64,000 nucleotides of DNA from Candidatus Cybelea septentrionalis (lineage in GTDB: Bacteria > Vulcanimicrobiota > Vulcanimicrobiia > Vulcanimicrobiales > Vulcanimicrobiaceae), in contig PMHJ01000034.1 of assembly GCA_003158175.1 (NCBI GenBank), forward strand, positions 102,776 through 166,775, read 5' to 3'. This document shows, in pieces, positions 1 to 64,000 of the stretch; the first letter of the stretch is position 1, and the number at the start of each line of letters is the position of its first letter. Position numbers and translations under genes: made by a program. The notes under the pieces were generated by a model. That model was not told where the DNA came from, made no database searches, and saw only the letters and a list, made by a program, of their open reading frames with translations.

Positions 1-117
1 GCTAGCCGTCGCGGTCGCCGACGCACCGGCTGCCGAGTTCGATTGTCCCCCGCCGCCGCACCCGGTCAGACAAAGCGAGAGTGCCGTGATAAAAACGACC
101 CGCTGAGGTATTCGCAA
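1..117 (-). CDS. Lipoprotein, N-terminal fragment (runs off window start)
   Basis: Only 39 residues are inside the window. The start is a TTG at 117-115, chosen because a strong GGAGGAG ribosome binding site lies 4 nt before it and because the frame gives a classic lipoprotein signal: basic residues, a hydrophobic stretch, then the lipobox L-T-G-C at residues 17-20, followed by Gly and a Ser/Ala-rich linker. The mature protein is outside the window, so its function cannot be named. It is transcribed away from the glycine-rich lipoprotein gene at 266; the 148 bp between them must hold both promoters. Confidence 0.7.
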   Translation of the reverse strand, partial: MRIPQRVVFITALSLCLTGCGGGGQSNSAAGASATATAS

Positions 118-265
118 ATTAACTCCTCCAGCATCGGTGACCGGAAAGCCACCGAGCATACAGGTCAGGCGCGCCGGAGCATTTTCCCTTTTGCGATGGA
201 ACTGAGGCGTCGCGGCGAATCCATACCGGCCGTCGATATCGCTTCACGCTTCGGGAGGTTAGGCG

Positions 266-1237
266 ATGAGAGTCTCACGTTTTGGCCGTCGTGCACTTTG
301 CGTAACGTCGAACGCCTTATTAGCGGCGCTCCTCTGCGCCTGCTCGACTCATGGCGGCAGCGGAACATTGCCCGGCTTAACTGGGTCGGGCACCGTCTCC
401 GCGGCGGAAAATACGCGAACGTTCGAATACACGGGGCACCAGCAGACGTTCGAAGTACCCACTGGAGTGAGGGCGATCAAAATTCGCGCCTTCGGTGCGA
501 GCGGCAGTGGTTCCACGGATGGCTACGGCAGTGAGTCCAGCGGTGCCGTCGGCGGCAGCGTTAAGGCGACGATCCCGGTCACGCCCGGAGAAAAACTCGC
601 GGTCTTCGTCGGCGGCGAGGGTGCAACTGCCGGTGGATTCAACGGCGGAGGGAACGGTGGCAGTACTAAGGGGAGCGGCGGAAATGGCGGCGGCGGAGGC
701 GGCGCCTCCGACGTGCGCCAAAGCGGTCGTGCATTGGCGGACCGCGTCGTCGTCGCCGGAGGCGGCGGCGGTGGCGGCGGCCCCAGCGTTTTTTACGGCA
801 CCGGCAACGGCGGGCTGGGCGGCGGAAGCACTGGCAGCGCAGGCGGCGGTGACTGCTACCGAGACGGCCCCGACGGTTGCGGTGGCGGAGGCGGCTCCCA
901 GAGCGCCGGTGGAACCGGCGGCGCCGGCGGCCAGCGGTTTGCCTATCAGCCCGCCTATGAGACCGGAAGCCCCGGCCAATCCGGCAAGCGCGGTCGCGGT
1001 GGCCATGGCGGGAGCGGCCCCAGCAGCGGAAGCGGGGGCGGTGGAAGTGGTGGCGGCGCGGGCGGCGGCTATTACGGCGGCGGCGGCGGCGGTGCCGGCT
1101 CGCGGAGCACGAGCGGCGTCGGCGGCGGTGGTGGCGGCGGTGGTGGTTCGTCGTACGTCGAGAAAAGCGCAACCCATGTCAAAAGCCTGCAAGGCGCGGC
1201 GCCCTCGGGGAACGGGCAGATCGTTATCTCCTGGTAG
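266..1237 (+). CDS. Glycine-rich secreted lipoprotein
   Basis: 323 aa. Residues 1-26 form a lipoprotein signal peptide with lipobox LLCAC. A short beta-rich domain follows (about 50-115, with a TFEYTGHQQTFEVP start and a VTPGEKLAVFVGGEG end), then about 170 residues that are mostly Gly with Ser/Ala, and a conserved C-terminal block (SSYVEK, then GAAPSGNGQIVISW). The order resembles the glycine-rich domain found near ALK/LTK-type receptors, but that is only architectural likeness. Paralogues lie at 40148-41071 and, broken, at 42220-42476 and 42519-43468. A GGGAGG ribosome binding site precedes the ATG. It lacks the hairpin leader shared by the other copies. The role is unknown; a cell-surface structural or adhesive protein is plausible. 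Confidence 0.8.
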   Translation: MRVSRFGRRALCVTSNALLAALLCACSTHGGSGTLPGLTGSGTVSAAENTRTFEYTGHQQTFEVPTGVRAIKIRAFGASGSGSTDGYGSESSGAVGGSVKATIPVTPGEKLAVFVGGEGATAGGFNGGGNGGSTKGSGGNGGGGGGASDVRQSGRALADRVVVAGGGGGGGGPSVFYGTGNGGLGGGSTGSAGGGDCYRDGPDGCGGGGGSQSAGGTGGAGGQRFAYQPAYETGSPGQSGKRGRGGHGGSGPSSGSGGGGSGGGAGGGYYGGGGGGAGSRSTSGVGGGGGGGGGSSYVEKSATHVKSLQGAAPSGNGQIVISW

Positions 1238-1264
1238 CAACGCATAACACGGAGGACGCAAAGC

Positions 1265-1906
1265 GTGACGCAGACTCAACGTCAATCGAAGAGTTCGGTA
1301 AAGACCTACAGCTTACAGGGCACGCTCCTCGAAGCGTGTTCGTGCCGGACGTTGTGTCGCTGCTGGATCGGTGAGGATCCGGACGGCGGTGCCTGCGACT
1401 CGTTCCTTGCGTATAACATCGAGAAGGGCGAGATCAACGGCATCGACGTAACCGGGTTGACCTACGTGGAAGTCGTCAAAATTCCGGGAAACGTTCTCAC
1501 GCCGCAAAGCTGGAAGCGCGTAAGTTACGTCGATGCGCGAGCAACCGGCGAACAGCGGGCGGCTATTCTCGACGCGTGGCACGGGCGCTTAGGCGGCCCG
1601 TTGGCCGACCTCAACGCCTTGGTTGGGGAAGACGTCGCGGTTGAGACGGCAGCGATCGAACACGACCTCAAGGGCGGTGAGGGCACGCTTGTTGTCGGCG
1701 ATAAAATTCGCGCGACCATGGCGCCATATCGCAGCGCGTATGGGGCGGTCACGACGCTGCGCGACAGCATCTTTAGTACCATCCCCGGCGCGCCCGCATA
1801 TATCGCTAAGGCCTCCGAACACGTCGTCAACATTCCCGAACACGGAATGGTTTGGACCTTTAAGGATCGCAATGCGATTCAGGGCGACTTTCTGCTAGAG
1901 GCGTAG
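1265..1906 (+). CDS. DUF1326 family protein
   Basis: 213 aa, cytoplasmic, no signal peptide. The N-terminal Cys-rich segment EACSCRTLCRCW and the general layout match DUF1326, a family of unknown function that often sits beside DUF2182 membrane proteins, exactly as here (stop at 1906, next start at 1911). The start is GTG with GGAGG 8 nt upstream. The clustered cysteines suggest metal binding, but this is inference. A two-gene operon with the next gene is likely. Confidence 0.75.
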   Translation: MTQTQRQSKSSVKTYSLQGTLLEACSCRTLCRCWIGEDPDGGACDSFLAYNIEKGEINGIDVTGLTYVEVVKIPGNVLTPQSWKRVSYVDARATGEQRAAILDAWHGRLGGPLADLNALVGEDVAVETAAIEHDLKGGEGTLVVGDKIRATMAPYRSAYGAVTTLRDSIFSTIPGAPAYIAKASEHVVNIPEHGMVWTFKDRNAIQGDFLLEA

Positions 1907-1910
1907 TTTT

Positions 1911-2687
1911 ATGGCCGCGAGCGCCGCGTACCGGCACGTCCGCTTCAATGCCGTCGGAGTTCTGGCTTGCGCGATCGCGGCCGCGTGGGGGGTCTGCGCG
2001 TGGGTCGACCTCACCGGCAACGCCGCACAACTTCATCACCACGCGCTCTACGAAAGTGGGCGGCCGTATTGGTTCGCGGCGCTCGTCGTGGTAGCCGCGT
2101 GGCAGTTCATGACCGCGGCGATGATGCTGCCCTCTTCGCTCGGATTTATCCGGCTTTACGCGACGGCCGCAGCCCGCGCACCGGACTTCCCGCTCGCCCT
2201 GATCTTGTTCTTGGGCGGTTACTTTGCAGTTTGGACGGCGTTTGCGGTGGCTGCGTTTACCGGAGACATGCAGTTGCATCGTGTCGTCGATGCGTGGCCC
2301 TGGCTGACGACGCACGCGGCGCTGATACCGGCTGGGACGCTCGCTCTCGCCGCCATCTATCAGTTCATGCCGCTCAAGGATGCCTGCCTGAAAGCGTGTC
2401 GCCATCCAGGCATCTATCTCATGCGCTACTATCGGCGCGGCGCGCTCAACGGCTTGCGCTTAGGCTTCGGTCACGCGCTCTACTGCGTTGGCTGCTGCTG
2501 GGCGCTCATGCTGGTGATGTTTGCCGCGGGAGTCGCGCATTTGGCCTGGATGGGCGTGCTCGCGGTGATCATGTTTGTCGAGAAGGCGACGCCGTTGGGA
2601 AACCGAGTCGTTGCGCCGGTCGGCGTGGTTTTTGGTGTACTTGCCGTTATTGCGCTCTTGGCTCCCGGTGCCATCGGCGGCTTGTGA
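1911..2687 (+). CDS. DUF2182 integral membrane protein
   Basis: 258 aa with about six to seven hydrophobic segments. His and Met residues cluster near the membrane faces (HHH around residue 45, MMLP, MQLH), a feature of the DUF2182 family, often described as predicted metal-binding membrane proteins. It follows the DUF1326 gene by 4 bp, the usual pairing of these two families, so they probably act together. Its stop codon overlaps a possible GTG start of the next gene at 2684. Confidence 0.75.
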   Translation: MAASAAYRHVRFNAVGVLACAIAAAWGVCAWVDLTGNAAQLHHHALYESGRPYWFAALVVVAAWQFMTAAMMLPSSLGFIRLYATAAARAPDFPLALILFLGGYFAVWTAFAVAAFTGDMQLHRVVDAWPWLTTHAALIPAGTLALAAIYQFMPLKDACLKACRHPGIYLMRYYRRGALNGLRLGFGHALYCVGCCWALMLVMFAAGVAHLAWMGVLAVIMFVEKATPLGNRVVAPVGVVFGVLAVIALLAPGAIGGL

Positions 2688-2698
2688 AGACGTTGACG

Positions 2699-3550
2699 AT
2701 GCACGTTGGAATCGCGGGCACGGGAAAAATGGGAAGCGCGATGGCGCGCAATCTTCTCGATCGTGGCTATCGGATATCCGTTTGGAACATCGATCGCGAT
2801 ATGATGGATCCCTTGGTCGCTGCGGGCGCAGCGCCGTTCGAGGACCTCGAACGGCTCGTAGCAAGCGTCGATGCGACGATCGCGATGCTGTGGGATGATG
2901 AAGTCGCTCGAGAAATCTCGCTCGGGCGAATCATTCCCGCCGCACGCCGAGGCCAACTCGTTATCGAGTTGTCGACGCTTTCGCCGCAGATGTATGAGAC
3001 GCTCGCGACGGCAGCCGCGGAGCGCGGTGTGGACTTCCTCGCGTGTCCGGTCCTTGGCAGCGTCGACGGCGCGCGGACCGGCACGCTGACGCTCTTGCCG
3101 GGCGGCACCGCCCGGGCCTTCGACCGCGGCAGGGAGCTCTTGAGCGCGATGGGTTCTGCGATTAAGTTTACCGGTTCGCCGACGGCCAGTGGCCATCTCA
3201 AGCTCGCCTATAACTCGATGCTGTGCGTGAATGCCGACGCGATTGGCGAGCTGCTCGGAATTCTGGGGCGTGCCGGCGTCGATCGCACCCTCGCCGTCGA
3301 CGCGCTGGTTGAGGCACTCGGCCGCGTCGCCACTAAGCGCCAACAACTGATCGACCGCGACACCGAACCGCGTTTCTCGGCCGGCGCGCTTCTCAAAGAT
3401 TTGCGCCTGGCTCGCGTGGCCAGGCAGAGCGTGCACGCGGATGCGCCGCTTATGGAGTGCGCGCTCGCGGAGTTCGAAAGGGTCGTCGAGACGGGCCTGG
3501 GTAACGACGATTACATCGCCGTCGGCCTGGCCTTGGAACTTAGACAGTAG
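2699..3550 (+). CDS. NAD(P)-dependent beta-hydroxyacid dehydrogenase family protein
   Basis: 283 aa from the ATG at 2699. The N-terminus MHVGIAGTGKMGSAMARNLL is the Rossmann GxGxMG signature of the 3-hydroxyisobutyrate/6-phosphogluconate dehydrogenase superfamily. A conserved Lys (GHLKLAYNSM, about residue 169) is the catalytic lysine position. The C-terminal helical domain is complete. An in-frame GTG at 2684 overlaps the previous stop and would add five residues; I prefer the ATG because the Rossmann strand begins right after it. The substrate is unknown: hydroxyisobutyrate, tartronate semialdehyde or another small beta-hydroxyacid, or an imine, are all possible. Confidence 0.8.
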   Translation: MHVGIAGTGKMGSAMARNLLDRGYRISVWNIDRDMMDPLVAAGAAPFEDLERLVASVDATIAMLWDDEVAREISLGRIIPAARRGQLVIELSTLSPQMYETLATAAAERGVDFLACPVLGSVDGARTGTLTLLPGGTARAFDRGRELLSAMGSAIKFTGSPTASGHLKLAYNSMLCVNADAIGELLGILGRAGVDRTLAVDALVEALGRVATKRQQLIDRDTEPRFSAGALLKDLRLARVARQSVHADAPLMECALAEFERVVETGLGNDDYIAVGLALELRQ

Positions 3551-3566
3551 GTCGCTAAGGGAGAAG

Positions 3567-3968
3567 TCAGAAAGAGCAAGCCGCGCAGCGGCCTTCGAAC
3601 GTCACGCGTTCGGTCGCAATTTTGAAGCCGTGCTGCAACGCGAGCGTTTTGAGCGTGCGCGGCGGAATCGCGTACGCAACGTCTTCGATCCCGCCGCACG
3701 CGCTGCAGCGAAAGTGTGCATGCCGCGGTCCCGAAGGCTCGTAGGTCGCCGCGCCGACGCCCGGCACGTTCAGCTCGGAGACCAGACCGAGTTCGCACAA
3801 CCGCTCGAGGCCGCGATAGACGGTCGAGAATCCGATGCCCGGCCGCCGCTTGTGTGCTTTCGCGAAGATATCCGAGGGCGTAAGGTGTCGACCGATCCCG
3901 CTTGCTTGCACGATTTCGTAAATGAGCTCGTAGTTCTTCGGTAACTTCGGCCGCACGGACGACGCCAT
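3567..3968 (-). CDS. Fur-family transcriptional regulator (PerR-like candidate)
   Basis: 133 aa. An N-terminal winged helix (about 10-80, containing FSTVYRGLERL, the recognition helix typical of Fur) is followed by a dimerisation domain with two CxxC pairs (CSACG and CAAC) that form the structural zinc site. A His-containing segment (PRHAHF) precedes the first pair. It is divergent from katG, with a 21-bp palindrome between them, so it most likely represses katG and itself in response to peroxide or metal. PerR, Fur and Zur cannot be separated by reading alone; the catalase neighbour favours PerR. Confidence 0.85.
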   Translation of the reverse strand: MASSVRPKLPKNYELIYEIVQASGIGRHLTPSDIFAKAHKRRPGIGFSTVYRGLERLCELGLVSELNVPGVGAATYEPSGPRHAHFRCSACGGIEDVAYAIPPRTLKTLALQHGFKIATERVTFEGRCAACSF

Positions 3969-4010
3969 ACTACGAGGCGGTGGCCGTGGGCAGCAGGACT
4001 CCGCCTATTG

Positions 4011-4031
4011 TGAAAGTGAAAATCACTCTCA
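4011..4031. promoter_or_regulatory. Fur/PerR-type operator palindrome
   Basis: The arms TGAAAGTGA and TCACTCTCA flank a 3-nt AAA centre. Eight of nine positions are complementary. The site lies between the Fur-family gene and katG, 43 bp before the Fur-family ATG and 52 bp before the katG ATG, where a shared operator for both divergent promoters is expected. Its length and spacing fit a Fur-superfamily dimer site, although the sequence is not the classical Bacillus PerR box. Confidence 0.6.
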
Positions 4032-4077
4032 GCCCTTCGTTGGCAACACCCCCCTTTCCCCTGGATCGGAGAAGTAA

Positions 4078-6291
<2,214 letters not shown>

Positions 6292-6307
6292 CGATTTTTT
6301 CATAAGG

Positions 6308-6335
6308 AAACGAGCCCGCCGGAGCGGGCTCGTTT
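6308..6335 (+). terminator. Hairpin terminator after katG
   Basis: A perfect 12-bp stem, AAACGAGCCCGC paired with GCGGGCTCGTTT, closes a 4-nt CGGA loop 16 bp after the katG stop. The stem's own A/T ends make it usable from both sides, so it may also end transcription of the convergent lipoprotein gene at 6358-7365. Confidence 0.85.
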
Positions 6336-6357
6336 CGGCTAAGGAGCGTTGTAATGC

Positions 6358-7365
6358 CTAGGGCCTCGTTATGAGAAGACCCGTGGGCTGCTCGATTCCG
6401 TTCGTGAGAGTTGCAAACGGCGTATACGAGCCTGGCGCGAAAGCATAAACGGCGTGGGTATCGATATCCGATTCGACGATCTCGCCCTTGGGCTTCCCTT
6501 TGTTCTCCGAACCGATCGCGTATGGGAAACCATCTCCCGTAATCGTCTTGATCGGGCTGGTCGATGAGCGTAGCTGATAGACGTTGATGGCATCTTCCGA
6601 GCCGCCGGTCTCCCAGAGGTCGCCCGTCTTTACGTCGACGGCGGCGGCGATCGGCTCGCCGAGATCTTGCAGACCCAAATTCGTGACGCTCGATCCGCCC
6701 GCCGGAAGTTCGAAGACGGCAGTCGCGCCGAAGTCCGCGATGTAGAGATTTCCGCTGCCGTCGAGGGCGATGCCGGCTGGATCGGTCAATCCGCCGCCGG
6801 TAATTACCTTCGACGGCGAGGTGGCACCGGCCGGGTATTCGCTAATCGACGCTGGATCGTAGCCGGTCACGTAGAGCGTTCCACTCTTATCGATCGCCAT
6901 CCCGATCGGATAGCTGATGCCCTCGGTGATCGTGGTTTTTAGCGTGGTCGAGCCTTTGGGAAACTCCTCGACGTCGCCCACGAAGGAGCCCGAGCCGCAG
7001 TTATCGGCGACGTAGATGGTGCCTTTCTTGTCGGTTGCCACACCGTAGGGGCAACCATGGGCAACGTGGATGGTCGCGATCGGCGCGGGATTCTTCGCGA
7101 GAGCAGCGGTTTGATAGATGTTGACCGCCGCTTCGTCCTGATCGCCCTCGAAGAGCAGTGATTTCTTTGTCGGGTATTTTCCGGAAGTCGACTTGTGCCC
7201 GAACGCGCGAAGCATAAGCGGCGGAGCGACCGGCACGCCGGAATGTACGAAGGCGGGCGCCCCCTGCGAGGCAAGAGAGGAGGGCTGCGAGGTCATCCCG
7301 CCACCACATCCCGCAAATCCAAAAAGCGCCGCCATTATCAGCGCACGGCGCAGAAGTTTGTCCAT
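6358..7365 (-). CDS. Lipoprotein with NHL-like beta-propeller repeats
   Basis: 335 aa. The signal peptide ends in lipobox GFAGC at about residue 20. The mature part has repeating units of the form YGVATDKKGTIYVADN, IGMAIDKSGTLYVTGY and AGIALDGSGNLYIADF, each followed by an ESxYPAG-like segment. This is the pattern of an NHL/YncE-type beta-propeller. It is probably anchored on the outside of the cell. Ligand or partner is unknown. It is convergent with katG and shares the terminator region, and it is divergent from the hydrolase gene at 7466. Confidence 0.75.
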   Translation of the reverse strand: MDKLLRRALIMAALFGFAGCGGGMTSQPSSLASQGAPAFVHSGVPVAPPLMLRAFGHKSTSGKYPTKKSLLFEGDQDEAAVNIYQTAALAKNPAPIATIHVAHGCPYGVATDKKGTIYVADNCGSGSFVGDVEEFPKGSTTLKTTITEGISYPIGMAIDKSGTLYVTGYDPASISEYPAGATSPSKVITGGGLTDPAGIALDGSGNLYIADFGATAVFELPAGGSSVTNLGLQDLGEPIAAAVDVKTGDLWETGGSEDAINVYQLRSSTSPIKTITGDGFPYAIGSENKGKPKGEIVESDIDTHAVYAFAPGSYTPFATLTNGIEQPTGLLITRP

Positions 7366-7465
7366 GGGGGGCCTCCAATTTGTAGCAGGTGAAAAGGGAG
7401 ATTGGACTTTGCTAGGCTTAGTTGGTTCTCCTAGCTATAACGTGGACCATGAGAGCGAAGAAGCA

Positions 7466-8992
7466 TTGAAACTGAAAAAGAATGCGCGGGCACTCGTCTG
7501 TGCGCTCCTCGCGATGGCGATCGGCGCACTCGGCGGCGGCTGCAGCCCGTCTAGTCGAAACGTGGCACCGCTCGCGCACGTGCCGCGCTTCGAATTTGCG
7601 CCATGTTGGTCGACGATTCCAGCAAACGTCTCCGCTCGGTGCGGATTTCTCGTAGTGCCCGAGAACCGCGCAGCGAGAAACGGGAAGACGATCCGCGTTG
7701 CGGTCGCGATCGTTCGGGCCGCCTCAAAGAACCCCGCGCCGACCCCGCTCGTATACCTCGACGGAGGCCCAGGAGGTGCCCCGATACTCTCGGCTTCTCT
7801 CCCGATCGATGAACATCTCAACGCCGACCGCGATCTGATTCTCGTCGACCAACGCGGGACGTACTACTCGCAACCACGGTTGACGTGCCCGGTGCTCGAT
7901 CTGTTCTTCTTGCGGCTGCTAGGGCTCGTCTATGACGCTGCGCCGACGCGGGCCGAACACGTCGCCGCGACGCGCGCGTGCCGAGCGCAGTTTATCGCAA
8001 GCGGCATCGATCTCGCGGCGTATAACACGACGGAAAACGCCGCCGATTTCGCGGACCTGCGACGCGCCCTCGGATACAAACAATGGAACGTCTATGGCAT
8101 ATCGTACGGGACCAATCTCGCGCTAAACCTGATGCGCATCGATCCTTCAGGCGTCCGCAGCGCCGTCCTCGACTCGACGGAACCACCGAATTTGGTTGCG
8201 TTGCCGGCGTTCTGGCCGCAGGCGGCTCACGGCTTCGCCCAACTCTTTGCTGCCTGTTCGGCGCAGCCAGGCTGCCGGAGAACGTATGGGGATCTCGAGG
8301 CGCGCTTCGCGCGGCTCGCAGTAAAGCTCGAGTCCCGTCCCGTAAGGACGAACGTTTCCGATTCGATTACGCATCGGGATGTCAAGGTAGTGACGGACGG
8401 CGGAGCGCTGGCGAATTGGCTCGTCGGCATGAGCTTTGCTACCGCGCAGTTCAAAGACGTTCCACTGTCGATACGCCAACTGGCGGCCGGCAAGGCGCAG
8501 AGCATCGCGGCTTCGCGCGCGGCCTCGGTCACGCCGCCAGGGCTCATCGGCTATGGTCTCACGTTCGGCGTCATTTGCAGCGAGTGGTATCCGTTTACCG
8601 CGTATTCGGAAATCCTGGCCGAGGGTAGGCGCGTACTGCCGGGGTACCCATCGTCGGTTCTCAGGGAGCCCCCGCAATTCACGTTCGTTACCGACGACTG
8701 CCGCATCTGGAACGTCCCGAAGGCGCCCGCGGTCGCGCGAAAAGCAGTCCACAGTACCGTTCCCACCCTGATCCTCTCCGGAAGTTTCGATGCCGTCACG
8801 GCGTTGCCGTGGGCGAAGGCCGCAACAGCGACGCTCCCCAACTCGCGACTCCTCGTCTTTCCCGGCGTCGGCCACGGGATCACGCCCGCATCGGAGTGCG
8901 CACAAACCGTGGTGCGCTCGTTTCTAAGCCAGCCTCGTGCGCCAAACGTGCGCTGCGTAGCCTCGTTAAAGCCGCCGGCATTTACTCTCTAA
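7466..8992 (+). CDS. Secreted alpha/beta hydrolase, TAP-like peptidase family
   Basis: 508 aa from a TTG at 7466 (alternative GTG at 7442). Either start leaves a lipoprotein-type signal (ALGGGC). The oxyanion region YLDGGPGGAP and the nucleophile elbow YGISYGTNLAL (GxSxG) mark the alpha/beta hydrolase fold. The C-terminal segment PTLILSGSFDAVTALPWA and GVGHG supplies the acid and His of the triad, as in Streptomyces tripeptidyl aminopeptidase-like enzymes. Likely role: extracytoplasmic hydrolysis of peptides or small esters. Several Cys pairs in the mature part suggest disulfides. Confidence 0.8.
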   Translation: MKLKKNARALVCALLAMAIGALGGGCSPSSRNVAPLAHVPRFEFAPCWSTIPANVSARCGFLVVPENRAARNGKTIRVAVAIVRAASKNPAPTPLVYLDGGPGGAPILSASLPIDEHLNADRDLILVDQRGTYYSQPRLTCPVLDLFFLRLLGLVYDAAPTRAEHVAATRACRAQFIASGIDLAAYNTTENAADFADLRRALGYKQWNVYGISYGTNLALNLMRIDPSGVRSAVLDSTEPPNLVALPAFWPQAAHGFAQLFAACSAQPGCRRTYGDLEARFARLAVKLESRPVRTNVSDSITHRDVKVVTDGGALANWLVGMSFATAQFKDVPLSIRQLAAGKAQSIAASRAASVTPPGLIGYGLTFGVICSEWYPFTAYSEILAEGRRVLPGYPSSVLREPPQFTFVTDDCRIWNVPKAPAVARKAVHSTVPTLILSGSFDAVTALPWAKAATATLPNSRLLVFPGVGHGITPASECAQTVVRSFLSQPRAPNVRCVASLKPPAFTL

Positions 8993-9008
8993 CGTTGTGG
9001 CGACCGGT

Positions 9009-10154
9009 TTACTTTAAGAAGGGGACGTTCTCCGGCGTGATGATTGCAGCAATGTCGCGAAAGATGGCGTTGGCGACGCCGGGAAAAGGCTTTTCGCGTT
9101 GACTATTGACGAAGACGATGATCGTCGCACCCACAGCCGGCATGTAATACGCGCCCGTATTGTAACCGGTGATCCCGCCGGTGTAGCCGTACCAGCCGGC
9201 CGAACAGCCGATGCCCAGACCAAACGAGAGGTTTCCTTCTCCCGTCGGCAGGCACGCGAGTCGCGCTCGTTGCGAAGCGGCGCTGTTCGTCGTTCCAGTC
9301 ACATACGCTTTGACCCATCGTTTCATATCGCCCATATCGGAAATCATGGCGCCCGCCGCCCATGAAACCGAAGGTGCGAGGGCTGCCGACTCGTCGATCC
9401 ACTGCCGTTTTCCGTTGAGCGAGTACCCGTGGGCGTACGGGACCGGCATCCCCCAGTTCGTCGTTGGAAATGAAGTATCACTGAGAGACATCGGAGCGAG
9501 GATGCGACTGTGGATTTCGTTCTCGATCGTATCGTGGGCCACTTTCTCAATGATGAGCGCGAGCAAGAACCAGTTGGTATTGCTGTAGTTGTATTTCGCC
9601 CCTGGGGCGAACAAGGGCGGTTCCTTTGCCGCGACTGCGACCCACTGCTTCGGCGTCCGGCTCGACCACCAACCCTCACTCTGCTTCTGAACCGCCGGGA
9701 TGGAGTATGCATCGACGATTCCGCTGCGCATCTCGGCCAACTGGCGCAGCGTGATGCGCTTTTCGTTCGGCACGGCGACGCCGAGGTCGAATTGGCTGAT
9801 CGTGTCGTCAAGGCTTAACTTCTTCTCGTCGACCAGTTGAAGCAACACGGTCGCCACGAACGTTTTCGTGTTGCTGCCGATTCGAAAGTGATCGTCGAGG
9901 CCCATCGGGCTGCGCGTCGCGAGATTCGCGTAACCGAACCCTCGGGTGAACTCGCCTCTCCCCGGTACCCATACTCCGACGACCGCGCCCGGTACCGGCT
10001 GCGAGTCGCCGTAAGCCGCAAGCTCCTTGTTGACGGCGGTCGCGATCGCATTTTGAATGCCGGGAGTAAGCTGGGTCGTCGCCGCGGTGCCGGCAACGTC
10101 GGTGGTTGATAGCCCAAAGAGCGCTGCCAGGACGATGAGGCAAGAGTATTTCAT
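9009..10154 (-). CDS. Secreted serine hydrolase, class C beta-lactamase fold
   Basis: 381 aa with a Sec signal peptide (cleavage near residue 20-25). The catalytic SxxK motif is present as SNTK (FRIGSNTKTFVATVLL), the YxN motif as YSN (KYNYSNTNWF), and the third motif region as GYTGGITGYN. It belongs to the beta-lactamase/D-alanyl-D-alanine carboxypeptidase/esterase superfamily; the substrate cannot be told. It is a distant paralogue of the protein at 11722-12891, which lacks these catalytic residues. Confidence 0.85.
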   Translation of the reverse strand: MKYSCLIVLAALFGLSTTDVAGTAATTQLTPGIQNAIATAVNKELAAYGDSQPVPGAVVGVWVPGRGEFTRGFGYANLATRSPMGLDDHFRIGSNTKTFVATVLLQLVDEKKLSLDDTISQFDLGVAVPNEKRITLRQLAEMRSGIVDAYSIPAVQKQSEGWWSSRTPKQWVAVAAKEPPLFAPGAKYNYSNTNWFLLALIIEKVAHDTIENEIHSRILAPMSLSDTSFPTTNWGMPVPYAHGYSLNGKRQWIDESAALAPSVSWAAGAMISDMGDMKRWVKAYVTGTTNSAASQRARLACLPTGEGNLSFGLGIGCSAGWYGYTGGITGYNTGAYYMPAVGATIIVFVNSQREKPFPGVANAIFRDIAAIITPENVPFLK

Positions 10155-10215
10155 GAAGGACCGTCTTCCTCGATTTGCGGACCCAATCCGCCTCCGATGG
10201 TATACTTAACCGGCG

Positions 10216-10731
10216 ATGAGCTGCGTGGTTCTTGAGTCCGAGCGCCTACAACTCCGTAAGTGGAACGACGAAGACACGGCGGCAGTAGAAGATATTTACC
10301 TCAAGCCTGAGGTCATGGAGTTCATTCCAGGTGGCGTATGGAGCCCCGAGCGGACGTCTCGTGTGGTAGCGCGGATGCGGGAGTTGGATATCGAACAAGG
10401 ATTTGGCTTCTATCCAATCCTGGTCAAGAGCCTCGGAACGATCATTGGGCACTGCGGGCTCGGCTTTCTCGAACAAACACCGGAGATCGAGGTCGCGTAT
10501 ATCCTGGATTCTCGCTACTGGGGGCAAGGCTATGCCTCCGAAGCGGCAAGGGCAATGATAGCCCACGGCTTTTCGAAACTGAATATTTCGCGAATCGTAG
10601 CCGTCGCGTTCCCGGAAAACGTTCGTTCGATAGGCGTCATGCGTTCTATCGGTATGACGCCGCTGGGGCGGGCACATCACTTTGGCGCAATGCTAGTCAA
10701 GTACGAGGCGCGGAAGCCCGGAGACTCCTAG
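10216..10731 (+). CDS. GNAT-family N-acetyltransferase (RimJ/RimL type)
   Basis: 171 aa. Starts with LESERLQLRKWNDEDT, the usual beginning of the RimJ/RimL-like GNAT subgroup. The acetyl-CoA binding loop is in YWGQGYASEAARAM (Q/RxxGxG/A). The C-terminal part ENVRSIGVMRSIGM is the family's helix after beta-6. It transfers an acetyl group to an amine of a protein or small molecule; the acceptor is unknown. Convergent with the aldolase gene and overlapping its stop by 4 bp. Confidence 0.85.
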   Translation: MSCVVLESERLQLRKWNDEDTAAVEDIYLKPEVMEFIPGGVWSPERTSRVVARMRELDIEQGFGFYPILVKSLGTIIGHCGLGFLEQTPEIEVAYILDSRYWGQGYASEAARAMIAHGFSKLNISRIVAVAFPENVRSIGVMRSIGMTPLGRAHHFGAMLVKYEARKPGDS

Positions 10732-11609
10732 CTTTTTACGGTCGAAGCGGTGTAAATCTCATCGATCGAGTGCTTCAGCTCGGCGTTGAAGGCGGCGTCG
10801 CTCATATCGTGCGTAAGACCCTCTAGTAACGCCCGAGAGAAGCTTGCGATCATACCGCGATCGTGCGAGAGGCGTTCGCAAGCCTCATCGCGTGAATAGC
10901 CGCCGGAAAGCGCCACGACGCGTGCCACGCCTTCGTGGTGAGTCAGAGGTTCGTAAAGGTTCGGCACGTTTGGAATCGTCAGCTTCAACATGACCCGGCG
11001 ATGCGCCGGGAGAGCGTCGAGTTGACGGACGAGCGCCGCCAGGAGTATAGCTTCAGCCGCCGCCTTGTCAGGGCTCTTTATGAGTACCTCCGGCTCGAGT
11101 ATCGGCAGGAGCCCGCGATCTGCGATCCGCGCGGCCAATTCGAACTGTTGATCGACGATGGCCGCGATGCCGTTCGTCGAGGGAAGCCTGACGGTCGACC
11201 GCATCTTCGTGCCAAAGACGCCCAATCCGGCAGCACGAGCGAGCAACGCGTCGAGGCCAGGGATCGCCTTCATCAAACTCACACCGTCGCGCTCGTCCTC
11301 CAGCCCCTTATCTACCTTCAAAAACGGAACGATGCCGCGATCCTTCCATAGGAAGGTGGGAACCGGCGTATCGCCGACGGTGCCGTCCATCGTAAGCTCA
11401 AACAAGATCGTTGCGATGATCTTCTCGCCGGTGAACGCCGGCGCCGTCATGACGCGAACGCGCATCTCGTGCATGAGCGCGAACATCTCGTCATCGCCAT
11501 TGTAAGCGCTGTCCGGAATACCGTAAAGTCGCAAGGCCCCGGGCGTGGAGCCACCGCTCTGATCGAGTGCGGCGATAAAGCCGGGCTTGCCGCTTACTTG
11601 CGCGTCCAT
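10728..11609 (-). CDS. Fructose-bisphosphate aldolase class I
   Basis: 293 aa from the ATG at 11609 (MDAQVSGKPGFIAALDQSGG), the usual length of the bacterial class I enzyme. It cleaves fructose 1,6-bisphosphate into two triose phosphates through a Schiff-base lysine. Visible family blocks are ALDQSGGSTPGAL, WKDRGIVPFLKVDKGL, LPILEPEV, MLKLTIPN (Lys) and LSGGYSRDEAC. An in-frame GTG at 11624 is a possible alternative start. Its 5' end is 113 bp from the divergent gene at 11722. Confidence 0.9.
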   Translation of the reverse strand: MDAQVSGKPGFIAALDQSGGSTPGALRLYGIPDSAYNGDDEMFALMHEMRVRVMTAPAFTGEKIIATILFELTMDGTVGDTPVPTFLWKDRGIVPFLKVDKGLEDERDGVSLMKAIPGLDALLARAAGLGVFGTKMRSTVRLPSTNGIAAIVDQQFELAARIADRGLLPILEPEVLIKSPDKAAAEAILLAALVRQLDALPAHRRVMLKLTIPNVPNLYEPLTHHEGVARVVALSGGYSRDEACERLSHDRGMIASFSRALLEGLTHDMSDAAFNAELKHSIDEIYTASTVKS

Positions 11610-11721
11610 TGCATGATCGGGCACGATTGACTCTACTACAGCCGCTGTTGTTTCGCCTGGTCCGGCGCGATGCAGGCGGAGGTGCTGCTGCATGCGAACG
11701 GCGTCGGCGGAGGAAACCACA

Positions 11722-12891
11722 ATGCTGGCGGCGTTTTTGGTCTGGTCGAGTTTGGCGCTCGCTCCCGTGGCCGACGTGCCTTCGTCTTCCGCAATCGAGA
11801 GCATCGTGCGTAGCTCGATGGCGACGAACCACCTGAAGGCTGTCATCGTGCAGGTGCGCACGAACGGAACGGAGGTTTACACCGGCGCTTTCGGCGACTC
11901 GATGACCGGCGTTCCGGCGACCCCGGACATGCACTTTCGCAACGGAGCGATGGCGTTCACGTACATGTCGACGCTGCTCCTCGAACTCGTCGACCAAAAA
12001 AAGGTGACGCTGGACACCAAGCTCTCGGCCTACTTTCCCGGTCTTCCCCGCGCCGATCGCATCACGCTGAGAAATCTCGCGCAAATGACCTCGGGCTACG
12101 CCGATTACGTGTATCAGCCCGAAACGTCGCTGGCCGTCTACCGAGATCCATTTCGCCAGTGGACTCCCGAAGAACTTACGCAGATCGGCGTGTCAAAACC
12201 CATGGAGTTCGTGCCGGGCGCCAACTGGGGCTACTCGCACACTAACTACGTCATCCTCGGCCGCGTGCTCGAGAAGATCGCCGGTATGCCGCTCGTCGAT
12301 GCAATTCGGCAGTTCGTGTTGGAGCCGATGGGCCTCAAGCAGACCGGCGCGCTGACGACGCCGGAGATTCCGCAGCCCGTTTTGCACGCATTCAGCTCCG
12401 AACGCCGCGACGTTCTTGGAGTCAAGCCGGGTGTGCCGTTCTACGAGGAGGCGACGTTTTGGAATCCGTCGTGGACCACTGCCGAAGGCGCCGTCGAGAC
12501 GACCGATATCTCCGACCTCGCCGTGTCGATCGAAGACGTTGCGACCGGGAAGCTGTTATCGCCGTCGTCGTCTGCCGCGCAGATCGTTCCTACCCTCATC
12601 GGGTTCGGCCACACGCAAGCGGGCTGTTCCGCGTGCGGAGAAAACACTGCGGCCTTCAACTACGGGCTGGGCGTGATCATCACCGGCCCTTGGATCGGCC
12701 AGACGCTGGGGTTCGCCGGCGCCTCGGGGATTGCCGGCTACTTGCCCGGCCAGAAGCTAACGATAGCGGTGGAAGCGACGAGCGGACCCGCCGCGTACGA
12801 TGACAAAGGCAACGCGGGACTCGGCGCCGTCGCCGTCTTCCGTGCGCTCGCGCAGGCGCTCGCACCGAATACGGTGCCGCCGCCTCGCTAA
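11722..12891 (+). CDS. Serine-hydrolase-fold protein lacking the SxxK motif (probable pseudoenzyme)
   Basis: 389 aa. The ATG at 11722 is chosen because GGAGGAA lies 7 nt upstream and a signal peptide follows directly. The fold is that of the class C beta-lactamase family: NGAMAFTYMSTLLLELVDQK aligns with the active paralogue at 9009-10154, but the catalytic SNTK is replaced by AMAF, and YSN by YSH. The Ser and Lys needed for acyl-enzyme chemistry are therefore absent. An ancillary or binding role is more likely than hydrolysis. The reading frame is otherwise intact. Confidence 0.75.
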   Translation: MLAAFLVWSSLALAPVADVPSSSAIESIVRSSMATNHLKAVIVQVRTNGTEVYTGAFGDSMTGVPATPDMHFRNGAMAFTYMSTLLLELVDQKKVTLDTKLSAYFPGLPRADRITLRNLAQMTSGYADYVYQPETSLAVYRDPFRQWTPEELTQIGVSKPMEFVPGANWGYSHTNYVILGRVLEKIAGMPLVDAIRQFVLEPMGLKQTGALTTPEIPQPVLHAFSSERRDVLGVKPGVPFYEEATFWNPSWTTAEGAVETTDISDLAVSIEDVATGKLLSPSSSAAQIVPTLIGFGHTQAGCSACGENTAAFNYGLGVIITGPWIGQTLGFAGASGIAGYLPGQKLTIAVEATSGPAAYDDKGNAGLGAVAVFRALAQALAPNTVPPPR

Positions 12892-12898
12892 CGTTGCT

Positions 12899-14266
12899 TC
12901 ACTCATAGTCCGGAGCGAAATAGTCGCTGTCGAATTTGCGATGTACGAAAAATTGGGCTGGGTGCGGTGCTTTGATCGCCACGAATGGACGAGACTTCTG
13001 CGTAAAGTCGAAACAGTCGCCGGCAGGCGAAGTTGCGCGCTTGTCGGCCGCGGCAAGTTGGGCGAGCCCGTAGAGATTTTCGGCAAACCGTAAGACGCTG
13101 GTCGTTTCGTATTGCACGTGCGAGACGTGGTTCTTCTTGGCGTAGGGAGAGATCACCAAGAGCGGAACGCGAAACCCATTCCCGTCGTAATCTTCGAACG
13201 GCGGCGCGACCGGATCGTAGAATCCGCCCCAATCGTCCCACTGGATGAAGATCGCCGTTGAGGCCCAGAATTTGCTTTGACCGACGGTGTTGACGAGGGC
13301 CGCGACCCACGAGGGGCCGAAACCGCCGCCGCACTCGAGGTGATCGGACTCCGCGCATTCGGGCGTAATCCACGTGAAGTTCGCGAGCTTTCCCGCTCGC
13401 ACGTCGGTGATGAACTTCCAGTTCGGCGATATGACGTCTTTCTTCCAATCGGGACCGTTGAAGATATGATTGACCGCCTGATACCCGGACCACGTCCCGC
13501 CGTTGCCGCCCCGGTCGTTGCCGTAACGCGCTGCGTAGAAACGCCACGACAGATTCGCCTTGTCCAGTTCGTCGCCGAGCGTGGTGTAATCGAAACAGGC
13601 TTGCTGATAGCTGCCGTACGACCGATTCTGCGTGATCGTATCGACCACGTCGCCCGAGCCTCCGGCACAGCCCCAGAGCAGCGAATCGGGCAGATCGACG
13701 CTCGACTGCGCTTGCGCGGCGATTACGTACTGATGCGAGACAAAGCTCTCGTCGAGGTGCGACTGGAACATATTATCGGCGACGACCCACTCATGCGCCA
13801 TGTCGAAGTATGGCTTCGACTCGCTGTGCGGTACGTAGACGTACTGTGGGTTGGTCGGTCCGCCGTCCGAAAACTCTTCGTTGAAGCCGTTCATTTGGCA
13901 ATCGGTTCCGGGCAGGCTGCCGGTTCCGTTGCAGGCGGTAAACATCGCTCCGGCCGAGTGGTCGATCTCGTAGACGGTTTCTAGAGTCTCGGGTTGGAGG
14001 GTGATCGTCTGCCCGTACGAGTTCTTCCCCGTGGGAACGGTATACGCACCAGGATAACCTTGGAAGAGATTATTGAAGCTACGGTTCTCCTGAACGATGT
14101 AGATGACGTGCGTGATCTTCCCAGCTCCGCTGGCGTTGAGGGTTCGCAAAACAGATTCGCTTTTCATGGACGGCAACTCCCCACCGGAACCCAAGGGAGT
14201 TTGGCCGCCGGATGCGCACCCGGCAAGTGCGAGGAGCGAGAGAATTGCGACGAAGCGACGTGTCAT
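12899..14266 (-). CDS. Secreted phosphoesterase family lipoprotein
   Basis: 455 aa. Lipoprotein signal with lipobox ALAGC. The start of the mature domain, ITHVIYIVQENRSFNNLF, contains the ENRSF motif of the phosphoesterase family that includes non-haemolytic phospholipase C and acid phosphatase AcpA. Further family motifs are DESFVSHQY, ITPE, WDDWGGFYDPV and VPLLVISPYAKKNHVSH, which carry the metal-binding Asp and His residues. It probably releases phosphate from phospholipids or other esters outside the cytoplasm. Confidence 0.85.
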   Translation of the reverse strand: MTRRFVAILSLLALAGCASGGQTPLGSGGELPSMKSESVLRTLNASGAGKITHVIYIVQENRSFNNLFQGYPGAYTVPTGKNSYGQTITLQPETLETVYEIDHSAGAMFTACNGTGSLPGTDCQMNGFNEEFSDGGPTNPQYVYVPHSESKPYFDMAHEWVVADNMFQSHLDESFVSHQYVIAAQAQSSVDLPDSLLWGCAGGSGDVVDTITQNRSYGSYQQACFDYTTLGDELDKANLSWRFYAARYGNDRGGNGGTWSGYQAVNHIFNGPDWKKDVISPNWKFITDVRAGKLANFTWITPECAESDHLECGGGFGPSWVAALVNTVGQSKFWASTAIFIQWDDWGGFYDPVAPPFEDYDGNGFRVPLLVISPYAKKNHVSHVQYETTSVLRFAENLYGLAQLAAADKRATSPAGDCFDFTQKSRPFVAIKAPHPAQFFVHRKFDSDYFAPDYE

Positions 14267-14307
14267 GGCGTGGGCTTCCGCGATGGTGCAACGCTTGCCT
14301 GCGAAAA

Positions 14308-14592
14308 TCAGATCGGAACGGCCATCTCTCCGGTTCGTTCGCGCGCGAGCGGTCGCACGCCGTTGAGCACGAGTCGGTTGTACTGCTCCGTCGCTTTGTG
14401 AAAGTCGAGGGCCGCTTCATCCCGATACTTTTCCCACAGCACAAACACGTTCGGCTTCTCTCGGCTTCGAGCAACCTCGAAGGCCATCACGCCCTCCTCC
14501 TTGCGTGAGGCCTCGCGCAGCTCTCGCAATATCGCTTCGGCCCTATCTCCGTCTTCGGGAGCGAAGGTAAACTTGACGGACTGAATCAGCAT
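14308..14592 (-). CDS. ABM-domain protein (quinol monooxygenase-like)
   Basis: 94 aa, a single antibiotic biosynthesis monooxygenase (ABM) domain. Visible family features are the central EEGVMAFEVARS strand and VFVLWEKYRDEAALDFHKAT, with the usual W/E-x-Y and H. These dimeric ferredoxin-like proteins are often quinol or other aromatic monooxygenases acting without cofactor, but many have no proven activity. It lies 4 bp downstream of the GH130 gene on the same strand, so it is probably cotranscribed with it. Confidence 0.75.
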   Translation of the reverse strand: MLIQSVKFTFAPEDGDRAEAILRELREASRKEEGVMAFEVARSREKPNVFVLWEKYRDEAALDFHKATEQYNRLVLNGVRPLARERTGEMAVPI

Positions 14593-14596
14593 GGCG

Positions 14597-15661
14597 TTAT
14601 CCTCTCTGCGAAAGCGTCAGTCTGCCACGACCGATTTCATAATCGGCCATGCCGTAATAGATGTCGAACGTGCGCTCGTCGCGCCGGTCGATTCCGGTCG
14701 GAAAGACGACCTGTCCGACCGTCCCGTAGAGCTCACCGCGGGTTTCCGGAACGAACAGCGGCTCGGGCGAACGATAAATTATTTGCTCGAGGTGGGTCGC
14801 GTCGTGAAGAATCAGCCCCGCGCAGTAGCGCAGCAGCGTCGTGCCGGTGGGATGGGGGATCTCGTCCACGCCGTGAATGACCGCGAGCCAGCCTTCCGCG
14901 ATCCGTACCGGTGGTGCTCCGCCCCCAACCTTGATCCTCCCCCACGTTGCGGGCGGTAGTGGGACGGGGTGCGTTTCGGTAACCGAACAGAGCGCGGCAA
15001 TGTCGGCCTTTACCGCATCGAGCGGTATGTAGCCAATCGAAATGCCTTCACGCTGATTTTCCGGCAGGGCGGCCAGCGTGGAGACCGCACCTTCGCCCCC
15101 GCGCACCGAAATCGCTAGCGTCGGACGGTGATAGAAAGCCAGCGACTCCACACCGGTGGGCGATGCGACCGGCTCGGAAAAGAATGCCGCATCCTTGTCG
15201 GCAAATGGAGCATCGCTTTGCCTGAAGCGGAGCAACCCCAGGCGCTGCCAATGCAGCGCATCTCCCGACACGGCGACGGCGACCTCGGGCCCACGTGGAC
15301 CGAAGGCCACATACGACATCACGTACGTGTCGAGTGCGCCTACAAATGTGATGCGAGGATCTTCGCAGCCATACCCTCCCGGCTGCGTGCGCACCTCGTA
15401 AGGGGCCGCCGGCTGGAGCACGAAGCCGTGCGGTTCGACTTCGAGCACGCCGTCGGAGCGTTCTTCGGCTCCGAACGAGCCGATACGCGAAATGTTTCCA
15501 GGCGCAACCATGCGCGGATACAGTTGCAGCGTGCCGTTGCGCAGGCGCGTACACGCTGGGTTCAACACTCCGAGGCGCTCGTCGATCGTGGCGTTTGGTT
15601 TCAAGACCATGCCCAATCGTTCGAAGCGTGCGTTTAGCAAAGTCCTATCGACCCCAGCCAC
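14597..15661 (-). CDS. Glycoside hydrolase family 130 protein (mannoside phosphorylase-like)
   Basis: 354 aa five-bladed beta-propeller enzyme. Recognisable blocks are VLNPACTRL, GCEDPRIT (with the catalytic-site Asp), DKDAAFFSE, KVGGGAPPV, WLAVIHGVD and IYYGMAD. GH130 enzymes phosphorolyse or hydrolyse beta-mannosides. Which reaction occurs depends on phosphate-binding Arg/His residues that cannot be judged safely here. It is cytoplasmic, with no signal peptide. It is divergent from the nickel genes starting at 15757. Confidence 0.8.
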   Translation of the reverse strand: MAGVDRTLLNARFERLGMVLKPNATIDERLGVLNPACTRLRNGTLQLYPRMVAPGNISRIGSFGAEERSDGVLEVEPHGFVLQPAAPYEVRTQPGGYGCEDPRITFVGALDTYVMSYVAFGPRGPEVAVAVSGDALHWQRLGLLRFRQSDAPFADKDAAFFSEPVASPTGVESLAFYHRPTLAISVRGGEGAVSTLAALPENQREGISIGYIPLDAVKADIAALCSVTETHPVPLPPATWGRIKVGGGAPPVRIAEGWLAVIHGVDEIPHPTGTTLLRYCAGLILHDATHLEQIIYRSPEPLFVPETRGELYGTVGQVVFPTGIDRRDERTFDIYYGMADYEIGRGRLTLSQRG

Positions 15662-15756
15662 TCACACCTAGAGCGTCCGATCCCCAGGCTGCCGGCCATG
15701 CTGATCCGTCCGCCCGCCCCGCGGGAGCGCGTTGCGGCGACCGTGAAGGTAATCCG

Positions 15757-15954
15757 ATGCAGCCTTCAGAGCACACCCACCAGCATACCCATGCCGACGG
15801 AAGCGAACACGCGCACGCGCACGGGCACGCCGACCCCGAACACCATCACGAGCACGACGTCCACGAACACGAGCATCTGCATGCCGATGGAACGAAGCAC
15901 AGTCATTCGCATGGCCACGCCGGAAGCGAAGAGGCACACGACCACACCCACTAA
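15757..15954 (+). CDS. Histidine-rich peptide, probable nickel-binding protein
   Basis: 65 aa, 23 of them His, with Asp, Glu, Ala, Gly, Thr and Ser for most of the rest. Imperfect repeats (HTHADGSEHAHAHGHADP, HLHADGTKHSHSHGHAGS) show internal duplication. The ATG at 15757 has AAGG 7 nt upstream. Only 21 bp separate its stop from the NiCoT permease start, so the two are almost surely cotranscribed. Such His tracts bind Ni(II) and Zn(II) and in many bacteria are part of HypB or SlyD. Here HypB has no His tract, so this free peptide may do that storage or delivery job. Confidence 0.75.
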   Translation: MQPSEHTHQHTHADGSEHAHAHGHADPEHHHEHDVHEHEHLHADGTKHSHSHGHAGSEEAHDHTH

Positions 15955-15975
15955 CGCCGGCTCAGCCTTCGCGGC

Positions 15976-17064
15976 GTGAGGAGAGCGTCTAGCACCGGAT
16001 TCGATCTCGCGGCGCTCAAGCGAGTCTTCGACGACAGCACGAGCGGAGTGCGCGGCCGCATCGCGGCAATTTACGCGTTCCTGATTGCAGCCAACGCCGG
16101 AACTTGGATGGTCGCGTTCGCGGCGTTTCACAACCGCCCCGCGCTCCTGGGCAGCGCACTTCTCGCCTATACGTTTGGTTTGCGTCACGCAGTGGACGCG
16201 GACCACATTTCGGCGATTGACAACGTCACGCGCAAGCTCATGCAAGAGAAAAAGCGCCCGGTCGCAGTCGGGTTTTTCTTCTCGCTCGGGCACTCGACGG
16301 TCGTCGTGGCGCTTTCAATCGCGATCGCGCTTGCCGCGTCGGCCATATCGCATGCGTTTCCGCGATTGCAAGAAGTAGGCGGCCTCGTTGGGACGAGCGT
16401 GTCGGCCCTCTTTCTTTATGCAATCGCCGCCGTAAACTTGTTGGTTTTGGTCGAAGTGATCCGCGCGTTTCGCGCGGTAAGGGCCGGGCGCGGTTACGAC
16501 GAGCAAAGTCTTGATGACTTCCTGATGCAGCGTGGCATGATCGCGCGCTTCTGCCGCCCGCTCCTCGGCCTGATCGGGCGCAGCTGGCACATGTATCCGC
16601 TCGGCTTACTCTTTGGCTTGGGATTCGATACGGCAACCGAAGTCGGCGTACTCGGGATCGCGGCCATCGAAGCGGGGAAAGGGCTGCCCGTCTTCACGAT
16701 CCTGATTTTCCCGCTGCTCTTCGCGGCCGGCATGTCGCTAGTGGATACCAGCGACGGAATTCTTATGCTCGGGGCCTATGGTTGGGCCTTTATGAAGCCG
16801 GTTCGTAAGCTCTACTACAATATGAACATCACGCTCCTCTCGGTTCTCGTGGCGCTGCTCGTCGGCACCGTCGAAGCGCTCAACGTCTTGGCCACGCAAT
16901 TCAAGCTCACCGGCTTTTCCTGGACGCTTTTGAATCGCGCGACCGACAACTTCGGCACGCTCGGATTTCTGATTGCGGGCGCGTTCGTCGTCGCTTGGGT
17001 AGCCTCGGTCATCGTCTACAAAGCGCGCCGCTACGACGAGATTGAAGTCGAGAGATCGGCGTAA
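15976..17064 (+). CDS. NiCoT-family nickel/cobalt permease (HoxN/NixA type)
   Basis: 362 aa integral membrane protein with about eight transmembrane segments. The family signature HAVDADHI in segment II (GLRHAVDADHISAIDNVTRK) is complete, and the second signature LGFDTATEV (GLGFDTATEVGVLGI) is present. It imports Ni(II), possibly also Co(II), across the inner membrane. The start is GTG at 15976. It is paired with a His-rich peptide and lies next to the hydrogenase island, so its main job is probably nickel supply to hydrogenase. Its 3' end overlaps the convergent regulator gene by 34 bp. Confidence 0.93.
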   Translation: MRRASSTGFDLAALKRVFDDSTSGVRGRIAAIYAFLIAANAGTWMVAFAAFHNRPALLGSALLAYTFGLRHAVDADHISAIDNVTRKLMQEKKRPVAVGFFFSLGHSTVVVALSIAIALAASAISHAFPRLQEVGGLVGTSVSALFLYAIAAVNLLVLVEVIRAFRAVRAGRGYDEQSLDDFLMQRGMIARFCRPLLGLIGRSWHMYPLGLLFGLGFDTATEVGVLGIAAIEAGKGLPVFTILIFPLLFAAGMSLVDTSDGILMLGAYGWAFMKPVRKLYYNMNITLLSVLVALLVGTVEALNVLATQFKLTGFSWTLLNRATDNFGTLGFLIAGAFVVAWVASVIVYKARRYDEIEVERSA

Positions 17065-19703
17065 TTTACAGGCAGCGACGGGACGCCTCCAGCCCGGCTC
17101 CACGAGTCCTTCGCAAGAATAACGGCGAGCTCGTCGCGGAGCGCGTCGAAGTGGGCTGCATGGGGGACGAACCATGCCCAGTTTGCCGTGTGTGCACGAT
17201 TGCGCGTCTCGAGCGCGGCGACCGCGTCACGAACCTGCCGGCGAACGGAATCGCCGAGCGACTCGGCGCCGTGCACGCCGCGTAAGAGCGCTTCGAGCTC
17301 GCGCACGTCGATGGTCACGCGTTCGTTTAAGGTGTAGCCGCCCTTGCTGCTCTGGATCGCGTCCTTGTCGCCGGCCTGCGCTCGGGTTCGCGAGACGCAC
17401 ATCTTGAGAGCATTGAGCGCATCGTCGGCGTGCAATCCGGGCCAGATTGCGGCGGCAAGCTCTTCCTTCAGCGTTCCGGCGGGGCACAGCGCGAGCGCGG
17501 CAAGCAGCTCTAAGCCGCGATCCGACACGTGCAGAGTATCCGAACCTCGCCGCGCGCGGCCTCGAAGAACGTCGAGATATAAGACGTCGTGATGAACTTT
17601 GAGCGGCGAGCGGCTCACGCGCTCGGCCATTTCCTTGAAAATGCCAAAGTTCGCCGGTTCGGGTGAGTCGATCAGCAACTCGAGCGATGCCTGAAGCGGT
17701 GGAGATTCGATTTGCGCGGCGATGACGCGCGCCTCGAGGAGCCGCCGGCGTTGCGCGGGCAACAGGAGCGCCGCGCATACTCGGATCGCAATTCGCAAGA
17801 ATCCGTTCTCAACGGCATCGATTCCCGTAATGGCCGCATCGAAAAGCTCCTTGGCCAAGTCGACGTCGGTTGTCGTTAGCGCCGCGTGCCAACGCGCCGT
17901 CTGTACCGTACGCGCTGGCGCGTCGATTGGGCCGCGAGCGAGCGCCGTCTCGACGCAGCGGGCGAACGCGCGCGCCTCAACGTCGCCGCAATCCTCGAGC
18001 ATCTGCTTCGCAGCGGTCAAGCGCGCGTCGTCGTTGCAGTACCACGCCGCCGATGCCACTGCCCGCCCCGCGTCCACGATTCGGGAGGTGACGCCACTGC
18101 GCGCGGCGGCGTATAGCGCCTCTTCGCTCATTTTGAGGAGGCCATGCCAGTCGCCGAGGAGGCGCGCCTTCTCCATCGCGATCTGCGCGCTCTCGACGTC
18201 AAAACGCAAATGGCGCGCGCCTTGCACGGCGTCGGACTCGTCGACCAGTTCGTCCGCCTGCGCCAAGCGACCGCGCTTTGCTGCCACGAGCGCCGAGGTC
18301 ATCAGCAGCAGACGCCGTTCTTCGGGCTCGACGTCGCTAGCGCCGCACGCGCGGCTCGCGTCGAGAAGCGACTCGGCCTCGGCGAGCTGCTCGATCTCTT
18401 GTGCCAGGTGTGCGAGATGGACGCGCAATTGCCGCTGCAACGGCGAAGGCGCCGTGGCAGGCAGTGAGTGCAGCAACCGCGCCGCCTCGCCATAGAGACG
18501 GACGGCTTCGATATGCTGACGACGGTATGGGAGCAAGGCGACCCACAGATTTGGGTAGGCGCATAGCGTTGGGACTTTGATCCTCGCGAGCACGCCGATG
18601 AGGCGCGCCGACGGCTGCTGCAACAGACGCGCTGGGAGCCGATCGAGCGCGGCTGCTGCCGATGTTTCATCGCCATAGGCGAGGTAGAGCTCGGCGGCGC
18701 GCAGGAAATCGCCCGAAGTTTCGTACTGCCGCGCGGCGCGAATCAGATAGTTGGTTTCATCCGCACCGTGCTGTGCGCGAATCGTGCCGAGCAGAAGCGG
18801 ATGGGCCTGATACGCGCCGGTTTCAGAGGAGATGAATCCCGGCAGATTCAGCAGACGATCGATGATCGGAGTCGCGTGCCGTATCCCCGTGGCCGCGGCG
18901 ATATCCTCGAGCGATGCCTCCGGGATGGCGGCGGTCGCGAGGATCGTCGACATCATGTCGGGCGTAAACTCCGAGAGTACTTCGCCAGCAAGGTATTCGT
19001 GCAGTCGCAGCGCGGGAACGCTCTCGAGCCGATCGATGAGCCTTTCGAACGCGGAGTCGTACTGCGCAAATCGCGCCAAAAGCAACAGAACGATGGGCCA
19101 ACCGCCGGCGAGCCGATCGATTCGCGCCACGAGTTCTGGAGCGATCTCCGCACCGTCGAAGAGTGCCGCGGCTTCGTCCGCCTTAAAGCGCAGCTCGTCT
19201 TGTGAAAGCGTTAGGATCTGATGCGGCGCAAGATAATGGCCGACGCGCAAAGGCAAAGGAACCCTCGAGCTTACGAGAACCACGCGTTCGCCCGGGCGGG
19301 CCGCAAGAAGATCGCCGAGCAACGCCAGAACGCTGCCGTTTTCTGCGATGGCCTCAGCATGCTCGAGAATAAAGAGTGCGTGTTCCTGGCGTCCTTTCCA
19401 GGTCTCGAGCAACGCGCGACTCCATGTCGCCGCATCGGCCTCGGTCGCGTGCAGGCGCAGCCGCGCGAAAGCCGCCGATTCGCCGCCATTTTGCGATTCG
19501 GCGGCGAGCGCCGACATCGCGCGGCCGGCAAAATCGATGCTGTCCGCAGTCCCCGCGCAATCGCAGATCGCATGGCGGTCGAACCGGCGCGCGAAAAGGC
19601 GCGCGAGCGAGGATTTCCCATATCCCGGGGGCGCCTGAAGCCTGACCAATCGGGGCTCCGACGCGGAGAGGCGCGTCAGCAGCCGAGTCCGCGGCAGCGT
19701 CAT
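17031..19703 (-). CDS. Large ATPase transcriptional regulator (MalT/AfsR-like with C-terminal winged helix)
   Basis: 890 aa. The N-terminal STAND-type ATPase has a Walker A at about residues 24-32 (APPGYGKSS) and a Walker B-like ALFILEHAEA. A long alpha-helical TPR-like region fills about 330-690. The C-terminal part (about 700-780; LLAALALCPAGTLKEELAAAIWPG, then KMCVSRTRAQ and SKGGYTL) is an OmpR/BTAD-type winged helix as found in SARP regulators, here at the C-terminus. It lies just downstream of hypB and on the same strand (11 bp gap), so it is likely cotranscribed with hypA-hypB. The paired heptamers in the hypA-hhyS intergenic region are its most obvious target. Confidence 0.8.
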   Translation of the reverse strand: MTLPRTRLLTRLSASEPRLVRLQAPPGYGKSSLARLFARRFDRHAICDCAGTADSIDFAGRAMSALAAESQNGGESAAFARLRLHATEADAATWSRALLETWKGRQEHALFILEHAEAIAENGSVLALLGDLLAARPGERVVLVSSRVPLPLRVGHYLAPHQILTLSQDELRFKADEAAALFDGAEIAPELVARIDRLAGGWPIVLLLLARFAQYDSAFERLIDRLESVPALRLHEYLAGEVLSEFTPDMMSTILATAAIPEASLEDIAAATGIRHATPIIDRLLNLPGFISSETGAYQAHPLLLGTIRAQHGADETNYLIRAARQYETSGDFLRAAELYLAYGDETSAAAALDRLPARLLQQPSARLIGVLARIKVPTLCAYPNLWVALLPYRRQHIEAVRLYGEAARLLHSLPATAPSPLQRQLRVHLAHLAQEIEQLAEAESLLDASRACGASDVEPEERRLLLMTSALVAAKRGRLAQADELVDESDAVQGARHLRFDVESAQIAMEKARLLGDWHGLLKMSEEALYAAARSGVTSRIVDAGRAVASAAWYCNDDARLTAAKQMLEDCGDVEARAFARCVETALARGPIDAPARTVQTARWHAALTTTDVDLAKELFDAAITGIDAVENGFLRIAIRVCAALLLPAQRRRLLEARVIAAQIESPPLQASLELLIDSPEPANFGIFKEMAERVSRSPLKVHHDVLYLDVLRGRARRGSDTLHVSDRGLELLAALALCPAGTLKEELAAAIWPGLHADDALNALKMCVSRTRAQAGDKDAIQSSKGGYTLNERVTIDVRELEALLRGVHGAESLGDSVRRQVRDAVAALETRNRAHTANWAWFVPHAAHFDALRDELAVILAKDSWSRAGGVPSLPVNYADLSTSISS

Positions 19704-19713
19704 AGCCCCGGGT

Positions 19714-20391
19714 TCATCCTGCCGCGGTAAAGGCCTTCGAGCGTATACGCTCTGCGATCAACGTCATCCACGCCTCCATGCCATCGCCGGTCCGCGCCGA
19801 CAGCTCGAGAACGGCCATTCCGGGATTCACTTGCTCGATGCAGCGGCGCGCGGCGGCGCGGTCGTACCCGACTGCTTCTGCAATGTCGCTCTTGGTGATG
19901 ACGGCGAGGCGCGAACTGTTGAAGGCCAGCGGATACTTTAACGGTTTGTCCTCGCCCTCGGTCACGGAGAGCAACGCGACCCTCAGGTCTTCCCCGAGGT
20001 CGTACTCGGCAGGGCAGATCAAATTGCCGACGTTCTCGATGAAGAGCGCGTCGAGGCCGGTCGCATCCCAGCCCTCCAGGGCTTTGGCGATCATCTCGGC
20101 GTCCAGCCGGCATTCCGCTCCCGTCGTGATTTGGCGCACGGGGGCGCCGCTGCGCGCCAAGCGTTGCGAATCGTTGGCCGTCGCTTGATCGCCCACGAGC
20201 GCGCCGACGCGGTACGTGGACGAAAGCCGTCGCAATGTCTGCTCGAGCAGGGTCGTCTTTCCCGAACCCGGACTGGAGAGCATGTTGACGACGAACGTTC
20301 CGCTTTCGGCGAAACGGCCACGCAGGCGTGCCGCGAGCGCATCGTTCTTGATCATCAGATTTCCGGCGATTTCGACGACGCGCATCTTCAT
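19714..20391 (-). CDS. hypB: Hydrogenase/urease nickel incorporation GTPase HypB
   Basis: 225 aa. The GTPase drives nickel insertion into the hydrogenase large subunit together with HypA. Seen: P-loop SSPGSGKTT, ENVGNLICPAEYDLGEDL, the base-recognition TKSD (VITKSDIAEAVGYD), and ELSARTGDGMEAW. The ATG at 20391 overlaps the hypA stop (ATGA) and has GGAGG 7 nt upstream. Two oddities: there is no N-terminal His tract or CxxCGC site, and the G-domain metal site reads TGAECRLDAEM, with Arg where most HypB proteins have His after the Cys. A free His-rich peptide is encoded at 15757. Confidence 0.93.
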   Translation of the reverse strand: MKMRVVEIAGNLMIKNDALAARLRGRFAESGTFVVNMLSSPGSGKTTLLEQTLRRLSSTYRVGALVGDQATANDSQRLARSGAPVRQITTGAECRLDAEMIAKALEGWDATGLDALFIENVGNLICPAEYDLGEDLRVALLSVTEGEDKPLKYPLAFNSSRLAVITKSDIAEAVGYDRAAARRCIEQVNPGMAVLELSARTGDGMEAWMTLIAERIRSKAFTAAG

Positions 20392-20735
20392 GCAGGAACC
20401 TCCATTGAGACGAGTTGCATTTCTCGGCCGCGCAGGATGTGCGCCGACGGCGTGCCGCACGCGGGGCAGAGCAGGCCCGTGCCGGAGTGAGGAGCCCGTT
20501 CGGCCTCGCAGCGTTCGCAAAATACCACGAGGGGAACCTCCTCCACCAGAAGTTGACTGCCTTCGGCAATCGTCCGGGCGGTCGCCACGTCCCAAGAAAA
20601 GAGCAGCGCATCGCGCACGATTCCGCTAAGCGCGCCGACGCGAACGTGCACGGCGTTCACGCGCTCGATTCCTTGCTCCGCGGCGGTCGATTCGATGCTT
20701 TCCAGGAGACTGAGTGCGACCGTAATTTCGTGCAA
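20388..20735 (-). CDS. hypA: Hydrogenase nickel incorporation protein HypA
   Basis: 115 aa from a TTG at 20735. This start is fixed by biology: HypA needs Met1-His2-Glu3 to bind nickel, and TTG-CAC-GAA gives exactly MHE. A GAGGT ribosome binding site lies upstream, and the length matches the family (113-115 aa). A longer frame is open upstream but has no family support. The zinc site is two CxxC pairs (CERCEA and CPACG). It is first in a minus-strand unit with hypB and the large regulator. Confidence 0.93.
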   Translation of the reverse strand: MHEITVALSLLESIESTAAEQGIERVNAVHVRVGALSGIVRDALLFSWDVATARTIAEGSQLLVEEVPLVVFCERCEAERAPHSGTGLLCPACGTPSAHILRGREMQLVSMEVPA

Positions 20736-20805
20736 AGGCTCTACCTCGGTGGGCACCAGCGTAGCTTCCCGGGGCCGCGATTGCAAGCCGGGCGCGCGGC
20801 CTCTA

Positions 20806-20823
20806 GTAACGCGCGAGTAACGC
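20806..20823 (+). promoter_or_regulatory. SARP-type direct repeat pair 1
   Basis: GTAACGC, a 4-nt spacer, then GTAACGC: identical heptamers with starts exactly 11 bp apart. The pair covers the place where a -35 box would be for the CATAAT hexamer at 20834-20839 (10 bp downstream). SARP/BTAD regulators bind 11-bp-spaced heptamers placed over the -35 region, and a regulator with this kind of winged helix is encoded nearby at 17031-19703. The assignment of the regulator to the site is inference. Confidence 0.55.
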
Positions 20824-20833
20824 GCCACGACTC

Positions 20834-20839
20834 CATAAT
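20834..20839 (+). promoter_or_regulatory. -10-like hexamer for hhyS operon
   Basis: CATAAT matches the TATAAT consensus at five of six positions. It lies 10 bp after the first heptamer pair and 229 bp before the hhyS ATG. No good -35 box is seen at the normal spacing, as expected for an activator-dependent promoter. Confidence 0.4.
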
Positions 20840-20911
20840 TGCGGGAATTGGAGCAACAAAGTATCATGTTGATCCTCGGGATTCTGCTGTATTCGTTAGG
20901 CTCGGCTCCGA

Positions 20912-20929
20912 GTAACGTAGCGGTAACGG
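20912..20929 (+). promoter_or_regulatory. SARP-type direct repeat pair 2
   Basis: GTAACGT, a 4-nt spacer, then GTAACGG, again 11 bp apart and in the same orientation as pair 1. The two pairs start 106 bp apart, close to ten helical turns. No convincing -10 box follows it. It may be a second operator used for looping or cooperative binding. Confidence 0.5.
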
Positions 20930-21067
20930 TCGCTGTGTTTCTCCAGTGAAGAAAGCGGATCGCGTGCCCTTGCATTTCGCAATCGCTTCAACTAGGCTGA
21001 ACATCATCTCGACGAAACGTAGCCGTCGAATGGACGGAGTTCCGCCGGTGATAGTGAGGACGTAGCG

Positions 21068-22087
21068 ATGGCGGATACGGTAGTAAATGTTCTGTGGATA
21101 CCCGCAGGGCTGAGCTGCGACGGAGATTCCGTCGCGTTGACCGGGGCGATGCAGCCAAGCATTGAAGAGATCGCTCTCGGAGCTTTGCCCGGCTTGCCGG
21201 GCGTCAAGTTTCATTGGCCGCTCATAGAATTCAGCCTCGGCGGCGCAGAGTTCCTCGAAGCATTTTTCAAAGCGGAGCGTGGCGAGCTCAATCCGTTCGT
21301 GCTCGTCATCGAAGGTTCGATTGCGAACGAAGAAATCAAGAAGGAAGGCTACTGGACCGGCTTCGGCAACGCACCCGGTACGGATCAGCCGATTACGTTT
21401 AGCGGTTGGATCGACCGCCTCGCGCCGAAGGCGTGGGCGGTGCTCGCGGCCGGAACGTGCGCGACGTATGGCGGGATTCATGCGATGGCCGGTAATCCGA
21501 CCGGAGCGATGGGCATCCTCGACTATCTCGGTTGGGATTGGAAGTCGAGCGCCGGCGTGCCGGTCGTGTGCGTACCCGGGTGTCCGATTCAACCCGATAA
21601 TCTCTCAGAGACAATTCTTTATCTGCTCTGGCAGGCGGCCGGGCGCGCGCCGATGATTCCGCTCGACGAAGCGGGGCGCCCGACGTGGCTCTTCGGCAAT
21701 ACCGTGCACGAAGGATGCGACCGTGCCGGATACTACGAGCAGGGAGAGTTCGCAACCGAATACGACTCGCCAACCTGTTTGGTCAAGCTCGGGTGTTGGG
21801 GCCCGGTCGTCAAGTGTAACGTCCCCAAACGCGGGTGGATGGGCGGAGTCGGCGGCTGCCCGAACGTCGGCGGAATTTGCATCGGGTGCACGATGCCGGG
21901 CTTTCCGGACAAGTTCATGCCCTTCATGGACGAGCCGCCGGGCGGAAAGATTTCCTCGACCTTCAGTACCGCCTACGGCACGGTCATCAAGGCGATGCGA
22001 AACTTTACCACTGCGACCATCGACAAGGAACCGAAGTGGCGGCATAAGGGCAAACAACTCACGACCGGATACCATCGGCACAGCTAG
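21068..22087 (+). CDS. hhyS: [NiFe]-hydrogenase small subunit, group 1h (actinobacterial) type
   Basis: 339 aa with no Tat signal peptide, so the enzyme faces the cytoplasm or is anchored by partners. It carries the iron-sulfur clusters that take electrons from the NiFe site. The proximal-cluster motif is GLSCDGDSVAL (Cys17, Asp20), where the usual second Cys is Asp; this is a hallmark of the oxygen-tolerant actinobacterial-type enzymes. Further ligands are in AAGTCATYGG, VPGCPIQPD, the His of NTVHEGCDR, KLGCWGPVVKCN and GICIGCTMPGFPD. GAGG lies 8 nt before the ATG. It is the first gene of the long plus-strand operon. Subgroup 1l cannot be ruled out by reading. Confidence 0.95.
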   Translation: MADTVVNVLWIPAGLSCDGDSVALTGAMQPSIEEIALGALPGLPGVKFHWPLIEFSLGGAEFLEAFFKAERGELNPFVLVIEGSIANEEIKKEGYWTGFGNAPGTDQPITFSGWIDRLAPKAWAVLAAGTCATYGGIHAMAGNPTGAMGILDYLGWDWKSSAGVPVVCVPGCPIQPDNLSETILYLLWQAAGRAPMIPLDEAGRPTWLFGNTVHEGCDRAGYYEQGEFATEYDSPTCLVKLGCWGPVVKCNVPKRGWMGGVGGCPNVGGICIGCTMPGFPDKFMPFMDEPPGGKISSTFSTAYGTVIKAMRNFTTATIDKEPKWRHKGKQLTTGYHRHS

Positions 22088-22101
22088 CGCGGAGGAGTGG
22101 C

Positions 22102-23892
22102 ATGGCTATAAAAGATCTTCCCAGTACGACGACGGGGACCCAGCCCTCTCGGCTTGTGGAGATGTCTTGGGATCCGATCACGCGGATCGTCGGCAGCTTA
22201 GGTATTTACACAAAGATCGACTTTGCGCGTAAGATCGTCGCCGAGTGTCACTCGACCTCGTCGATCTTCCGCGGTTACAGCATCTTCATGAAAGGCAAGG
22301 ATCCGCGCGACGCGCACTTCATCACTTCGCGAATCTGTGGAATCTGTGGGGACAACCACTGCGTCTGCTCCGTCTACGCGCAGAACATGGCGTTCGGCGT
22401 CAAGCCGCCGGCGATGGGCGAATGGATCATGAATCTCGGCGAGGCCGCCGAGTACATGTTCGACCACAATATCTTCCAAGAAAATCTCGTCGGCGTGGAC
22501 TACTGCGAAAAGATGGTCCGCGAGACCAATCCCAGCGTCTGGGAGAAGGCGAAGAAGACGGAAGCCCCCAACGCCGGAATCCACGGCTACAAGACGATCG
22601 CCGACATCATGAGCGCGCTCAATCCCTTCAGCGGCGACTTTTACCGCCAAGCCCTGCAGATCAGCCGCTATACGCGCGAGATGTTCTGCCTGATGGAAGG
22701 GCGTCACGTCCACCCGTCCACGCTCTATGCCGGCGGTACCGGTACGGTCGCGACGCAGCAGCTCTTCACGGATTACTATTCACGCCTGATGCGCTACATC
22801 GAGTACATGAAGATCTGCGTCCCGCTGCACGACGATCTCTTCAACTTCTGGTACGAGGCGCTGCCCGGTTACGAGCACAACGGCGAGCGGCGGATTCTCC
22901 TGGGGTGCTGGGGCGCGTTCCAAGACCCCGACCACTGCGATTTCAGGTACCGGAACATGACGAACTGGGGACGCAAGATGTTCGTCACGCCCGGCATCGT
23001 CGTCGATGGCAAACTCGTAACGAACGACCTCGTCGCCATCAACCTCGGCATTCGAATCCTACTGGGCCACTCGTACTACGACGATTGGGCAAACGAGGAA
23101 ACGTTCGTTCGCGAGGACCCGCTGGGAAATCCGGTCGATCGCCGGCATCCCTGGAATATGCACACGCTGCCCACACCCAAGAAACGCGACTTCGCAAAGG
23201 AGTACAGTTGGGTAATGTCGCCGCGCTGGTTCGACGGCAAGGATCATCTTGCGCTGGACACCGGCGGCGGTCCGATCGCAAGACTCTGGTCGACGGCGCT
23301 CTCCGGTTTGGTCGATATGGGAGGCTACATCAAGGCCACCGGTACGAGCGTGCAGATCAATCTGCCGAAGTCGGCGTTGAGCGGTCCGGTCTCGTTCGAG
23401 TGGAAAGTTCCCAAGTGGTCGAACACGCTGGAGCGCAATCGCGCGCGGACCTACTTCCAGGCGTATGCTGCAGCCGCGGCCCTCTATTTCCTCGATAAGG
23501 CCTTCGAAGAGCTCAACGCCGGCAGAACGCGCTCGTGGGAGCCTTTCACCGTGCCGGAAGAAGCGATCGGCTGCGGCTTTACGGAGGCGGTGCGCGGCGT
23601 TCTTTCGCATCACATGGTGATCCGCGACGGAAAAATCGCAAACTACCATCCGTGGCCGCCGACTCCGTGGAACGGTAACCCGCGCGATATTTACGGCACG
23701 CCTGGCCCATATGAAGATGCGGTGCAGAATACGCCGATTCATGAAGAGAACGGCCCCGACTCGTTCAAGGGCATCGACATTATGCGCGCGGTGCGCAGTT
23801 TCGATCCATGTCTGCCTTGCGGTGTCCATATGTATTTGGGCGACGATAAGTCGATCGAAACGGTGCACTCCCCGTTGGCACCCTTCGGATAA
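22102..23892 (+). CDS. hhyL: [NiFe]-hydrogenase large subunit, group 1h type
   Basis: 596 aa. It holds the NiFe(CN)2CO site. The four nickel-binding cysteines are in the L1 motif RICGICGDNHC (Cys79, Cys82) and the L2 motif DPCLPCGVH (Cys570, Cys573). A 20-residue C-terminal tail follows His576 and should be removed by the endopeptidase encoded at 27050 after nickel insertion. The L1 and L2 contexts fit the high-affinity group 1h enzymes that oxidise atmospheric H2. It lies 14 bp after hhyS with a GCGGAGGAG ribosome binding site. Confidence 0.96.
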   Translation: MAIKDLPSTTTGTQPSRLVEMSWDPITRIVGSLGIYTKIDFARKIVAECHSTSSIFRGYSIFMKGKDPRDAHFITSRICGICGDNHCVCSVYAQNMAFGVKPPAMGEWIMNLGEAAEYMFDHNIFQENLVGVDYCEKMVRETNPSVWEKAKKTEAPNAGIHGYKTIADIMSALNPFSGDFYRQALQISRYTREMFCLMEGRHVHPSTLYAGGTGTVATQQLFTDYYSRLMRYIEYMKICVPLHDDLFNFWYEALPGYEHNGERRILLGCWGAFQDPDHCDFRYRNMTNWGRKMFVTPGIVVDGKLVTNDLVAINLGIRILLGHSYYDDWANEETFVREDPLGNPVDRRHPWNMHTLPTPKKRDFAKEYSWVMSPRWFDGKDHLALDTGGGPIARLWSTALSGLVDMGGYIKATGTSVQINLPKSALSGPVSFEWKVPKWSNTLERNRARTYFQAYAAAAALYFLDKAFEELNAGRTRSWEPFTVPEEAIGCGFTEAVRGVLSHHMVIRDGKIANYHPWPPTPWNGNPRDIYGTPGPYEDAVQNTPIHEENGPDSFKGIDIMRAVRSFDPCLPCGVHMYLGDDKSIETVHSPLAPFG

Positions 23893-23904
23893 ACCAAGCG
23901 CGAA

Positions 23905-24444
23905 ATGGCCGCCAGCCTTTCGGCAATGGCAACACGGGTGGACGAGCTGCTTGCGGGCATCGGCGCGGACGCGACGCCGCGCCGGGCCCGCGAAAAAGCC
24001 GAGGAGCTCGCTCGAACGATCGTCGGGCTCTACGGCGAGGCGCTCGAGCGCGTGCTCACGATCGTTCACGATGAGCTCGGCGAGCGTTCGGAGCCGATCT
24101 TCGATCGCTTGTGTGACGATAAGCTCGTCGAGAGCCTTCTTTGCCTGCACGGCTTGCACCCCATAGCGGTCGAGGAGCGTGTCGCACAAGCACTGGAGTC
24201 GGTGCTTCCGTACGTTAAGTCGCACAAAGGAAACATCGAGGTTTCGCGCATCGAGGGAGAGGTCGTCTACGTTCGGCTCGAGGGCAGTTGCGACGGATGC
24301 GCGGCCTCGGCCGCGACGCTCAAACTTTCTGTGGAGCGCGCGATTCTCGAACGCGTCCCCGAGATACGCGAGGTGCGCGCCGAGGAAATGGCCGCCGCCT
24401 CCGAGGCTTCCTCGACCACGCTGCGCGTGCTCAGCCCGGTCTAA
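23905..24444 (+). CDS. NifU-like scaffold-domain protein of the hydrogenase operon
   Basis: 179 aa. The C-terminal half (about 90-160) is a NifU C-terminal type domain: VLPYVKSHKGNIEV, then GSCDGCAASAATLK with the CxxC that binds an iron-sulfur cluster. The N-terminal half is helical and specific to this operon type. NifU-domain proteins follow hhyL in actinobacterial clusters. It may deliver FeS clusters to HhyS or serve as an electron carrier; the sequence does not decide between these. Confidence 0.8.
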   Translation: MAASLSAMATRVDELLAGIGADATPRRAREKAEELARTIVGLYGEALERVLTIVHDELGERSEPIFDRLCDDKLVESLLCLHGLHPIAVEERVAQALESVLPYVKSHKGNIEVSRIEGEVVYVRLEGSCDGCAASAATLKLSVERAILERVPEIREVRAEEMAAASEASSTTLRVLSPV

Positions 24445-24449
24445 ACGCG

Positions 24450-25088
24450 ATGGACCCGGCGAAAGACAATGTCGCGATGCTCTCGGAGATGCTTCGCAAA
24501 CGGCCGCCGGAAGGGGAGCGCTGCGATTTCTGCGCTATGCCCGTGGCGCCCGAACATGACCACCTGATCGAGCTCGCCGCTCGCCGGATCCTCTGCACTT
24601 GCCGGCCGTGTCACATCGTCTTCGAGCCGGCGGGCGCGGCGCAGGGGAAGTATCGCGCCATTCCAAATCGCTATCGCGAAGTCGCCGAGTTCGTCGTCGA
24701 CGACGCAACGTGGGATTCGCTCCAACTTCCCATCGGGCTCGTCTTTTTCTTCTATAACTCGACGGAAAGGCGAACCGTCGCCTTTTATCCGGGTCCCGCC
24801 GGAGCGACGGAATCACTACTGCCGCTCGATGAATGGGCCGGCATCGTCGCGCGCTATCCGCAGTTCTTGTCGATCGAGCCCGACGTCGAGGCGATATTGA
24901 TCCAGCGTAACCGAGAAGTCTCGCGTTGTTTCATCGTGCCCATCGACGCCGCTTACGAGCTCGTCGGGTTGATTCGCACGTGCTGGAAGGGCTTTGACGG
25001 AGGCCAGGAAGCCCATCAAAAGATCGCCCAGTACTTTGAGAGAGTGCAAACGCGCAGCGGGAGCAAAATAGCGGCGCGAATCTCATGA
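24450..25088 (+). CDS. DUF5947 family protein
   Basis: 212 aa from the ATG at 24450. Two Cys pairs near the N-terminus (CDFCAMPV and CTCRPCH, about residues 25-54) look like a zinc- or FeS-binding knuckle. The rest is a mixed alpha/beta domain with no enzyme motif that I recognise. The family, which I know as DUF5947, is largely restricted to actinobacterial-type hydrogenase operons, so a role in HhySL assembly or electron transfer is likely. Its stop overlaps the next start (ATGA). Confidence 0.7.
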   Translation: MDPAKDNVAMLSEMLRKRPPEGERCDFCAMPVAPEHDHLIELAARRILCTCRPCHIVFEPAGAAQGKYRAIPNRYREVAEFVVDDATWDSLQLPIGLVFFFYNSTERRTVAFYPGPAGATESLLPLDEWAGIVARYPQFLSIEPDVEAILIQRNREVSRCFIVPIDAAYELVGLIRTCWKGFDGGQEAHQKIAQYFERVQTRSGSKIAARIS

Positions 25089-25723
25089 CCGACTTGGAGT
25101 TCTCCGTAATCGAATCGCGTGCCGACCGATACGCCGCGTCGCCGTCGCTGGTCCTTCGCCTGCGGATTCTCGAGAAGAGCGGTGCTAAAGTGGACGCGAT
25201 CGCCTTGCGCGCACAGATACGGATCGCGGTTCAGCGACGCCGCTACGCGCCCGACGAGAGCTCCCTCCTCGAGGAGCTTTTCGGCACGCCCGATCGCTAC
25301 GGAGAAACCCTAAAGCCGATGCTATGGACGCACGCGGCTCAGATTGTAACGGCATTTGAGAACGCAACGGAAATAGATGTGACGATTCCGTGCAGTTACG
25401 ATTTCGAAGTCGCAGCGCATAAGTATCTGGCGTCTCTAAAAAATGGAATCGTGCCGCTGGAGCTCTTGTTTTCCGGCATGGTCTTCGTTGAGGGGCCCAA
25501 CGGCATAGCGCCCGAGTTCGTTCCCTGGAGTTGCGAAGCGCGCTACGGACTGCCGCTGCAGGTTTGGCGCGACGCTCTCGACGCCCACTTTCCGAACTCG
25601 GCGTGGATTCGCGTGCATCGCGACACGTTTGACGAGCTGCGCCGTTTTAAGACCGCCACGGGCTTGCCGACGTGGGATGCGGCGCTCGAGCGCCTTTGCG
25701 CCTTGGCGAAGGTAAAGCCGTGA
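25085..25723 (+). CDS. DUF6084 family protein
   Basis: 212 aa, cytoplasmic, beta-rich, with no catalytic motif recognised. It matches what I recall as DUF6084, another family tied to group 1h hydrogenase operons. The start overlaps the previous stop by 4 bp and its TGA overlaps the GTG of the next gene, so translation of the three unknown genes is coupled. A structural or assembly partner of the hydrogenase is the natural guess. Confidence 0.65.
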   Translation: MTDLEFSVIESRADRYAASPSLVLRLRILEKSGAKVDAIALRAQIRIAVQRRRYAPDESSLLEELFGTPDRYGETLKPMLWTHAAQIVTAFENATEIDVTIPCSYDFEVAAHKYLASLKNGIVPLELLFSGMVFVEGPNGIAPEFVPWSCEARYGLPLQVWRDALDAHFPNSAWIRVHRDTFDELRRFKTATGLPTWDAALERLCALAKVKP

Positions 25724-27048
25724 ATCCCTTCGAGCCGGCACGCAAGGTTGCCGACGCCGTCCTCTACGAGGGCTACATTCTCTATCCGTACACCGCTTCG
25801 GCACCGAAGAACCGCATTCGCTGGCAGTTCGGGGTCGTCGTGCCCGAGGCGTACGCCGCGCAAGGAACGGGCGAGCCCTTCCAAGCGCAGACCGAGGTGC
25901 TGCTCGAATGCGACGCCCACACGGAAGTGGAGGTGCTGGTCCGTTTCTTGCAGGTCGAAGCGCGCCAGGTCGAAGCGTGGCGGCAATCGTCGTTCGTTCC
26001 GGTCGAGTCGCTCACGCTCGGCTCGAAAAACTACGTGACGTTCGATGAGGGCGCCGAACGCGAGCTGACGATCCATTTTCAGCCGGGCGTGCAGGATCGG
26101 ACTGCCGCGCCGATCGCGTCACCTGCGGAGGAGAAAATCGAACCACTCGCCGCCGCGGACGAGGCGGTCGCGGGACGCATCGTTCGGCGGCGCTGGCCGT
26201 TGCACGGGGCGGTTTCCGTCGACGCCGAACCCGTCGCGGATCGGCCGGGACTTCGGAAACTCCGCGTTCGCATCGAGAATAACTCCGCGGTCGTTCCCGG
26301 CGAACGAAGCTCGGCGTTGCGAACGGCGTTCGTCTCGACGCACACACTGCTTCACGCGCGCGGCGGGCGGTTTCTCTCCGCGCTCGATCCGCCCGCTGAC
26401 GCCGGTGAGGCCACGTCGCGGCTGGTCAACCGGCACACATGGCCGGTCCTCGTGGGCAGCGCGGAATCCGATGCACAACGTTCGTCGCTCGTGCTATCGT
26501 CGCCGATAATTCTCTACGACTTTCCGGCCGTCGCGCCGCAGAGCGAAGCGGATACCTTCGATGCAACCGAAGTCGACGAGTTGATGATGCTCAGCGTTCG
26601 CAGCCTCTCCGACGACGAGCGCAATGAAGCACGCGCAACCGACGAGCGGGCGCGCGCAATTATCGAGCGAGCAGAACGCTTCGGCCCCGAAGACCTTGCG
26701 CGACTGCATGGCACGTTGCTTCAGACGAAGTCGGACGCGTCGGGGATGGCAGATCCCTTCGCCGCGCTGGACGTGCCCGGCATGGATTGCGTCTTTGTGA
26801 AGGGTGCGAAAATAAGTAAGGGCTCGCGCGTCAGGTTGCATCCAAAGCGCAGGGCCGACGTTTGGGACCTTTTTTTGGACGGAAAGGTCGCGACGGTGCG
26901 CGCCGTTCATCAAGACGTCGAGAATCTCATGTACGTCGCCGTAACCGTCGACGACGATCCCGCTAGCGACTTGCACGACTGGTATGGCCGCTCGCTTTTC
27001 TTTTATCCCGACGAGGTCGAGCCCGTCGGCGCGATGGCGGCGGGCTAA
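25720..27048 (+). CDS. Conserved hydrogenase-operon protein of unknown function
   Basis: 442 aa from a GTG at 25720 that overlaps the previous stop. The N-terminus contains ADAVLYEGYILYPYTASAPK, then NRIRWQFGVVVPE, a block I associate with unnamed proteins of actinobacterial hydrogenase clusters. The middle is beta-rich. Near the C-terminus, KGSRVRLHPKRRADVWDLF followed by DWYGRSLFFYPDEVEPV forms a small conserved domain. There is no signal peptide, membrane segment or Cys cluster. I do not recognise an activity; position in the operon argues for maturation or assembly. Confidence 0.7.
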   Translation: MNPFEPARKVADAVLYEGYILYPYTASAPKNRIRWQFGVVVPEAYAAQGTGEPFQAQTEVLLECDAHTEVEVLVRFLQVEARQVEAWRQSSFVPVESLTLGSKNYVTFDEGAERELTIHFQPGVQDRTAAPIASPAEEKIEPLAAADEAVAGRIVRRRWPLHGAVSVDAEPVADRPGLRKLRVRIENNSAVVPGERSSALRTAFVSTHTLLHARGGRFLSALDPPADAGEATSRLVNRHTWPVLVGSAESDAQRSSLVLSSPIILYDFPAVAPQSEADTFDATEVDELMMLSVRSLSDDERNEARATDERARAIIERAERFGPEDLARLHGTLLQTKSDASGMADPFAALDVPGMDCVFVKGAKISKGSRVRLHPKRRADVWDLFLDGKVATVRAVHQDVENLMYVAVTVDDDPASDLHDWYGRSLFFYPDEVEPVGAMAAG

Positions 27049-27049
27049 C

Positions 27050-27547
27050 ATGCGATTACTCGTGGCGGGAATCGGGAACATCTTCTTTGGGGACGATGGC
27101 TTTGGTTCGGAGGTCGCTCGGGTACTGGCCGAATCGCCCATCGAGGATGTCAAGATCGAAGACTTTGGAATCCGAGGGATGCACTTGGCCTTCGAGTTGG
27201 TTGCGGGATACGAACGCGCGTTCTTGATCGACGCAGTGCCGCGCGACGGGCAGCCCGGAACGCTCTACGTGATCGAGCCCGACGTCGCGCCGCAAAAGAC
27301 GATGCCGGACGCGCACGGCATGGATTTACAGAACGTCTTAGCGTTCGTTCGGACGATCGGCGGAGAGCCGCCGCCGATCACCCTCGTGGGATGCGAACCA
27401 TCCGCAGCGGGAGAGCAAATCGGACTCTCGGACGCCGTAAGCGCGGCCGTTACACCGGCGGTCGCACTCGTCCGCCGGCTCGTCGGAGAGGCTCTCCGCG
27501 AATCCGGCTCACGCCAAGAAAGGAAAACACTATGGACCGAGGTCTGA
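27050..27547 (+). CDS. Hydrogenase maturation endopeptidase (HyaD/HycI family)
   Basis: 165 aa. The start MRLLVAGIGNIFFGDDGFG is the family signature; the Asp in GDDGFG is a nickel-sensing ligand, and a second acidic residue (FLIDAVP) and a His (DAHGMDLQNVL) complete the site. The protease clips the C-terminal tail of HhyL after nickel has been inserted. It starts 1 bp after the previous stop and overlaps the next gene by 16 bp. Confidence 0.92.
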   Translation: MRLLVAGIGNIFFGDDGFGSEVARVLAESPIEDVKIEDFGIRGMHLAFELVAGYERAFLIDAVPRDGQPGTLYVIEPDVAPQKTMPDAHGMDLQNVLAFVRTIGGEPPPITLVGCEPSAAGEQIGLSDAVSAAVTPAVALVRRLVGEALRESGSRQERKTLWTEV

Positions 27548-27792
27548 TCGTCGGCGCGATTGCGTTCGCTGCGGCCTTTGCCGCAGAGCGCCTGTATGCC
27601 AGCATGGAACCGGACCTCAAACGGTACGAAGCGATGCGAGAAATGTCCGGCCAGCCGCCGATCCTCAAGGAGCTCTGGTCGACGATTTTCGGAAGCGCGA
27701 TCGCCGAGCACGAGGCGACACGGAAGGCCGGCGGCATCCTGGCCGATTTAACGAAGGACGCGCTGCGTTACGCGCGGATCCGAAGCATGTGA
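27532..27792 (+). CDS. Small membrane protein of the hydrogenase operon
   Basis: 86 aa from an ATG at 27532 inside the 3' end of the protease gene; AAAGGAAAA lies upstream. Residues about 4-20 (LIVGAIAFAAAFAAERLY) are one transmembrane helix, and the rest is a charged cytosolic tail. I do not recognise a family with certainty. A single-pass protein here could tether the hydrogenase, which has no membrane anchor of its own in this operon. Confidence 0.6.
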   Translation: MDRGLIVGAIAFAAAFAAERLYASMEPDLKRYEAMREMSGQPPILKELWSTIFGSAIAEHEATRKAGGILADLTKDALRYARIRSM

Positions 27793-28328
27793 CCTCGTTC
27801 GTGACGGATGCCGCTTTGGAACGCTACGCGGTTTCGCCCTCGGACTCGTGGGCGACGTTTGAAGGCCGCTCGTCCCTGCATGGGTTGAAGGGGAAAGCCG
27901 TGGGCTTGAGCGGCTACGTCGAAGCAAACTGGAACGACGACGGAAGCCTCGCAACGACGTCGGCGCCGCGGATGCACCTCGATATTCCGGTCGCGAATCT
28001 GCGCTCGGGTAATGCGATGTTCGACCGCGAGACCTGGAAGCTGATCGACAGCAATCGGTTTCCGCGCATCGCAGCGGATCTGCGCGAGTTGCGGGCGGCA
28101 CTGGGGCCAAACCACTACGAGGCGAGCGGCGACGTAACGCTTGCGGGGCGCTCGCGCAAGTACGACGGCGAGCTGACGTTCGCGCACGACGAGGATAACG
28201 TCACGATCGACGGTGAGTTGCGCATCGATATCCGCGATTTCGGTTTGAAACCACCCAACCTCTTCATTATCAAAGTCGACCCCGTGGTGAAAGCGGTTCT
28301 GCACCTGGTGGCAAGGAAGACTGCGTGA
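27789..28328 (+). CDS. YceI-like domain protein, cytosolic copy 1
   Basis: 179 aa, GTG start overlapping the previous stop by 4 bp. The pattern is that of the YceI lipocalin fold: YAVSPSDSWATFEGRSSLHG, a middle SGNAMFDRETWKLIDSNRFP, and IDGELRIDIRDFGLKPP near the end. YceI proteins bind isoprenoid or quinone-type lipids and are usually periplasmic, but there is no signal peptide here. The next gene is a paralogue. In this context a quinone- or lipid-handling role close to the hydrogenase is conceivable. Confidence 0.75.
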   Translation: MTSFVTDAALERYAVSPSDSWATFEGRSSLHGLKGKAVGLSGYVEANWNDDGSLATTSAPRMHLDIPVANLRSGNAMFDRETWKLIDSNRFPRIAADLRELRAALGPNHYEASGDVTLAGRSRKYDGELTFAHDEDNVTIDGELRIDIRDFGLKPPNLFIIKVDPVVKAVLHLVARKTA

Positions 28329-28903
28329 CAGTTGTCGAGAGAAGGCTATTGGAACCCGAGCCATTGATGGTGCCACCTCACAAGGCAGTCAAGGAGCGCT
28401 TCGAAGTGGTGAGTGCCGACTCGTCCTTGACGTTTTATGCGGCCGCTCCGACTCAATCCGCCTACGGGAAAACAACCGAGCTAAGCGGCTTTTTCGAGTT
28501 GGCTTGGAACGCCGACGGTTCGGTTGCCGTGGAGCCCGCCGCGAACATGCACGTTGAGTTCAAGGTCGAGAGCCTGCGAACGGGCAACGAACTCCAAGAT
28601 CGCGAAATGTGGAAGCTCATCGACAGCAAGCGCTTCCCAAAAATTGCCGGAGATCTGCGCGCGCTAAGCGGCGGTGCGGTGCGCGGCCGCTACAGTGCCG
28701 CCGGGCAGATCACGCTGGCCGGCCTCGCGCGGCGGTACGAAGGCGAGTTCCGTCTCGACCGAGAGCCGCAGCGCATCGCGCTCGACGGGGAGGTCAAGAT
28801 CGACGTCCGCGATTTCGGACTGAAGCCGATAAAGCTATTGGTCCTCGGCGTCGCGCCCCTGGTGCGCGTGCGTCTCCACCTCGTCGCGATGAAGGCGGTG
28901 TAA
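28325..28903 (+). CDS. YceI-like domain protein, cytosolic copy 2
   Basis: 192 aa, GTG start overlapping the previous stop by 4 bp. It shares with its neighbour the blocks TGNELQDREMWKLIDSKRFP, GQITLAGLARRYEGEF and EVKIDVRDFGLKPIKLL, so the two arose by tandem duplication. The N-terminus has a 25-residue extension and no signal peptide. Retention of both copies inside the operon suggests distinct jobs or a heterodimer. Confidence 0.75.
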   Translation: MTVVERRLLEPEPLMVPPHKAVKERFEVVSADSSLTFYAAAPTQSAYGKTTELSGFFELAWNADGSVAVEPAANMHVEFKVESLRTGNELQDREMWKLIDSKRFPKIAGDLRALSGGAVRGRYSAAGQITLAGLARRYEGEFRLDREPQRIALDGEVKIDVRDFGLKPIKLLVLGVAPLVRVRLHLVAMKAV

Positions 28904-28905
28904 CC

Positions 28906-29184
28906 GTGTGCCTGGCGATTCCTGGTCAGATCGTCGAGATAGCGGAGAAGGAGCCCCTCGCGCGCGTCAACGTCGGCGGCGTCACGCGCAACGTCAATGT
29001 CGGGCTGCTCGACGATGGCGCGGTCGCGCCAGGCGACTGGATTTTGATCCACGTAGGCTTCGCACTGAGCAAGATCGACGAGGGGCAAGCGCACGACCAG
29101 CTTCGTATGCTGCGAGCGATGGGCGAGGACGGTCTGGCGATAGAGGAAGTGCGCGGCTACCGGTTTGCGGAGCCGTCGCAATGA
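28906..29184 (+). CDS. hypC: Hydrogenase assembly chaperone HypC/HupF
   Basis: 92 aa. The GTG at 28906 gives MCLAIPGQIVEI, placing the essential Cys at position 2 after Met removal. HypC carries the Fe(CN)2CO unit on HypCD and hands it to the large-subunit precursor. The length and the central VGGVTRNVNVGLL block fit the family. Its TGA overlaps the hypD ATG. Confidence 0.95.
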   Translation: MCLAIPGQIVEIAEKEPLARVNVGGVTRNVNVGLLDDGAVAPGDWILIHVGFALSKIDEGQAHDQLRMLRAMGEDGLAIEEVRGYRFAEPSQ

Positions 29185-30293
29185 AGTATGTCGATGAATT
29201 CAGAGACGCCGGCATCATTTCGGGCGTCGCTCGAGAGATAGCGCGAACCGCTAAGCCATCGCGCCTTTACCGCATCATGGAAGTCTGCGGCGGCCATACC
29301 CACTCGATCTACCGGCACGGCCTGCGCGACGTTTTGCCGGCGAATATCGAGCTGGTGCACGGTCCGGGCTGCCCGGTCTGTGTGCTTCCGACCGGACGCG
29401 TCGACGACGGCCTCGCGATCGCCGCGCGCGAGAACGTTATCCTAACCTGCTTCGGCGACATGATGCGAGTTCCGGGAACAAAGGGCACGCCGCTCGAGCT
29501 CAAGGCCAGAGGCGCGGATATTCGGATGGTTTATTCGCCCCTCGACGCGTTGCGCATCGCTGCGTCGAATCCCGAGAAGCACGTCTGTTTCTTTGCAATC
29601 GGTTTCGAGACGACGGCGCCTTCGACGGCGTTGACGATCTTGCGAGCGCAGGAGCTCGGAGTGAACAACTTCTCGGTCTTCTGCAATCACGTCACGATCG
29701 TCCCGGCAATGCGCGCCATCCTCGATTCACCCGACATGCGGATCGACGGGTTTGTCGGACCGGGGCACGTTTCGTCGATCACCGGTTGCCGCCCATATGA
29801 GTTCATCGCGCGCGACTACGGGAAGCCCGTCGTCGTTTCCGGATTCGAGCCTCTGGACATTCTCGAATCGATCCTGTTGATTTTGCGCCAACTTGATGCC
29901 GGAGAGGCTCGCGTCGAGAATCAATACAAGCGAATCGTTCCATGGGAAGGCAATCCGCCGGCGTTGATGGCACTGGCGCGGGTCTTCGAGTTGCGGCCCT
30001 ATTTCGAGTGGCGCGGCCTCGGCTTCATTTCGCAATCGGCCCTCAGTATCAAGCCGGACTTCGCCGGCTTCGACGCCGAAAAGCTTTTCAACGTTCCCGG
30101 CGTCCGCGTGACCGATCCGCGCGGCGCGCAATGCGGCGAGGTCCTCAAGGGCGTACTGAAGCCGCCGCAATGCAAACTCTTCGGAACCGAGTGTAACCCC
30201 GAGCATCCCGTCGGCGCGCTCATGGTCTCGAGCGAAGGCGCTTGCGCTGCCTACTATCGCTACGCCATGCACGCCTCCGCCGTCGAGGCATAA
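29181..30293 (+). CDS. hypD: Hydrogenase formation protein HypD
   Basis: 370 aa. An iron-sulfur protein that, with HypC, is the scaffold on which CN and CO are attached to iron. Seen: MEVCGGHTHSIYRHG, HGPGCPVCVLP, the FETTAP segment, and the C-terminal cluster cysteines (GAQCGEVLKG, PPQCKLFGTECNPEHPVG). The ATG is at 29181; ATGA overlaps the hypC stop. Confidence 0.96.
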   Translation: MKYVDEFRDAGIISGVAREIARTAKPSRLYRIMEVCGGHTHSIYRHGLRDVLPANIELVHGPGCPVCVLPTGRVDDGLAIAARENVILTCFGDMMRVPGTKGTPLELKARGADIRMVYSPLDALRIAASNPEKHVCFFAIGFETTAPSTALTILRAQELGVNNFSVFCNHVTIVPAMRAILDSPDMRIDGFVGPGHVSSITGCRPYEFIARDYGKPVVVSGFEPLDILESILLILRQLDAGEARVENQYKRIVPWEGNPPALMALARVFELRPYFEWRGLGFISQSALSIKPDFAGFDAEKLFNVPGVRVTDPRGAQCGEVLKGVLKPPQCKLFGTECNPEHPVGALMVSSEGACAAYYRYAMHASAVEA

Positions 30294-30295
30294 CC

Positions 30296-31345
30296 GTGAC
30301 CGTCCTTCAACCGGTGCGCAAGACGCCGCATTTTGCCGACACTCAGATCGAGATGGCCCACGGTGCGGGCGGCATCGCGTCAAGGCGTTTGGTCGAGGGA
30401 CTGATCGGATCGTATCTCTCGAATCCCATCCTGCAAACGTTCGCCGACGCCGCGACGATTTCGGTTAACGGAAGCAACGTCGCAACGACGGCCGATGGTT
30501 TCGTGGTCAAGCCGCTGCGCTTTCCCGGCGGTTCGATCGGCGAGCTCGCGGTCAACGGAACCTTGAACGATCTGGCGGTTTCGGCGGCAAAGCCGATCGC
30601 TTTGATGGCGACGCTAATTCTTGAGGCCGGATTGCCGACGAGCACGCTCGAGAGTGAGGTCGAAGCGATGGCGATCGCGGCGCGCAAGGCCGGTGTCTGT
30701 ATCGTCGGGGGGGATACGAAGGTAGTCGAGCACGGAAAAGCCGACGGGATGTACGTCTCCACCTTCGGGATCGGCTTGGTCGATGGTCGCGTCAGGATCG
30801 ACGCGGCATCGATTCAGCCCGGCGATCGGATTCTGCTCTCCGGACCGATCGGCGCCCATGGAATTACGATCCTGCTCGCGCGTGGCGAGCTCGATCTGCA
30901 AGCCGACCTCGTCTCGGACACGCGACCGGTCTGGCCTTTTGTCAGCGCGCTGATGGATCGGTGTGCATCGGGCGTGCGGTGGATGCGCGACCCAACGCGC
31001 GGCGGCGTGGCGACCTCGCTCAACGAACTCGTGCGCGGCACTGCATACGGCGTCGCACTCTACGAAGATTGCGTCCCGATGCACGACGCGGTGCGGGGCG
31101 CGTGCGAACTGCTCGGACTCGACCCGCTGCATATCGCCAACGAAGGACAGTTTTTAGCCGTGGTTGCTGCGGAGCACGCCGACGCGGCACTCGCCGCCGT
31201 GCGCGGCGTCGCGGGCGGTGAGGAGGCGATCCTGATCGGCGAAGTGCGGGCCGAGCCGAAACAGCGCGTCATCGGAATTAACGGCTACGGGGGCACCAGA
31301 GTGATCGACATGCTGGTCGGCGATCCGCTCCCGCGCATATGTTGA
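30296..31345 (+). CDS. hypE: Carbamoyl dehydratase HypE
   Basis: 349 aa from a GTG at 30296. It is an AIR-synthase-like ATPase that dehydrates the carbamoyl group on its C-terminal cysteine to thiocyanate, the source of the CN ligands. The start MAHGAGGIASRRLV, VVGGDTKVVEHGK-type ATP site and RDPTRGGVATSLNEL are present, and the protein ends in PRIC, so the reactive Cys is the last residue as required. The stop overlaps the next start by 7 bp. Confidence 0.96.
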   Translation: MTVLQPVRKTPHFADTQIEMAHGAGGIASRRLVEGLIGSYLSNPILQTFADAATISVNGSNVATTADGFVVKPLRFPGGSIGELAVNGTLNDLAVSAAKPIALMATLILEAGLPTSTLESEVEAMAIAARKAGVCIVGGDTKVVEHGKADGMYVSTFGIGLVDGRVRIDAASIQPGDRILLSGPIGAHGITILLARGELDLQADLVSDTRPVWPFVSALMDRCASGVRWMRDPTRGGVATSLNELVRGTAYGVALYEDCVPMHDAVRGACELLGLDPLHIANEGQFLAVVAAEHADAALAAVRGVAGGEEAILIGEVRAEPKQRVIGINGYGGTRVIDMLVGDPLPRIC

Positions 31346-32529
31346 ACGCCACGTGCAGCGTCACAGAACTGGCGGTTCGAATTGCGGCGGCGATTTGCAG
31401 TCGCACGCCGGTCGCGCAGCGCTTCTTCGATTCGCACGCCGAAGACATCGCGCGCGCGGCGCGGGCGGTTGCCGAACGCTTGAGCGCGGGGGGCAGCATC
31501 TATGCATTCGGACGGGGCGCCTATGCGACCGACGCCGCGCATGTGGCCGTCGAGTTCGTGCACCCCGTGCTCGTCGGCAAGCCCGCACTGCCTGCTTCCG
31601 ACGTGAGTCTTTCCTTTGAAACGTCGCTGCCCGTCATTGTGGGGGCGCGCGACGTCGTTGTTGGATTCGGGCCTCCGCAGGGCGATCCCGACGTCGATCG
31701 CGCGCTGGCGGGCGCCCGTGCCGCCGGTGCGTACACGATTGCGCTCGGAGGAGCCGATGGGGACTTTTCCGTGCGCGCCGCGAGCGACGACGAGCACGTG
31801 CATCAGGAGATCGTCGAAATTACCGGTCACATGCTCTACGAGAGCGTGCACGTGTTCTTGGAGCACCGCCACCGCGAGAGCGACGCCGGGGCGTCTGCGT
31901 TCCTCTATCCGTTTCTGGGCGGCGAGCAGCCGTCGCGGGAAGACCTGATCGCGAGCGTTGTAGCCTCGATCGCACAGAAGGCAGCCGATGCGCAAGTCCT
32001 TCGCGAGCGTGTAGCCTCCGAAGAGGCGGCGGTCATCGCCAACGCCGTTGCGGCCATCGTGGAAGAGTTACGCGCCGGCGGCCGGCTGTTGCTCTTCGGC
32101 AATGGCGGCTCGGCGACCGACGCCACCGATTGGGCGCTGGATTGCGTGTCGCCGCCTGCGGGTTTGGCTGCGGTTCCGGCGCTCTCGCTCGCGGCCGAGC
32201 CGGCGACGATCACGGCTATTGCCAACGACGTGGGCCGCGAGTTCATCTTTCTGCGCCAGCTGATCGCACACGTTCGCGAAAGGGATGTTGTTATTGCCCT
32301 GTCGACCAGCGGCGGTTCGCTCAATGTCATCGCGGCGCTGGAAGAGGCGCGCAAGCGCGGAAACCTTACGATCGCACTTCTGGGATACGACGGCGGCGAG
32401 ATTTTCCGGCGACGTCTTGCCGATCATGCGATCGTCGTGCGCTCCGACTACATTCCCCGCGTCCAAGAGGCACAAGCCACGATCTATCACTCGATGCGGC
32501 GCGCGATCGGATGGCTTGCCGATGCGTGA
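31339..32529 (+). CDS. Double SIS-domain protein of the hydrogenase operon
   Basis: 396 aa with two sugar-isomerase (SIS) domains, about 1-190 and 200-396. Each has the phosphosugar-binding form of the fold: FGRGAYATDAAHVAVEFVHP in the first, FGNGGSATDATDWALDC and LSTSGGSLNVIAALEEA in the second; the second resembles GmhA/DiaA proteins. The first domain lacks a clear STSG loop. SIS proteins recur in actinobacterial-type hydrogenase operons with no known role. It may bind a phosphosugar or act only as a scaffold. Confidence 0.75.
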   Translation: MLNATCSVTELAVRIAAAICSRTPVAQRFFDSHAEDIARAARAVAERLSAGGSIYAFGRGAYATDAAHVAVEFVHPVLVGKPALPASDVSLSFETSLPVIVGARDVVVGFGPPQGDPDVDRALAGARAAGAYTIALGGADGDFSVRAASDDEHVHQEIVEITGHMLYESVHVFLEHRHRESDAGASAFLYPFLGGEQPSREDLIASVVASIAQKAADAQVLRERVASEEAAVIANAVAAIVEELRAGGRLLLFGNGGSATDATDWALDCVSPPAGLAAVPALSLAAEPATITAIANDVGREFIFLRQLIAHVRERDVVIALSTSGGSLNVIAALEEARKRGNLTIALLGYDGGEIFRRRLADHAIVVRSDYIPRVQEAQATIYHSMRRAIGWLADA

Positions 32530-32752
32530 ACTCTTTGCGACGAAAACGTGTCCGTACTGCAGCCAGATGCGCGAGCAGCTCGGATGGGACGCACTCGACT
32601 TCGTCGAGTACGACGTCGAGATCGATGGGGCAGCGCGGGTGCGGTTACAGGAGCTGGTCGGCGCCAATCCGATGGTTCCCGTACTGGTAGAGGAGGGACG
32701 CGTCAGCCAAGTCGGCGTCGCCGGACGCGGCTGCTATGTCGGTAACGGATAA
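32522..32752 (+). CDS. Glutaredoxin-like protein
   Basis: 76 aa. The CPYC active site (ATKTCPYCSQMREQLG), the cis-Pro loop (NPMVPVLVEEG) and the final GxG region give a minimal glutaredoxin/thioredoxin fold. The ATG at 32522 overlaps the SIS stop by 8 bp, and its own end overlaps hypF by 17 bp. It may reduce cysteines of HypD, HypE or the hydrogenase precursor during assembly; this is inferred from position only. Confidence 0.8.
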   Translation: MRELFATKTCPYCSQMREQLGWDALDFVEYDVEIDGAARVRLQELVGANPMVPVLVEEGRVSQVGVAGRGCYVGNG

Positions 32753-34988
32753 GGCCACCGCGCGCCACGCGGTCCGCCTCCATATCACCGGCGTCGTTCA
32801 GGGTGTCGGTTTTCGGCCGTTCGTCTATCGCGTAGCGCAGCGTCATGGCGTAGCCGGCTGGGTCCTCAACGCACAAGATGGAGTTCACGTCCTCGCCGAG
32901 GCGAGCGACGATGCAATCGCGCGTTTCGTCGACGAGGTCCGGCAGAGTCCCCCACCCGCGGCGCGCGTCGCGACGTTCGACGTCACGCCGGCCGCGATCG
33001 CGGGTTTGGTTGCATTTGAGATTCGCGAAAGCGCCGCTGCCGGAGCGCCGACCGTGCGCATCTCACCGGATCTGGCGCTCTGTGCCGACTGTCTGCGCGA
33101 GCTTTTCGACCCTTCCGACCGCCGCTTCAAATATCCGTACATCAACTGCACGAATTGCGGCCCGCGATACAGCATCGTGTATGGCTTGCCATACGATCGG
33201 CCGCGTACCGCCATGCGCGACTGGCCGCTCTGCGAGCATTGCAGCCGCGAATACGCCGACCCGGCCGACCGGCGCTTTCACGCCCAGCCGGTGGCCTGCT
33301 CGGCGTGCGGCCCCACGATGCGTTTGCTTGCCGGCGATGACGTCGTCACCGGCACGGGCGCGATCGAAGGAGCTGCCGCACTGCTCGCGCGTGGCGCAAT
33401 CGTCGCCGTAAAAGGAATCGGCGGCTACCATCTTGCCTGCGACGCCGCGAATGCCGGCTCCGTCGCCGCCATGCGCGAACGAAAGTATCGCAAAGAACGG
33501 CCCTTCGCTCTCATGGCCCGCAATCTCGAGGTCGCGCGAACGCTCGTCCAACTCGACGGTAACGCGGAGTCCGCGTTGACGTCGATCGAACGGCCGATCG
33601 TCGTTGCGCCCGCGAGACGCCCCTTCGAAGGTGTCGCGCCGGAAAACTCCGATCTGGGCGTCATGCTTGCGTACACCCCGGTGCACCATCTCTTGTTCGC
33701 AGCCGGTGCGCCTGACGTGCTCGTGATGACGAGCGCGAATCGCTCGAGCGAGCCGATCGCGTACGACGATCGAGAGGCGCTCTCTTCGCTCGCTGGAATT
33801 GCCGACGCATTTCTGGTCGGCGAGCGGCCAATCGCGCGGCGCATCGACGACTCCGTCGTCCGCGTCGTAGGCGATGCCCGCGTCGTGCTTCGCCGCGCGC
33901 GCGGCTTGGCTCCCGAGGCCGTCGGCACGTTCCCTACGACGACGCCGATTCTCGCGCTCGGCGGCGACTTGAAGAATGCGTTGACGTTGGTTGTCGGCGG
34001 CCAGGCATTTGCGAGCCAGCACATCGGCGACCTCGACCACCTTTCGGCCCGCGACGCTTTTGTTGCCACGGTCGGCGACCTTTGCGCCATGTATGAAGTC
34101 AAGCCCGAGCAGCTGACGGTCGTGCACGACCTGCATCCCGGATATCGCAGCACCGAGTTTGCGCGGTCGCTTCCAGGACGGCGGATCGGCGTGCAACACC
34201 ACCGGGCTCACATCGCGAGCGTGCTGGCCGAGCGCGATGCTTGGGAGACGCGGGTGGTGGGCTTTGCATTCGATGGTACCGGATATGGCGACGATGGCTC
34301 GATCTGGGGAGGCGAGGTCTTTATCGGTTCGCTGGCCGGCGGTCTCGCTCGAGTCGGGCACCTGCGCCCGGCGCCTTTGCCTGGCGGCGACGCGGCGGCA
34401 CGCTTTCCGGTTCAGGCGGCGGCGGGCTTTCTCTACGACCTCGACGACGGCATCGATTTCGAGCGGCCGCCATTCTCTTTTCCCAAGCGGTACGCAGATG
34501 CCCGCGCGCTCGTAAAACACCGCGTGCGAACGTTCGAGACCACGTCGATGGGGCGTCTCTTCGATACGGTCGCGGCGCTCACTGGGTTCACCCGCGAGCA
34601 GAGCTTCGAAGGACAAGCCGCGATGTGGCTCGAGCATCTGGCTCGGTCGAGCGGCTCCGTCGCGCCTTACGTGCTTCCCTACGAGCGAGACCAGTTCGAC
34701 TTTCGACCGATGCTCGCGTCGGTTCTCGCCGATCGCCGCGTCGGCCGCGCTCCGTGCGAGATCGCACGCGCGTTTCACTTTGCCGTTGCCAACGCCGTAG
34801 CGGCAGTGGCGGACGCATATAACGCGGACCGCATCGTCGTCTCGGGCGGAGTCTTCCAGAACGCTCTGCTCGTCGACACCCTCGTCGCAATGTTGGGTCC
34901 CCGGATGTGGTTTAATGTGAAGGTTCCGCCAAACGACGGAGGTTTGAGTCTCGGGCAAGCGGCGTGTGCGCTCGCGGAGCTCAAATAA
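32736..34988 (+). CDS. hypF: Carbamoyltransferase HypF
   Basis: 750 aa, full length. It makes carbamoyl-adenylate from carbamoyl phosphate and ATP and passes the carbamoyl group to the HypE cysteine. Domains in order: acylphosphatase-like (about 8-95, GVVQGVGFRPFVYRVA), two zinc fingers (CADC...CTNC and CEHC...CSAC, about 110-190), YrdC-like (KGIGGYHLACDA, about 200-390), and Kae1-like (HHRAHIASVLAE, FDGTGYGDDG, VSGGVFQNALL). It is the last gene of the hydrogenase run. Confidence 0.96.
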   Translation: MSVTDKATARHAVRLHITGVVQGVGFRPFVYRVAQRHGVAGWVLNAQDGVHVLAEASDDAIARFVDEVRQSPPPAARVATFDVTPAAIAGLVAFEIRESAAAGAPTVRISPDLALCADCLRELFDPSDRRFKYPYINCTNCGPRYSIVYGLPYDRPRTAMRDWPLCEHCSREYADPADRRFHAQPVACSACGPTMRLLAGDDVVTGTGAIEGAAALLARGAIVAVKGIGGYHLACDAANAGSVAAMRERKYRKERPFALMARNLEVARTLVQLDGNAESALTSIERPIVVAPARRPFEGVAPENSDLGVMLAYTPVHHLLFAAGAPDVLVMTSANRSSEPIAYDDREALSSLAGIADAFLVGERPIARRIDDSVVRVVGDARVVLRRARGLAPEAVGTFPTTTPILALGGDLKNALTLVVGGQAFASQHIGDLDHLSARDAFVATVGDLCAMYEVKPEQLTVVHDLHPGYRSTEFARSLPGRRIGVQHHRAHIASVLAERDAWETRVVGFAFDGTGYGDDGSIWGGEVFIGSLAGGLARVGHLRPAPLPGGDAAARFPVQAAAGFLYDLDDGIDFERPPFSFPKRYADARALVKHRVRTFETTSMGRLFDTVAALTGFTREQSFEGQAAMWLEHLARSSGSVAPYVLPYERDQFDFRPMLASVLADRRVGRAPCEIARAFHFAVANAVAAVADAYNADRIVVSGGVFQNALLVDTLVAMLGPRMWFNVKVPPNDGGLSLGQAACALAELK

Positions 34989-35026
34989 GGAAGGCTTCGG
35001 TACGTGCGCGACCGTAGTGCGCGTCC

Positions 35027-35998
35027 GTGGAGAAAACACCGCCCCCCGTTACGCCGATACGCATCGATGCTATCGAGGCTGCGCGGAAAAGGATCGCCGA
35101 AACCATCGTGCGGACGCCCCTGATAAAACTCCAAACCGGTGAGCGCGGCCCCGAGATTTACCTAAAACTCGAGAATTTGCAACCCATCAACTCGTTCAAA
35201 TTGCGTGGAGCTGCTAATGCGGTCGCCTGTCTCGAGGCCGCGCAACGTGCGGCCGGCGTTTGGACGATCAGCGCCGGCAATGCGGGGCAAGGCGTCGCGT
35301 ACGCCGCGCGCAAAGCCGGTGTGCCGTGTACGGTCGTAACGATTGAAACGGCGCCCGAAACAAAGGTCGAGCGGATGCGGGCGCTTGGCGCGCATCTGGT
35401 GACCGCCTCGTTCGACGCATGTTGGGAAGCGATGGAGCGGCGCACCTTTCCAGGTGTCGAAGGCACGTTCGTTCACCCGTTCGACGACGACGATTTCATC
35501 GCCGGGAACGCAACGATGGGATTAGAGATATTCGAGGACCTTCCGGAGGTTAGGACCGTTATCGCCGCGATCGGCGGAGGCGGGCTCGTTACGGGCGTTG
35601 CCTCGGGCGTGCGGGCACGCAAGCCTCACGTTCGCGTTTTCGGTGCGGAGCCCGAGACTGCCGCGCCGGGGGCAGTATCCTTTTCGACCGGCAAGGCGTC
35701 GCCGTTTCCGCAATGGCAAGCGACGTTCGTCGATGGTGCAGGGGGAAAGAGCGTTTTCCCACGGATGTGGGAACGAATGCGGCCGATAGTCGACGGATCG
35801 ATCGTCGTTACGCTGGAGGAAACCAAACGCGCAATGCGGCTGCTCGCGGAGAAGGCGCGCGTCATCGCCGAAGGCGCGGGGGCACTCTCCGTTGCTGCTG
35901 CGCTGCGCTGTTCGGAGGATGCTGGTCCCGTGGTTGCCGTCGTGTCGGGCGGCAATATCGAGCTGGCGAAGTTTTGCGAGCTGATCGGCGCGCTATAG
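35027..35998 (+). CDS. PLP-dependent threonine/serine dehydratase family protein
   Basis: 323 aa, GTG start. Fold-type II PLP enzyme: the Schiff-base Lys is in NSFKLRGAANAV, the substrate loop in ISAGNAGQGVAYAA, and the phosphate-binding loop in AIGGGGLVTGVASG. There is no C-terminal ACT regulatory domain, so it resembles catabolic or short threonine/serine dehydratases or racemases. Deamination of threonine to 2-oxobutanoate is the most likely reaction. It starts 38 bp after hypF and may be cotranscribed, but it has no obvious link to hydrogenase. Confidence 0.85.
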   Translation: MEKTPPPVTPIRIDAIEAARKRIAETIVRTPLIKLQTGERGPEIYLKLENLQPINSFKLRGAANAVACLEAAQRAAGVWTISAGNAGQGVAYAARKAGVPCTVVTIETAPETKVERMRALGAHLVTASFDACWEAMERRTFPGVEGTFVHPFDDDDFIAGNATMGLEIFEDLPEVRTVIAAIGGGGLVTGVASGVRARKPHVRVFGAEPETAAPGAVSFSTGKASPFPQWQATFVDGAGGKSVFPRMWERMRPIVDGSIVVTLEETKRAMRLLAEKARVIAEGAGALSVAAALRCSEDAGPVVAVVSGGNIELAKFCELIGAL

Positions 35999-36253
35999 CG
36001 CGGCTGGCCGGCGTTCCTGTGAAAGGTCGGATGCAACGTGGCGATACAACGCCCGCGTGGCACCGGCGAGCAGCTGGGCAACGCGGAACAAACCATCACC
36101 TGAAATCGTGATCGCTTGCCACTCGACGCCCTGGTGGCGATGCACCAACGCATACGTGTCGTTCCCAACGTCGTATATTGCGAATTCATTGGACTCAGCG
36201 AGAAGCCGGTCCGGTGAGAGGCTGTCTGGGTCGATCGCTGCAACGAGTTTCAT
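35993..36253 (-). CDS. Small hypothetical protein
   Basis: 86 aa with an even, protein-like composition and no recognised family. The centre, EFAIYDVGNDTYALVHRHQG, has alternating hydrophobics suggesting a small beta sheet. No strong ribosome binding site is seen. Its 3' end overlaps the convergent dehydratase by 6 bp. It could be a real small gene or a chance frame. Confidence 0.45.
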   Translation of the reverse strand: MKLVAAIDPDSLSPDRLLAESNEFAIYDVGNDTYALVHRHQGVEWQAITISGDGLFRVAQLLAGATRALYRHVASDLSQERRPAAL

Positions 36254-36273
36254 CTGCGTTTTGCCGCTAGGCG

Positions 36274-36471
36274 CTAGCGCTTGTCGGCGCTAAACGGGTC
36301 GGTCGACTTTGCAACGTACGTGTACTTCTCGCCGCAGATGCGACAAACGTTGAGCGGACTTCCAAAATGTTCGTGCGGTGCGTATACTTTCGGGGCGGCC
36401 TTGGCGCGCTTCTTGACAGCGGTTGCGGTTGTGATGGTGTCCTCATTCCTCGCCCCCGAGTGGGCAAGCAA
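36274..36471 (-). CDS. Small protein with a zinc-ribbon-like CxxC
   Basis: 65 aa from a TTG at 36471, with GGGAG 4 nt upstream. A basic N-terminal half (AVKKRAKAAPK) precedes VCRICGEKYTYVAKSTDP, a half zinc ribbon with only one Cys pair and a nearby His (HEHFGSPLN). It could bind nucleic acid or need a partner to complete the metal site. No family recognised. Confidence 0.5.
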   Translation of the reverse strand: MLAHSGARNEDTITTATAVKKRAKAAPKVYAPHEHFGSPLNVCRICGEKYTYVAKSTDPFSADKR

Positions 36472-36530
36472 TTCGCTCCCAAATTCGAAAACGTAGGATC
36501 TATATTCGGGCTGGAGGCAAAAAGAACCCC

Positions 36531-38102
36531 TTAGAGCGCGTTGTAGACGTCCGAGGCCATCTCGCCGAGCGTTTGACCGGCGTAGTGGGCGGCATCCCGG
36601 CTAGAATCGACGCTCCCCTTGCCCGCCATTCGGTTGATGTAGAACGCGAAGGCGACGTGGCGGCCGTGGCTCGTCGTGATGTACCCAGCGAGCCCTTTCG
36701 TGACGAGTTCGTTGTCGTCGAGCGAATTCGCCGACGTCCACGTGCCCGTCTTCGCGCGGACGTGGCCCGCGGCCGGCACGCCGTTTTGGATATTGAAGAG
36801 CGTTCCGTCCACGCCCATGACCGGCAAACCACGTTCCAACGAGGAGAACCACGCCTGCCGAGACGCCCACGACAAATAACTGACCATGAATCGTGGCGTG
36901 AAGAAGGCAAAGGTGCCGAGACCGTCTTGCTGCGACGCCCCTTTGAGGTCGAGCCCGGCGCTCGAAAGGAGTGCGCGCTCGCAGGCAAATGCGGCTTTCA
37001 AAAGACCGCTCTTTGCCTGCGCCACGTAGGTCGCCCAGAGGTACGGCATCAAGGCCGCATGCAAGTTGTCACTCACCTTGAGCGTGACGTAGACGTCTTC
37101 GGACAATGGCGGCGATACGTGACGTGCGACCAGATTGGCCGGCACGTAGGACGGCGCAACGGCGTCGTGATTGAAGAGCGCTACGCCGGAAGGCGTACGC
37201 ACGGTCACGCCCGCGTCCCGCAGGGCAACGATGAACGCCGCTTGTGCGAAGCGCTGCGGTTCGGGCACACGGTACGAATATAAGATCGCCTTCCCGACGG
37301 GCATCGTACCGGTAATTGTCGCCGTATGCGATCCGTCGGCGTTCGTCTTGTCGCTGGGGAGATCGATCGTCGGCTGGGATTTGGCCGGCCCGGTCGTCGC
37401 CGCGTTGACGAACGTAACGTAGGGCGTCTGCGGAGAGACGCCGATTGAAACTGGGTCGCCTGCCTTCGCCCCCGGCGTCAGCGTCAGATCGACGAGATTG
37501 TCGTTCACGACGATCGACGAAACGATCGCGCCGGTCCCGCCCTCGGAGCCTTGATCTGCAAAAAGTGACGTGTCGATCGCAATCGCGCCATCGATCTGCT
37601 TGATGCCGGCGCGCGCGACCTGCGCCGCGAGGTCGCGCAGAATGGCGAGCGGATCGCCCGGAACTGCTTTTGTGTCGTAGTTGCCGTCGTAGGAATGATC
37701 TTCGTTTTCGAAGGCGAGCGTGCCGTCGGGGCGCACGCGTTGCGAGAGGTTCGGGTCCGCGCCGGCGACCAGCACGAGATCGCCGTGCAGCACGCCGTTC
37801 GAATCGATAGGCCCGGTGCGATAGACCGGCGTCGTCCAGCGGAAGTTCGGTCCGAGCAACGCCAGGCTCGTCCCGGTCGTCAGCAGCTTCGTGGTCGAAG
37901 CCGCTTCCATCAAGATGTCGGCATTGCGGGCGTACAGCTGGCGCTTGGCGTCGAGGTCGTAAACCTCGGCGGCCACGATCGCGTGCGCGAACTGCGGTCG
38001 GGCAACGATAGCGCGCATGGCGGCCGCGATCGACGAAGTCTGCGCGGGCGCGGCCTGCGAAAGCAGCGCCGTTGCGAAGGTTAGGACCAGTGCGAGATTC
38101 AT
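36531..38102 (-). CDS. dacB: D-alanyl-D-alanine carboxypeptidase/endopeptidase, PBP4 (S13) family
   Basis: 523 aa with a Sec signal peptide. All three penicillin-binding motifs are present: SxxK as STTK (EAASTTKLLT, about residue 69), SxN as SDN (KVSDNLHAALMP) and KTG (RAKTGTWTSANS). The long insert between the first two motifs is typical of the PBP4/S13 family. It trims or opens peptidoglycan cross-links in the periplasm. It lies 10 bp downstream of the oxidase-ZIP gene on the same strand. Confidence 0.9.
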   Translation of the reverse strand: MNLALVLTFATALLSQAAPAQTSSIAAAMRAIVARPQFAHAIVAAEVYDLDAKRQLYARNADILMEAASTTKLLTTGTSLALLGPNFRWTTPVYRTGPIDSNGVLHGDLVLVAGADPNLSQRVRPDGTLAFENEDHSYDGNYDTKAVPGDPLAILRDLAAQVARAGIKQIDGAIAIDTSLFADQGSEGGTGAIVSSIVVNDNLVDLTLTPGAKAGDPVSIGVSPQTPYVTFVNAATTGPAKSQPTIDLPSDKTNADGSHTATITGTMPVGKAILYSYRVPEPQRFAQAAFIVALRDAGVTVRTPSGVALFNHDAVAPSYVPANLVARHVSPPLSEDVYVTLKVSDNLHAALMPYLWATYVAQAKSGLLKAAFACERALLSSAGLDLKGASQQDGLGTFAFFTPRFMVSYLSWASRQAWFSSLERGLPVMGVDGTLFNIQNGVPAAGHVRAKTGTWTSANSLDDNELVTKGLAGYITTSHGRHVAFAFYINRMAGKGSVDSSRDAAHYAGQTLGEMASDVYNAL

Positions 38103-38112
38103 TTGGAGTTCT

Positions 38113-39987
38113 CTAACCCCCGTTCATGTCGAGAAAGAGTTCGGTCGCAAGGGCGAGGAGAAAGCCCGCGCACATCGTCGCGGTTACGAAGGCCGTCAGT
38201 CCGGTGCGGCGCAGCACGCTCCAAAGCTCGCCGATGACGAAGACGAGCGCGCCGATGGCGATGGCGAGAAAGAGCACCGAAAGCGTCGGGGAGTAAAAGC
38301 TGTAACCGATAATCGTTCCGAGGAAGGTGGGCCCGCCCGCGATCAAGCCCGCTAAGCCGATTTGCGCCCACGACGGAACGACCCGCCCGACCAGCGGCGC
38401 CGCGACTCCGAAGCCTTCCGTTGCGTTGTGGAGGCCGAAGCCGACGATCAGCGCCAACGCCACCGCCGTGGCTCCCGATGCGGCCGACGCTCCGATCGCT
38501 AGGCCTTCACCGAAATTGTGAGCTCCGATTCCGATTGCGATGATTGCGGCCAGGACGATCGGATTCTCCGCATGCGCTGCGGCTTGGCGCGTGAAATGCG
38601 TTGCCGCGCTGCCCAAGCCGACCAAACCGATCGCGAGGCCGATGACGAAAACTGCGATCAGGGTTACCGGGAATGGCCCGACTCCGGCGTGCCAAGCGTT
38701 GAGGCCCGCCGAGAGCGGCGCGATCGCGTTCTGCGCGATCTCGACGACGAGGTAGAGAAGAATGCCGATCGCGAGTGCGTTGAGCAGCGCGATGGTCTGC
38801 ACGGAAAGGCGTCGCGCGCGCGCGATCGGAAGGCCGAGGAAAATGGTGAAGCCGGCGATGGCGCCGAGCAGCACCGTCCACCAAAAGCTTAATGCATGGC
38901 CGGTCGCGACGTTCGCGGGCTTCATCGCGCGATACATAGAGAGCAGCGTGTTGGGCGTACCGACGTAATGGATCGCGGTGATCAATCCGGCCGGCATTCC
39001 GTTTGCATCTTCGATGTGGTCCATCACGTGGCAATGGATGAGCCACGTCCCCGGCGTCGCATTAGCATCGATCACGACGTCGACGCGTTGCCCGGGGGCG
39101 ACGAGGACCGTGTCCTCGACGTCGCGATAGTCGACGGGCTCGGCGTCGCGCGAGATAATTTGCTGGTAATGCCCGTGCGTGTGCATCGTATGGAACTCTT
39201 CGCCGGAGATGTTGATCCAGCGGATTCGAAAGCGCTCTCCGGCGCGAACGTCGAGTGCGCGCGTCGCCGGATACTCTTTACCGTTGAGCGTGAAATGATT
39301 TTCAGCGGCGCTTTGAATTTGCCAGGACGAGATCATCTCAAGGAAGTCGTGCGCCAAGCCGCGTTCGACCGGACGCGGAGCGGACGGCTCGACGATAATC
39401 GCGCCGTACAGTCCGGAATCCAGCATCGCTTCGTTGTCATGGCTGTGATAGATGAACGTGCCGGGCTGGTCGGCAACGAAGCGGTAGACGAAGTGACCGC
39501 CCCGCGGAACGAGCGGCTGCGAGATGCCGCCGACGCCGTCCATCGCGACCGGGATGTCGTGCACTCCGTGCATGTGGATCGAGTCGGGTGTCGCGCCGTC
39601 GTTCGTATAATCGATGACCAGCGTGTCGCCTTGCTTCACGACCAGGGCTGGACCAGGTACCACGCCGTTATAGGTGTTCGCCATAACCGTCAGGCCAGGC
39701 TGGAGCGTCCACGGCGCGGAGCGCTCGACGAGATGAAAAACTCTTACGCGCCCCTGCTTTAACGGGATCGCTTGATAGGCTCCATCGGGGCGCCGGAATG
39801 CCGACGACTCGCCCGGGGCTGCCGTCGCCAGCGGGATCGGCCCCGCGATCGGCTGCAATCCGAGGGACGTCGAGTTTGGCGAGACCGCTTCGTCGGCATC
39901 GGCCAAAGCCGCCGCCGGCATCGCCGCGGACGTAAGAAGGACGGCGACAGCGACCGCCGTGACTAGCCGGATAAGCAGGGAGTTCAT
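38113..39987 (-). CDS. Multicopper oxidase fused to a ZIP-family metal transporter domain
   Basis: 624 aa. After a signal peptide comes a two-cupredoxin multicopper oxidase (about 70-345) with all four copper motifs: HMHGVH, FIYHSHDN, HTMHTHGH and HCHVMDHIED. A transmembrane helix then leads into a ZIP-like domain of about seven or eight helices (about 365-624), carrying the two ZIP metal-site motifs AHNFGEGLAIGAS and LHNATEGFGVAAP. The reading frame is continuous through the junction. A metal oxidised outside (Cu, Fe or Mn) could be coupled to transport or binding by the ZIP part. This is a rare domain pairing as far as I know. Confidence 0.85.
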   Translation of the reverse strand: MNSLLIRLVTAVAVAVLLTSAAMPAAALADADEAVSPNSTSLGLQPIAGPIPLATAAPGESSAFRRPDGAYQAIPLKQGRVRVFHLVERSAPWTLQPGLTVMANTYNGVVPGPALVVKQGDTLVIDYTNDGATPDSIHMHGVHDIPVAMDGVGGISQPLVPRGGHFVYRFVADQPGTFIYHSHDNEAMLDSGLYGAIIVEPSAPRPVERGLAHDFLEMISSWQIQSAAENHFTLNGKEYPATRALDVRAGERFRIRWINISGEEFHTMHTHGHYQQIISRDAEPVDYRDVEDTVLVAPGQRVDVVIDANATPGTWLIHCHVMDHIEDANGMPAGLITAIHYVGTPNTLLSMYRAMKPANVATGHALSFWWTVLLGAIAGFTIFLGLPIARARRLSVQTIALLNALAIGILLYLVVEIAQNAIAPLSAGLNAWHAGVGPFPVTLIAVFVIGLAIGLVGLGSAATHFTRQAAAHAENPIVLAAIIAIGIGAHNFGEGLAIGASAASGATAVALALIVGFGLHNATEGFGVAAPLVGRVVPSWAQIGLAGLIAGGPTFLGTIIGYSFYSPTLSVLFLAIAIGALVFVIGELWSVLRRTGLTAFVTATMCAGFLLALATELFLDMNGG

Positions 39988-40063
39988 TTGTTAGGTGCGC
40001 CTAAGGTTGCCGATAGGCGCGCCTTTCTCCTAGCGCGCACGCGGCTTTGCCCTTTTAATGCCG

Positions 40064-40100
40064 TCTGCCCATAAAATCGAGCGTTTGCCTATAAAAGGCG
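40064..40100 (-). repeat. 3'-flank repeat of the lipoprotein array, copy 1
   Basis: A 37-bp element just downstream of the gene at 40148-41071 (minus strand). It matches the element at 41597-41633 at about 28 of 37 positions, sharing the core CGTTTGCCT and AAAAGGCG. A GCCT...AGGC hairpin is visible inside it. A short piece (GCGTTTGCCT) recurs at 42180 downstream of the third gene. Confidence 0.5.
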
Positions 40101-40123
40101 GACTCGCGATTAGCGAGTCCGCC
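40097..40123 (-). terminator. Hairpin terminator of the glycine-rich lipoprotein gene
   Basis: A perfect 11-bp stem, GGCGGACTCGC with GCGAGTCCGCC, and a 5-nt loop. On the minus strand it is followed by TTTTAT, 25 bp after the stop of the gene at 40148; on the plus strand a run of six A's would become the 5' side. It should act as an intrinsic terminator for the minus-strand gene. Confidence 0.8.
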
Positions 40124-40147
40124 AAAAAACGAGGATCTGCGGAACCC

Positions 40148-41071
40148 TTATTCTCTTTTGCCATACCAGGAAATGACGACCTGGCCGTTACCCCTAGGCG
40201 CCGCGCCTTGCTGATTGCTCACGTTGGTCGCTCGCTTTTCTACGTAGGACGAGCCACCGCCACCGCCGCCACCATAGCCAGTACCGCCGCAGCCCTCATA
40301 ACAGCCACCAGAACCACCGCCACCACCGGCACCGTAGTAGCCGCCGCCCCCGCCACCGCCACCGGTCTCTTTGTAGAAGCAACTCTCGCCGCCTTCGCCA
40401 CCTTGACCGAGCGCACCCGACTCGCCTGGACCGCCAGCGCACGAGCCGGTGGGACCAGCGCCGCCCGCTCCTCCGGCTTGCTGAGTGCCTCCGCTCCCAC
40501 CAAATGATTCGTATGACCCGCTCCCACTGTTCCCGCCGGATGCACCAATCTTACCGCCGCCTGCGCCTCCGCTTCCCCCCTCGGGCGCCGCTCCACCGCC
40601 ACCGCCAGCCACAATGACGCGGTCGCTCAATGCATCGCCGCCCTGACGCACGTCAGTAGCGCCGCCGCCCCCAAGGCCGAATGAAGACCCCTCTGGGTTA
40701 CCACCGGCTGCTCCGCCGCCATTGTAGCCGCCGTAGCCGTCGTAGAGCGACGGCGTGCCTCCCACGTAAATCTCAAGCAACTCGCCGGGTTTGACGGGGA
40801 TCGTCGCCTTCACGCTGCCACCGGCGCCGCCGATCGCGGAACCGGAGCCGCCTGTCGCGCCGTCGGCCACGATCGTAAGACTCTTTTGGTCTCTAGGCAC
40901 CTTAAAATACTCTACCTGCCCAGAGTAACCGAGGATTTTGTGGCGCTCCTTTAGCTGCGGCGTAGGGACAGTCATTGCGCCGGGTGCGCCAATCGGCGGC
41001 TGCGACCCGCCGCACCCGGCAAGGATACCGATAGCCACGCAGGCTACAAAAGCGCGACGGAAATCAAACAT
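40148..41071 (-). CDS. Glycine-rich secreted lipoprotein (paralogue)
   Basis: 307 aa. Signal peptide starting MFDFRRAF with lipobox ILAGC, then GGSQPPIGAPG. A beta-rich segment (YSGQVEYFKVP to PGELLEIYVGG) is followed by a long Gly-rich stretch with scattered Cys and a C-terminal block SSYVEKRATNVSNQQGAAPR. The order is identical to the protein at 266-1237. It has an SD-covering hairpin leader (41078-41111). Probably surface-anchored; function unknown. Confidence 0.8.
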   Translation of the reverse strand: MFDFRRAFVACVAIGILAGCGGSQPPIGAPGAMTVPTPQLKERHKILGYSGQVEYFKVPRDQKSLTIVADGATGGSGSAIGGAGGSVKATIPVKPGELLEIYVGGTPSLYDGYGGYNGGGAAGGNPEGSSFGLGGGGATDVRQGGDALSDRVIVAGGGGGAAPEGGSGGAGGGKIGASGGNSGSGSYESFGGSGGTQQAGGAGGAGPTGSCAGGPGESGALGQGGEGGESCFYKETGGGGGGGGYYGAGGGGGSGGCYEGCGGTGYGGGGGGGSSYVEKRATNVSNQQGAAPRGNGQVVISWYGKRE

Positions 41072-41077
41072 TACGAT

Positions 41078-41111
41078 GCCCCTTTCGACACCGTAATGGT
41101 TCGACGGGGGC
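41078..41111 (-). promoter_or_regulatory. SD-sequestering leader hairpin, copy A
   Basis: Upstream of the ATG at 41071. Outer stem GCCCC with GGGGC, an inner TCGA/TCGA helix and an ATTAC loop. The 3' arm (AAGGGGC) is also the likely ribosome binding site, so pairing would hide it. Copies B and D keep the structure with base changes on both arms. Confidence 0.55.
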
Positions 41112-41130
41112 TAGGCGTTCCCCGGAGACT

Positions 41131-41295
41131 CTAGTCCTCTTCGCCCTCAGGCTCGCTCTTGGTTGCTTCGGACGGCGCGACGTTTCGCATGATCTGAAGC
41201 TGAGCCAGCATCACGTCGAGCTGCGCCTGTGTCGGCTCGTTTGAAAATCCAAGTTCAACCTTGTTTCCACCCCCAAGCGGCCACGAATATGCCAC
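41131..41295 (-). CDS. Small acidic-tailed protein
   Basis: 54 aa from a GTG at 41295 with GGGAGG 6 nt upstream. The N-terminus is MAYSWPLGGGNKVELGF, the middle an amphipathic helix (LDVMLAQLQIMRN), and the tail is acidic (EPEGEED). No family recognised. The same frame is open further upstream except for two stop codons, so it could be the surviving 3' end of a decayed gene. Its TAG lies at the very edge of leader A, and a similar sequence ending in TAG precedes leader D. Confidence 0.45.
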   Translation of the reverse strand: MAYSWPLGGGNKVELGFSNEPTQAQLDVMLAQLQIMRNVAPSEATKSEPEGEED

Positions 41296-41645
41296 GCCAG
41301 CCTCCCGTCTTCCGTCGCCCTTGAGGGCATCCGTTCAGAAAAGAGAGACAAGCACATCAAGTGGCTCCTCTGGAAGTTCAGCCCGAACCCTGCCTACGAG
41401 ACTGTAGACACGATAACTACGCTAAGGAGAGTCACGAATAGCCACGGCGCAATAATGTACGCTCAGGGCGTCGAGGCTTGCATTAACAGCTGCCCTTACC
41501 GGCCCTACGGAGGCATCGTCGGGATCGCTACCAAGTAGCAAAACGCTCGGGCCGCCTAACCCCCACGGCCTCGCCAGCTTTGCCTGAATAAGCGCGTTTG
41601 CCTCAAGAACCGATCGTTTGCCTCAAAAAGGCGAGGCGCAGTTCC
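41296..41645 (-). other. Gene-poor stretch with a possible decayed coding frame
   Basis: 350 bp without an intact gene. On the minus strand one frame, in phase with the small gene at 41131-41295, is open from 41622 except for TAG at 41422-41424 and a TGA near 41336. Its translation looks protein-like (GGPSVLLLGSDPDDASVGPV, later AELPEEPLDVLVSL). No start codon with a good ribosome binding site is seen. The right end carries the 37-bp repeat at 41597-41633. Confidence 0.35.
41597..41633 (-). repeat. 3'-flank repeat of the lipoprotein array, copy 2
   Basis: Partner of the element at 40064-40100. It contains two direct copies of CGTTTGCCTCAA-like sequence and a GCCT...AGGC mini-hairpin, placed 13 bp after the stop of the gene at 41646-42092 on the minus strand. 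Confidence 0.5.
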
Positions 41646-42092
41646 TCAGCTACAGGACTTGTTTTGCTTGCCCGTCATGGCGAACGTCCCGCCACCGTTT
41701 ACGTTGCCGTTCCCGGCGCTGAGGATGAATGTACCGGAGCCTTGCTTCGCATTGACAGACCCTTGCAAGCTCAGAATAACCGCAGGTGATGGGAGCCAAA
41801 TGGCAGATGCGTATAATTCCTTCCCTGAGGTAAGATACGTTCCGCTAAGACCGCCGCTACCGCTGCTAGACCAAGCGCCAGACGGTGTAAACGCCAAGCA
41901 AAAAGAAGATGGACCACTCCCGACTACAGTAGTGAATGTCGCTAGGTAGTATCCCTTGATAGCTTTCTGCGGAGAGCGCGTTGAGGGTTGAATCCCCGTA
42001 CTCGGCGCACCCGTCATTGGCTGCGATCCGCCGCACCCAGCGAGCATAACGATAGCCACGCAGACTCCAAAAACGCGACGGAAATCAAACAT
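41646..42092 (-). CDS. Small lipoprotein sharing the array's leader and signal peptide
   Basis: 148 aa. The first 25 residues (MFDFRRVFGVCVAIVMLAGC) are nearly the same as in the glycine-rich gene at 40148-41071, including lipobox and the following GGSQP. The mature part is quite different: not Gly-tract-based but a compact beta-rich domain (GYYLATFTTVVGSG, AVILSLQGSVNAKQGSGTF, GGGTFAMTG). This indicates that a leader plus signal module has been joined to an unrelated body. Function unknown. Confidence 0.75.
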   Translation of the reverse strand: MFDFRRVFGVCVAIVMLAGCGGSQPMTGAPSTGIQPSTRSPQKAIKGYYLATFTTVVGSGPSSFCLAFTPSGAWSSSGSGGLSGTYLTSGKELYASAIWLPSPAVILSLQGSVNAKQGSGTFILSAGNGNVNGGGTFAMTGKQNKSCS

Positions 42093-42100
42093 AGTTAAAC

Positions 42101-42134
42101 GCTCCCTTCGAGCTTGTAAAAGTTCGACGGGAGC
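42101..42134 (-). promoter_or_regulatory. SD-sequestering leader hairpin, copy B
   Basis: Upstream of the ATG at 42092. Stem GCTCCC with GGGAGC (6 bp), inner TCGA/TCGA and a CTT/AAG helix around a TTAC loop. The 3' arm AGGGAG is the likely ribosome binding site. Relative to copy A, a C-G pair has become T-A and CC/GG has become TT/AA in the inner helix. Confidence 0.55.
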
Positions 42135-42219
42135 TTGACGTTACCCGGTGACTAAGTTGATCGTTACCCACAAATGCGGGCGTTTGCCTAGCGGCTAAAC
42201 GAAGAAGCAGCGCATCTTA

Positions 42220-42476
42220 TTAATGGCTATACCAGGAAATGGTCACCTGGCCGCTACCCCTAGGTGCTGCGCCTTGCTGATCGCTGACATTGGTCGCTCG
42301 TTTTTCGACGTAAGACGAGCCGCCGCCACCACCGAGTCCTTCAGAAGCACCGCCCGGCGCGCGGCCGCAGCTCCCGTAACTTCCCCAGCCGGCACGTCCG
42401 CCTTTACCACCAGCACCGCCTGACTTCTTAGAACCTCCACGCCTAAAACGTGACGGCCCAACCGGAAATCAATCAT
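42220..42476 (-). pseudogene. Deleted and frameshifted glycine-rich lipoprotein remnant
   Basis: It starts MIDFRLGRHVLGVEV, like the gene at 43468, but after about 16 codons the sequence jumps, in a different frame, into the C-terminal half of a paralogue: GGKGGRAGWGSYGSCGRAPG, later SSYVEKRATNVSDQQGAAPR, ending ISWYSH. The lipobox and the entire beta-rich domain are missing. An internal deletion or unequal crossover between array members explains this. The 5' arm of its leader hairpin is also gone. Confidence 0.75.
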
Positions 42477-42518
42477 CTGGCTGCTCCTATCGACCTCGTA
42501 ACGGTTGCGAGATTCTTC

Positions 42519-43468
42519 TCACTGCCAACTGAGGACGACCAGCCCGTTGTGCGTTGGATTTTTCCACCCGCGCCACATATGCACGTTCGTGGCGCTCGAC
42601 TCAACGTAGGACGAGCCGCCGCCGGCTCCGCCGCCCCCGGCGGTATAGGAGCTGTCTGACTCACAGCCCGCGCCGCCACCGCCACCGCCGTAATAACCGC
42701 CGCCACCACCGCCTCCACCGGCACCTCCCGAATACGAGCTGTACTCGCCTGAGCTGCCGGTTCCGCCCGAACCTCCGGTGCCGAGCGCGCCGTTACCGCC
42801 AGCATTTCCGAAATATCCGAAGCATCCAGTGCCGCCGCCGCCGCCGGAACCGCCGGTAGTCTGCGTACCGCCGGCGCCGCCGCCACCGCATTCCACGTAG
42901 CTCGTTCCGCCGCTGCCGTTGCCGCCAGTTGTTCCGCCGCCCTTTCCGCCAGCGGGCCTGGGGCAGTCATAACCGGACGCCACTCCACCATTGCCACCAC
43001 CGCCGCCGACGACCACGATGCGATCCGAAAGCGTATCGCCTCCCTCGCGCACATCGGAAGCGCCGCCCCCGCCATATCCGTCCGCTTCGCGGTAGCCGTG
43101 CCCGCCAGGGCCGCCGCTGCCGCCGCCGTTAAAGCCGGCAGTTGTTCCAGAACGTCGCCCCCGACGTAGACTACCAGCTTCTCTCCCGGGGTAACCGGGA
43201 TCACGGCGTGCACGCGCCCGCCGTCCACTGCCGGGGATCCCGCGCCGTGAGCGCCGCGACCAACAACGGTGATGTGCGTCACGGAAGCCGGCACCCTGAA
43301 ATTCTGCGCTCTGCCCGTGTAATAGAACGATCTATGGTTCGGAAGATGGTCAGGGGCAGCGTTCATCGACACGACGCCGCTACTTACGGCGGCACCGCCG
43401 CATCCCGCAAGCATGGCAGTAGCCACGCAGACACCTAAAGCAAAACGGCCTAGACGGAAATCAATCAC
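42519..43468 (-). pseudogene. Glycine-rich lipoprotein gene with a single frameshift
   Basis: A GTG at 43468 opens the MIDFRLGRFALGV signal with lipobox MLAGC and continues through VIPVTPGEKLVVYVGGD. Near 43138-43146 the frame shifts by one base: comparison with the intact paralogue (GGEGATAGGFNGGG) shows that CAA-CT-GCC should be one base longer. The rest (GGFNGGG-like to NGLVVLSW, stop at 42519) is intact in the new frame. It may be inactivated, or could be a sequencing error or a switchable site. Confidence 0.75.
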
Positions 43469-43475
43469 CTGCTAC

Positions 43476-43509
43476 GTTCCTATCGACCTCGTAACGGTTC
43501 GATGGGAGC
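43476..43509 (-). promoter_or_regulatory. SD-sequestering leader hairpin, copy D
   Basis: Upstream of the GTG at 43468. GCTCCC-A-TCGA pairs with TCGA-T-AGGAAC, with two mismatches in the outer part, and the loop carries GTTACG. The 3' arm contains AGGA, the likely ribosome binding site. The flanking CCGGGGAACGCC is shared with copy A. Confidence 0.5.
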
Positions 43510-43597
43510 TTGGCGTTCCCCGGAGGCCCTAATTCCTCGTCGGCTCACGGGCCAGGCGTTCTAAGGCAAAGCAACGGCGGCGGCGAAAGAGAAACGC

Positions 43598-44104
43598 GTG
43601 CCGGAAGTTCGACTCAAACGCAGTTTGCGGATTCCAGCCGATTTGGCGTCCCAGGCGCTCGGCGACCTGCTGCAGGCAATCGCAAAGCAGGAGGGGCCGT
43701 GGCGTGGTTTTGCGTTGCACGTAAGTTTCGGCGATTTGCATCTCCCCGACGTCGGGTACGTTGCGATACCGATCCGTTTGACGGTGGAGAAGAACGCGAA
43801 GGAGGCGCGCAGCTTCGATATTCGGTTTAATGCCGCCAATCTTCCGGCCGCATTTCCCGGCTTTACCGGCACGGTGAGTGTCGAGCCGGGTGAAATCGGG
43901 GAATCAGAGCTTCATTTGTCGGGCGCGTACGAGCTGCCGATGCAGTTCTTTGGAAAGCTGCTCGATGGCGCGCTGATGCCTAACGTTGCGGCGCTCTCGC
44001 TCGAGAACTTCATCGGCGAAATCGCAGAAGCGTGCCAGGCGCGCGTCGACCAGCGCGAAGCCGAGTTTGCCCGCTATCATTTTTACAGTAGAACGACGGG
44101 GTGA
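43598..44104 (+). CDS. Conserved hypothetical protein
   Basis: 168 aa, GTG start. No signal peptide or membrane segment. Alternating strands (GFALHVSFGDLHLPDVGYV, VAIPIRLTVEK, HLSGAYELPM) suggest a beta-sandwich or START-like fold, but I do not recognise the family. Its stop overlaps the start of the flavin monooxygenase gene by 4 bp, so the two are translationally coupled and may share a pathway. Confidence 0.6.
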   Translation: MPEVRLKRSLRIPADLASQALGDLLQAIAKQEGPWRGFALHVSFGDLHLPDVGYVAIPIRLTVEKNAKEARSFDIRFNAANLPAAFPGFTGTVSVEPGEIGESELHLSGAYELPMQFFGKLLDGALMPNVAALSLENFIGEIAEACQARVDQREAEFARYHFYSRTTG

Positions 44105-45345
44105 GGGAGGCGCAGGCCGGGTGTTGCATCGTGGGAGGCGGTCCGGCTGGAATGATGGCCGGACTGCTTTTTGCGCGTGCGGGTATCCGGACCGTTTTGC
44201 TCGAGAAGCACGCGGATTTTCTGCGCGACTTTCGCGGCGACACGATCCATCCGTCGACGCTCGACGTAATGGCGGAGCTCGGCTTCCTCGAAGCATTCTT
44301 GAAACACCCGCATCAAGAGGTCACGACTTTAGCGGGTAACCTCGGCGACCAGGTCGTTACCGTCGCGGATTTTACGCATCTACCGACGCGCTGCAAGTTC
44401 GTTGCTTTTATGCCGCAATGGGACTTTCTCAACTTCCTTGCAGACGAAGCCAAGCGCTTCGGGACTTTGGATCTTCGAATGCAGGCAAGCGCCAAGGAGT
44501 TGTTATGGGAGGGCGGACGCGTTGCCGGCGTGCGCGCCCAGACTGCGGAGGGCACGCTGGAAATCCGCGCCGATCTCACGATTGCCGCAGACGGGCGCGA
44601 ATCGGTAGTTCGTAAGGAAGCCGGCCTGGAAGTCGTGGAGCTCGGCGCTCCGATGGACGTGCTGTGGCTGCGGCTGACCAAGCGCTCCGACGATCCCCAC
44701 GAAACGTTCGGTTACATTCGAGACGGACGCATTATGGCGCTGATCGACCGCGGGGAGTATTGGCAGTGTGCGTACGTCATCCCGAAGGGAACCCTCGCTC
44801 AGTTGCGAGAGCGCGGTTTGGGTGAGTTTCGCCGGCAGATCGGCGAGATCGTGCCCTTTCTGACCGATCGAGCCGACGAGTTGCGGACTTGGGACGACGT
44901 CAAGCTCTTGACGGTCCGCGTGAATCGCTTGCGGCGCTGGTACCGTCCGGGGCTGCTCTGCATCGGTGATGCCGCGCACGCTATGTCGCCGATCGGCGGT
45001 GTCGGAATCAATCTCGCGATTCAAGACGCGATAGCAGCATCGAACATCCTCGCTCCCAAGATACTCGACGGCACGCTTTCGATTCGCGATCTACGCGCCG
45101 TTCAGCGACGGCGCGAAATGGCGGCCAAACTAACGCAAGCGCTGCAGCTCTTCATTCAGAGCAAGGTCATCGGGAAGGTCCTCGTAAATGGACGCGCGCC
45201 GTTGCTGGGCCGTTTACCGGGTCTGCTGCGGTGGCTCCCGTTCTTGCCGCGTATTCCCGGGCATCTCGTGGGTTTGGGTTTCCGTCCCGAACACGTTAGC
45301 ACCAGCCCGCGGTCATTTGGGGCGAGAGACGCAAATGGGACGTGA
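44101..45345 (+). CDS. FAD-dependent monooxygenase (UbiH/PHBH fold)
   Basis: 414 aa, GTG start. FAD-binding GxGxxG in CCIVGGGPAGMMAGLLFARA, the DG motif in IAADGRESVVRKEAG, and the second FAD motif GDAAHAMSPIGGVGINLAIQ define the class A flavoprotein monooxygenase family. These hydroxylate aromatic or polyprenyl rings using NAD(P)H and O2. The C-terminal part has hydrophobic stretches (LRWLPFLPRIPGHLVGLG) that could touch the membrane. The substrate is unknown. Confidence 0.88.
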   Translation: MREAQAGCCIVGGGPAGMMAGLLFARAGIRTVLLEKHADFLRDFRGDTIHPSTLDVMAELGFLEAFLKHPHQEVTTLAGNLGDQVVTVADFTHLPTRCKFVAFMPQWDFLNFLADEAKRFGTLDLRMQASAKELLWEGGRVAGVRAQTAEGTLEIRADLTIAADGRESVVRKEAGLEVVELGAPMDVLWLRLTKRSDDPHETFGYIRDGRIMALIDRGEYWQCAYVIPKGTLAQLRERGLGEFRRQIGEIVPFLTDRADELRTWDDVKLLTVRVNRLRRWYRPGLLCIGDAAHAMSPIGGVGINLAIQDAIAASNILAPKILDGTLSIRDLRAVQRRREMAAKLTQALQLFIQSKVIGKVLVNGRAPLLGRLPGLLRWLPFLPRIPGHLVGLGFRPEHVSTSPRSFGARDANGT

Positions 45346-45355
45346 TGATTTGTCC

Positions 45356-45763
45356 TTATTTCAGCACGATGCCGGCTTGTTGAATCTCTTGGTACGGCAA
45401 TAGCCAGACGAGTGACTCATCGTGTAAATCGACGACTTGCACCCTATTGCCGAACGGATCGATGAAGTCGCAACGAAATGGCGGAATGAGTTTGATCCCG
45501 TATTTTGTCGTCAGTTTTTCGCGGACCTCGGCGAGTTGCTTTTCGTCTCGAACCATCAAGCCGAAGTGCCGCGTGCGGTTCGTCTGAGGTTTCGCCACTT
45601 CGAACATTGCAAGAAACTGATGCTCGCCCGCCTTGAAGAAGGCGTCGCCTTCGCCTTCATCGAGTTTCTCGAGATTGAAAACGTCTTGATAGAACTCGAC
45701 AGCCTTCCCTACGTCGTCGACCTCGATGGCGATGTGATTGACTCCATAAACCTTGACGCTCAT
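45356..45763 (-). CDS. VOC-superfamily (glyoxalase-like) protein
   Basis: 135 aa, one vicinal-oxygen-chelate module pair: GVNHIAIEVDDVGKAVEFYQ opens it and supplies the first metal ligand, HFGLMV the second, and IDPFGNRVQVVDL the third region. It could be a glyoxalase, dioxygenase or resistance protein; substrate unknown. Convergent with the monooxygenase gene. Confidence 0.85.
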   Translation of the reverse strand: MSVKVYGVNHIAIEVDDVGKAVEFYQDVFNLEKLDEGEGDAFFKAGEHQFLAMFEVAKPQTNRTRHFGLMVRDEKQLAEVREKLTTKYGIKLIPPFRCDFIDPFGNRVQVVDLHDESLVWLLPYQEIQQAGIVLK

Positions 45764-45827
45764 GCGACTTTCTATCGGGCGCTCGACTTAAATGGTTGCA
45801 GTCAGTTAGGCGTCGAACGCCGCGAGC

Positions 45828-46361
45828 ATGGCACGAGGGGTCGTCCTTGGAGTTGTCGCGACGCTCGTGGTCGCGGGACTGGGAGCGTATCTTGGAGTCG
45901 AGGGCGGGTTGCTGCCGGCCAATGCCGATGGCAAGCCGTCGCGGCTGGAACGCTGGGCGGCACGAACTTCGCTTCGAGCAACGGTGGATCGAGAAGCGCC
46001 CAAGGGCCCCAACCCGCTACCGCTCGACGATGCTAACCTTATCGCCGGAATCAAGCTGTATGCCGTCAACTGCGCCGTTTGCCACGGCGCGTCCGACGGC
46101 AAGCCTTCAAATATTGCGCTCGGCGTCTATCAAAAGCCGCCGCAACTGGTCAAAGATGGCGTCGAAGACGATCCCGAAGGCGTGACCTACTGGAAGGTCG
46201 CGCACGGGATTCGCTTTACGGCCATGCCCGCGTTCGGCAAAGCCCTCGACGACCGACAGCTCTGGCAGCTGACGCTCTTCCTTAAACACATGGACGGCCT
46301 TCCGCCGGCGCCGCAGCGCGTTTGGAAAGCCGTCAACAGCGAGGCGACGAGTTCGAGCTAG
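45828..46361 (+). CDS. Membrane-anchored monohaem cytochrome c
   Basis: 177 aa. An uncleaved N-terminal helix (about 5-22) anchors it, followed by a linker and a class I cytochrome c domain with haem motif CAVCH (about residue 83) and an axial Met in FTAMPAFGKAL. The layout resembles single-haem electron carriers linked to terminal oxidases or dehydrogenases. No partner lies next to it. Its stop overlaps the convergent gene by 4 bp. Confidence 0.88.
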   Translation: MARGVVLGVVATLVVAGLGAYLGVEGGLLPANADGKPSRLERWAARTSLRATVDREAPKGPNPLPLDDANLIAGIKLYAVNCAVCHGASDGKPSNIALGVYQKPPQLVKDGVEDDPEGVTYWKVAHGIRFTAMPAFGKALDDRQLWQLTLFLKHMDGLPPAPQRVWKAVNSEATSSS

Positions 46362-46879
46362 GGCGTTGGGGGCGTCGGGGCCGGCTCGGTAGTCGGCGTG
46401 GCCGTGAAGATGTACTGGTCGTTGGAGGTCGGCTGAGGATTCGCGAACTGATTCTGCATCGTTGCGCCTGAGAGCACGGCGGCGGTCTCCGGATAGACCT
46501 GACCGCTGAAGGTGTCGTCGCTGTTCACCATGCCGACGAGGTGCAGTTTTCCTTCCGGACCGGCGCCCAGCCCGAGATCGATGCTGGAGGGTCCGATGTC
46601 CAGCCACATGTAACTTCCGTCGCGGCCACCCACGACCGGAATGTAGAGCTTGTAAAAGGAAGTGTGATAATAACCCCGGACATTTCCAGCGGGAAAGACC
46701 TGCAGGTCGAGCCTGCCCGTGATCGGGTACTGCGCCCCGTAAAACTGCTTGATGGCCGTCGTGTAATGGAGTTGCGTCGCCGAAGCCGTGGCTTGAGCAG
46801 ACACCGCGCTTTGCGCTCCAAGCAAGGTCGCGCCTACAAGCGCAACGCATTTGACCAGCCGTCCCAAAGACCGTACCAT
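46358..46879 (-). CDS. Secreted hypothetical protein
   Basis: 173 aa with a Sec signal peptide (cleavage after AVSAQA). The mature part is beta-rich (YPITGRLDLQVFPAGNVRGY, YMWLDIGPSSIDLGLG) and ends in a Pro/Thr-rich tail (PTTEPAPTPPTP). No family recognised. It could be a small periplasmic or surface protein. Confidence 0.6.
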   Translation of the reverse strand: MVRSLGRLVKCVALVGATLLGAQSAVSAQATASATQLHYTTAIKQFYGAQYPITGRLDLQVFPAGNVRGYYHTSFYKLYIPVVGGRDGSYMWLDIGPSSIDLGLGAGPEGKLHLVGMVNSDDTFSGQVYPETAAVLSGATMQNQFANPQPTSNDQYIFTATPTTEPAPTPPTP

Positions 46880-46935
46880 TCTGACTCCTCTCGGTTGACC
46901 TTCTCAGGGAGTAGAGCGCTTAGGGCGCCGAGAAC

Positions 46936-47883
46936 GTGACGGACGTGGCACAACCTGCGGAAATTGATCTACGGACTTTCCCGGCGTGGGAACGCCCCGA
47001 CCAGGTCCGCAAAGCTCTCGACCGTCTCCCATCGGGGAGTTCGCTTACCCTCATTACGGAGAACGAACCGCGAGCGTTGTCGGTGCGCATTAGTCAGGAG
47101 CGGCCGGATCGTTTTGTGATCGAGGCGCGCCGCATCGCCAGCCGCATGTGGCATCTGCACTTGACCCCTCGCATGGGCGAAGAGAGCGACCGCAACTCGG
47201 CAGCCCAGCATATAAGCCGCTGCTCTGCCTTTGCCGCACTCGATAGCGAGGTCCGCGAAGAGCTCGTCGCCGCCGTCCTCTGGCAAACCGGCCGGCGCGG
47301 ACAGACCCTCGTTGCCGAGAATGCCGATTGGCCCTTTATTGGAATGGTGACCGAGGGCATCGTCGCGCGTGCCAACGGCGGCGGTCGCGATCGCGAACGC
47401 ATCCTTTATGAAATTTTTCCGTACGAGGTCTTCGGCGTCGCCGAGTATTTCGATCGCGGTCTGAAGATGGCGCGGATCGCGGTCTTCTCGAAATCTGCGC
47501 GCGTTCTCAAACTGCCGTGGGAGGCCGTTTCGCGCGTCGCAGCGCGCTATCCAGGATTGACCAATGCGCTCGGCATCGTTTTGGCGCAGCGGGTTCGCCT
47601 GCTCGCGGACGCGCTCAGCGTGCAAGGATCGCTTCCGATTCTCGGCCGTATCGCCAAGGTGCTGCTTCCGTACGCGATGCACGAGCGCGGCCTCGTGCAG
47701 GCCGCGGCCTCTCTGTCCACCATTACGCAATCGCAGATTGCCGCCGCCGGCGGCACGGTGAAAGAAGTCGCAGCTCGCGCGATCGCCGAGCTCGAGTCTC
47801 GCAACGCGTTACGTCGCGAGCACGGGCATATCCGATACCTCGATCGCGAAGTTCTGTTGGAGCTGATCCGGGACGTCTCTTAA
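46936..47883 (+). CDS. DUF2249-Crp/Fnr fusion transcriptional regulator
   Basis: 315 aa, GTG start. Residues about 8-78 (IDLRTFPAWERPDQVRKALD, later SRMWHLHLTP) are a DUF2249 domain, a small TusA-like fold. Residues about 95-215 are a cyclic-nucleotide-binding-type sensor (RCSAFAALDSEVREELVAAV), and 225-315 a Crp-type helix-turn-helix (ITQSQIAAAGGTVKEVAARA, RDVS end). No cluster-binding cysteines of Fnr type are seen. The DUF2249 part suggests sulfur or redox sensing. Confidence 0.8.
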   Translation: MTDVAQPAEIDLRTFPAWERPDQVRKALDRLPSGSSLTLITENEPRALSVRISQERPDRFVIEARRIASRMWHLHLTPRMGEESDRNSAAQHISRCSAFAALDSEVREELVAAVLWQTGRRGQTLVAENADWPFIGMVTEGIVARANGGGRDRERILYEIFPYEVFGVAEYFDRGLKMARIAVFSKSARVLKLPWEAVSRVAARYPGLTNALGIVLAQRVRLLADALSVQGSLPILGRIAKVLLPYAMHERGLVQAAASLSTITQSQIAAAGGTVKEVAARAIAELESRNALRREHGHIRYLDREVLLELIRDVS

Positions 47884-49166
47884 GCCCGAATCCGATCGAA
47901 ACCAGCGTACGGCCGCAGAACGTCCGGCACCGTAACCGTTCCGTCGCGCTGCTGATAGTTTTCCAGAATCGCGATAAGGGTTCGACCGATCGCCAGAGCC
48001 GAGCCGTTGAGCGTGTGCACGAACTCCGGTTTCGCGCCGGGCTCGCGCCGGAAGCGTATCGAAGCGCGGCGCGCTTGGAAATCGGTGCAGTTGGAACACG
48101 AGCTAATCTCACGATAGGCGTTGCTGCTCGGGACCCAGACCTCAATATCGTAGGTCTTGGCTGCGTTAAAACCGGTATCGCCGGCGCAGAGCGCGACGAC
48201 CCGGTGCGGTAGTTCGAGTTCTGCAAGCAGCTCTTCGGAATCGCGAGTTAACGCCTCGAGTGCTTCGAAGGAGGCTTCGGGCGCCGCCAACCAGACAAGT
48301 TCGACTTTTTCGAACTGATGCTGTCGCATTAGCCCGCGCGAGTCTTTGCCCGCCGCCCCGGCCTCTTTACGAAAACAAGGCGTCTGCGCGACGTACTTCT
48401 GCGGCAGATCTGAGAACTCGAGAATTTCGCCGCCGCGCAGCGCCGTCAGCGGAACTTCCGCTGTTGGAATCATGAAGAGGTCGCCATCGCGATCCTCGAA
48501 CATTGCGTCGGCGAACTTGCTCAACTGCCCGGTCGACCACATCGTCGCACGCGACACGAGCAACGGCGGCGCAATCTCGCGATATCCGCGCTCCTGCGCG
48601 CGGTCGAGGAAGAACGCAGCGAGCGCTCGCGATAGGCGCGCTCCGGCGCCGGCCAAAACGGCGAACCGGCTGCCGGAGAGTTTTGCGGCTCGCGCGAAAT
48701 CCAGAATGCCGAGCTGCTCGCCGATTTCCCAGTGCGGTTTCGCCTCGAAATCGAAAACTCTCGGCGTTCCCCAGCGTCGCAGCTCTTCGTTGGATGATTC
48801 GTCGGTTCCATCGGGGACCGAGTCGTCGAGAAGATTCGGCGTTTGCTCGAGCATCGCTCGCAGCGGCGAGCTTTCGCCCGACGTTGACAGCGCGCGAGCT
48901 CGTTCTTCCGATGCGGCGATCTCCAAGGAGAGCGCATCGATCTTTGGCCGCACTTCGCGCGCCGCGGCGGCTTTGTCGTCGGCGTGGGCGACGGACGCGG
49001 AAAGACGGTTCTTTTCTGCCTTCGCCCTTTCTGTTGCAGTCAGCGCCGAGCGGTACTCCTCGTCGCAGCGCAGAAGCTCGTCGACAATCGACGGATCTGC
49101 CCCGCGCCGAGAGAGTGAGAATCGCACGCGGTCGGGATCGCGTCGAACCAGAGCAATATCGATCAT
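47880..49166 (-). CDS. serS: Seryl-tRNA synthetase
   Basis: 428 aa from the ATG at 49166 (MIDIALVRRDPDRV); an ATG five codons upstream is an alternative. The N-terminal coiled-coil tRNA-binding arm (about 25-105) is present. Class II motifs are visible: motif 2 in TPCFRKEAGAAGKDSRGLMRQHQFEKVE, given here as FRKEAG...QHQFEKVE, and motif 3 in NGSALAIGRTLIAILE. SNCTDFQARR is the family's serine-site block. It charges tRNA-Ser. It overlaps the divergent moeA start by 2 bp. Confidence 0.96.
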   Translation of the reverse strand: MIDIALVRRDPDRVRFSLSRRGADPSIVDELLRCDEEYRSALTATERAKAEKNRLSASVAHADDKAAAAREVRPKIDALSLEIAASEERARALSTSGESSPLRAMLEQTPNLLDDSVPDGTDESSNEELRRWGTPRVFDFEAKPHWEIGEQLGILDFARAAKLSGSRFAVLAGAGARLSRALAAFFLDRAQERGYREIAPPLLVSRATMWSTGQLSKFADAMFEDRDGDLFMIPTAEVPLTALRGGEILEFSDLPQKYVAQTPCFRKEAGAAGKDSRGLMRQHQFEKVELVWLAAPEASFEALEALTRDSEELLAELELPHRVVALCAGDTGFNAAKTYDIEVWVPSSNAYREISSCSNCTDFQARRASIRFRREPGAKPEFVHTLNGSALAIGRTLIAILENYQQRDGTVTVPDVLRPYAGFDRIRA

Positions 49167-50430
49167 GGAGAACCGCGCCATTAACCAGTCCGTAAATCCA
49201 GTCCTACCGACGGTTGGATTTGTGACGGAAACGCTGCTCGCGCCGCAACAGGCGATCGTGGCGTTTTTCGCGCGCGCGCCGCTCGCACCGCCGGGAAACG
49301 AGGTGGTAGCGCTCGACGACGCGTTTGGGCGCGTTCTCGCGCAAAGCGTCGCCGCCGACGACGACTATCCAAATGCGGCGCGCTCGCTGATGGATGGCTT
49401 TGCACTACAGTCGCAATCTGCGCCGGGTGATTTCGAGATCGTCGCCGGCGTCGTGATGGGCGCCGCACCGGAGATCTCCATGAGACCGTCAATGGCGATG
49501 CCGATTCCCACGGGAGGCGTTCTTCCGCCCGGTGCTAATGCAGTCGTGCCGATCGAAGATGCGGCCGTCGACGGAACCCGGCTTCGCGTCGGAACCTCCA
49601 TCGAGGTCGGGGCGAACGTCGTCGAGTGCGGCGCCGATATGCGGCGCGGCGATACGCTGTTGAAGCCCGGGCGCCGCATCCGTGCAGGAGAAGTCGGCGT
49701 TCTCGCCGCCCTCGGCATTACCGACGTTCTTGTCTACCGCCGTCCTACGATCGCCGTGCTGTCGAGCGGCGACGAGCTCGTCGAGCCGCAGACGCGGCCG
49801 CGCCCGGGAGAGATTCGCGACTCGAACCGCTATGCAATCGCGGCTTCACTGCGAGCGATGGGCGCGCTCCCGCGCCACTATCCCACACTGCGCGACGAAG
49901 CGGACACGTTTGAATCGGGGCTCGCGCGCGCGCTCGCGCAGTGCGATGGCATCGTCGTGACCGGTGGATCCTCCGTGGGCGAGCGCGATCGCTTGCCGCA
50001 AGCGGTGGCTCAGATCGCGACGCCCGGCGTGATCGTACATGGTTTGAGAGTCAAGCCCGGCAAGCCGACGCTCTTTGGCGCCGACGGGCGCAAACCGATT
50101 CTGGGCTTGCCCGGAAACCCCACATCGGCGCTATTCATGCTCGAAGCCGTCGTGGCGCCGATCGTCGCGGCACTCACAGGCGCTCCACTGGAGCCGGCGA
50201 CGTTGCAGGCACGCTTGGAAAAACCGGCCACCAGCCGTGCAGGCTGGACGTGGTACGTTCCGGTGAGCCTGCGTCATGATGGAGGAGTACCTCTCGCGCA
50301 TCCTCTTGCTTTACGCTCGTTTTCAGTAAGCTTGGCGGCGCGCGCCGACGGCTACATCGTTATGGACGAGCGTGACGAGGAGTGGCCCGCGGGCACGCTC
50401 GTGACCGTGCATCGTTTTCTAGGAGGCTAA
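49165..50430 (+). CDS. moeA: Molybdopterin molybdenumtransferase MoeA
   Basis: 421 aa from the ATG at 49165 (alternative GTG at 49222). It inserts molybdate into adenylylated molybdopterin. Seen: RSLMDGFAL near the start, PIPTGGVLPPGANAVVPIED, SSGDELV, IRDSNRYAIAASL, VTGGSSVGERDRL and GLPGNPTSALFM, the complete MoeA domain order. The protein serves molybdoenzymes encoded outside the window. Confidence 0.94.
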   Translation: MENRAINQSVNPVLPTVGFVTETLLAPQQAIVAFFARAPLAPPGNEVVALDDAFGRVLAQSVAADDDYPNAARSLMDGFALQSQSAPGDFEIVAGVVMGAAPEISMRPSMAMPIPTGGVLPPGANAVVPIEDAAVDGTRLRVGTSIEVGANVVECGADMRRGDTLLKPGRRIRAGEVGVLAALGITDVLVYRRPTIAVLSSGDELVEPQTRPRPGEIRDSNRYAIAASLRAMGALPRHYPTLRDEADTFESGLARALAQCDGIVVTGGSSVGERDRLPQAVAQIATPGVIVHGLRVKPGKPTLFGADGRKPILGLPGNPTSALFMLEAVVAPIVAALTGAPLEPATLQARLEKPATSRAGWTWYVPVSLRHDGGVPLAHPLALRSFSVSLAARADGYIVMDERDEEWPAGTLVTVHRFLGG

Positions 50431-50439
50431 ATCTCACCC

Positions 50440-51564
50440 GTGATTCGACCGACCCCCGCCGTTGAAGGTCTTCCAGCGACGACGCCGTTTATCGGTCCGG
50501 AGCAGCTGATGCGCGAAACCGGCCGGCGAGAGCTGGTTCGTTTGGGGGCGAACGAGAGCGCGTTCGGACCCTCTCCCGAAGCGGTGGCCGCGATGACCGC
50601 CGAGCTGCCGCGACTCTCCTGGTACGGCGATCCGGAATCGCTCGACCTGCGCGACGCCCTCGCCGAAAAACATGGTTGCGCTCCCTCGCAGATCGTGGTC
50701 GGCGCGGGGATCGACGATCTTATGGGCCTAGCCGTCCGCGCGTTCGTAGCGCCCGGCGAGCCGGCGCTGATGGCGCGCGGAACTTATCCCACTTTTCTGT
50801 ATCACGTCGTGGGTTATGGCGGGACACCGGTTTATGCGTCCTACCGCGACGACGGCCGGCCCGATATCGAGGAACTGACGGCCATCGCGCGACGAGTCCT
50901 TCCGCGCATCGTCTATTTCGCGAATCCGGATAATCCCAGCGGGGTATTCGCATCGCGCGATGAGATGCAGCGTTTCTACGATGCGTTGCCTCACGACAGC
51001 CTATTGCTTCTCGACGAAGCCTATGCCGACTTCGTTGACGATTCCGACCTCTTGCCGCCGGTATTTGAGGATCGGCTCATACGCCTGCGCACGTTTTCAA
51101 AAGCGTACGGAATGGCGGGGGCACGAATCGGCTACGCGTTCTCAACCGAGAGCAATATCCGGACCTTTGCGAAGATTCGCCTGCAGTACGGAATCAACCG
51201 CAACGCGCAGGTCGGCGCGCTCGCATCGCTGCAGGACGATGCGTTCACGGGGTACGTCGTCGCCGAGACCGCCCGTGCCCGTGAGGCCTACTACGGGCTC
51301 GCGCGCGAGCTAGGCGCCCCGTACATCGAGTCGCGAACCAACTTCGTTTGTATCGGCATGGAGAGTCCGCAGCGTGCCACGCGGGTAATGAACGAGCTGC
51401 TCCTGCGCGGCGTCTGGGTGCGCAAGCCCGGCGCGCCCCCGCTCGATTCGTACATTCGCGTGAGCGCGGGAACCGAACCGATGCGACGAGCCTTTGCCCA
51501 GGCATTACGTGCCGTCCTCGCATCTCTCTCGAACGAGCCTGTCCTGAGCACAGTCGAAGGATGA
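50440..51564 (+). CDS. hisC: Histidinol-phosphate aminotransferase family protein
   Basis: 374 aa, GTG start, AGGAGG about 8 nt upstream. Fold-type I PLP enzyme: LGANESAFGPSPEAVAAM is the HisC N-terminal block, the PLP Lys is in RTFSKAYGMAGARIGY, and NPDNPSGVF and LLDEAYADF are the cofactor-binding motifs. It makes histidinol phosphate, or transaminates aromatic amino acids. The last residues (SNEPVLSTVEG) come from a dispersed repeat that forms the 3' end of the gene. Confidence 0.88.
   Translation: MIRPTPAVEGLPATTPFIGPEQLMRETGRRELVRLGANESAFGPSPEAVAAMTAELPRLSWYGDPESLDLRDALAEKHGCAPSQIVVGAGIDDLMGLAVRAFVAPGEPALMARGTYPTFLYHVVGYGGTPVYASYRDDGRPDIEELTAIARRVLPRIVYFANPDNPSGVFASRDEMQRFYDALPHDSLLLLDEAYADFVDDSDLLPPVFEDRLIRLRTFSKAYGMAGARIGYAFSTESNIRTFAKIRLQYGINRNAQVGALASLQDDAFTGYVVAETARAREAYYGLARELGAPYIESRTNFVCIGMESPQRATRVMNELLLRGVWVRKPGAPPLDSYIRVSAGTEPMRRAFAQALRAVLASLSNEPVLSTVEG
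51543..51560 (+). repeat. Dispersed palindromic repeat (CCTGAGC-N3-GTCGAAGG), copy 1
   Basis: CCTGAGCACAGTCGAAGG at the end of hisC and directly before the next ATG. It is the reverse complement, apart from the 3-nt centre, of the repeat at 57654-57673. From memory, this element family (encoding STVEG or DSAQG) is widespread in environmental genomes. Confidence 0.6.
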
Positions 51565-52286
51565 GATATGCGATCGTATCGGACGTTCATGCCAATCTCG
51601 AATCGCTCGAACGGGCGCTCGCGGCGGCACAGCCTTCCGATACTCTCGTTTCGCTCGGTGACGTCGTCGGCTATGGACCCAATCCGAACGAATGCGTGGC
51701 GATTCTGCGCGATCGTTGCCGGCACGCGGTGCTGGGCAATCACGATCTCGCCGCGCTCGACAACTTCGGCGTCGACAGCTTCAACAGCGTCGCGCGCTCG
51801 GCGATCATCTGGACTCAGAGCGTACTCGACGAACCGAGCCGCGCGTGGCTCAACGCGCTTCCCTACGAGCTTCGCTTTCCCGACTTCTTGCTCGTTCACG
51901 GCGCGCCGGTCCGGTATTTCGATTATGTTCTCGACAAAGCGGCCGCCGCGGCGGCGTTCGAACGCACCGACGCGCCGCTGGTCTTCATCGGCCACACTCA
52001 CATCGCGGAGTATTGGACCTGCGACGAGGAAGGCGCCATCGGTCACAAGCACATGCAGCATGGCGGTGAGCTCGAGCTCGAAGCCGGCAAACGGTACATC
52101 GTCGACGTGGGTAGCGTCGGTCAGCCGCGCGACCTTAATCCCGATCCGTCGTTCGTGCTCTACGATTCGGAGCGCCGGCACGTCGAGTGGATCCGCTACA
52201 GCTATGCAATCGACGAGGTGGCACGCAAGATGCATGCGGCCGGTCTGCCATCCTACCTTGCGGAACGATTGGCGTTGGGACGCTAG
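51561..52286 (+). CDS. Metallophosphoesterase (YfcE/diadenosine-tetraphosphatase-like)
   Basis: 241 aa; the ATG overlaps the hisC stop (ATGA). The calcineurin-type metal motifs are all present: SDVHANLESL, GDVVGYGP, GNHD, LVHGAP and GHTHIAEY. Such enzymes hydrolyse phosphodiesters or nucleotide polyphosphates with two metal ions. Substrate unknown. Its ribosome binding site is supplied by the dispersed repeat (GAAGG touching the ATG). Confidence 0.88.
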   Translation: MRYAIVSDVHANLESLERALAAAQPSDTLVSLGDVVGYGPNPNECVAILRDRCRHAVLGNHDLAALDNFGVDSFNSVARSAIIWTQSVLDEPSRAWLNALPYELRFPDFLLVHGAPVRYFDYVLDKAAAAAAFERTDAPLVFIGHTHIAEYWTCDEEGAIGHKHMQHGGELELEAGKRYIVDVGSVGQPRDLNPDPSFVLYDSERRHVEWIRYSYAIDEVARKMHAAGLPSYLAERLALGR

Positions 52287-52738
52287 TGGCCACCAACGAC
52301 GTTCCGTTTGACGATGGGAACTGCTTTGCGTGCGGTCCGAATAATCCCATCGGCATGCACGTGCACTTCGAACGCGCGCAGGACTCCGACGGCGTCCGCG
52401 CTCGCTGTACTTTGGGCCCGCAGTATCAAGGCTGGCGCGGCATCGCCCACGGGGGTATCGTGATGGCACTACTGGATGAGGCGATGGCACACGCGGCCGG
52501 ATTCGCCGGACATCGCGGCGTCACGGCGGCGGTCAACGTGCGCTTTCGCCGGCCGGTTCCAGTCGAAGAGCCGATCGAAGTTCGCGGCCGCGTCGCCTGG
52601 CAACGGCACCGAGTGCTTGGCGTGGAAGCCAGCGTCTTCGATGCCGCCGAGAATTTGCTTGCGCAGGCCGACGGCCGTTTCGTTTCGCGCGGTCGACTGG
52701 ACGCCGCCAACGACCGAGCAAATCCTTTCGCGAAATGA
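52286..52738 (+). CDS. Hotdog-fold thioesterase (PaaI type)
   Basis: 150 aa from a GTG overlapping the previous stop by 1 bp. CFACGPNNPIGMHVHF opens it, GWRGIAHGGIVMALLDEAMA is the hotdog active-site helix, and AAVNVRFRRPVPVEEP the following strand. It probably hydrolyses an acyl-CoA thioester. Its 3' end overlaps smpB by 4 bp. Confidence 0.85.
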   Translation: MATNDVPFDDGNCFACGPNNPIGMHVHFERAQDSDGVRARCTLGPQYQGWRGIAHGGIVMALLDEAMAHAAGFAGHRGVTAAVNVRFRRPVPVEEPIEVRGRVAWQRHRVLGVEASVFDAAENLLAQADGRFVSRGRLDAANDRANPFAK

Positions 52739-53172
52739 TCGTTGAGAATCGCCGGGCCCGCTTCGAATACCACATCCTCGAATCGCTCGAAGCCGGTTTG
52801 GTATTGACCGGAACGGAAGTTAAATCGATGCGTGCGGGCGGGGTCAGTTTGAGTGAAGCCTACGCGCGATTCCGTGACGGCGAGGCGTGGCTGCTTGGAA
52901 TGCATATCCCGCCGTACAAGCAGGGCAGTTTTTCAAATGAGGAACCGAACCGGCCGCGCAAACTGTTGTTACATAAGGAAGAGATTGCGCGGCTGCAGAG
53001 CCGCGTTGGCGAAAAAGGACTCACGATCGTGCCCCTGCGACTCTATTTCACGCGCGGCATCGCCAAAGTCCAACTCGGCGTCGCTCGCGGCAAGAAACTT
53101 TGGGACAAGCGCGCCGACGCAGCCAAGCGCGACGTCGAACGGGAAATCGCCGCACACGTCCGGCGGTCATGA
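52735..53172 (+). CDS. smpB: SsrA-binding protein SmpB
   Basis: 145 aa. Brings tmRNA to stalled ribosomes for trans-translation. Family blocks NRRARFEYHILESLEAGLVL, GTEVKSMRAGGVSLSEAYAR, RKLLLHKEEI and the basic C-terminal tail KLWDKRADAAKRDVERE are all visible. Overlaps neighbours on both sides by 4 bp. The tmRNA gene itself was not seen in the window. Confidence 0.96.
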   Translation: MIVENRRARFEYHILESLEAGLVLTGTEVKSMRAGGVSLSEAYARFRDGEAWLLGMHIPPYKQGSFSNEEPNRPRKLLLHKEEIARLQSRVGEKGLTIVPLRLYFTRGIAKVQLGVARGKKLWDKRADAAKRDVEREIAAHVRRS

Positions 53173-54059
53173 GGGGCGCCCGGCCCGAACGCGACGTTGA
53201 AGCGACGATCGAGCGCGGCGGCGTGCTGCATCGCGGCGAGCGCGTTCTCGTCGCGTGCAGCGGCGGCCCCGATTCGGTGGCCTTAGCGGCAGCCTTACAC
53301 AGTGCCGCTCCCCGAATGGGCATCGACGTATCGGTCGCGCACGTCAATCACGGCGTGCGAAGCTCGGCCCAACAAGACGAGTGCATCGTCCTGCAACTGG
53401 CCGCGCAGTTCGGAATGCCGCTCTCCATCAGTAGGCTCCAAAGCCGCACGGACGACGAAGCGCGTCTTCGGCTTGCCAGATACCGCGCACTTGCGAACGC
53501 CGCAAGCGCACAGCGCTGCTCCGTTATTGCGACCGCTCACCACGCCGAAGATCAAACGGAAACCGTGTTCCTGGCATTGCTGCGAGGTTCGGGGTTGGCC
53601 GGCTTGAGCGGAATGCCGGCGCGCCGCTCGCTTGCACCGGGGTTGGATCTCGCGCGACCACTATTGGGCGTTACGCCGGAGACCCTTCGAGGTTATTGCC
53701 ATGCCCGAGCGCTGCCCTATGCCGTCGACCCGACAAACTCCGATGCCGGGCGGCGACGGAATGCCGTTCGCGAAGCGCTTGCGAAGCTGCGCCCCCTCTT
53801 CCCGGCGTTGGATCGCGCCGTCTCGCGCGCGGCCGAGGTAATCGCCGAGGAGGAGCGCGGCAGCCCGCGAGCACGTCTGCGGCGATCGGTCAGAGAGCAC
53901 TTCGCGGCGGACGACGATCTGCGCGACCTCGATTTTGCCCACGTCGAGGCCGCGGTTCGAGCCCTAGAAAGCGGCCGAAGCGGCACCTACTTTATGAAGC
54001 CTGGGATCGGGCTGAGGGTCGAAGGCGGCTCCATTTCGGGTATCATAACCAGGGAGTAA
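53169..54059 (+). CDS. tilS: tRNA(Ile)-lysidine synthase TilS, short form
   Basis: 296 aa from the ATG at 53169, overlapping smpB by 4 bp. The PP-loop ACSGGPDSVALA, then HVNHGVRSSAQQDE and ATAHHAEDQTETVFLALLRG, are diagnostic. It modifies C34 of the AUA-reading tRNA-Ile with lysine. The C-terminal TilS domain found in the E. coli enzyme is missing or very short, as in several other phyla. Confidence 0.92.
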   Translation: MRGARPERDVEATIERGGVLHRGERVLVACSGGPDSVALAAALHSAAPRMGIDVSVAHVNHGVRSSAQQDECIVLQLAAQFGMPLSISRLQSRTDDEARLRLARYRALANAASAQRCSVIATAHHAEDQTETVFLALLRGSGLAGLSGMPARRSLAPGLDLARPLLGVTPETLRGYCHARALPYAVDPTNSDAGRRRNAVREALAKLRPLFPALDRAVSRAAEVIAEEERGSPRARLRRSVREHFAADDDLRDLDFAHVEAAVRALESGRSGTYFMKPGIGLRVEGGSISGIITRE

Positions 54060-54181
54060 CCGCCTGGGTCCCGCCGGTGCCGAAGCCTTTCGCAATAGGT
54101 TACGGTTTGGAGTATCAGGAACTCTAGCGCAATCTTCATACCTAGCCGAGCTTCGAGAGGGTCAAACGGTCTAACGTCAAC

Positions 54182-56104
54182 GTGAACAAACATCTCCGGT
54201 CCATCGTCCTCATCATCCTGGCGGTCATCGCGGTCTTTATCATCGTCGAGCGCTTCGTAGCGCCGACCGAAGGAGAGACCCACCTTGACTATGGAGCCTT
54301 CTATCAGAAGCTCGAAGCGGGTCAGGTCCAATCGTTTCACGCCACCGGCCTGAGCGCCATCGGCGATCTTTCCAACGGAACCAAATATTCCGTCGCCGTT
54401 CCAAACCTAGACCAAACGTTCGTCGACGAAGTCTATCGGAAGGTCAAGAGCGGAGCTATTAGCTTCGATCAGCAATCGAGCGCGGGGCTACTCACCAGCC
54501 TGATGACGCTCGGACCGCTGGCGATTACCGTGCTGCTGCTCTTTTTCATCTTGCGCCAAGCGCAGAGCGGCGGAAGCCAAGCGCTTTCATTTGGCCGCTC
54601 GCGTGCGAAGATGCTTTCCGAGAACCGTCCGAAAGTGACTTTCGCCGACGTAGCCGGCGTCGATGAAGCCAAAGAAGAGTTGGCGGAGATTGTCGACTTC
54701 CTCAAGTATCCCAAGAAGTATCAGTCGCTGGGCGCGCGGATTCCCAAAGGCGTCCTCCTGCTGGGACCGCCCGGAACGGGCAAGACGTTGCTCGCGCGAG
54801 CGATTGCGGGAGAGGCAGGCGTTCCGTTCCTCTCCATATCGGGTTCCGATTTCGTGGAGATGTTCGTGGGCGTCGGTGCCTCTCGCGTGCGCGACCTCTT
54901 CGACCAGGCGAAAAAGTCAGCACCGTGCATCGTCTTCATCGACGAAATCGACGCGGTCGGACGTCAACGCGGAGCGGGCTTAGGCGGCGGCCATGACGAG
55001 CGCGAGCAAACGCTCAATCAGCTATTGGTCGAGATGGACGGATTCGATCAAAACACCGGCGTCATCCTGATCGCCGCTACGAACCGCGCCGACGTCCTCG
55101 ACCCGGCCCTCTTGCGTCCGGGGCGTTTCGACCGTCAAATCGTCGTCGGTCGCGCCGACTTCAAGGGAAGAGAGAAGATTCTTGAAGTCCACGCTCGCAA
55201 CAAACCGCTGGGCCGCGAAGTTTCGCTTGAAACGCTCGCCAAACGAACGCCGGGTTTCTCCGGCGCCGATCTCGAGAATTTGCTCAACGAAGCCGCGCTG
55301 CTGGCGGCGCGCCGAAACAAGAACGTTATCGAGATGATCGACTGCGACGAAGCGATCGATCGCGTCATGGTGGGTCCGGAGCGCAAGTCGGTCGTCATGT
55401 CGCAAAAGAGCAAGAACATCGCTGCCTACCATGAGTCCGGGCACGCCATCGTAGGTGGAATGCTCGATAAATCGGATCCCATCCACAAGGTAACGATCAT
55501 TCCACGAGGTATGGCGCTTGGCTTGACGTGGTCGCTCCCGGAGGACGACCGCTATCAAGTCACCCGTGAAGAACTGATCGCGCAAATTACGATGGCATTA
55601 GGTGGCCGGCTCGCAGAAGAAATCGAGTTTGGCGACGTAACGACGGGTGCGAGCAACGACTTCGAAAAGGCGACCGAGCTGGCGCGCCGGATGGTCACGC
55701 AATACGGGATGAGCGAGTTGGGCCCGATCCAGTACGGACGCGGAGCGCACCAAGTCTTCCTTGGCCGCGATATCGGCGAGGAGCGCAACTATTCCGAGGA
55801 AGTAGCCAGCAAGATCGATTCCGAGGTCCGCAAGATCATCGAGTCGTCCTACGAGAACGGTAAGCGCATTCTCACCGAAAACTGGAGTAAAGTCGAGCGT
55901 ATGGTAGCGTCATTGCTGGAGTACGAAACCGTAGAAGCCGAGGAAGTCAGGTCCATCCTCGACGGCCGGCCCTACGATCGAGTGCGCGACGTGGAGGTGG
56001 CTGCGGCGCCCGACGGGCAGACCGAACGCTCTGCGACCGACGAAGCCAAACGGGCCGAAAAGCCCACGCGCTTTCCGCCCAAAATTTCTCCGGAACCCGC
56101 GTGA
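54182..56104 (+). CDS. ftsH: ATP-dependent zinc metalloprotease FtsH
   Basis: 640 aa, GTG start. Two transmembrane helices (about 7-24 and 108-126) flank a periplasmic domain. The AAA+ module has Walker A GPPGTGKT, Walker [11 protein letters not shown], and the second region of homology [20 protein letters not shown]. The zinc protease site is HESGH (near residue 418) with the distal Asp in ASNDFEKAT. It degrades misfolded membrane proteins and some regulators. The tilS-ftsH order is common in bacteria. Confidence 0.97.
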
Positions 56105-57399
56105 CGTTGCGCGCGCTTCTCTTCTCCGTGGCGCTCGGTGCCGCGTCGCTCGTTCCTGCGGGCAATGCCGCGGCCGAATCCGCGCTGCAGCAAACCGGCG
56201 CGCTGCCGCGTGGCGGCACGTACGTCCTCTCTCCGGATTCGACGGTTGCCTCGGCAGCCATCGGCCTTTGGTTTCGCGCGCCTGGAGCCGGCTACGACAA
56301 CTCCACGCCCGGCATTGCCGATCTCGCGGCGACGGCCGCCGCGGTTGCGCCGCTGGCCAGTGGAAAGTCGCTGTTCGCGCTCGTGCATAGCGTCGGCGGA
56401 GAGCTGAACGTCGAAGTCTATCCGGATATCGTCGGCATCGCGGTTGTCGTTCCGGCATCCGCCGCGCGCCGCGTCGTCGCTGCCATCACGGCCGCCTATT
56501 ACGCTCCGGCCGTCGATGAGGTTGCGGTGAAAACCGCGCGAGCAAATGCTGCGGTTCTCGGCGTGCAGCAGCGCTACGAGACCGACGCGACGCTGCACGA
56601 TCTTCTCTTCAAGCAGATCTTTGCAGGCGGCCCGGCACACTACCCGCCGCTGCCGACCTCCGTGGCGCAGATCACGAGCCTTTCGACCGCACAGATCAGT
56701 GATTTTGCCAAGCGCGCCTTTCGCTCCGAAAACTCAATACTCGCCCTGACCGGAAACGTCGATCTTTCAAGCCTCACCGCGGTTACGGACGGAAGCGGCG
56801 CGGGGCGCATGGATCCACCCTACGACTCGACGCTGGCCGCGGTCCCTGCTTCAGCGACGGCTTTGGGGTTCGTCGGCGGCATCGGACTGGCGTGGATCGG
56901 CCCTCCCATTACCGACGAGAAAGCTGCGACCGCATTGGATTTCATCGCCGATTACCTTTTCCGCGATGAGACGGGGGTCGTTCCGAAGGCACTCGACCAG
57001 GTCGGAAATCAAGCGTTGGTCGTTGGTCAGTTCATCACGATGCACGATCCCGGTGTTATGGTGGTAACGATCGGAGGCGATCATGCCGACCAGGCGCGCG
57101 AGCGCGTACTCGCCGCGCTCTCCGCGATGCAAACCCCGCTGGACGCGCGCACTTTCAATGCAGCTCGCGAAGCGTTCCTCTATCACATTGCTTCGGATAC
57201 GGAGACGCCGCAGGAACGGGCCGACAATCTCGGCTGGTACGGCGTCGAAGGCGACCCGGCGTATGCCCCCGGCATTGTTGACGGAACCTACGCCCGTTCG
57301 GTCCGCGCGCTCGATCCAGCCTATATAGCCGACGTCGTAAAGCACTATTTGGCAACACCGGTTGTCGTCACCATGCAAGCGAAGGAGTCGTCGCAGTGA
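56101..57399 (+). CDS. Secreted M16-like protein without the zinc motif, copy 1
   Basis: 432 aa with a signal peptide (cleaved after NAAAES or nearby). Two M16-type alpha/beta halves can be traced (SAAIGLWFRAPGAGYDNSTP, later ALTGNVDLSSLTA). The place where active members have HxxEH reads GIADLAATAAAVAPLASG, so there is no zinc site. It overlaps ftsH by 4 bp and the next, similar gene by 4 bp. Such inactive subunits usually pair with an active one, but its partner here is also inactive. Confidence 0.65.
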   Translation: MTLRALLFSVALGAASLVPAGNAAAESALQQTGALPRGGTYVLSPDSTVASAAIGLWFRAPGAGYDNSTPGIADLAATAAAVAPLASGKSLFALVHSVGGELNVEVYPDIVGIAVVVPASAARRVVAAITAAYYAPAVDEVAVKTARANAAVLGVQQRYETDATLHDLLFKQIFAGGPAHYPPLPTSVAQITSLSTAQISDFAKRAFRSENSILALTGNVDLSSLTAVTDGSGAGRMDPPYDSTLAAVPASATALGFVGGIGLAWIGPPITDEKAATALDFIADYLFRDETGVVPKALDQVGNQALVVGQFITMHDPGVMVVTIGGDHADQARERVLAALSAMQTPLDARTFNAAREAFLYHIASDTETPQERADNLGWYGVEGDPAYAPGIVDGTYARSVRALDPAYIADVVKHYLATPVVVTMQAKESSQ

Positions 57400-58760
57400 A
57401 TCTCGCGCGTTGTGGTGGGGCGGTGCTGACGTTCGCGCTGCTGCCGATAACCGTGCTCGGCGCCGCTCCGGCGGTTCCGCCGCCGAGCAGCGATACGGTC
57501 GCGGGCACGACGGTACTTCAGCAGCTCGATTCGGCCGCCTCGCTCGCCGGCGTGACGTTGGTCGTGCGCGCGGGCCTCGATCGGCAGACCATGAAGCAGA
57601 ACGGCCTGGCCGCGCTCGTCGCGGAGACGATCATGAAAACGCCGGTCGCCCTTCCCTTCGACTCCGCTCAGGGCAAGCTGGCTCAGGGTGACATGCCCTC
57701 GATGCCGCTGGAAGATGCGGTCGCCGCTCGTGGCGGCTCCGTACGCTTCACGGTTGACCCGGGAGATGTTCGCTTCTATGCCGAGGCGCTGTCCGACGAC
57801 GCCCCGGCGGTGCTCGAGCTCTTACGTGCAGCGATCGCGGCGCCGGACTTCTCTTCCGCGACCGTGCGGGCGGCGCGAACCGCGCTGACTCAGGAGATTG
57901 CTGCGAGCCAGCAAGTCGCGTTGCAAGTCGGCTTGGACATGCTCAACGCGGTCTCGTCGCCGCAGGCCAATGCGGGGCTACCCGAACTCGGCACGCCTGC
58001 CTCGCTTTCGGATCTCTTTCCCGCAGATGCTTCGGCATTTTACCGCGCATACTATCGTCGCGGTGGTGTCTTGGTAAGCGCCGCCGGAAGGCTGGACGCG
58101 CTCTCGCCGGCCGCGCTCTCCGCTCTCGCCGGTGCACTGCCGTCCGGGACCACGTTGCCGGTCACCGTGCACGTGGCCGCCCTGCGAGGAACGACGCGCG
58201 AAATCGTGGCGCACCGGGACATTTCGTCACCGTGGCTGATCGCGCAATACCCGGCCCCCAGCGTGGACGGTAGAGATTTCGGACCGATGCTCGTTCTCGC
58301 CGCGTTCCTTCGCCGGACGATCTCGGACATCGCACAGGTTCCGGGAGTCGTGTCGCCGACGTTTGCGTCACGTTCCGTGGGCGCCGTGTACGTCTACGAT
58401 CGCGTTCCCTCCAGCTTGGTTATTTACGTCAATGGCGGCCTGATCGGCAATCCGAGCCGGACCTTCGCGACGGCCCTCTCGGTCGTCAACGTGCTCGCGG
58501 CTACGACGCTGCAAGGATCCATCGAAGAGTTCAAAGCCGCGGCAGCGGGCGATTTCGCAAGTAACGCGACGACGCTCGAAACGCGAACGTGGCTGGCTGC
58601 GGTCTTTTCGCGTGAAAGTGCTTCGCCGGATTTCATCAACCGCGCCCTAGGGGCGATCTCCGCCACGACGCCGGCCGACGTGCAGCGGGTCGCGCGCACC
58701 TATCTCGGCAATCCGACGATTGCGCTGGTTCTGCCCCGCGGCTCTAACATCCAAGACTAA
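57396..58760 (+). CDS. Secreted M16-like protein without the zinc motif, copy 2
   Basis: 454 aa with a signal peptide. Organised like its neighbour, with VVRAGLDRQTMKQNGLAALV at the site where HxxEH would be. A dispersed repeat has inserted in frame and encodes FDSAQGKLAQGD at about residue 88-99, between two predicted secondary-structure elements, apparently without breaking the protein. Probably forms a heterodimer with copy 1 in the periplasm. Role unknown. Confidence 0.65.
   Translation: MNLARCGGAVLTFALLPITVLGAAPAVPPPSSDTVAGTTVLQQLDSAASLAGVTLVVRAGLDRQTMKQNGLAALVAETIMKTPVALPFDSAQGKLAQGDMPSMPLEDAVAARGGSVRFTVDPGDVRFYAEALSDDAPAVLELLRAAIAAPDFSSATVRAARTALTQEIAASQQVALQVGLDMLNAVSSPQANAGLPELGTPASLSDLFPADASAFYRAYYRRGGVLVSAAGRLDALSPAALSALAGALPSGTTLPVTVHVAALRGTTREIVAHRDISSPWLIAQYPAPSVDGRDFGPMLVLAAFLRRTISDIAQVPGVVSPTFASRSVGAVYVYDRVPSSLVIYVNGGLIGNPSRTFATALSVVNVLAATTLQGSIEEFKAAAAGDFASNATTLETRTWLAAVFSRESASPDFINRALGAISATTPADVQRVARTYLGNPTIALVLPRGSNIQD
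57654..57673 (+). repeat. Dispersed palindromic repeat, copy 2, in-frame insertion
   Basis: CCCTTCGACTCCGCTCAGGG, followed by a second partial unit to about 57692 (GGCTCAGGGTGAC). Same family as 51543-51560, in the opposite orientation. It lies inside the coding region of an M16-like gene and keeps the frame open. Confidence 0.65.
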
Positions 58761-58861
58761 ACCAGGCTTGATTCAGTCCATGCCGTTGTTGCCAAAAGGC
58801 TCATGTGCAAAGCACACTTCTCCTTTCGGCGCATAGGCGTGGACTGAATCAAGCCTGATTT
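58759..58861. repeat. 103-bp inverted-repeat element (MITE-like or structured RNA)
   Basis: The ends 58759-58784 and 58836-58861 are 26-bp inverted repeats with 24 matches (core AGGCTTGATTCAGTCCA). Between them are nested stems: GCCAAAAGG with CCTTTCGGC and TGTGC-AAA-GCACA. The whole element would fold into one long hairpin. It begins 1 bp before the end of the upstream gene and ends 4 bp before the glycosyltransferase ATG. No open frame inside. Confidence 0.7.
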
Positions 58862-58865
58862 AACG

Positions 58866-59975
58866 ATGAAGGTAGCCCTGGTTCATGACTACTTAAATCA
58901 GCGAGGGGGTGCGGAGCGAGTCTTTGCGCATATTGCGCGGGCGTGGCCCGACGCGCCGATCTATACGGCCCTCTACGACGAACGCATCGCGGGAAGCGAG
59001 TTCCCCGCCGCGCGCGTGCGCCGCTCGTATCTCGCGCGGATTCCCCTCGCTAACCGTTACTTTCGCGCGCTGGCGCCGTTCTATCCGCGCGCCTTCGAAA
59101 CGTTCGATCTCCGCGCCTACGATGCAATCGTAAGCTCGACGACCTCGTGGGCGAAGGGCGTGCGCTTTCCACCCAGCTCGATCCACGTTTGTTACGTCAA
59201 CACCGTTAGTCGCTTTCTATTTGCCTACGACGAGTACGTTGCCGGGATGATCCCAACGCGTCTCGTGCGCCCGCTCGTCGATCGGCTCGTCGCCTGGGAC
59301 CGCGCCGCCGCGATGCACCCGACGCGATTGATCGCAAACTCGCGCAACGTCGCGGCGCGCATCCGCAAGTACTACGGCCGCGATGCCGACGTTCTGCATT
59401 GCCCCGTCGACATCGATCGCTTCGGCGTCGGACGCGGCAACGGGGACTATTTCATCGTTGCCTCGCGCTTACTGCCTTACAAGCGCATCGACCTCGCAAT
59501 TCGCGCCGCATCCCTCGCCGGCGTGCGACTGCTGATCGCCGGCACTGGCCCCGCGGAAGCATCCCTGCGGACGATGGCCAAAGGTACGACGACAACCATG
59601 CTCGGTTACGTATCGGACGTTCGGCTCAACGAGCTGCTCCGAAACGCGCGCGCGGCGATCGTTCCCGGTGAGGAAGACTTCGGACTCGTTCCGCTCGAAG
59701 CGGCGGCGGCCGGACGGCCAACGATCGCCTACCGCGGCGGCGGCGCGCTCGAAACGATCGTCGAAGGAGATACCGGAGCCTTCTTCGACGACGCGAATGC
59801 AGAATCGCTCGCCGGCGCTCTTCGAACGTTCGATGTCTCGCACTTCGATCCACAGCATCTCCGCAAACACGCGGAAAAGTTCGCGCCTTCGCAGTTCGTC
59901 GAACGCTTGCACTGCATCGTCGCGCAAGTCTACCGCGAGAAACGCGAAGACGGCGGCGGCGACGTCGAGACTTAG
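58866..59975 (+). CDS. Glycosyltransferase family 4
   Basis: 369 aa, GT-B fold. N-terminal MKVALVHDYLNQRGGAERVF is typical of GT4 enzymes of polysaccharide clusters; the donor-binding motif is EEDFGLVPLEAAAAGRP (E-x7-E). It transfers a sugar from a nucleotide donor to a lipid or glycan. No Shine-Dalgarno sequence precedes the ATG because the right arm of the 103-bp element occupies that place. First of a three-gene unit. Confidence 0.9.
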   Translation: MKVALVHDYLNQRGGAERVFAHIARAWPDAPIYTALYDERIAGSEFPAARVRRSYLARIPLANRYFRALAPFYPRAFETFDLRAYDAIVSSTTSWAKGVRFPPSSIHVCYVNTVSRFLFAYDEYVAGMIPTRLVRPLVDRLVAWDRAAAMHPTRLIANSRNVAARIRKYYGRDADVLHCPVDIDRFGVGRGNGDYFIVASRLLPYKRIDLAIRAASLAGVRLLIAGTGPAEASLRTMAKGTTTTMLGYVSDVRLNELLRNARAAIVPGEEDFGLVPLEAAAAGRPTIAYRGGGALETIVEGDTGAFFDDANAESLAGALRTFDVSHFDPQHLRKHAEKFAPSQFVERLHCIVAQVYREKREDGGGDVET

Positions 59976-59979
59976 GCGC

Positions 59980-61212
59980 ATGAGAACGACCTACGTGGCC
60001 GTCGTAGTCTACGCTTTGGTCTACATCGCGCTCGACTTGAACAAGCTGTATGCGTTGCGATACGGCGCCGATCTCGGAACGTACCTGCAGACGTTCGTTA
60101 ACCTGCAACATGGCTCGTCGTGGAACTTTGGAGAGTGGAAGCCGCATTTTGCGGTGCACGATTCGTGGGTGCTCGTCGCGCTCGTTCCGCTGATCGCGCT
60201 GTTGCCGCGTGCGGAGACGCTGGTCGTGGTGCAAGTCGTTGCGGTTGCGGCAGCGGCGATTCCGCTCGCGCTGCTGGCTCGCGAGATTGGAGTTAGCGCA
60301 CGAGCGGCGAACCTGCTCGGCATCGCATATCTCCTGTCGCCGGCGACGCAGGGGCTCGGCTACGATAACTTTTCCGAGAACGTCTTCGTGCCGGTGCTGG
60401 CTTTGTGGGGCGGACTTTTCGCGCGCAAGCGACTGCTCTGGCCAACGCTCGCGGCGGGTGCCCTGCTGGCCGGTCTCAAGGAGGACGAGGTTCTCTTCGT
60501 GCTCTGGTTCGGGGCGGCATGCGCGCTGTGCTGGGATCGTCGGATCGGACTGGGGCTCGTTCTCATCGCAGCATCGATCGGAGCGGTTTTCCTAGGGGTC
60601 GAGCATCTCGGAGGCGCGCATCCGAACGTCCCGCCGTATGGCTTACGAGTCTTCGATGTCGCCGGTAAGCTCGGCCTCGTCGCGCTGCTGCTCGCACCCT
60701 TCGCTCTCGCTCCGCTTGCGATCGGGCGCCGGCTGCTGCTCGGCACGCCGTTGCTTGCCGAGATCGTTTTCATGCAGCCCTGGAACTACGAGCCGAGCCG
60801 GTTGGGATCGCATTATGTCGCGCCGCTCCTGGCGGGCACCGCGATCGCCGCGGCATTCGGGCTTCGACGCGTTCCCGGATTCGTGCGAGCCATGGTGCCT
60901 TGTGCCCTCGTCGTGACGCTGCTCTTTAACGACACGGTACTGCATCTGGGACGTTGGCCGTATATTGTCGACTGGAATGCGTACGCACGCGCCGTCGCGT
61001 TACGAGATAGCGGGCAGGCGGCGTTGCTGTCGCGACGCGATGAAGGCGTGTGGGCCGTCTCGGCGGCCAATCCGAACGTGCGTCTCGATCCGCGGCCAGA
61101 TCCGAAGTTCGGCGGATGTCCGGCTTACGACACGAATGCGGGCACGTTCTTTGCAAGCCTCCGGGGGCGTGCGCCGGCCCGTCTCTGCGGGGGGGTACCG
61201 GTAAAGCCGTGA
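59980..61212 (+). CDS. DUF2079-type polytopic membrane protein
   Basis: 410 aa from the ATG at 59980, with about nine to ten transmembrane helices. The segment RYGADLGTYLQTFVNLQHG near the N-terminus and VHDSWVLVALVPL match the DUF2079 family, which resembles membrane glycosyltransferases of the GT-C type. It starts 4 bp after the GT4 stop and overlaps the next gene, so a shared role in envelope glycan assembly is likely. Confidence 0.75.
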   Translation: MRTTYVAVVVYALVYIALDLNKLYALRYGADLGTYLQTFVNLQHGSSWNFGEWKPHFAVHDSWVLVALVPLIALLPRAETLVVVQVVAVAAAAIPLALLAREIGVSARAANLLGIAYLLSPATQGLGYDNFSENVFVPVLALWGGLFARKRLLWPTLAAGALLAGLKEDEVLFVLWFGAACALCWDRRIGLGLVLIAASIGAVFLGVEHLGGAHPNVPPYGLRVFDVAGKLGLVALLLAPFALAPLAIGRRLLLGTPLLAEIVFMQPWNYEPSRLGSHYVAPLLAGTAIAAAFGLRRVPGFVRAMVPCALVVTLLFNDTVLHLGRWPYIVDWNAYARAVALRDSGQAALLSRRDEGVWAVSAANPNVRLDPRPDPKFGGCPAYDTNAGTFFASLRGRAPARLCGGVPVKP

Positions 61213-62306
61213 CGATCTCGACCTACGGCCCGATCCGCGCGCTGCGCGAGGATCGCAGACGCTTTGCCGAGTTGCGTGAAAGACGCATCCTCATCTATTG
61301 GCCGCACGGGTTGGGCGATTGGGTTCACTTCGGTTACGTGGCTCCGCTGCTGGACGATTCGAACGCGTACGCGATCACGCGTTTCGGCGACGATTACGTC
61401 AGCGTACTGGAGGGAAGCCCGCTCGTGCGGGCGCTCTTCAGCGGCGTGCGTGCACCGGCCGACGGCGCCGAGCTTGGCGCGGCGCATCTCGGTCTGAGCT
61501 TGCGGGAGTGCGGCGGCAAGGACGTACGCCTGAAAATCCCATCCCCGCTTGCGCGAGGCGTCTCGGAGTTCGCGCCGGACTCTCTTCTGTGGACCGACTA
61601 TCCGGAAACGGAGGGACGCACGGCCTATCCGTTTCACACCAAAGCGCGCAATCTAGCTCGACTGCTCGTGCGCCCGGAGCTGCTTGCGAGTTTCGATCTC
61701 TCCCGGCCGCTGCGATCGGCGGTCGACTTTGCGGCGCCGGAGGCGACGCAGCGACGCGTTGACGAACGGTTGGCTCGCGTGCTTCCAAAAGGTAAGCGGC
61801 TCTGCGTGATCTCGAGGGCCGGCGTAACGGCCGCTCGCAAGAATTGGGGAGACGGAAGCGAGGCGCGCGCCTTCGTCGCCGCTTTGCGCAGAGGCGTTTC
61901 CGATTGGATCATCATTTCGATGGAAGACGAAGACCTTGGCGAAAACGTCGTTGGATTTCGCAGTCTCTTCGACGAACTCGACGAGCCCTTCGCGAGGCTC
62001 TTCAAAGCGTTGGCGGCTCGCATCGATCTCTTCGTCGGAGTCCCGGCCGGCCCGCTGCATTTCATCCTGGCGCGCGGCGGCGTCCCCGCGATTGGCTTGT
62101 GGGTCGCGCACCATCCCGATTGGTACGACGAGCCCAATCCCAACGCAATTCACATCGTCGGTCGTTACGTGCGCGATCGAGGATTCGATCGCCGCGTTGC
62201 GACGACGAGCAAGCCGCCGTCGCTGCGCCACCGGTTGTGCTACCTGGATATCCTGACGATCGATGCGGAGCCGGTGCTCGACGCGACGCGAAGCCTTATT
62301 GCGTGA
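61209..62306 (+). CDS. Glycosyltransferase family 9-like protein
   Basis: 365 aa from a GTG at 61209 overlapping the previous stop. RRILIYWPHGLGDWVHFGYV is a variant of the GT9 heptosyltransferase opening, and the donor-site region DLFVGVPAGPLHFILARGGVP matches the family's late block. It probably adds a sugar to an envelope glycan. Acceptor unknown. Confidence 0.75.
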   Translation: MTISTYGPIRALREDRRRFAELRERRILIYWPHGLGDWVHFGYVAPLLDDSNAYAITRFGDDYVSVLEGSPLVRALFSGVRAPADGAELGAAHLGLSLRECGGKDVRLKIPSPLARGVSEFAPDSLLWTDYPETEGRTAYPFHTKARNLARLLVRPELLASFDLSRPLRSAVDFAAPEATQRRVDERLARVLPKGKRLCVISRAGVTAARKNWGDGSEARAFVAALRRGVSDWIIISMEDEDLGENVVGFRSLFDELDEPFARLFKALAARIDLFVGVPAGPLHFILARGGVPAIGLWVAHHPDWYDEPNPNAIHIVGRYVRDRGFDRRVATTSKPPSLRHRLCYLDILTIDAEPVLDATRSLIA

Positions 62307-63039
62307 GCTTTGGAAACATCAGCAGCATGACGATCGCGAACGAGTTAAAGAGTGCGTGGGAGATCATCGATGCGAAGGCGTTGCGAGTGATGTAGTAGAC
62401 GCCGCATAGGACGACGCCGCCGAGAGCCAGCGGAATCAACTCAAAGAGATCGGCGTGTGCGATTCCAAACAGCAGGCCGCTCACGACCGCGCCCGTCCAA
62501 AATCCTCCGAAACGCAGGCCGATGTTGAAGAAGAAGACCCTGAACAGCGTTTCCTCTGCGAACGGGGCGAAGATGATTGCAAAAACCGCGAAGAGCCCGA
62601 TGGTCGTGTGGTCGTGAAGTCCTTTAAAGATTGCAACGATGTCTTGCTGATGTTCGCTCCGCGCCACGAGGTTGATCAGTAAGGCCGCGCCGTTCGCTAC
62701 GAGGGCCATCGCGAACGCGCCCAGGATCCCGATGCCGATCGTTGCTAAAGTTGGCACCCGGAATCCGAGATCGCGAAGGCTGAACTTCGAGAGGGGCGGA
62801 AGCGCCAGCAGCACGATCGCGACCAGGATACCGTCGGCGATGAGCTGGACGATCAGCACATCGTTCAGCTGCGCCGGCGTGATATTCTTCGGCGGTGGGA
62901 CGAGGAGCTGCAGCACTAAGAGCGACCCGAACAGGGCCGCGATGGCTCCGGCCAGTAGCCAGGTCCAGAAGCCTTTGAAGCTATCCTTAGGCCAGCGCGT
63001 CGGCCAGACGGGCGAAATCGCCGAGGTCGAGTCGTTCAC
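62296..63039 (-). CDS. CPBP-family intramembrane metalloprotease
   Basis: 247 aa from a GTG at 63039 with GGAGC about 7 nt upstream; this start lies inside the 3' end of rsmA (53-bp overlap). Eight or so transmembrane helices. The family motifs are FAEETLFRVFF (EExxxR), the His in GIAHADLFE and a final His in MISHALFNS. Type II CAAX-like protease; substrate unknown. Confidence 0.85.
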   Translation of the reverse strand: MNDSTSAISPVWPTRWPKDSFKGFWTWLLAGAIAALFGSLLVLQLLVPPPKNITPAQLNDVLIVQLIADGILVAIVLLALPPLSKFSLRDLGFRVPTLATIGIGILGAFAMALVANGAALLINLVARSEHQQDIVAIFKGLHDHTTIGLFAVFAIIFAPFAEETLFRVFFFNIGLRFGGFWTGAVVSGLLFGIAHADLFELIPLALGGVVLCGVYYITRNAFASMISHALFNSFAIVMLLMFPKLTQ

Positions 63040-63811
63040 CACGAAGCTCCGCAGATAGATTGCACAACGATAACGCTCGTGCAGTCGCCGCGCGGTCGAT
63101 GTGGAGCGCCAGCGCGAGACTGTTGACGAGCGTCTTGCGCCGGTACGCGAACGCACCGCGCACGACCTTCCAAAAGAGGTCGAGGTCGCGCACGGTGACG
63201 GCCGGTTCGGCGCGGCGAATGAGACGAACGACGCTCGAGTCCACTTTCGGCGCCGGAAAAAAAGAATGCGGTGCGATCTTTAAGAGCATCTCGACCCGCA
63301 TCGCATACTGAACGGCTACCGAGAGACTTCCGTAGGCCGGCGTGCCGGGCGACGCCATGAAGCGTTCGGCGACGTCCTTCTGTACCATGACCGTTAGAGA
63401 ATCGGGACCCGACGGTATTTCTATCAGGCGCAGCAACAACGGCGTTGCGATGTTATAAGGAAGATTGCCCGCGACGCGCCACGGCCGTCCCTCCGCCCAG
63501 TTGCTGTAATCGAACGTCAGGGCGTCGGCTGACACGATGTGCGCCGCGGCGATGTCCTCGCGAGCACGAAGTACGGCCACGAGTTCCGGGTCGATCTCGA
63601 GGGCGGTTAGCTGCGCGCCCTCGTCGACGAGCGCGCGCGTGAGAACGCCGGTGCCGGCCCCGATCTCGATCGTGCGAGCCTGCGGCGGAGCGCCCTCTAG
63701 TGTGAAGCCGGCGATGCGGCCTGCAATCGCGGCATCGGTGAGAAAGTTCTGACCGAAGCGCTTTTTCGGGCGAAGGCCCGCCTTCGCCAGCACGGCACGG
63801 GGGCTCGACAC
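62987..63811 (-). CDS. rsmA: 16S rRNA dimethyladenosine transferase RsmA/KsgA
   Basis: 274 aa. It dimethylates two adjacent adenosines near the 3' end of 16S rRNA. Seen: KKRFGQNFLTD, the SAM motif EIGAGTGVLT, the catalytic NLPYNIATPLL and the late FFPAPKVDSSVVRL. The start codon is GTG. It lies 14 bp after the 3D-domain gene, a common gene order. Confidence 0.96.
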   Translation of the reverse strand: MSSPRAVLAKAGLRPKKRFGQNFLTDAAIAGRIAGFTLEGAPPQARTIEIGAGTGVLTRALVDEGAQLTALEIDPELVAVLRAREDIAAAHIVSADALTFDYSNWAEGRPWRVAGNLPYNIATPLLLRLIEIPSGPDSLTVMVQKDVAERFMASPGTPAYGSLSVAVQYAMRVEMLLKIAPHSFFPAPKVDSSVVRLIRRAEPAVTVRDLDLFWKVVRGAFAYRRKTLVNSLALALHIDRAATARALSLCNLSAELRGERLDLGDFARLADALA

Positions 63812-63825
63812 GCCCCTATTTTACG

Positions 63826-64000
63826 CTACTTCAGCCGGTATACGGTGACGTCGCGCCGGCCGAAGAGCATGGCCCCACGCAGCGAGTCGAAGCCGAGATC
63901 GATTCGATTTCCGACGATGTCGCCTCCGGTATCACCCGCGATCGCCATGCCGTAGCCAGGGATGTAAAGGCGAGTTCCCAGGGGGATGATGCGAGGATCG
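63826..64000 (-). CDS. 3D-domain protein, C-terminal fragment (runs off window end)
   Basis: 57 codons visible. DPRIIPLGTRLYIPGYGMA, AGDTGGDIVGNRIDL and GRRDVTVYRLK form the last part of a 3D domain, a double-psi beta barrel with the Asp residues of lytic transglycosylases (MltA, RpfB-like proteins). The full protein probably cuts peptidoglycan. The rsmA gene follows, as next to rpf-like genes in other bacteria. Confidence 0.85.
   Translation of the reverse strand, partial: DPRIIPLGTRLYIPGYGMAIAGDTGGDIVGNRIDLGFDSLRGAMLFGRRDVTVYRLK

Follow-up and report, generated by a model that had tools for sequence, protein, structure and literature searches.

Gene organization around the hypA-hhyS intergenic region

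In the 64-kb window (the whole stretch of DNA that was analysed, from a Ca. Eremiobacterota MAG designated G000), hypA and hhyS are transcribed divergently, and the intergenic region between them contains two pairs of GTAACG repeats, named p1 and p2 (Table 1). On the minus strand, hypA, whose TTG start was placed by aligning the MHE/VHE starts in relatives, is followed by hypB and, 11 bp 3′ of hypB, by the gene of an 890-aa regulator. On the plus strand, hhyS is followed by hhyL and then by genes for NifU-like, DUF5947, DUF6084, protease, HypE-like (AIRS) and HypF proteins; two YceI-like genes stand side by side (27789-28903) between the protease and hypE-like genes. The hhyS product is 74-79% identical to actinobacterial hhyS-type proteins, and group 1h hydrogenases have been reported in this phylum (PMC9561532); it is on these two points that the putative assignment as a group 1h-type enzyme rests. 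Among the proteins of the hydrogenase cluster tested against Pfam, no DNA-binding regulator was found besides the linked one, and the only other Trans_reg_C match of this contig is ~86 kb distant. An Rfam scan across the window gave no match.

The nickel transporter gene nicO (L066, L069 and L067) lies on the same strand as the regulator gene and directly 3′ of it in the relatives G015 and G007, and is convergent with it in the window. In G029, where the regulator is not linked, nicO comes directly after hypB, so that the regulator gene looks inserted between hypB and nicO. The hydrogenase was found in only 3 of the 18 genomes of genus g1 (G000, G007 and G015), some of the others being incomplete; this uneven distribution points to loss or transfer of the locus as a whole.

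Table 1. Genes, repeat pairs and predicted promoters at the hypA-hhyS locus (window coordinates).
Feature	Position	Strand	Description
nicO	15976..17064	+	nickel transporter; PF03824, 2e-95; convergent with the regulator gene
regulator	17031..19703	-	890 aa; predicted STAND NTPase, TPR-like region, winged helix, shortened BTA
hypB	19714..20391	-	225 aa; PF02492
hypA	20388..20735	-	115 aa; TTG start at 20735; PF01155, 4e-28
hypA promoter (predicted)	20758..20786	-	TTGCAA-N17-TACGCT
p1 (putative operator)	20806..20823	+	GTAACGC-N4-GTAACGC; heptamers 20806-20812 and 20817-20823
p2 (putative operator)	20912..20929	+	GTAACGT-N4-GTAACGG; heptamers 20912-20918 and 20923-20929
hhyS promoter (predicted)	20970..20998	+	TTGCAT-N17-TAGGCT; -35 at 20970-20975, -10 at 20993-20998
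hhyS	21068..22087	+	small subunit, putative group 1h-type hydrogenase
hhyL	22102..23892	+	large subunit; PF00374, 4e-61

Two repeat pairs beyond chance expectation

The initial annotation had described these heptamers as lying on the same strand with pair starts 106 bp apart, and had pointed to a CATAAT at 20834-20839, 10 bp after p1; all of these were found in place. It had left out the divergence of the two genes: given the start of hypA, p1 is ~70 bp from hypA and ~260 bp from hhyS.

With at most one mismatch allowed, GTAACG-N5-GTAACG has two matches in the window against 0.27 expected from shuffles; two such pairs are reached in 3 of 100 window shuffles, and both observed pairs are exact and separated by only that 106 bp. 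In the whole 3.19-Mb genome, two of the four exact GTAACG-N5-GTAACG matches, and two of the seven matches to GTAAC-N6-GTAAC, fall in the hypA-hhyS region. When the intergenic region was shuffled 20,000 times, the frequency of one pair was 0.0003 and two pairs never arose; for each of five regulator-linked regions (see below), two pairs were likewise found in 0 of 20,000 shuffles. The repeats are thus real and beyond chance. A wider regulon was sought in the same genome: of the other five GTAAC pairs, two are within coding frames and one is in a dispersed repeat, and no connection with hydrogen metabolism was seen for the remainder.

Co-occurrence of the repeats with the linked regulator

The search for the regulator covered 99 family genomes and 149 phylum genomes. 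In the phylum set, orthologues (54-67% identity) were found only in G007, G015, G033 and G091. All four adjoin hhyS, hypA and hypB, with a contig break intervening in G007. The link between repeats and regulator that had been proposed from the single sequence is supported by this set: GTAAC repeats upstream of hhyS are kept in all five regulator-bearing loci, and two perfect pairs in four of them. Two like-oriented GTAAC-N6-GTAAC pairs are present in each of G000 (106 bp apart), G007 (117 bp), G015 (118 bp) and G091 (94 bp). The set of G033 is degenerate: the repeats of p2 are spaced by 10 bp, and p1 consists of one GTAAC half. With the aligned intergenic regions of the five loci only 40-50% identical, the repeats form a clear footprint; the spacers and flanks of the pairs differ from genome to genome. 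In G015 the pairs of the hydrogenase locus are the only two in the whole genome.

Ten hhyS loci without the regulator (G031, G110, G025, G034, G087, G088, G082, G029, G044 and G049) were scanned over 450 bp, one mismatch and spacings of 10 and 11 bp being allowed, and a pair was present in none of them. The co-occurrence of regulator and repeats has a Fisher p of 0.004, yet the hhyS tree places all five regulator-bearing loci in a single clade (95/93 support), so that the association counts as one evolutionary event, not five; regulator and sites may simply have descended together.

Domain architecture of the 890-aa regulator

A confident AlphaFold model of the regulator (pLDDT 88) comprises an NTPase, helical repeats, a winged helix and three further helices, corresponding to a STAND NTPase (~1-300, with the Walker A motif APPGYGKSS), a TPR-like region (~300-700), the winged helix (~706-795) and part of a BTA (799-870). 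By Foldseek, the NTPase region matches 6mfv (1e-10) and MalT (8bob, 1e-7), and a STAND NTPase followed by a repeat domain is found in it as in STAND/LAL proteins. The MalT/LAL activators resemble the regulator in having an N-terminal STAND ATPase and repeats ahead of a C-terminal DNA-binding domain; in MalT this C-terminus is a LuxR-type HTH with no winged helix, whereas the regulator has a winged helix there and no LuxR-type HTH.

As the whole-protein Foldseek search showed the STAND part only, the C-terminal part was modelled apart. The best match of this separate model was the SARP domain of AfsR (1.8e-5, TMq ~0.7), and a family-profile search placed AfsR (1.9e-17) and EmbR (1e-10) above every response regulator. 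The SARP-like nature that the initial annotation had assigned to the C-terminal domain is therefore upheld by sequence and by structure, AfsR being the top match in both, and the domain is an OmpR-type winged helix of the SARP kind. Arg92 of AfsR, which makes a base contact, aligns with Arg772 of the regulator, and this arginine is invariant in 37 family members.

The remainder of the protein departs from the SARP pattern in two respects. First, the domain order is inverted, with the NTPase first and the SARP domain not N-terminal. Second, the complete seven-helix BTA is lacking: three long helices are predicted after the winged helix, Pfam BTAD was not detected in the regulator, and the regulators of the hydrogenase clade stop after the third of AfsR's seven BTA helices (PMC10936776), although paralogues at 27-30% identity do hold a complete BTAD (9e-8 to 4e-15). 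From these comparisons and models, the regulator is predicted to be a STAND ATPase-TPR protein with a SARP-type winged helix in inverted order and a truncated BTA.

AfsR, a large SARP of Streptomyces coelicolor (PMC10936776; PDB 8k60, 8hvr), likewise combines a STAND-type NTPase, TPR and a SARP-type winged helix in one protein, but its SARP domain is N-terminal with the full seven-helix BTA, where that of the regulator is C-terminal with the first three BTA helices only. A SARP-type regulator from a non-actinomycete with the winged helix at the C-terminus, as here, is GSU1771 of Geobacter (PMC10599522), in whose mutant the hydrogenase hyb genes show a change. GSU1771 differs from the regulator in having a receiver domain in place of the STAND ATPase; the hydrogenase concerned does not belong to group 1h, and PMC10599522 describes no operator of this kind.

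Candidates for the protein bound at p1 and p2

The p1 and p2 pairs are very probably operators of the hypA-hypB-linked regulator, which would most likely activate the hhyS operon, hypAB and itself. Binding is inferred from the conservation and position of the pairs, their confinement to regulator-bearing loci and the domain make-up of the protein, and the repeat period agrees with that in AfsR, where two 11-bp direct repeats are bound by two protomers (PMC10936776). Like SARP sites, p1 and p2 consist of direct heptamer repeats of 11-bp period; this part of the initial argument holds, but such a period is not exclusive to SARPs, as the GlnR box of actinomycetes, GTnAC-n6-GTnAC, has the identical pattern, to which p1 and p2 also conform (PMC10704036).

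Because of this shared pattern, the main rival as binding protein is an OmpR-family response regulator of the GlnR/MtrA type with its gene at another locus, and G000 does hold about ten other Trans_reg_C proteins. Proteins of this kind are, however, similarly many (9-15 matches) in relatives that have no pairs at the hhyS promoter, whereas sites of the p1/p2 type track the linked STAND regulator. Moreover, GTnAC-N6-GnAAC occurs in none of the 400-bp regions upstream of ~79 other hhyS loci, mostly actinobacterial. GlnR itself is of the response-regulator type, acts in nitrogen control and is not an ATPase; the review mentions no hydrogenase among its targets (PMC10704036). Binding of p1 and p2 by such a response regulator is thus considered unlikely.

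Predicted promoters and proposed mode of control

The pattern TTGNNN-N16-18-TA[GT]SST has a single match in the intergenic region and is likewise single in all five regulator-bearing loci, each of which carries one promoter-like TTGNNN-N17/18-TAGSST; in the window this is the predicted hhyS promoter. A predicted hypA promoter was seen on the opposite strand in G000; the transcript starts that go with the two promoters, near 21005 (+) for hhyS and near 20752 (-) for hypA, are predictions. From the second GTAAC of p2, the hhyS -35 is 47, 47, 47 and 48 bp away in G000, G091, G033 and G015, respectively, and 17 bp in G007, i.e. 30 bp (~three helical turns) closer. While this distance is near constant in four loci, the -35 and the ATG are separated by 58 to 111 bp across the five. 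In G000 the second heptamer of p2 starts 70 bp before the -10 (47 + 6 + 17), and p2 is centred at about -85 relative to the predicted start of the hhyS transcript. Read on the minus strand, p1 is ~20 bp upstream of the predicted hypA -35; it precedes the hypA -10 by 47-51 bp in G000, G015 (where the -10 was chosen by eye) and G091, and by 87 bp in G007. The operators are therefore predicted to lie upstream of the -35 at both divergent promoters, and p1 most likely serves hypAB and the regulator's own gene.

In the proposed mechanism, the C-terminal SARP-type winged helix would be set free by a signal together with ATP binding, upon which two protomers, side by side on both heptamers of a pair, would contact RNA polymerase, with p2 directed to the hhyS operon and p1 to hypAB and the regulator gene. 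As the regulator would most likely be an activator, hydrogenase synthesis, nickel insertion and the level of the regulator itself could in this way be coupled. The signal is postulated by analogy: the NTPase and TPR parts of AfsR inhibit its SARP domain until ATP binds (PMC10936776), and an AfsR-like inhibition released by ATP is the simplest reading for the regulator. The AfsR box is centred at -29.5, over the -35, and the contacts of AfsR with the alpha C-terminal domain of RNA polymerase are made by residues in the latter portion of its BTA (PMC10936776); the location of p2 near -85, off the -35, would fit a polymerase contact differing from that of AfsR. Counting against the scheme are the 10-bp spacing of p2 and the half p1 in G033, and the departure of G007 from the fixed distance at both p2 and p1.

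Operators off the -35 have a precedent in PimR (PMC5930380), a SARP-LAL of Streptomyces natalensis that is ATPase-linked and has two operators within a single promoter region, as here. The main PimR operator lies off the -35, an exception to classical SARP geometry as is p2, and the secondary operator has 10-bp repeat units, as has p2 of G033 (PMC5930380). Unlike the present system, PimR has CGGCAAG heptamers, an N-terminal SARP domain and an antibiotic regulator gene as target.

Alternatively, the linked regulator might bind both pairs yet repress, for example by looping, since in four genomes like-oriented operators flank the divergent interval at 94, 106, 117 and 118 bp apart, or ~9-11 helical turns. 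Repression is held to be as improbable as the response regulator: both operators are predicted upstream of a -35 and not over a promoter or start site, the distance from p2 to the -35 is fixed, and activation is the role of MalT and AfsR, the relatives that are characterised best (PMC10936776).

A third arrangement, that of the initial annotation, had p1 over the -35 of hhyS with CATAAT as the -10, in classical SARP geometry. CATAAT follows p1 by 10 bp, close to the 8 bp described for SARPs between the 3′ repeat and the -10 (PMC10936776), but none of the other four regulator-bearing loci keeps it after p1, while the promoter match at 20970-20998 is the sole one and is kept in 5/5. It follows that p2, not p1, would be the hhyS operator, and as neither a repeat 8 bp from the -10 nor one over the -35 was found there, this arrangement is very unlikely. 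What stands of the earlier proposal is a linked SARP-type regulator at a group 1h-type hydrogenase; the promoter that it named and the classical geometry are abandoned in favour of likely activation from upstream of the -35.

Uptake of atmospheric hydrogen by soil relies on high-affinity hydrogenases, such as those of group 1h. In a 2026 study of mycobacteria, the factors that directly control Huc and the induction of Hhy in starvation were still open (PMC13098282). On balance it appears probable, by a smaller measure than the operator assignment, that a dedicated STAND-ATPase regulator, its SARP order inverted and its BTA short, exerts direct control over a high-affinity group 1h hydrogenase and the genes for its maturation via GTAACG direct repeats upstream of the -35. 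This repeat would be an operator common to several branches of a regulator family of the Eremiobacterota. Now that a protein, its putative sites and a predicted start have been named, direct regulation of such a hydrogenase becomes testable, which offers a specific lead on the switch of hydrogen scavenging. The shortened BTA also raises the question by what route a SARP-type protein could activate when it lacks the portion by which AfsR contacts the alpha C-terminal domain.

The same repeat at other family members and in dispersed copies

In the 99 family genomes, exact GTAACG-N5-GTAACG occurs at 86 sites against 25 for the reversed pattern; this excess was set aside as evidence on the regulator because it is partly a dispersed repeat. 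A perfect pair is present at the own promoter of distant family members in G112, G118 and G120 (one genus) and in G029. The recognition-helix core NALKMCV-RTR is common to the hydrogenase regulator and the members in G112, G118 and G120, most paralogues having other cores (for example, NALSVCLHRLR); the same core with no pair near the own start was found in G115, G111, G084, G085 and G028. Genes of the regulator family adjoin pairs at 12 of 81 site loci (some of the 81 belonging to the dispersed repeat) and at 0 of 20 control loci (Fisher p = 0.12, not significant alone). A search upstream of 38 paralogues, which were picked by E-value, gave no more than one exact pair and one with a single mismatch (0.03 expected together); the other pair-bearing paralogues were located starting from the sites, a selection that favours finding them. 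In view of the counter-examples, the p value and the dispersed-repeat sites, the repeat at promoters of distant relatives backs the link between regulator and repeat as support, not as proof.

The dispersed repeat has the form GTTACCAA..TTGGTAACGATTTGGTAACGGATTA..CGCAAGTCACGATAGTCCTGACTC..CCACGCTTGCGGTGACG and was seen at L249, L247, L313, L267, L314 and L261 (G000:C3:59290 and relatives). Two further GTAACG pairs, L257 and L254, lie just past tRNA-like 3′ ends, one of them with an integrase-like frame near. The dispersed GTAACG repeat looks like a mobile-element end. Although at least six loci in related genomes have such a repeat, an origin of the hydrogenase pairs from it or by chance is the least credible of all, given that their spacers and flanks vary per genome while the promoter distance is fixed, and that the shuffles of the five regions never gave two pairs.

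Pairs were also observed at L273 and L281 (G084, G085) and at L271 and L278 (G083, G084), where they precede a 612-aa winged-helix protein (pair directly upstream) and a protein with an N-terminal SARP-like domain (pair ~390-400 bp upstream). The family-member promoter in G112 (L301) carries three heptamers at 11-bp steps (GTAACG, GTAACG and GTACCG), a row that resembles the triple operator of PimR.

Follow-up and report, generated by a model that had tools for sequence, protein, structure and literature searches.

A conserved single-chain fusion of a multicopper oxidase and a ZIP permease in Candidatus Eremiobacterota, with a candidate IdeR-type half site at its gene start

Introduction

In the yeast Fet3-Ftr1 system, a multicopper oxidase sits at the entrance of a metal permease. 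ZIP proteins form a different class of permeases, which carry divalent cations. In ammonia-oxidising archaea, the multicopper oxidase MCO1 and an adjacent ZIP permease have been described and modelled for copper (Kerou et al. 2016, via excerpts of PMC7819960, PMC7785015 and PMC5817080). Under copper limitation in Nitrososphaera viennensis, MCO1 rises by a log2 value of 0.81 and the adjacent permease by 1.33, a modest response, and the oxidation of Cu+ before uptake through ZIP is presented there as a proposal, as yet unvalidated (PMC7785015, in excerpt).

Here we describe a gene in which the two functions are joined in one polypeptide. It lies in a window of 64,000 nucleotides from Candidatus Cybelea septentrionalis (assembly GCA_003158175.1, contig PMHJ01000034.1, positions 102,776 to 166,775). 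A preliminary description of the window knew of no characterised protein with this layout. That statement stands for the fused protein, of which our searches of an open-access library listed no example, but it overlooks the functional pair of MCO1 and ZIP published for ammonia-oxidising archaea (excerpts of PMC7785015, PMC7819960 and PMC5817080).

Results

One reading frame carries an oxidase, a Met-rich linker and a ZIP domain

The gene, its predicted parts and the elements before it are listed below in window coordinates.

38113..39987, minus strand: MCO-ZIP fusion gene, a single ATG-started frame of 624 amino acids
39895..39987, minus strand: signal-peptide-like hydrophobic N-terminus, about residues 1-31, seen in the sequence, with a helix at 3-22 in the model
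38953..39720, minus strand: two-domain multicopper oxidase, residues 90-345, from Pfam, sequence and fold matches and ligand alignment
38887..38952, minus strand: Met-rich linker NTLLSMYRAMKPANVATGHALS, residues 346-367, from the Met count across homologues
38116..38886, minus strand: ZIP domain of eight helices, residues 368-624, with HNFGEG at 490-495 and HNATEG at 520-525, from Pfam, model and fold match
39991..40004, no strand: palindrome TTAGGTGCGCCTAA, a candidate IdeR-type half site that overlaps the ribosome-binding region and, on the coding strand, ends 3 nt short of the start codon
40097..40123, minus strand: predicted hairpin of 11 pairs, terminator-like, belonging to the upstream gene

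As the preliminary description had it, the open frame contains a complete copper oxidase with four His motifs (H138xH140, H181xH183, H266xxH269xH271 and H318-C319-H320). The Pfam models Cu-oxidase_3 (9.1e-30), Cu-oxidase_2 (6.3e-27) and Cu-oxidase (8.2e-14) match over residues 94-335 of the fusion protein, and the closest relatives of this part in sequence and fold are the two-domain enzymes 2zwn and 3g5w. With two cupredoxin domains, eight trinuclear His in the four motifs and one T1 site, it is a two-domain multicopper oxidase. The trinuclear ligands H138, H140, H181, H183, H269, H271, H318 and H320 and the T1 ligands H266, C319 and H324, the latter in domain 2, are identical in all 34 aligned rows; the role of each ligand is presumed from the known two-domain enzymes. 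Residue 182 is Ser or Thr in the 34-row alignment, so that domain 1 has His-Ser/Thr-His rather than His-Cys-His and lacks a T1 Cys. Without that Cys, and by analogy with known two-domain enzymes, the trinuclear sites are expected to need an oligomer in order to form. Two-domain oxidases are known to require a trimer, and ZIP proteins are mostly monomers or dimers. Leu335 is invariant (34/34 rows) and Met331 is variable, which suggests that the T1 axial residue may be Leu335.

The linker is rich in Met also among the homologues, where 129 of 1113 linker residues (346-373 and equivalents) are Met, compared to 427 of 20137 elsewhere, in rows that are related by descent.

For the C-terminal domain, PF02535 Zip scores 25.8 bits (7.8e-6) over residues 471-582, below its curated cut-off of 35.1 bits. 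All 34 aligned homologues match both the Zip model (at 0.001) and the Cu-oxidase models. The ZIP part modelled alone (residues 361-624; pLDDT 85.6, pTM 0.80) aligns to BbZIP entries with VIA Z scores of 19.0-22.8, compared to 8.1 for the next unrelated fold, and Foldseek returns ten hits below 0.001, all of them BbZIP. Likewise, a profile built from the 34 ZIP parts and run against the PDB with E up to 1 finds BbZIP chains only (five distinct sequences, 3.6e-10 to 4.3e-8). On the strength of this predicted fold, we consider the sub-cut-off Pfam score to be outweighed. The domain had been called ZIP-like at the outset, and structure prediction bears this out with eight transmembrane helices in the ZIP fold and a clear match to BbZIP.

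Both ZIP metal motifs that had been pointed out in the frame are present and are identical in 34 of 34 homologues: H490-N491...E494 in TM4 and H520-N521...E524 in TM5, each of the HNxxEG type expected in ZIP proteins. BbZIP H177, E181, Q207 and E211 align with H490, E494, H520 and E524. The remaining BbZIP ligands D208 and E240 are replaced by Asn521 and Thr554, both invariant among the homologues (Thr554 in 34/34), which likely leaves the domain a single metal site of two His and two Glu. The fusion thus has no counterpart of BbZIP E240, the Glu that TM6 contributes to the second metal site. We regard this Glu as a ZIP ligand that varies and is not essential, and on that understanding the assignment to the ZIP (SLC39) family stands.

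The model of the whole fusion (mean pLDDT 83.9) has eight helices between residues 368 and 621; its pTM of 0.57 makes the relative placement of oxidase and ZIP domain unsure. The signal-peptide-like N-terminus would put the oxidase outside the cytoplasm. Taken together with an eight-helix ZIP domain, the oxidase would sit where the N-termini of ZIP proteins lie. As the number of helices is even and both ZIP ends are expected outside, either order of fusion would leave the oxidase outside.

A gene for a PBP4/S13 D-Ala-D-Ala carboxypeptidase (36531-38102, minus strand) begins 10 bp past the end of the fusion gene, with which it is perhaps co-transcribed. Upstream (40148-43468, minus strand) are genes for glycine-rich, lipoprotein-like products whose N-termini resemble each other (two have MFDFRR...GCGG); one of these genes matches PF12810. 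Further away, 21068-34988 on the plus strand encodes the small and large subunits of a [NiFe] hydrogenase, HypD, an AIRS (HypE-like) protein, a SIS-domain protein and HypF.

The fusion is conserved within the phylum

We surveyed 149 genomes of the phylum Ca. Eremiobacterota with a match threshold of 1e-50 and obtained matches in 77. The same order of domains, which the preliminary description had proposed to seek across genomes, is seen as one continuous match over both domains in 65 of the 149 (64 without an internal stop and one with a TAG). The other 12 of the 77 mostly have matches that are cut by contig ends or in pieces, and include a genome, G025, with the closest oxidase that lacks ZIP (locus L051 8898-9848). 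There a Met-rich stretch is followed by a single TM helix at the end. Fusion ORFs are intact even where the contig is long (1.7 Mb and 2.8 Mb).

Chance or an assembly error at the junction is ruled out by the conservation of the fusion over three families and by the intact ORFs on long contigs. A viral origin was also considered, and exact peptide patterns gave no match among viral contigs. The tree of the ZIP part has long branches, and the origin and number of fusion events are for that reason not read from it. Two family-1 fusions (L037 in G018 and L038 in G021) are only ~50% identical to the rest of their family and nearer to family 3 in sequence, while retaining a family-1-style palindrome; transfer within the phylum is possible. 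Apart from the family-3 regulator described below, no shared metal gene was found near the fusion among nine neighbouring genes from seven loci.

A half-site palindrome marks the start of the gene or of its regulator operon

The TTAGGTGCGCCTAA site is the only match with at most one mismatch in the window, where 0.32 are expected. Between -160 and +60 around the chosen start, 33 of the 39 family-1/2 members have an exact TTAGGN4CCTAA and 37 have one with at most one mismatch; the two loci without it are L019 and L022. Within the 160 nt upstream alone, 29 of the 39 have the exact palindrome, compared to 0.0 expected in resampled sequence. The oxidase gene of G025 does not have it. In family 3 the palindrome precedes the regulator gene instead (exact in 6/11, at most one mismatch in 11/11). 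A half site of the CCTAA form has been described for IdeR of S. erythraea and binds one IdeR dimer (PMC10317159, in excerpt). The CCTAA repeat of iron regulons under IdeR/DtxR is found here as the half site TTAGGN4CCTAA, not as the full 19-bp box.

Genome-wide, the palindrome occurs at 60 sites in 40 genomes, compared to 56 for a reversed control; the count of sites is therefore not raised, and it is their location alone that is striking. The predicted hairpin of the upstream gene suggests that the fusion gene may have its own promoter, between hairpin and operator; in a consensus scan, 2 matches were found and 2.3 are expected by chance.

Regulators linked to the fusion carry the IdeR sulphur ligands

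In all 11 family-3 loci, the gene directly before the fusion belongs to the DtxR family, and in L041 and L049, for example, the ends of the two genes overlap. The source genome has two DtxR-family genes. One, on contig C10, is followed by an Nramp gene (PF01566) and has Asp and Glu at the positions of Met10 and Cys102, the MntR pattern. The other, on C27, has Met and Cys at these positions, the IdeR pattern. In the regulator tree, which has a midpoint root and in which long branches meet, the C27 protein groups with the fusion-linked regulators of family 3 (100/99) and apart from the Nramp-linked paralogues.

Our residue table comprises 22 regulator rows, 15 of them in the fusion-linked clade. 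All 15 have Cys102, Glu105 and His106, and 13 have Met10, as at the primary site of IdeR. The ancillary site, His79 and His98 in IdeR, is lost in 13 of the 15 and kept in the two family-2 rows, and for this reason the fusion-linked regulators may not sense iron as IdeR does. Met10 and Cys102 raise the selectivity of IdeR for Fe2+, and MntR has Asp/Asn and Glu at the positions of these sulphur ligands (PMC10317159, in excerpt). Together with the IdeR-type ligands of the fusion-linked clade, this means that the wiring favours iron, with the ancillary site missing. In the source genus the regulator gene is unlinked to the fusion, and we infer that the C27 protein acts on the fusion operator.

Other genes behind the palindrome and iron genes of the source genome

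Of the 60 sites, 26 belong to the fusion gene or to the operon of its regulator. Another 11, each in a different one of the 40 genomes, precede homologues of a 370-aa CxxCH protein; the source genome has the palindrome twice, and its second copy is followed by the CxxCH gene and then a YceI gene (L062 5676-7357, G000 contig C34). The 370-aa protein matches nothing in Pfam, NCBIfam or the PDB. By a putative likeness to cytochrome-porins (Cyc2), it is possibly an outer-membrane cytochrome-porin. Four more sites, at ~4,700-4,900 in L123, L125, L126 and L127, precede genes for Nramp-family permeases with ADTEAG at the place of MDPGN in the C10-linked Nramp; the usual Nramp motif is DPGN. The remaining 19 were not placed in these groups, and one of them is ~100 nt from a HiPIP gene.

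FTR1 was not detected in the source genome. Its FeoB_N matches are weak (best 1.1e-10), and we take them to be ordinary GTPases. Four FUR-family genes are present, one of them in the window (~3597-3929, minus strand), and iron may therefore be handled by Fur too.

Unfused pairs and a reverse-order fusion occur elsewhere

On plasmids of Deinococcus, Rubrobacter, Peribacillus and several cyanobacteria, and in many Rhodococcus records, the oxidase adjoins a gene annotated as 'metal transporter' or 'ZIP family metal transporter', and Pfam confirms Zip and Cu-oxidase in the scanned partners. On plasmid NZ_CP092195.1 of Deinococcus sp. KNUC1210 (L052 5944-7755), one protein has ZIP first and the oxidase second, in a metal-gene region. 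With the C-terminus of ZIP likewise expected outside, this reverse order fits the same arrangement.

To look for fusions in other phyla, we scanned genome contigs with two oxidase peptide patterns. From the 257 matches the best 80 were taken, and 22 lower-ranked loci among them, most labelled as other phyla, were tested; in none of these does a ZIP lie within the flank of the oxidase. The peptide patterns miss oxidases with altered motifs, such as the one in Deinococcus, so that the spread beyond the phylum is a minimum estimate.

Rubrobacter and Deinococcus QL22 have a gene of the DtxR family near the unfused pair, on the other strand, and in Deinococcus QL22 two exact palindromes precede the oxidase gene. 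Elsewhere the palindrome scores are 8 of 10 in Rubrobacter and 6 to 8 in five other plasmid loci. The regulators beside the Rubrobacter marinus and Deinococcus QL22 pairs have Asp/Glu or Asp/Asp at the two sulphur positions, and thus differ from the fusion-linked ones, which have the IdeR ligands.

Discussion

We propose that the fusion is an oxidase-permease in a single chain, induced by metal starvation and with iron as the favoured substrate, a preference that we hold tentatively, at slightly short of an even chance. Beyond the anatomy and the regulator, the Nramp-family, CxxCH and, more distantly, HiPIP genes behind the palindrome and the lack of FTR1 and of strong FeoB_N matches in the source genome count in its favour. 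A metal-loaded DtxR/IdeR-like regulator would sit on the palindrome of CCTAA half sites at the gene start and repress the gene, which would be expressed when the regulator's metal runs short. The oxidase would lie at the outer surface of the cytoplasmic membrane, joined to the ZIP N-terminus by the Met-rich linker. It would use O2 to oxidise a reduced metal ion at the permease entrance, from where the ZIP domain would import the metal. An operator overlapping the gene start is what is expected for a metal-loaded repressor, hence for expression in metal shortage, and thus points to uptake over efflux. The coupling of metal oxidation to either uptake or efflux had been suggested in the preliminary description. 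Coupling gains support from the anatomy of the protein, the conserved fusion, the unfused neighbours and the reverse-order fusion, whereas efflux is disfavoured by the operator and the DtxR/IdeR-type regulator.

A more specific version, which we regard as doubtful, is a one-chain ferroxidase-ZIP iron importer, so far unknown in bacteria, that would head a tiny regulon of IdeR half sites together with the cytochrome-like CxxCH protein (a possible outer-membrane barrel) and the unusual Nramp permease. If it is true, the Eremiobacterota would have an oxidative route of iron acquisition, the unfused form of which is spread across several phyla and has been overlooked because its two genes are annotated as unrelated. 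Several observations speak against iron. Oxidation of Fe2+ to Fe3+ before ZIP is chemically awkward, since ZIP proteins carry divalent cations; oxidation of Cu+ to Cu2+ is not. The Met-rich linker, the copper response of the archaeal pair, the lost ancillary site, and the acidic, non-IdeR residues in the regulators beside the Rubrobacter and Deinococcus QL22 pairs also count against it. Further points against the proposed unit are the unlinked regulator gene in the source genus, the genome-wide count of the palindrome, which matches its reversed control, and the G025 oxidase, which has no ZIP.

Copper is the main rival to iron as substrate. Acquisition of copper, in which the oxidase would make Cu2+ from Cu+ for import by the ZIP domain, is on balance unlikely, and is the mechanism proposed for MCO1 and its adjacent permease in N. 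viennensis (Reyes et al., PMC7785015, in excerpt). The Met-rich linker suggests binding of Cu(I), and the Leu described at the T1 axial position of N. viennensis MCO1 (excerpt of PMC7785015) has a possible counterpart in Leu335, which is invariant. Some unfused or reverse-fused relatives are near genes for copper or other heavy metals. Near the fusion itself, no copper gene is among the nine neighbouring genes from seven loci. To our knowledge, there is no copper-sensing member of the DtxR family. The regulator linked to the fusion is of the DtxR/IdeR type, and Cu2+ fails to activate IdeR (PMC10317159, in excerpt).

An improbable reading is a manganese unit that would oxidise Mn(II) or take up Mn and would be governed by a Mn-responsive regulator of the DtxR/MntR type. 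The acidic residues at MntR-type positions in the regulators beside the Rubrobacter marinus and Deinococcus QL22 pairs would fit, as would the two exact palindromes before the Deinococcus QL22 oxidase gene, and DR2539, a DtxR-family regulator of D. radiodurans, is responsive to Mn(II) as well as to Fe(II) (excerpt of PMC3327659). In the Eremiobacterota, however, the MntR-type paralogue adjoins Nramp instead, and the fusion-linked regulator has Cys102 in 15 of 15 rows.

The oxidase could also be the working part, laccase-like or detoxifying, with the ZIP domain as a helper that supplies copper to it or anchors it. One TM helix takes the place of ZIP in the G025 oxidase, and the M2 site of ZIP looks degraded (Thr554 at BbZIP Glu240 and Asn521 at Asp208), but an anchor would not need the invariant H490, E494, H520 and E524, and in other phyla a separately encoded transporter accompanies the oxidase. 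We therefore rate a helper role as quite improbable; supply of copper by the ZIP part, an alternative raised in the preliminary description, has found no specific support. Export or detoxification, by which the unit would oxidise and remove surplus metal, is very improbable: several unfused or reverse-fused relatives do lie in metal-resistance-like islands, but the operator at the gene start fits repression by a metal-loaded regulator, hence expression in shortage, and we know of no export by a bacterial ZIP.

Returning to the oxidase-permease with iron as its favoured substrate, fusion in both orders is direct 'Rosetta stone' evidence that oxidase and ZIP permease work as a unit, an idea that for ammonia-oxidising archaea had not gone beyond a proposal. 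The identity of the metal and the coupling of oxidation to uptake become testable on a single gene with its regulator and a 14-bp site. This would give a concrete metal-acquisition system to a little-studied soil phylum with almost no cultured members.

Comparison with known systems

Each half of the fusion has a structurally known relative. The two-domain laccase 2zwn and the blue copper oxidase of Nitrosomonas europaea, 3g5w, have no transporter domain, and sequence alignment places their T1 Cys in the HxH motif of domain 1, whereas that of the fusion oxidase is in domain 2. BbZIP (5tsa and others), the only profile match in the PDB and a clear fold match of the C-terminal domain, has no fused oxidase, and its Gln207, Asp208 and Glu240 are His520, Asn521 and Thr554 in the fusion. 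The pairs in Deinococcus, Rubrobacter, Rhodococcus, Peribacillus and cyanobacteria have an oxidase and a ZIP homologous to those of the fusion but encoded as separate genes, and the transporters inspected have an extra N-terminal TM helix and extracytoplasmic part.

The archaeal MCO1-ZIP system, compared here from published descriptions, shares with the fusion a two-domain oxidase, a ZIP-family permease, the proposal of oxidation before uptake and a T1 axial Leu, for which Leu335 is the candidate in the fusion. It consists of two genes, whereas the fusion is one polypeptide, and the archaeal proposal is for copper, whereas the linked regulator of the fusion is of the DtxR/IdeR type with a CCTAA half site. 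The archaeal gene pair with its proposed copper role was already known; the operator and regulator wiring of the fusion is what we add. Fet3-Ftr1 embodies the same idea of an oxidase at a permease, and differs in that the permease of the fusion is ZIP, not FTR1. If the metal is iron, the fusion would carry the Fet3-Ftr1 idea over to bacteria, using another permease.
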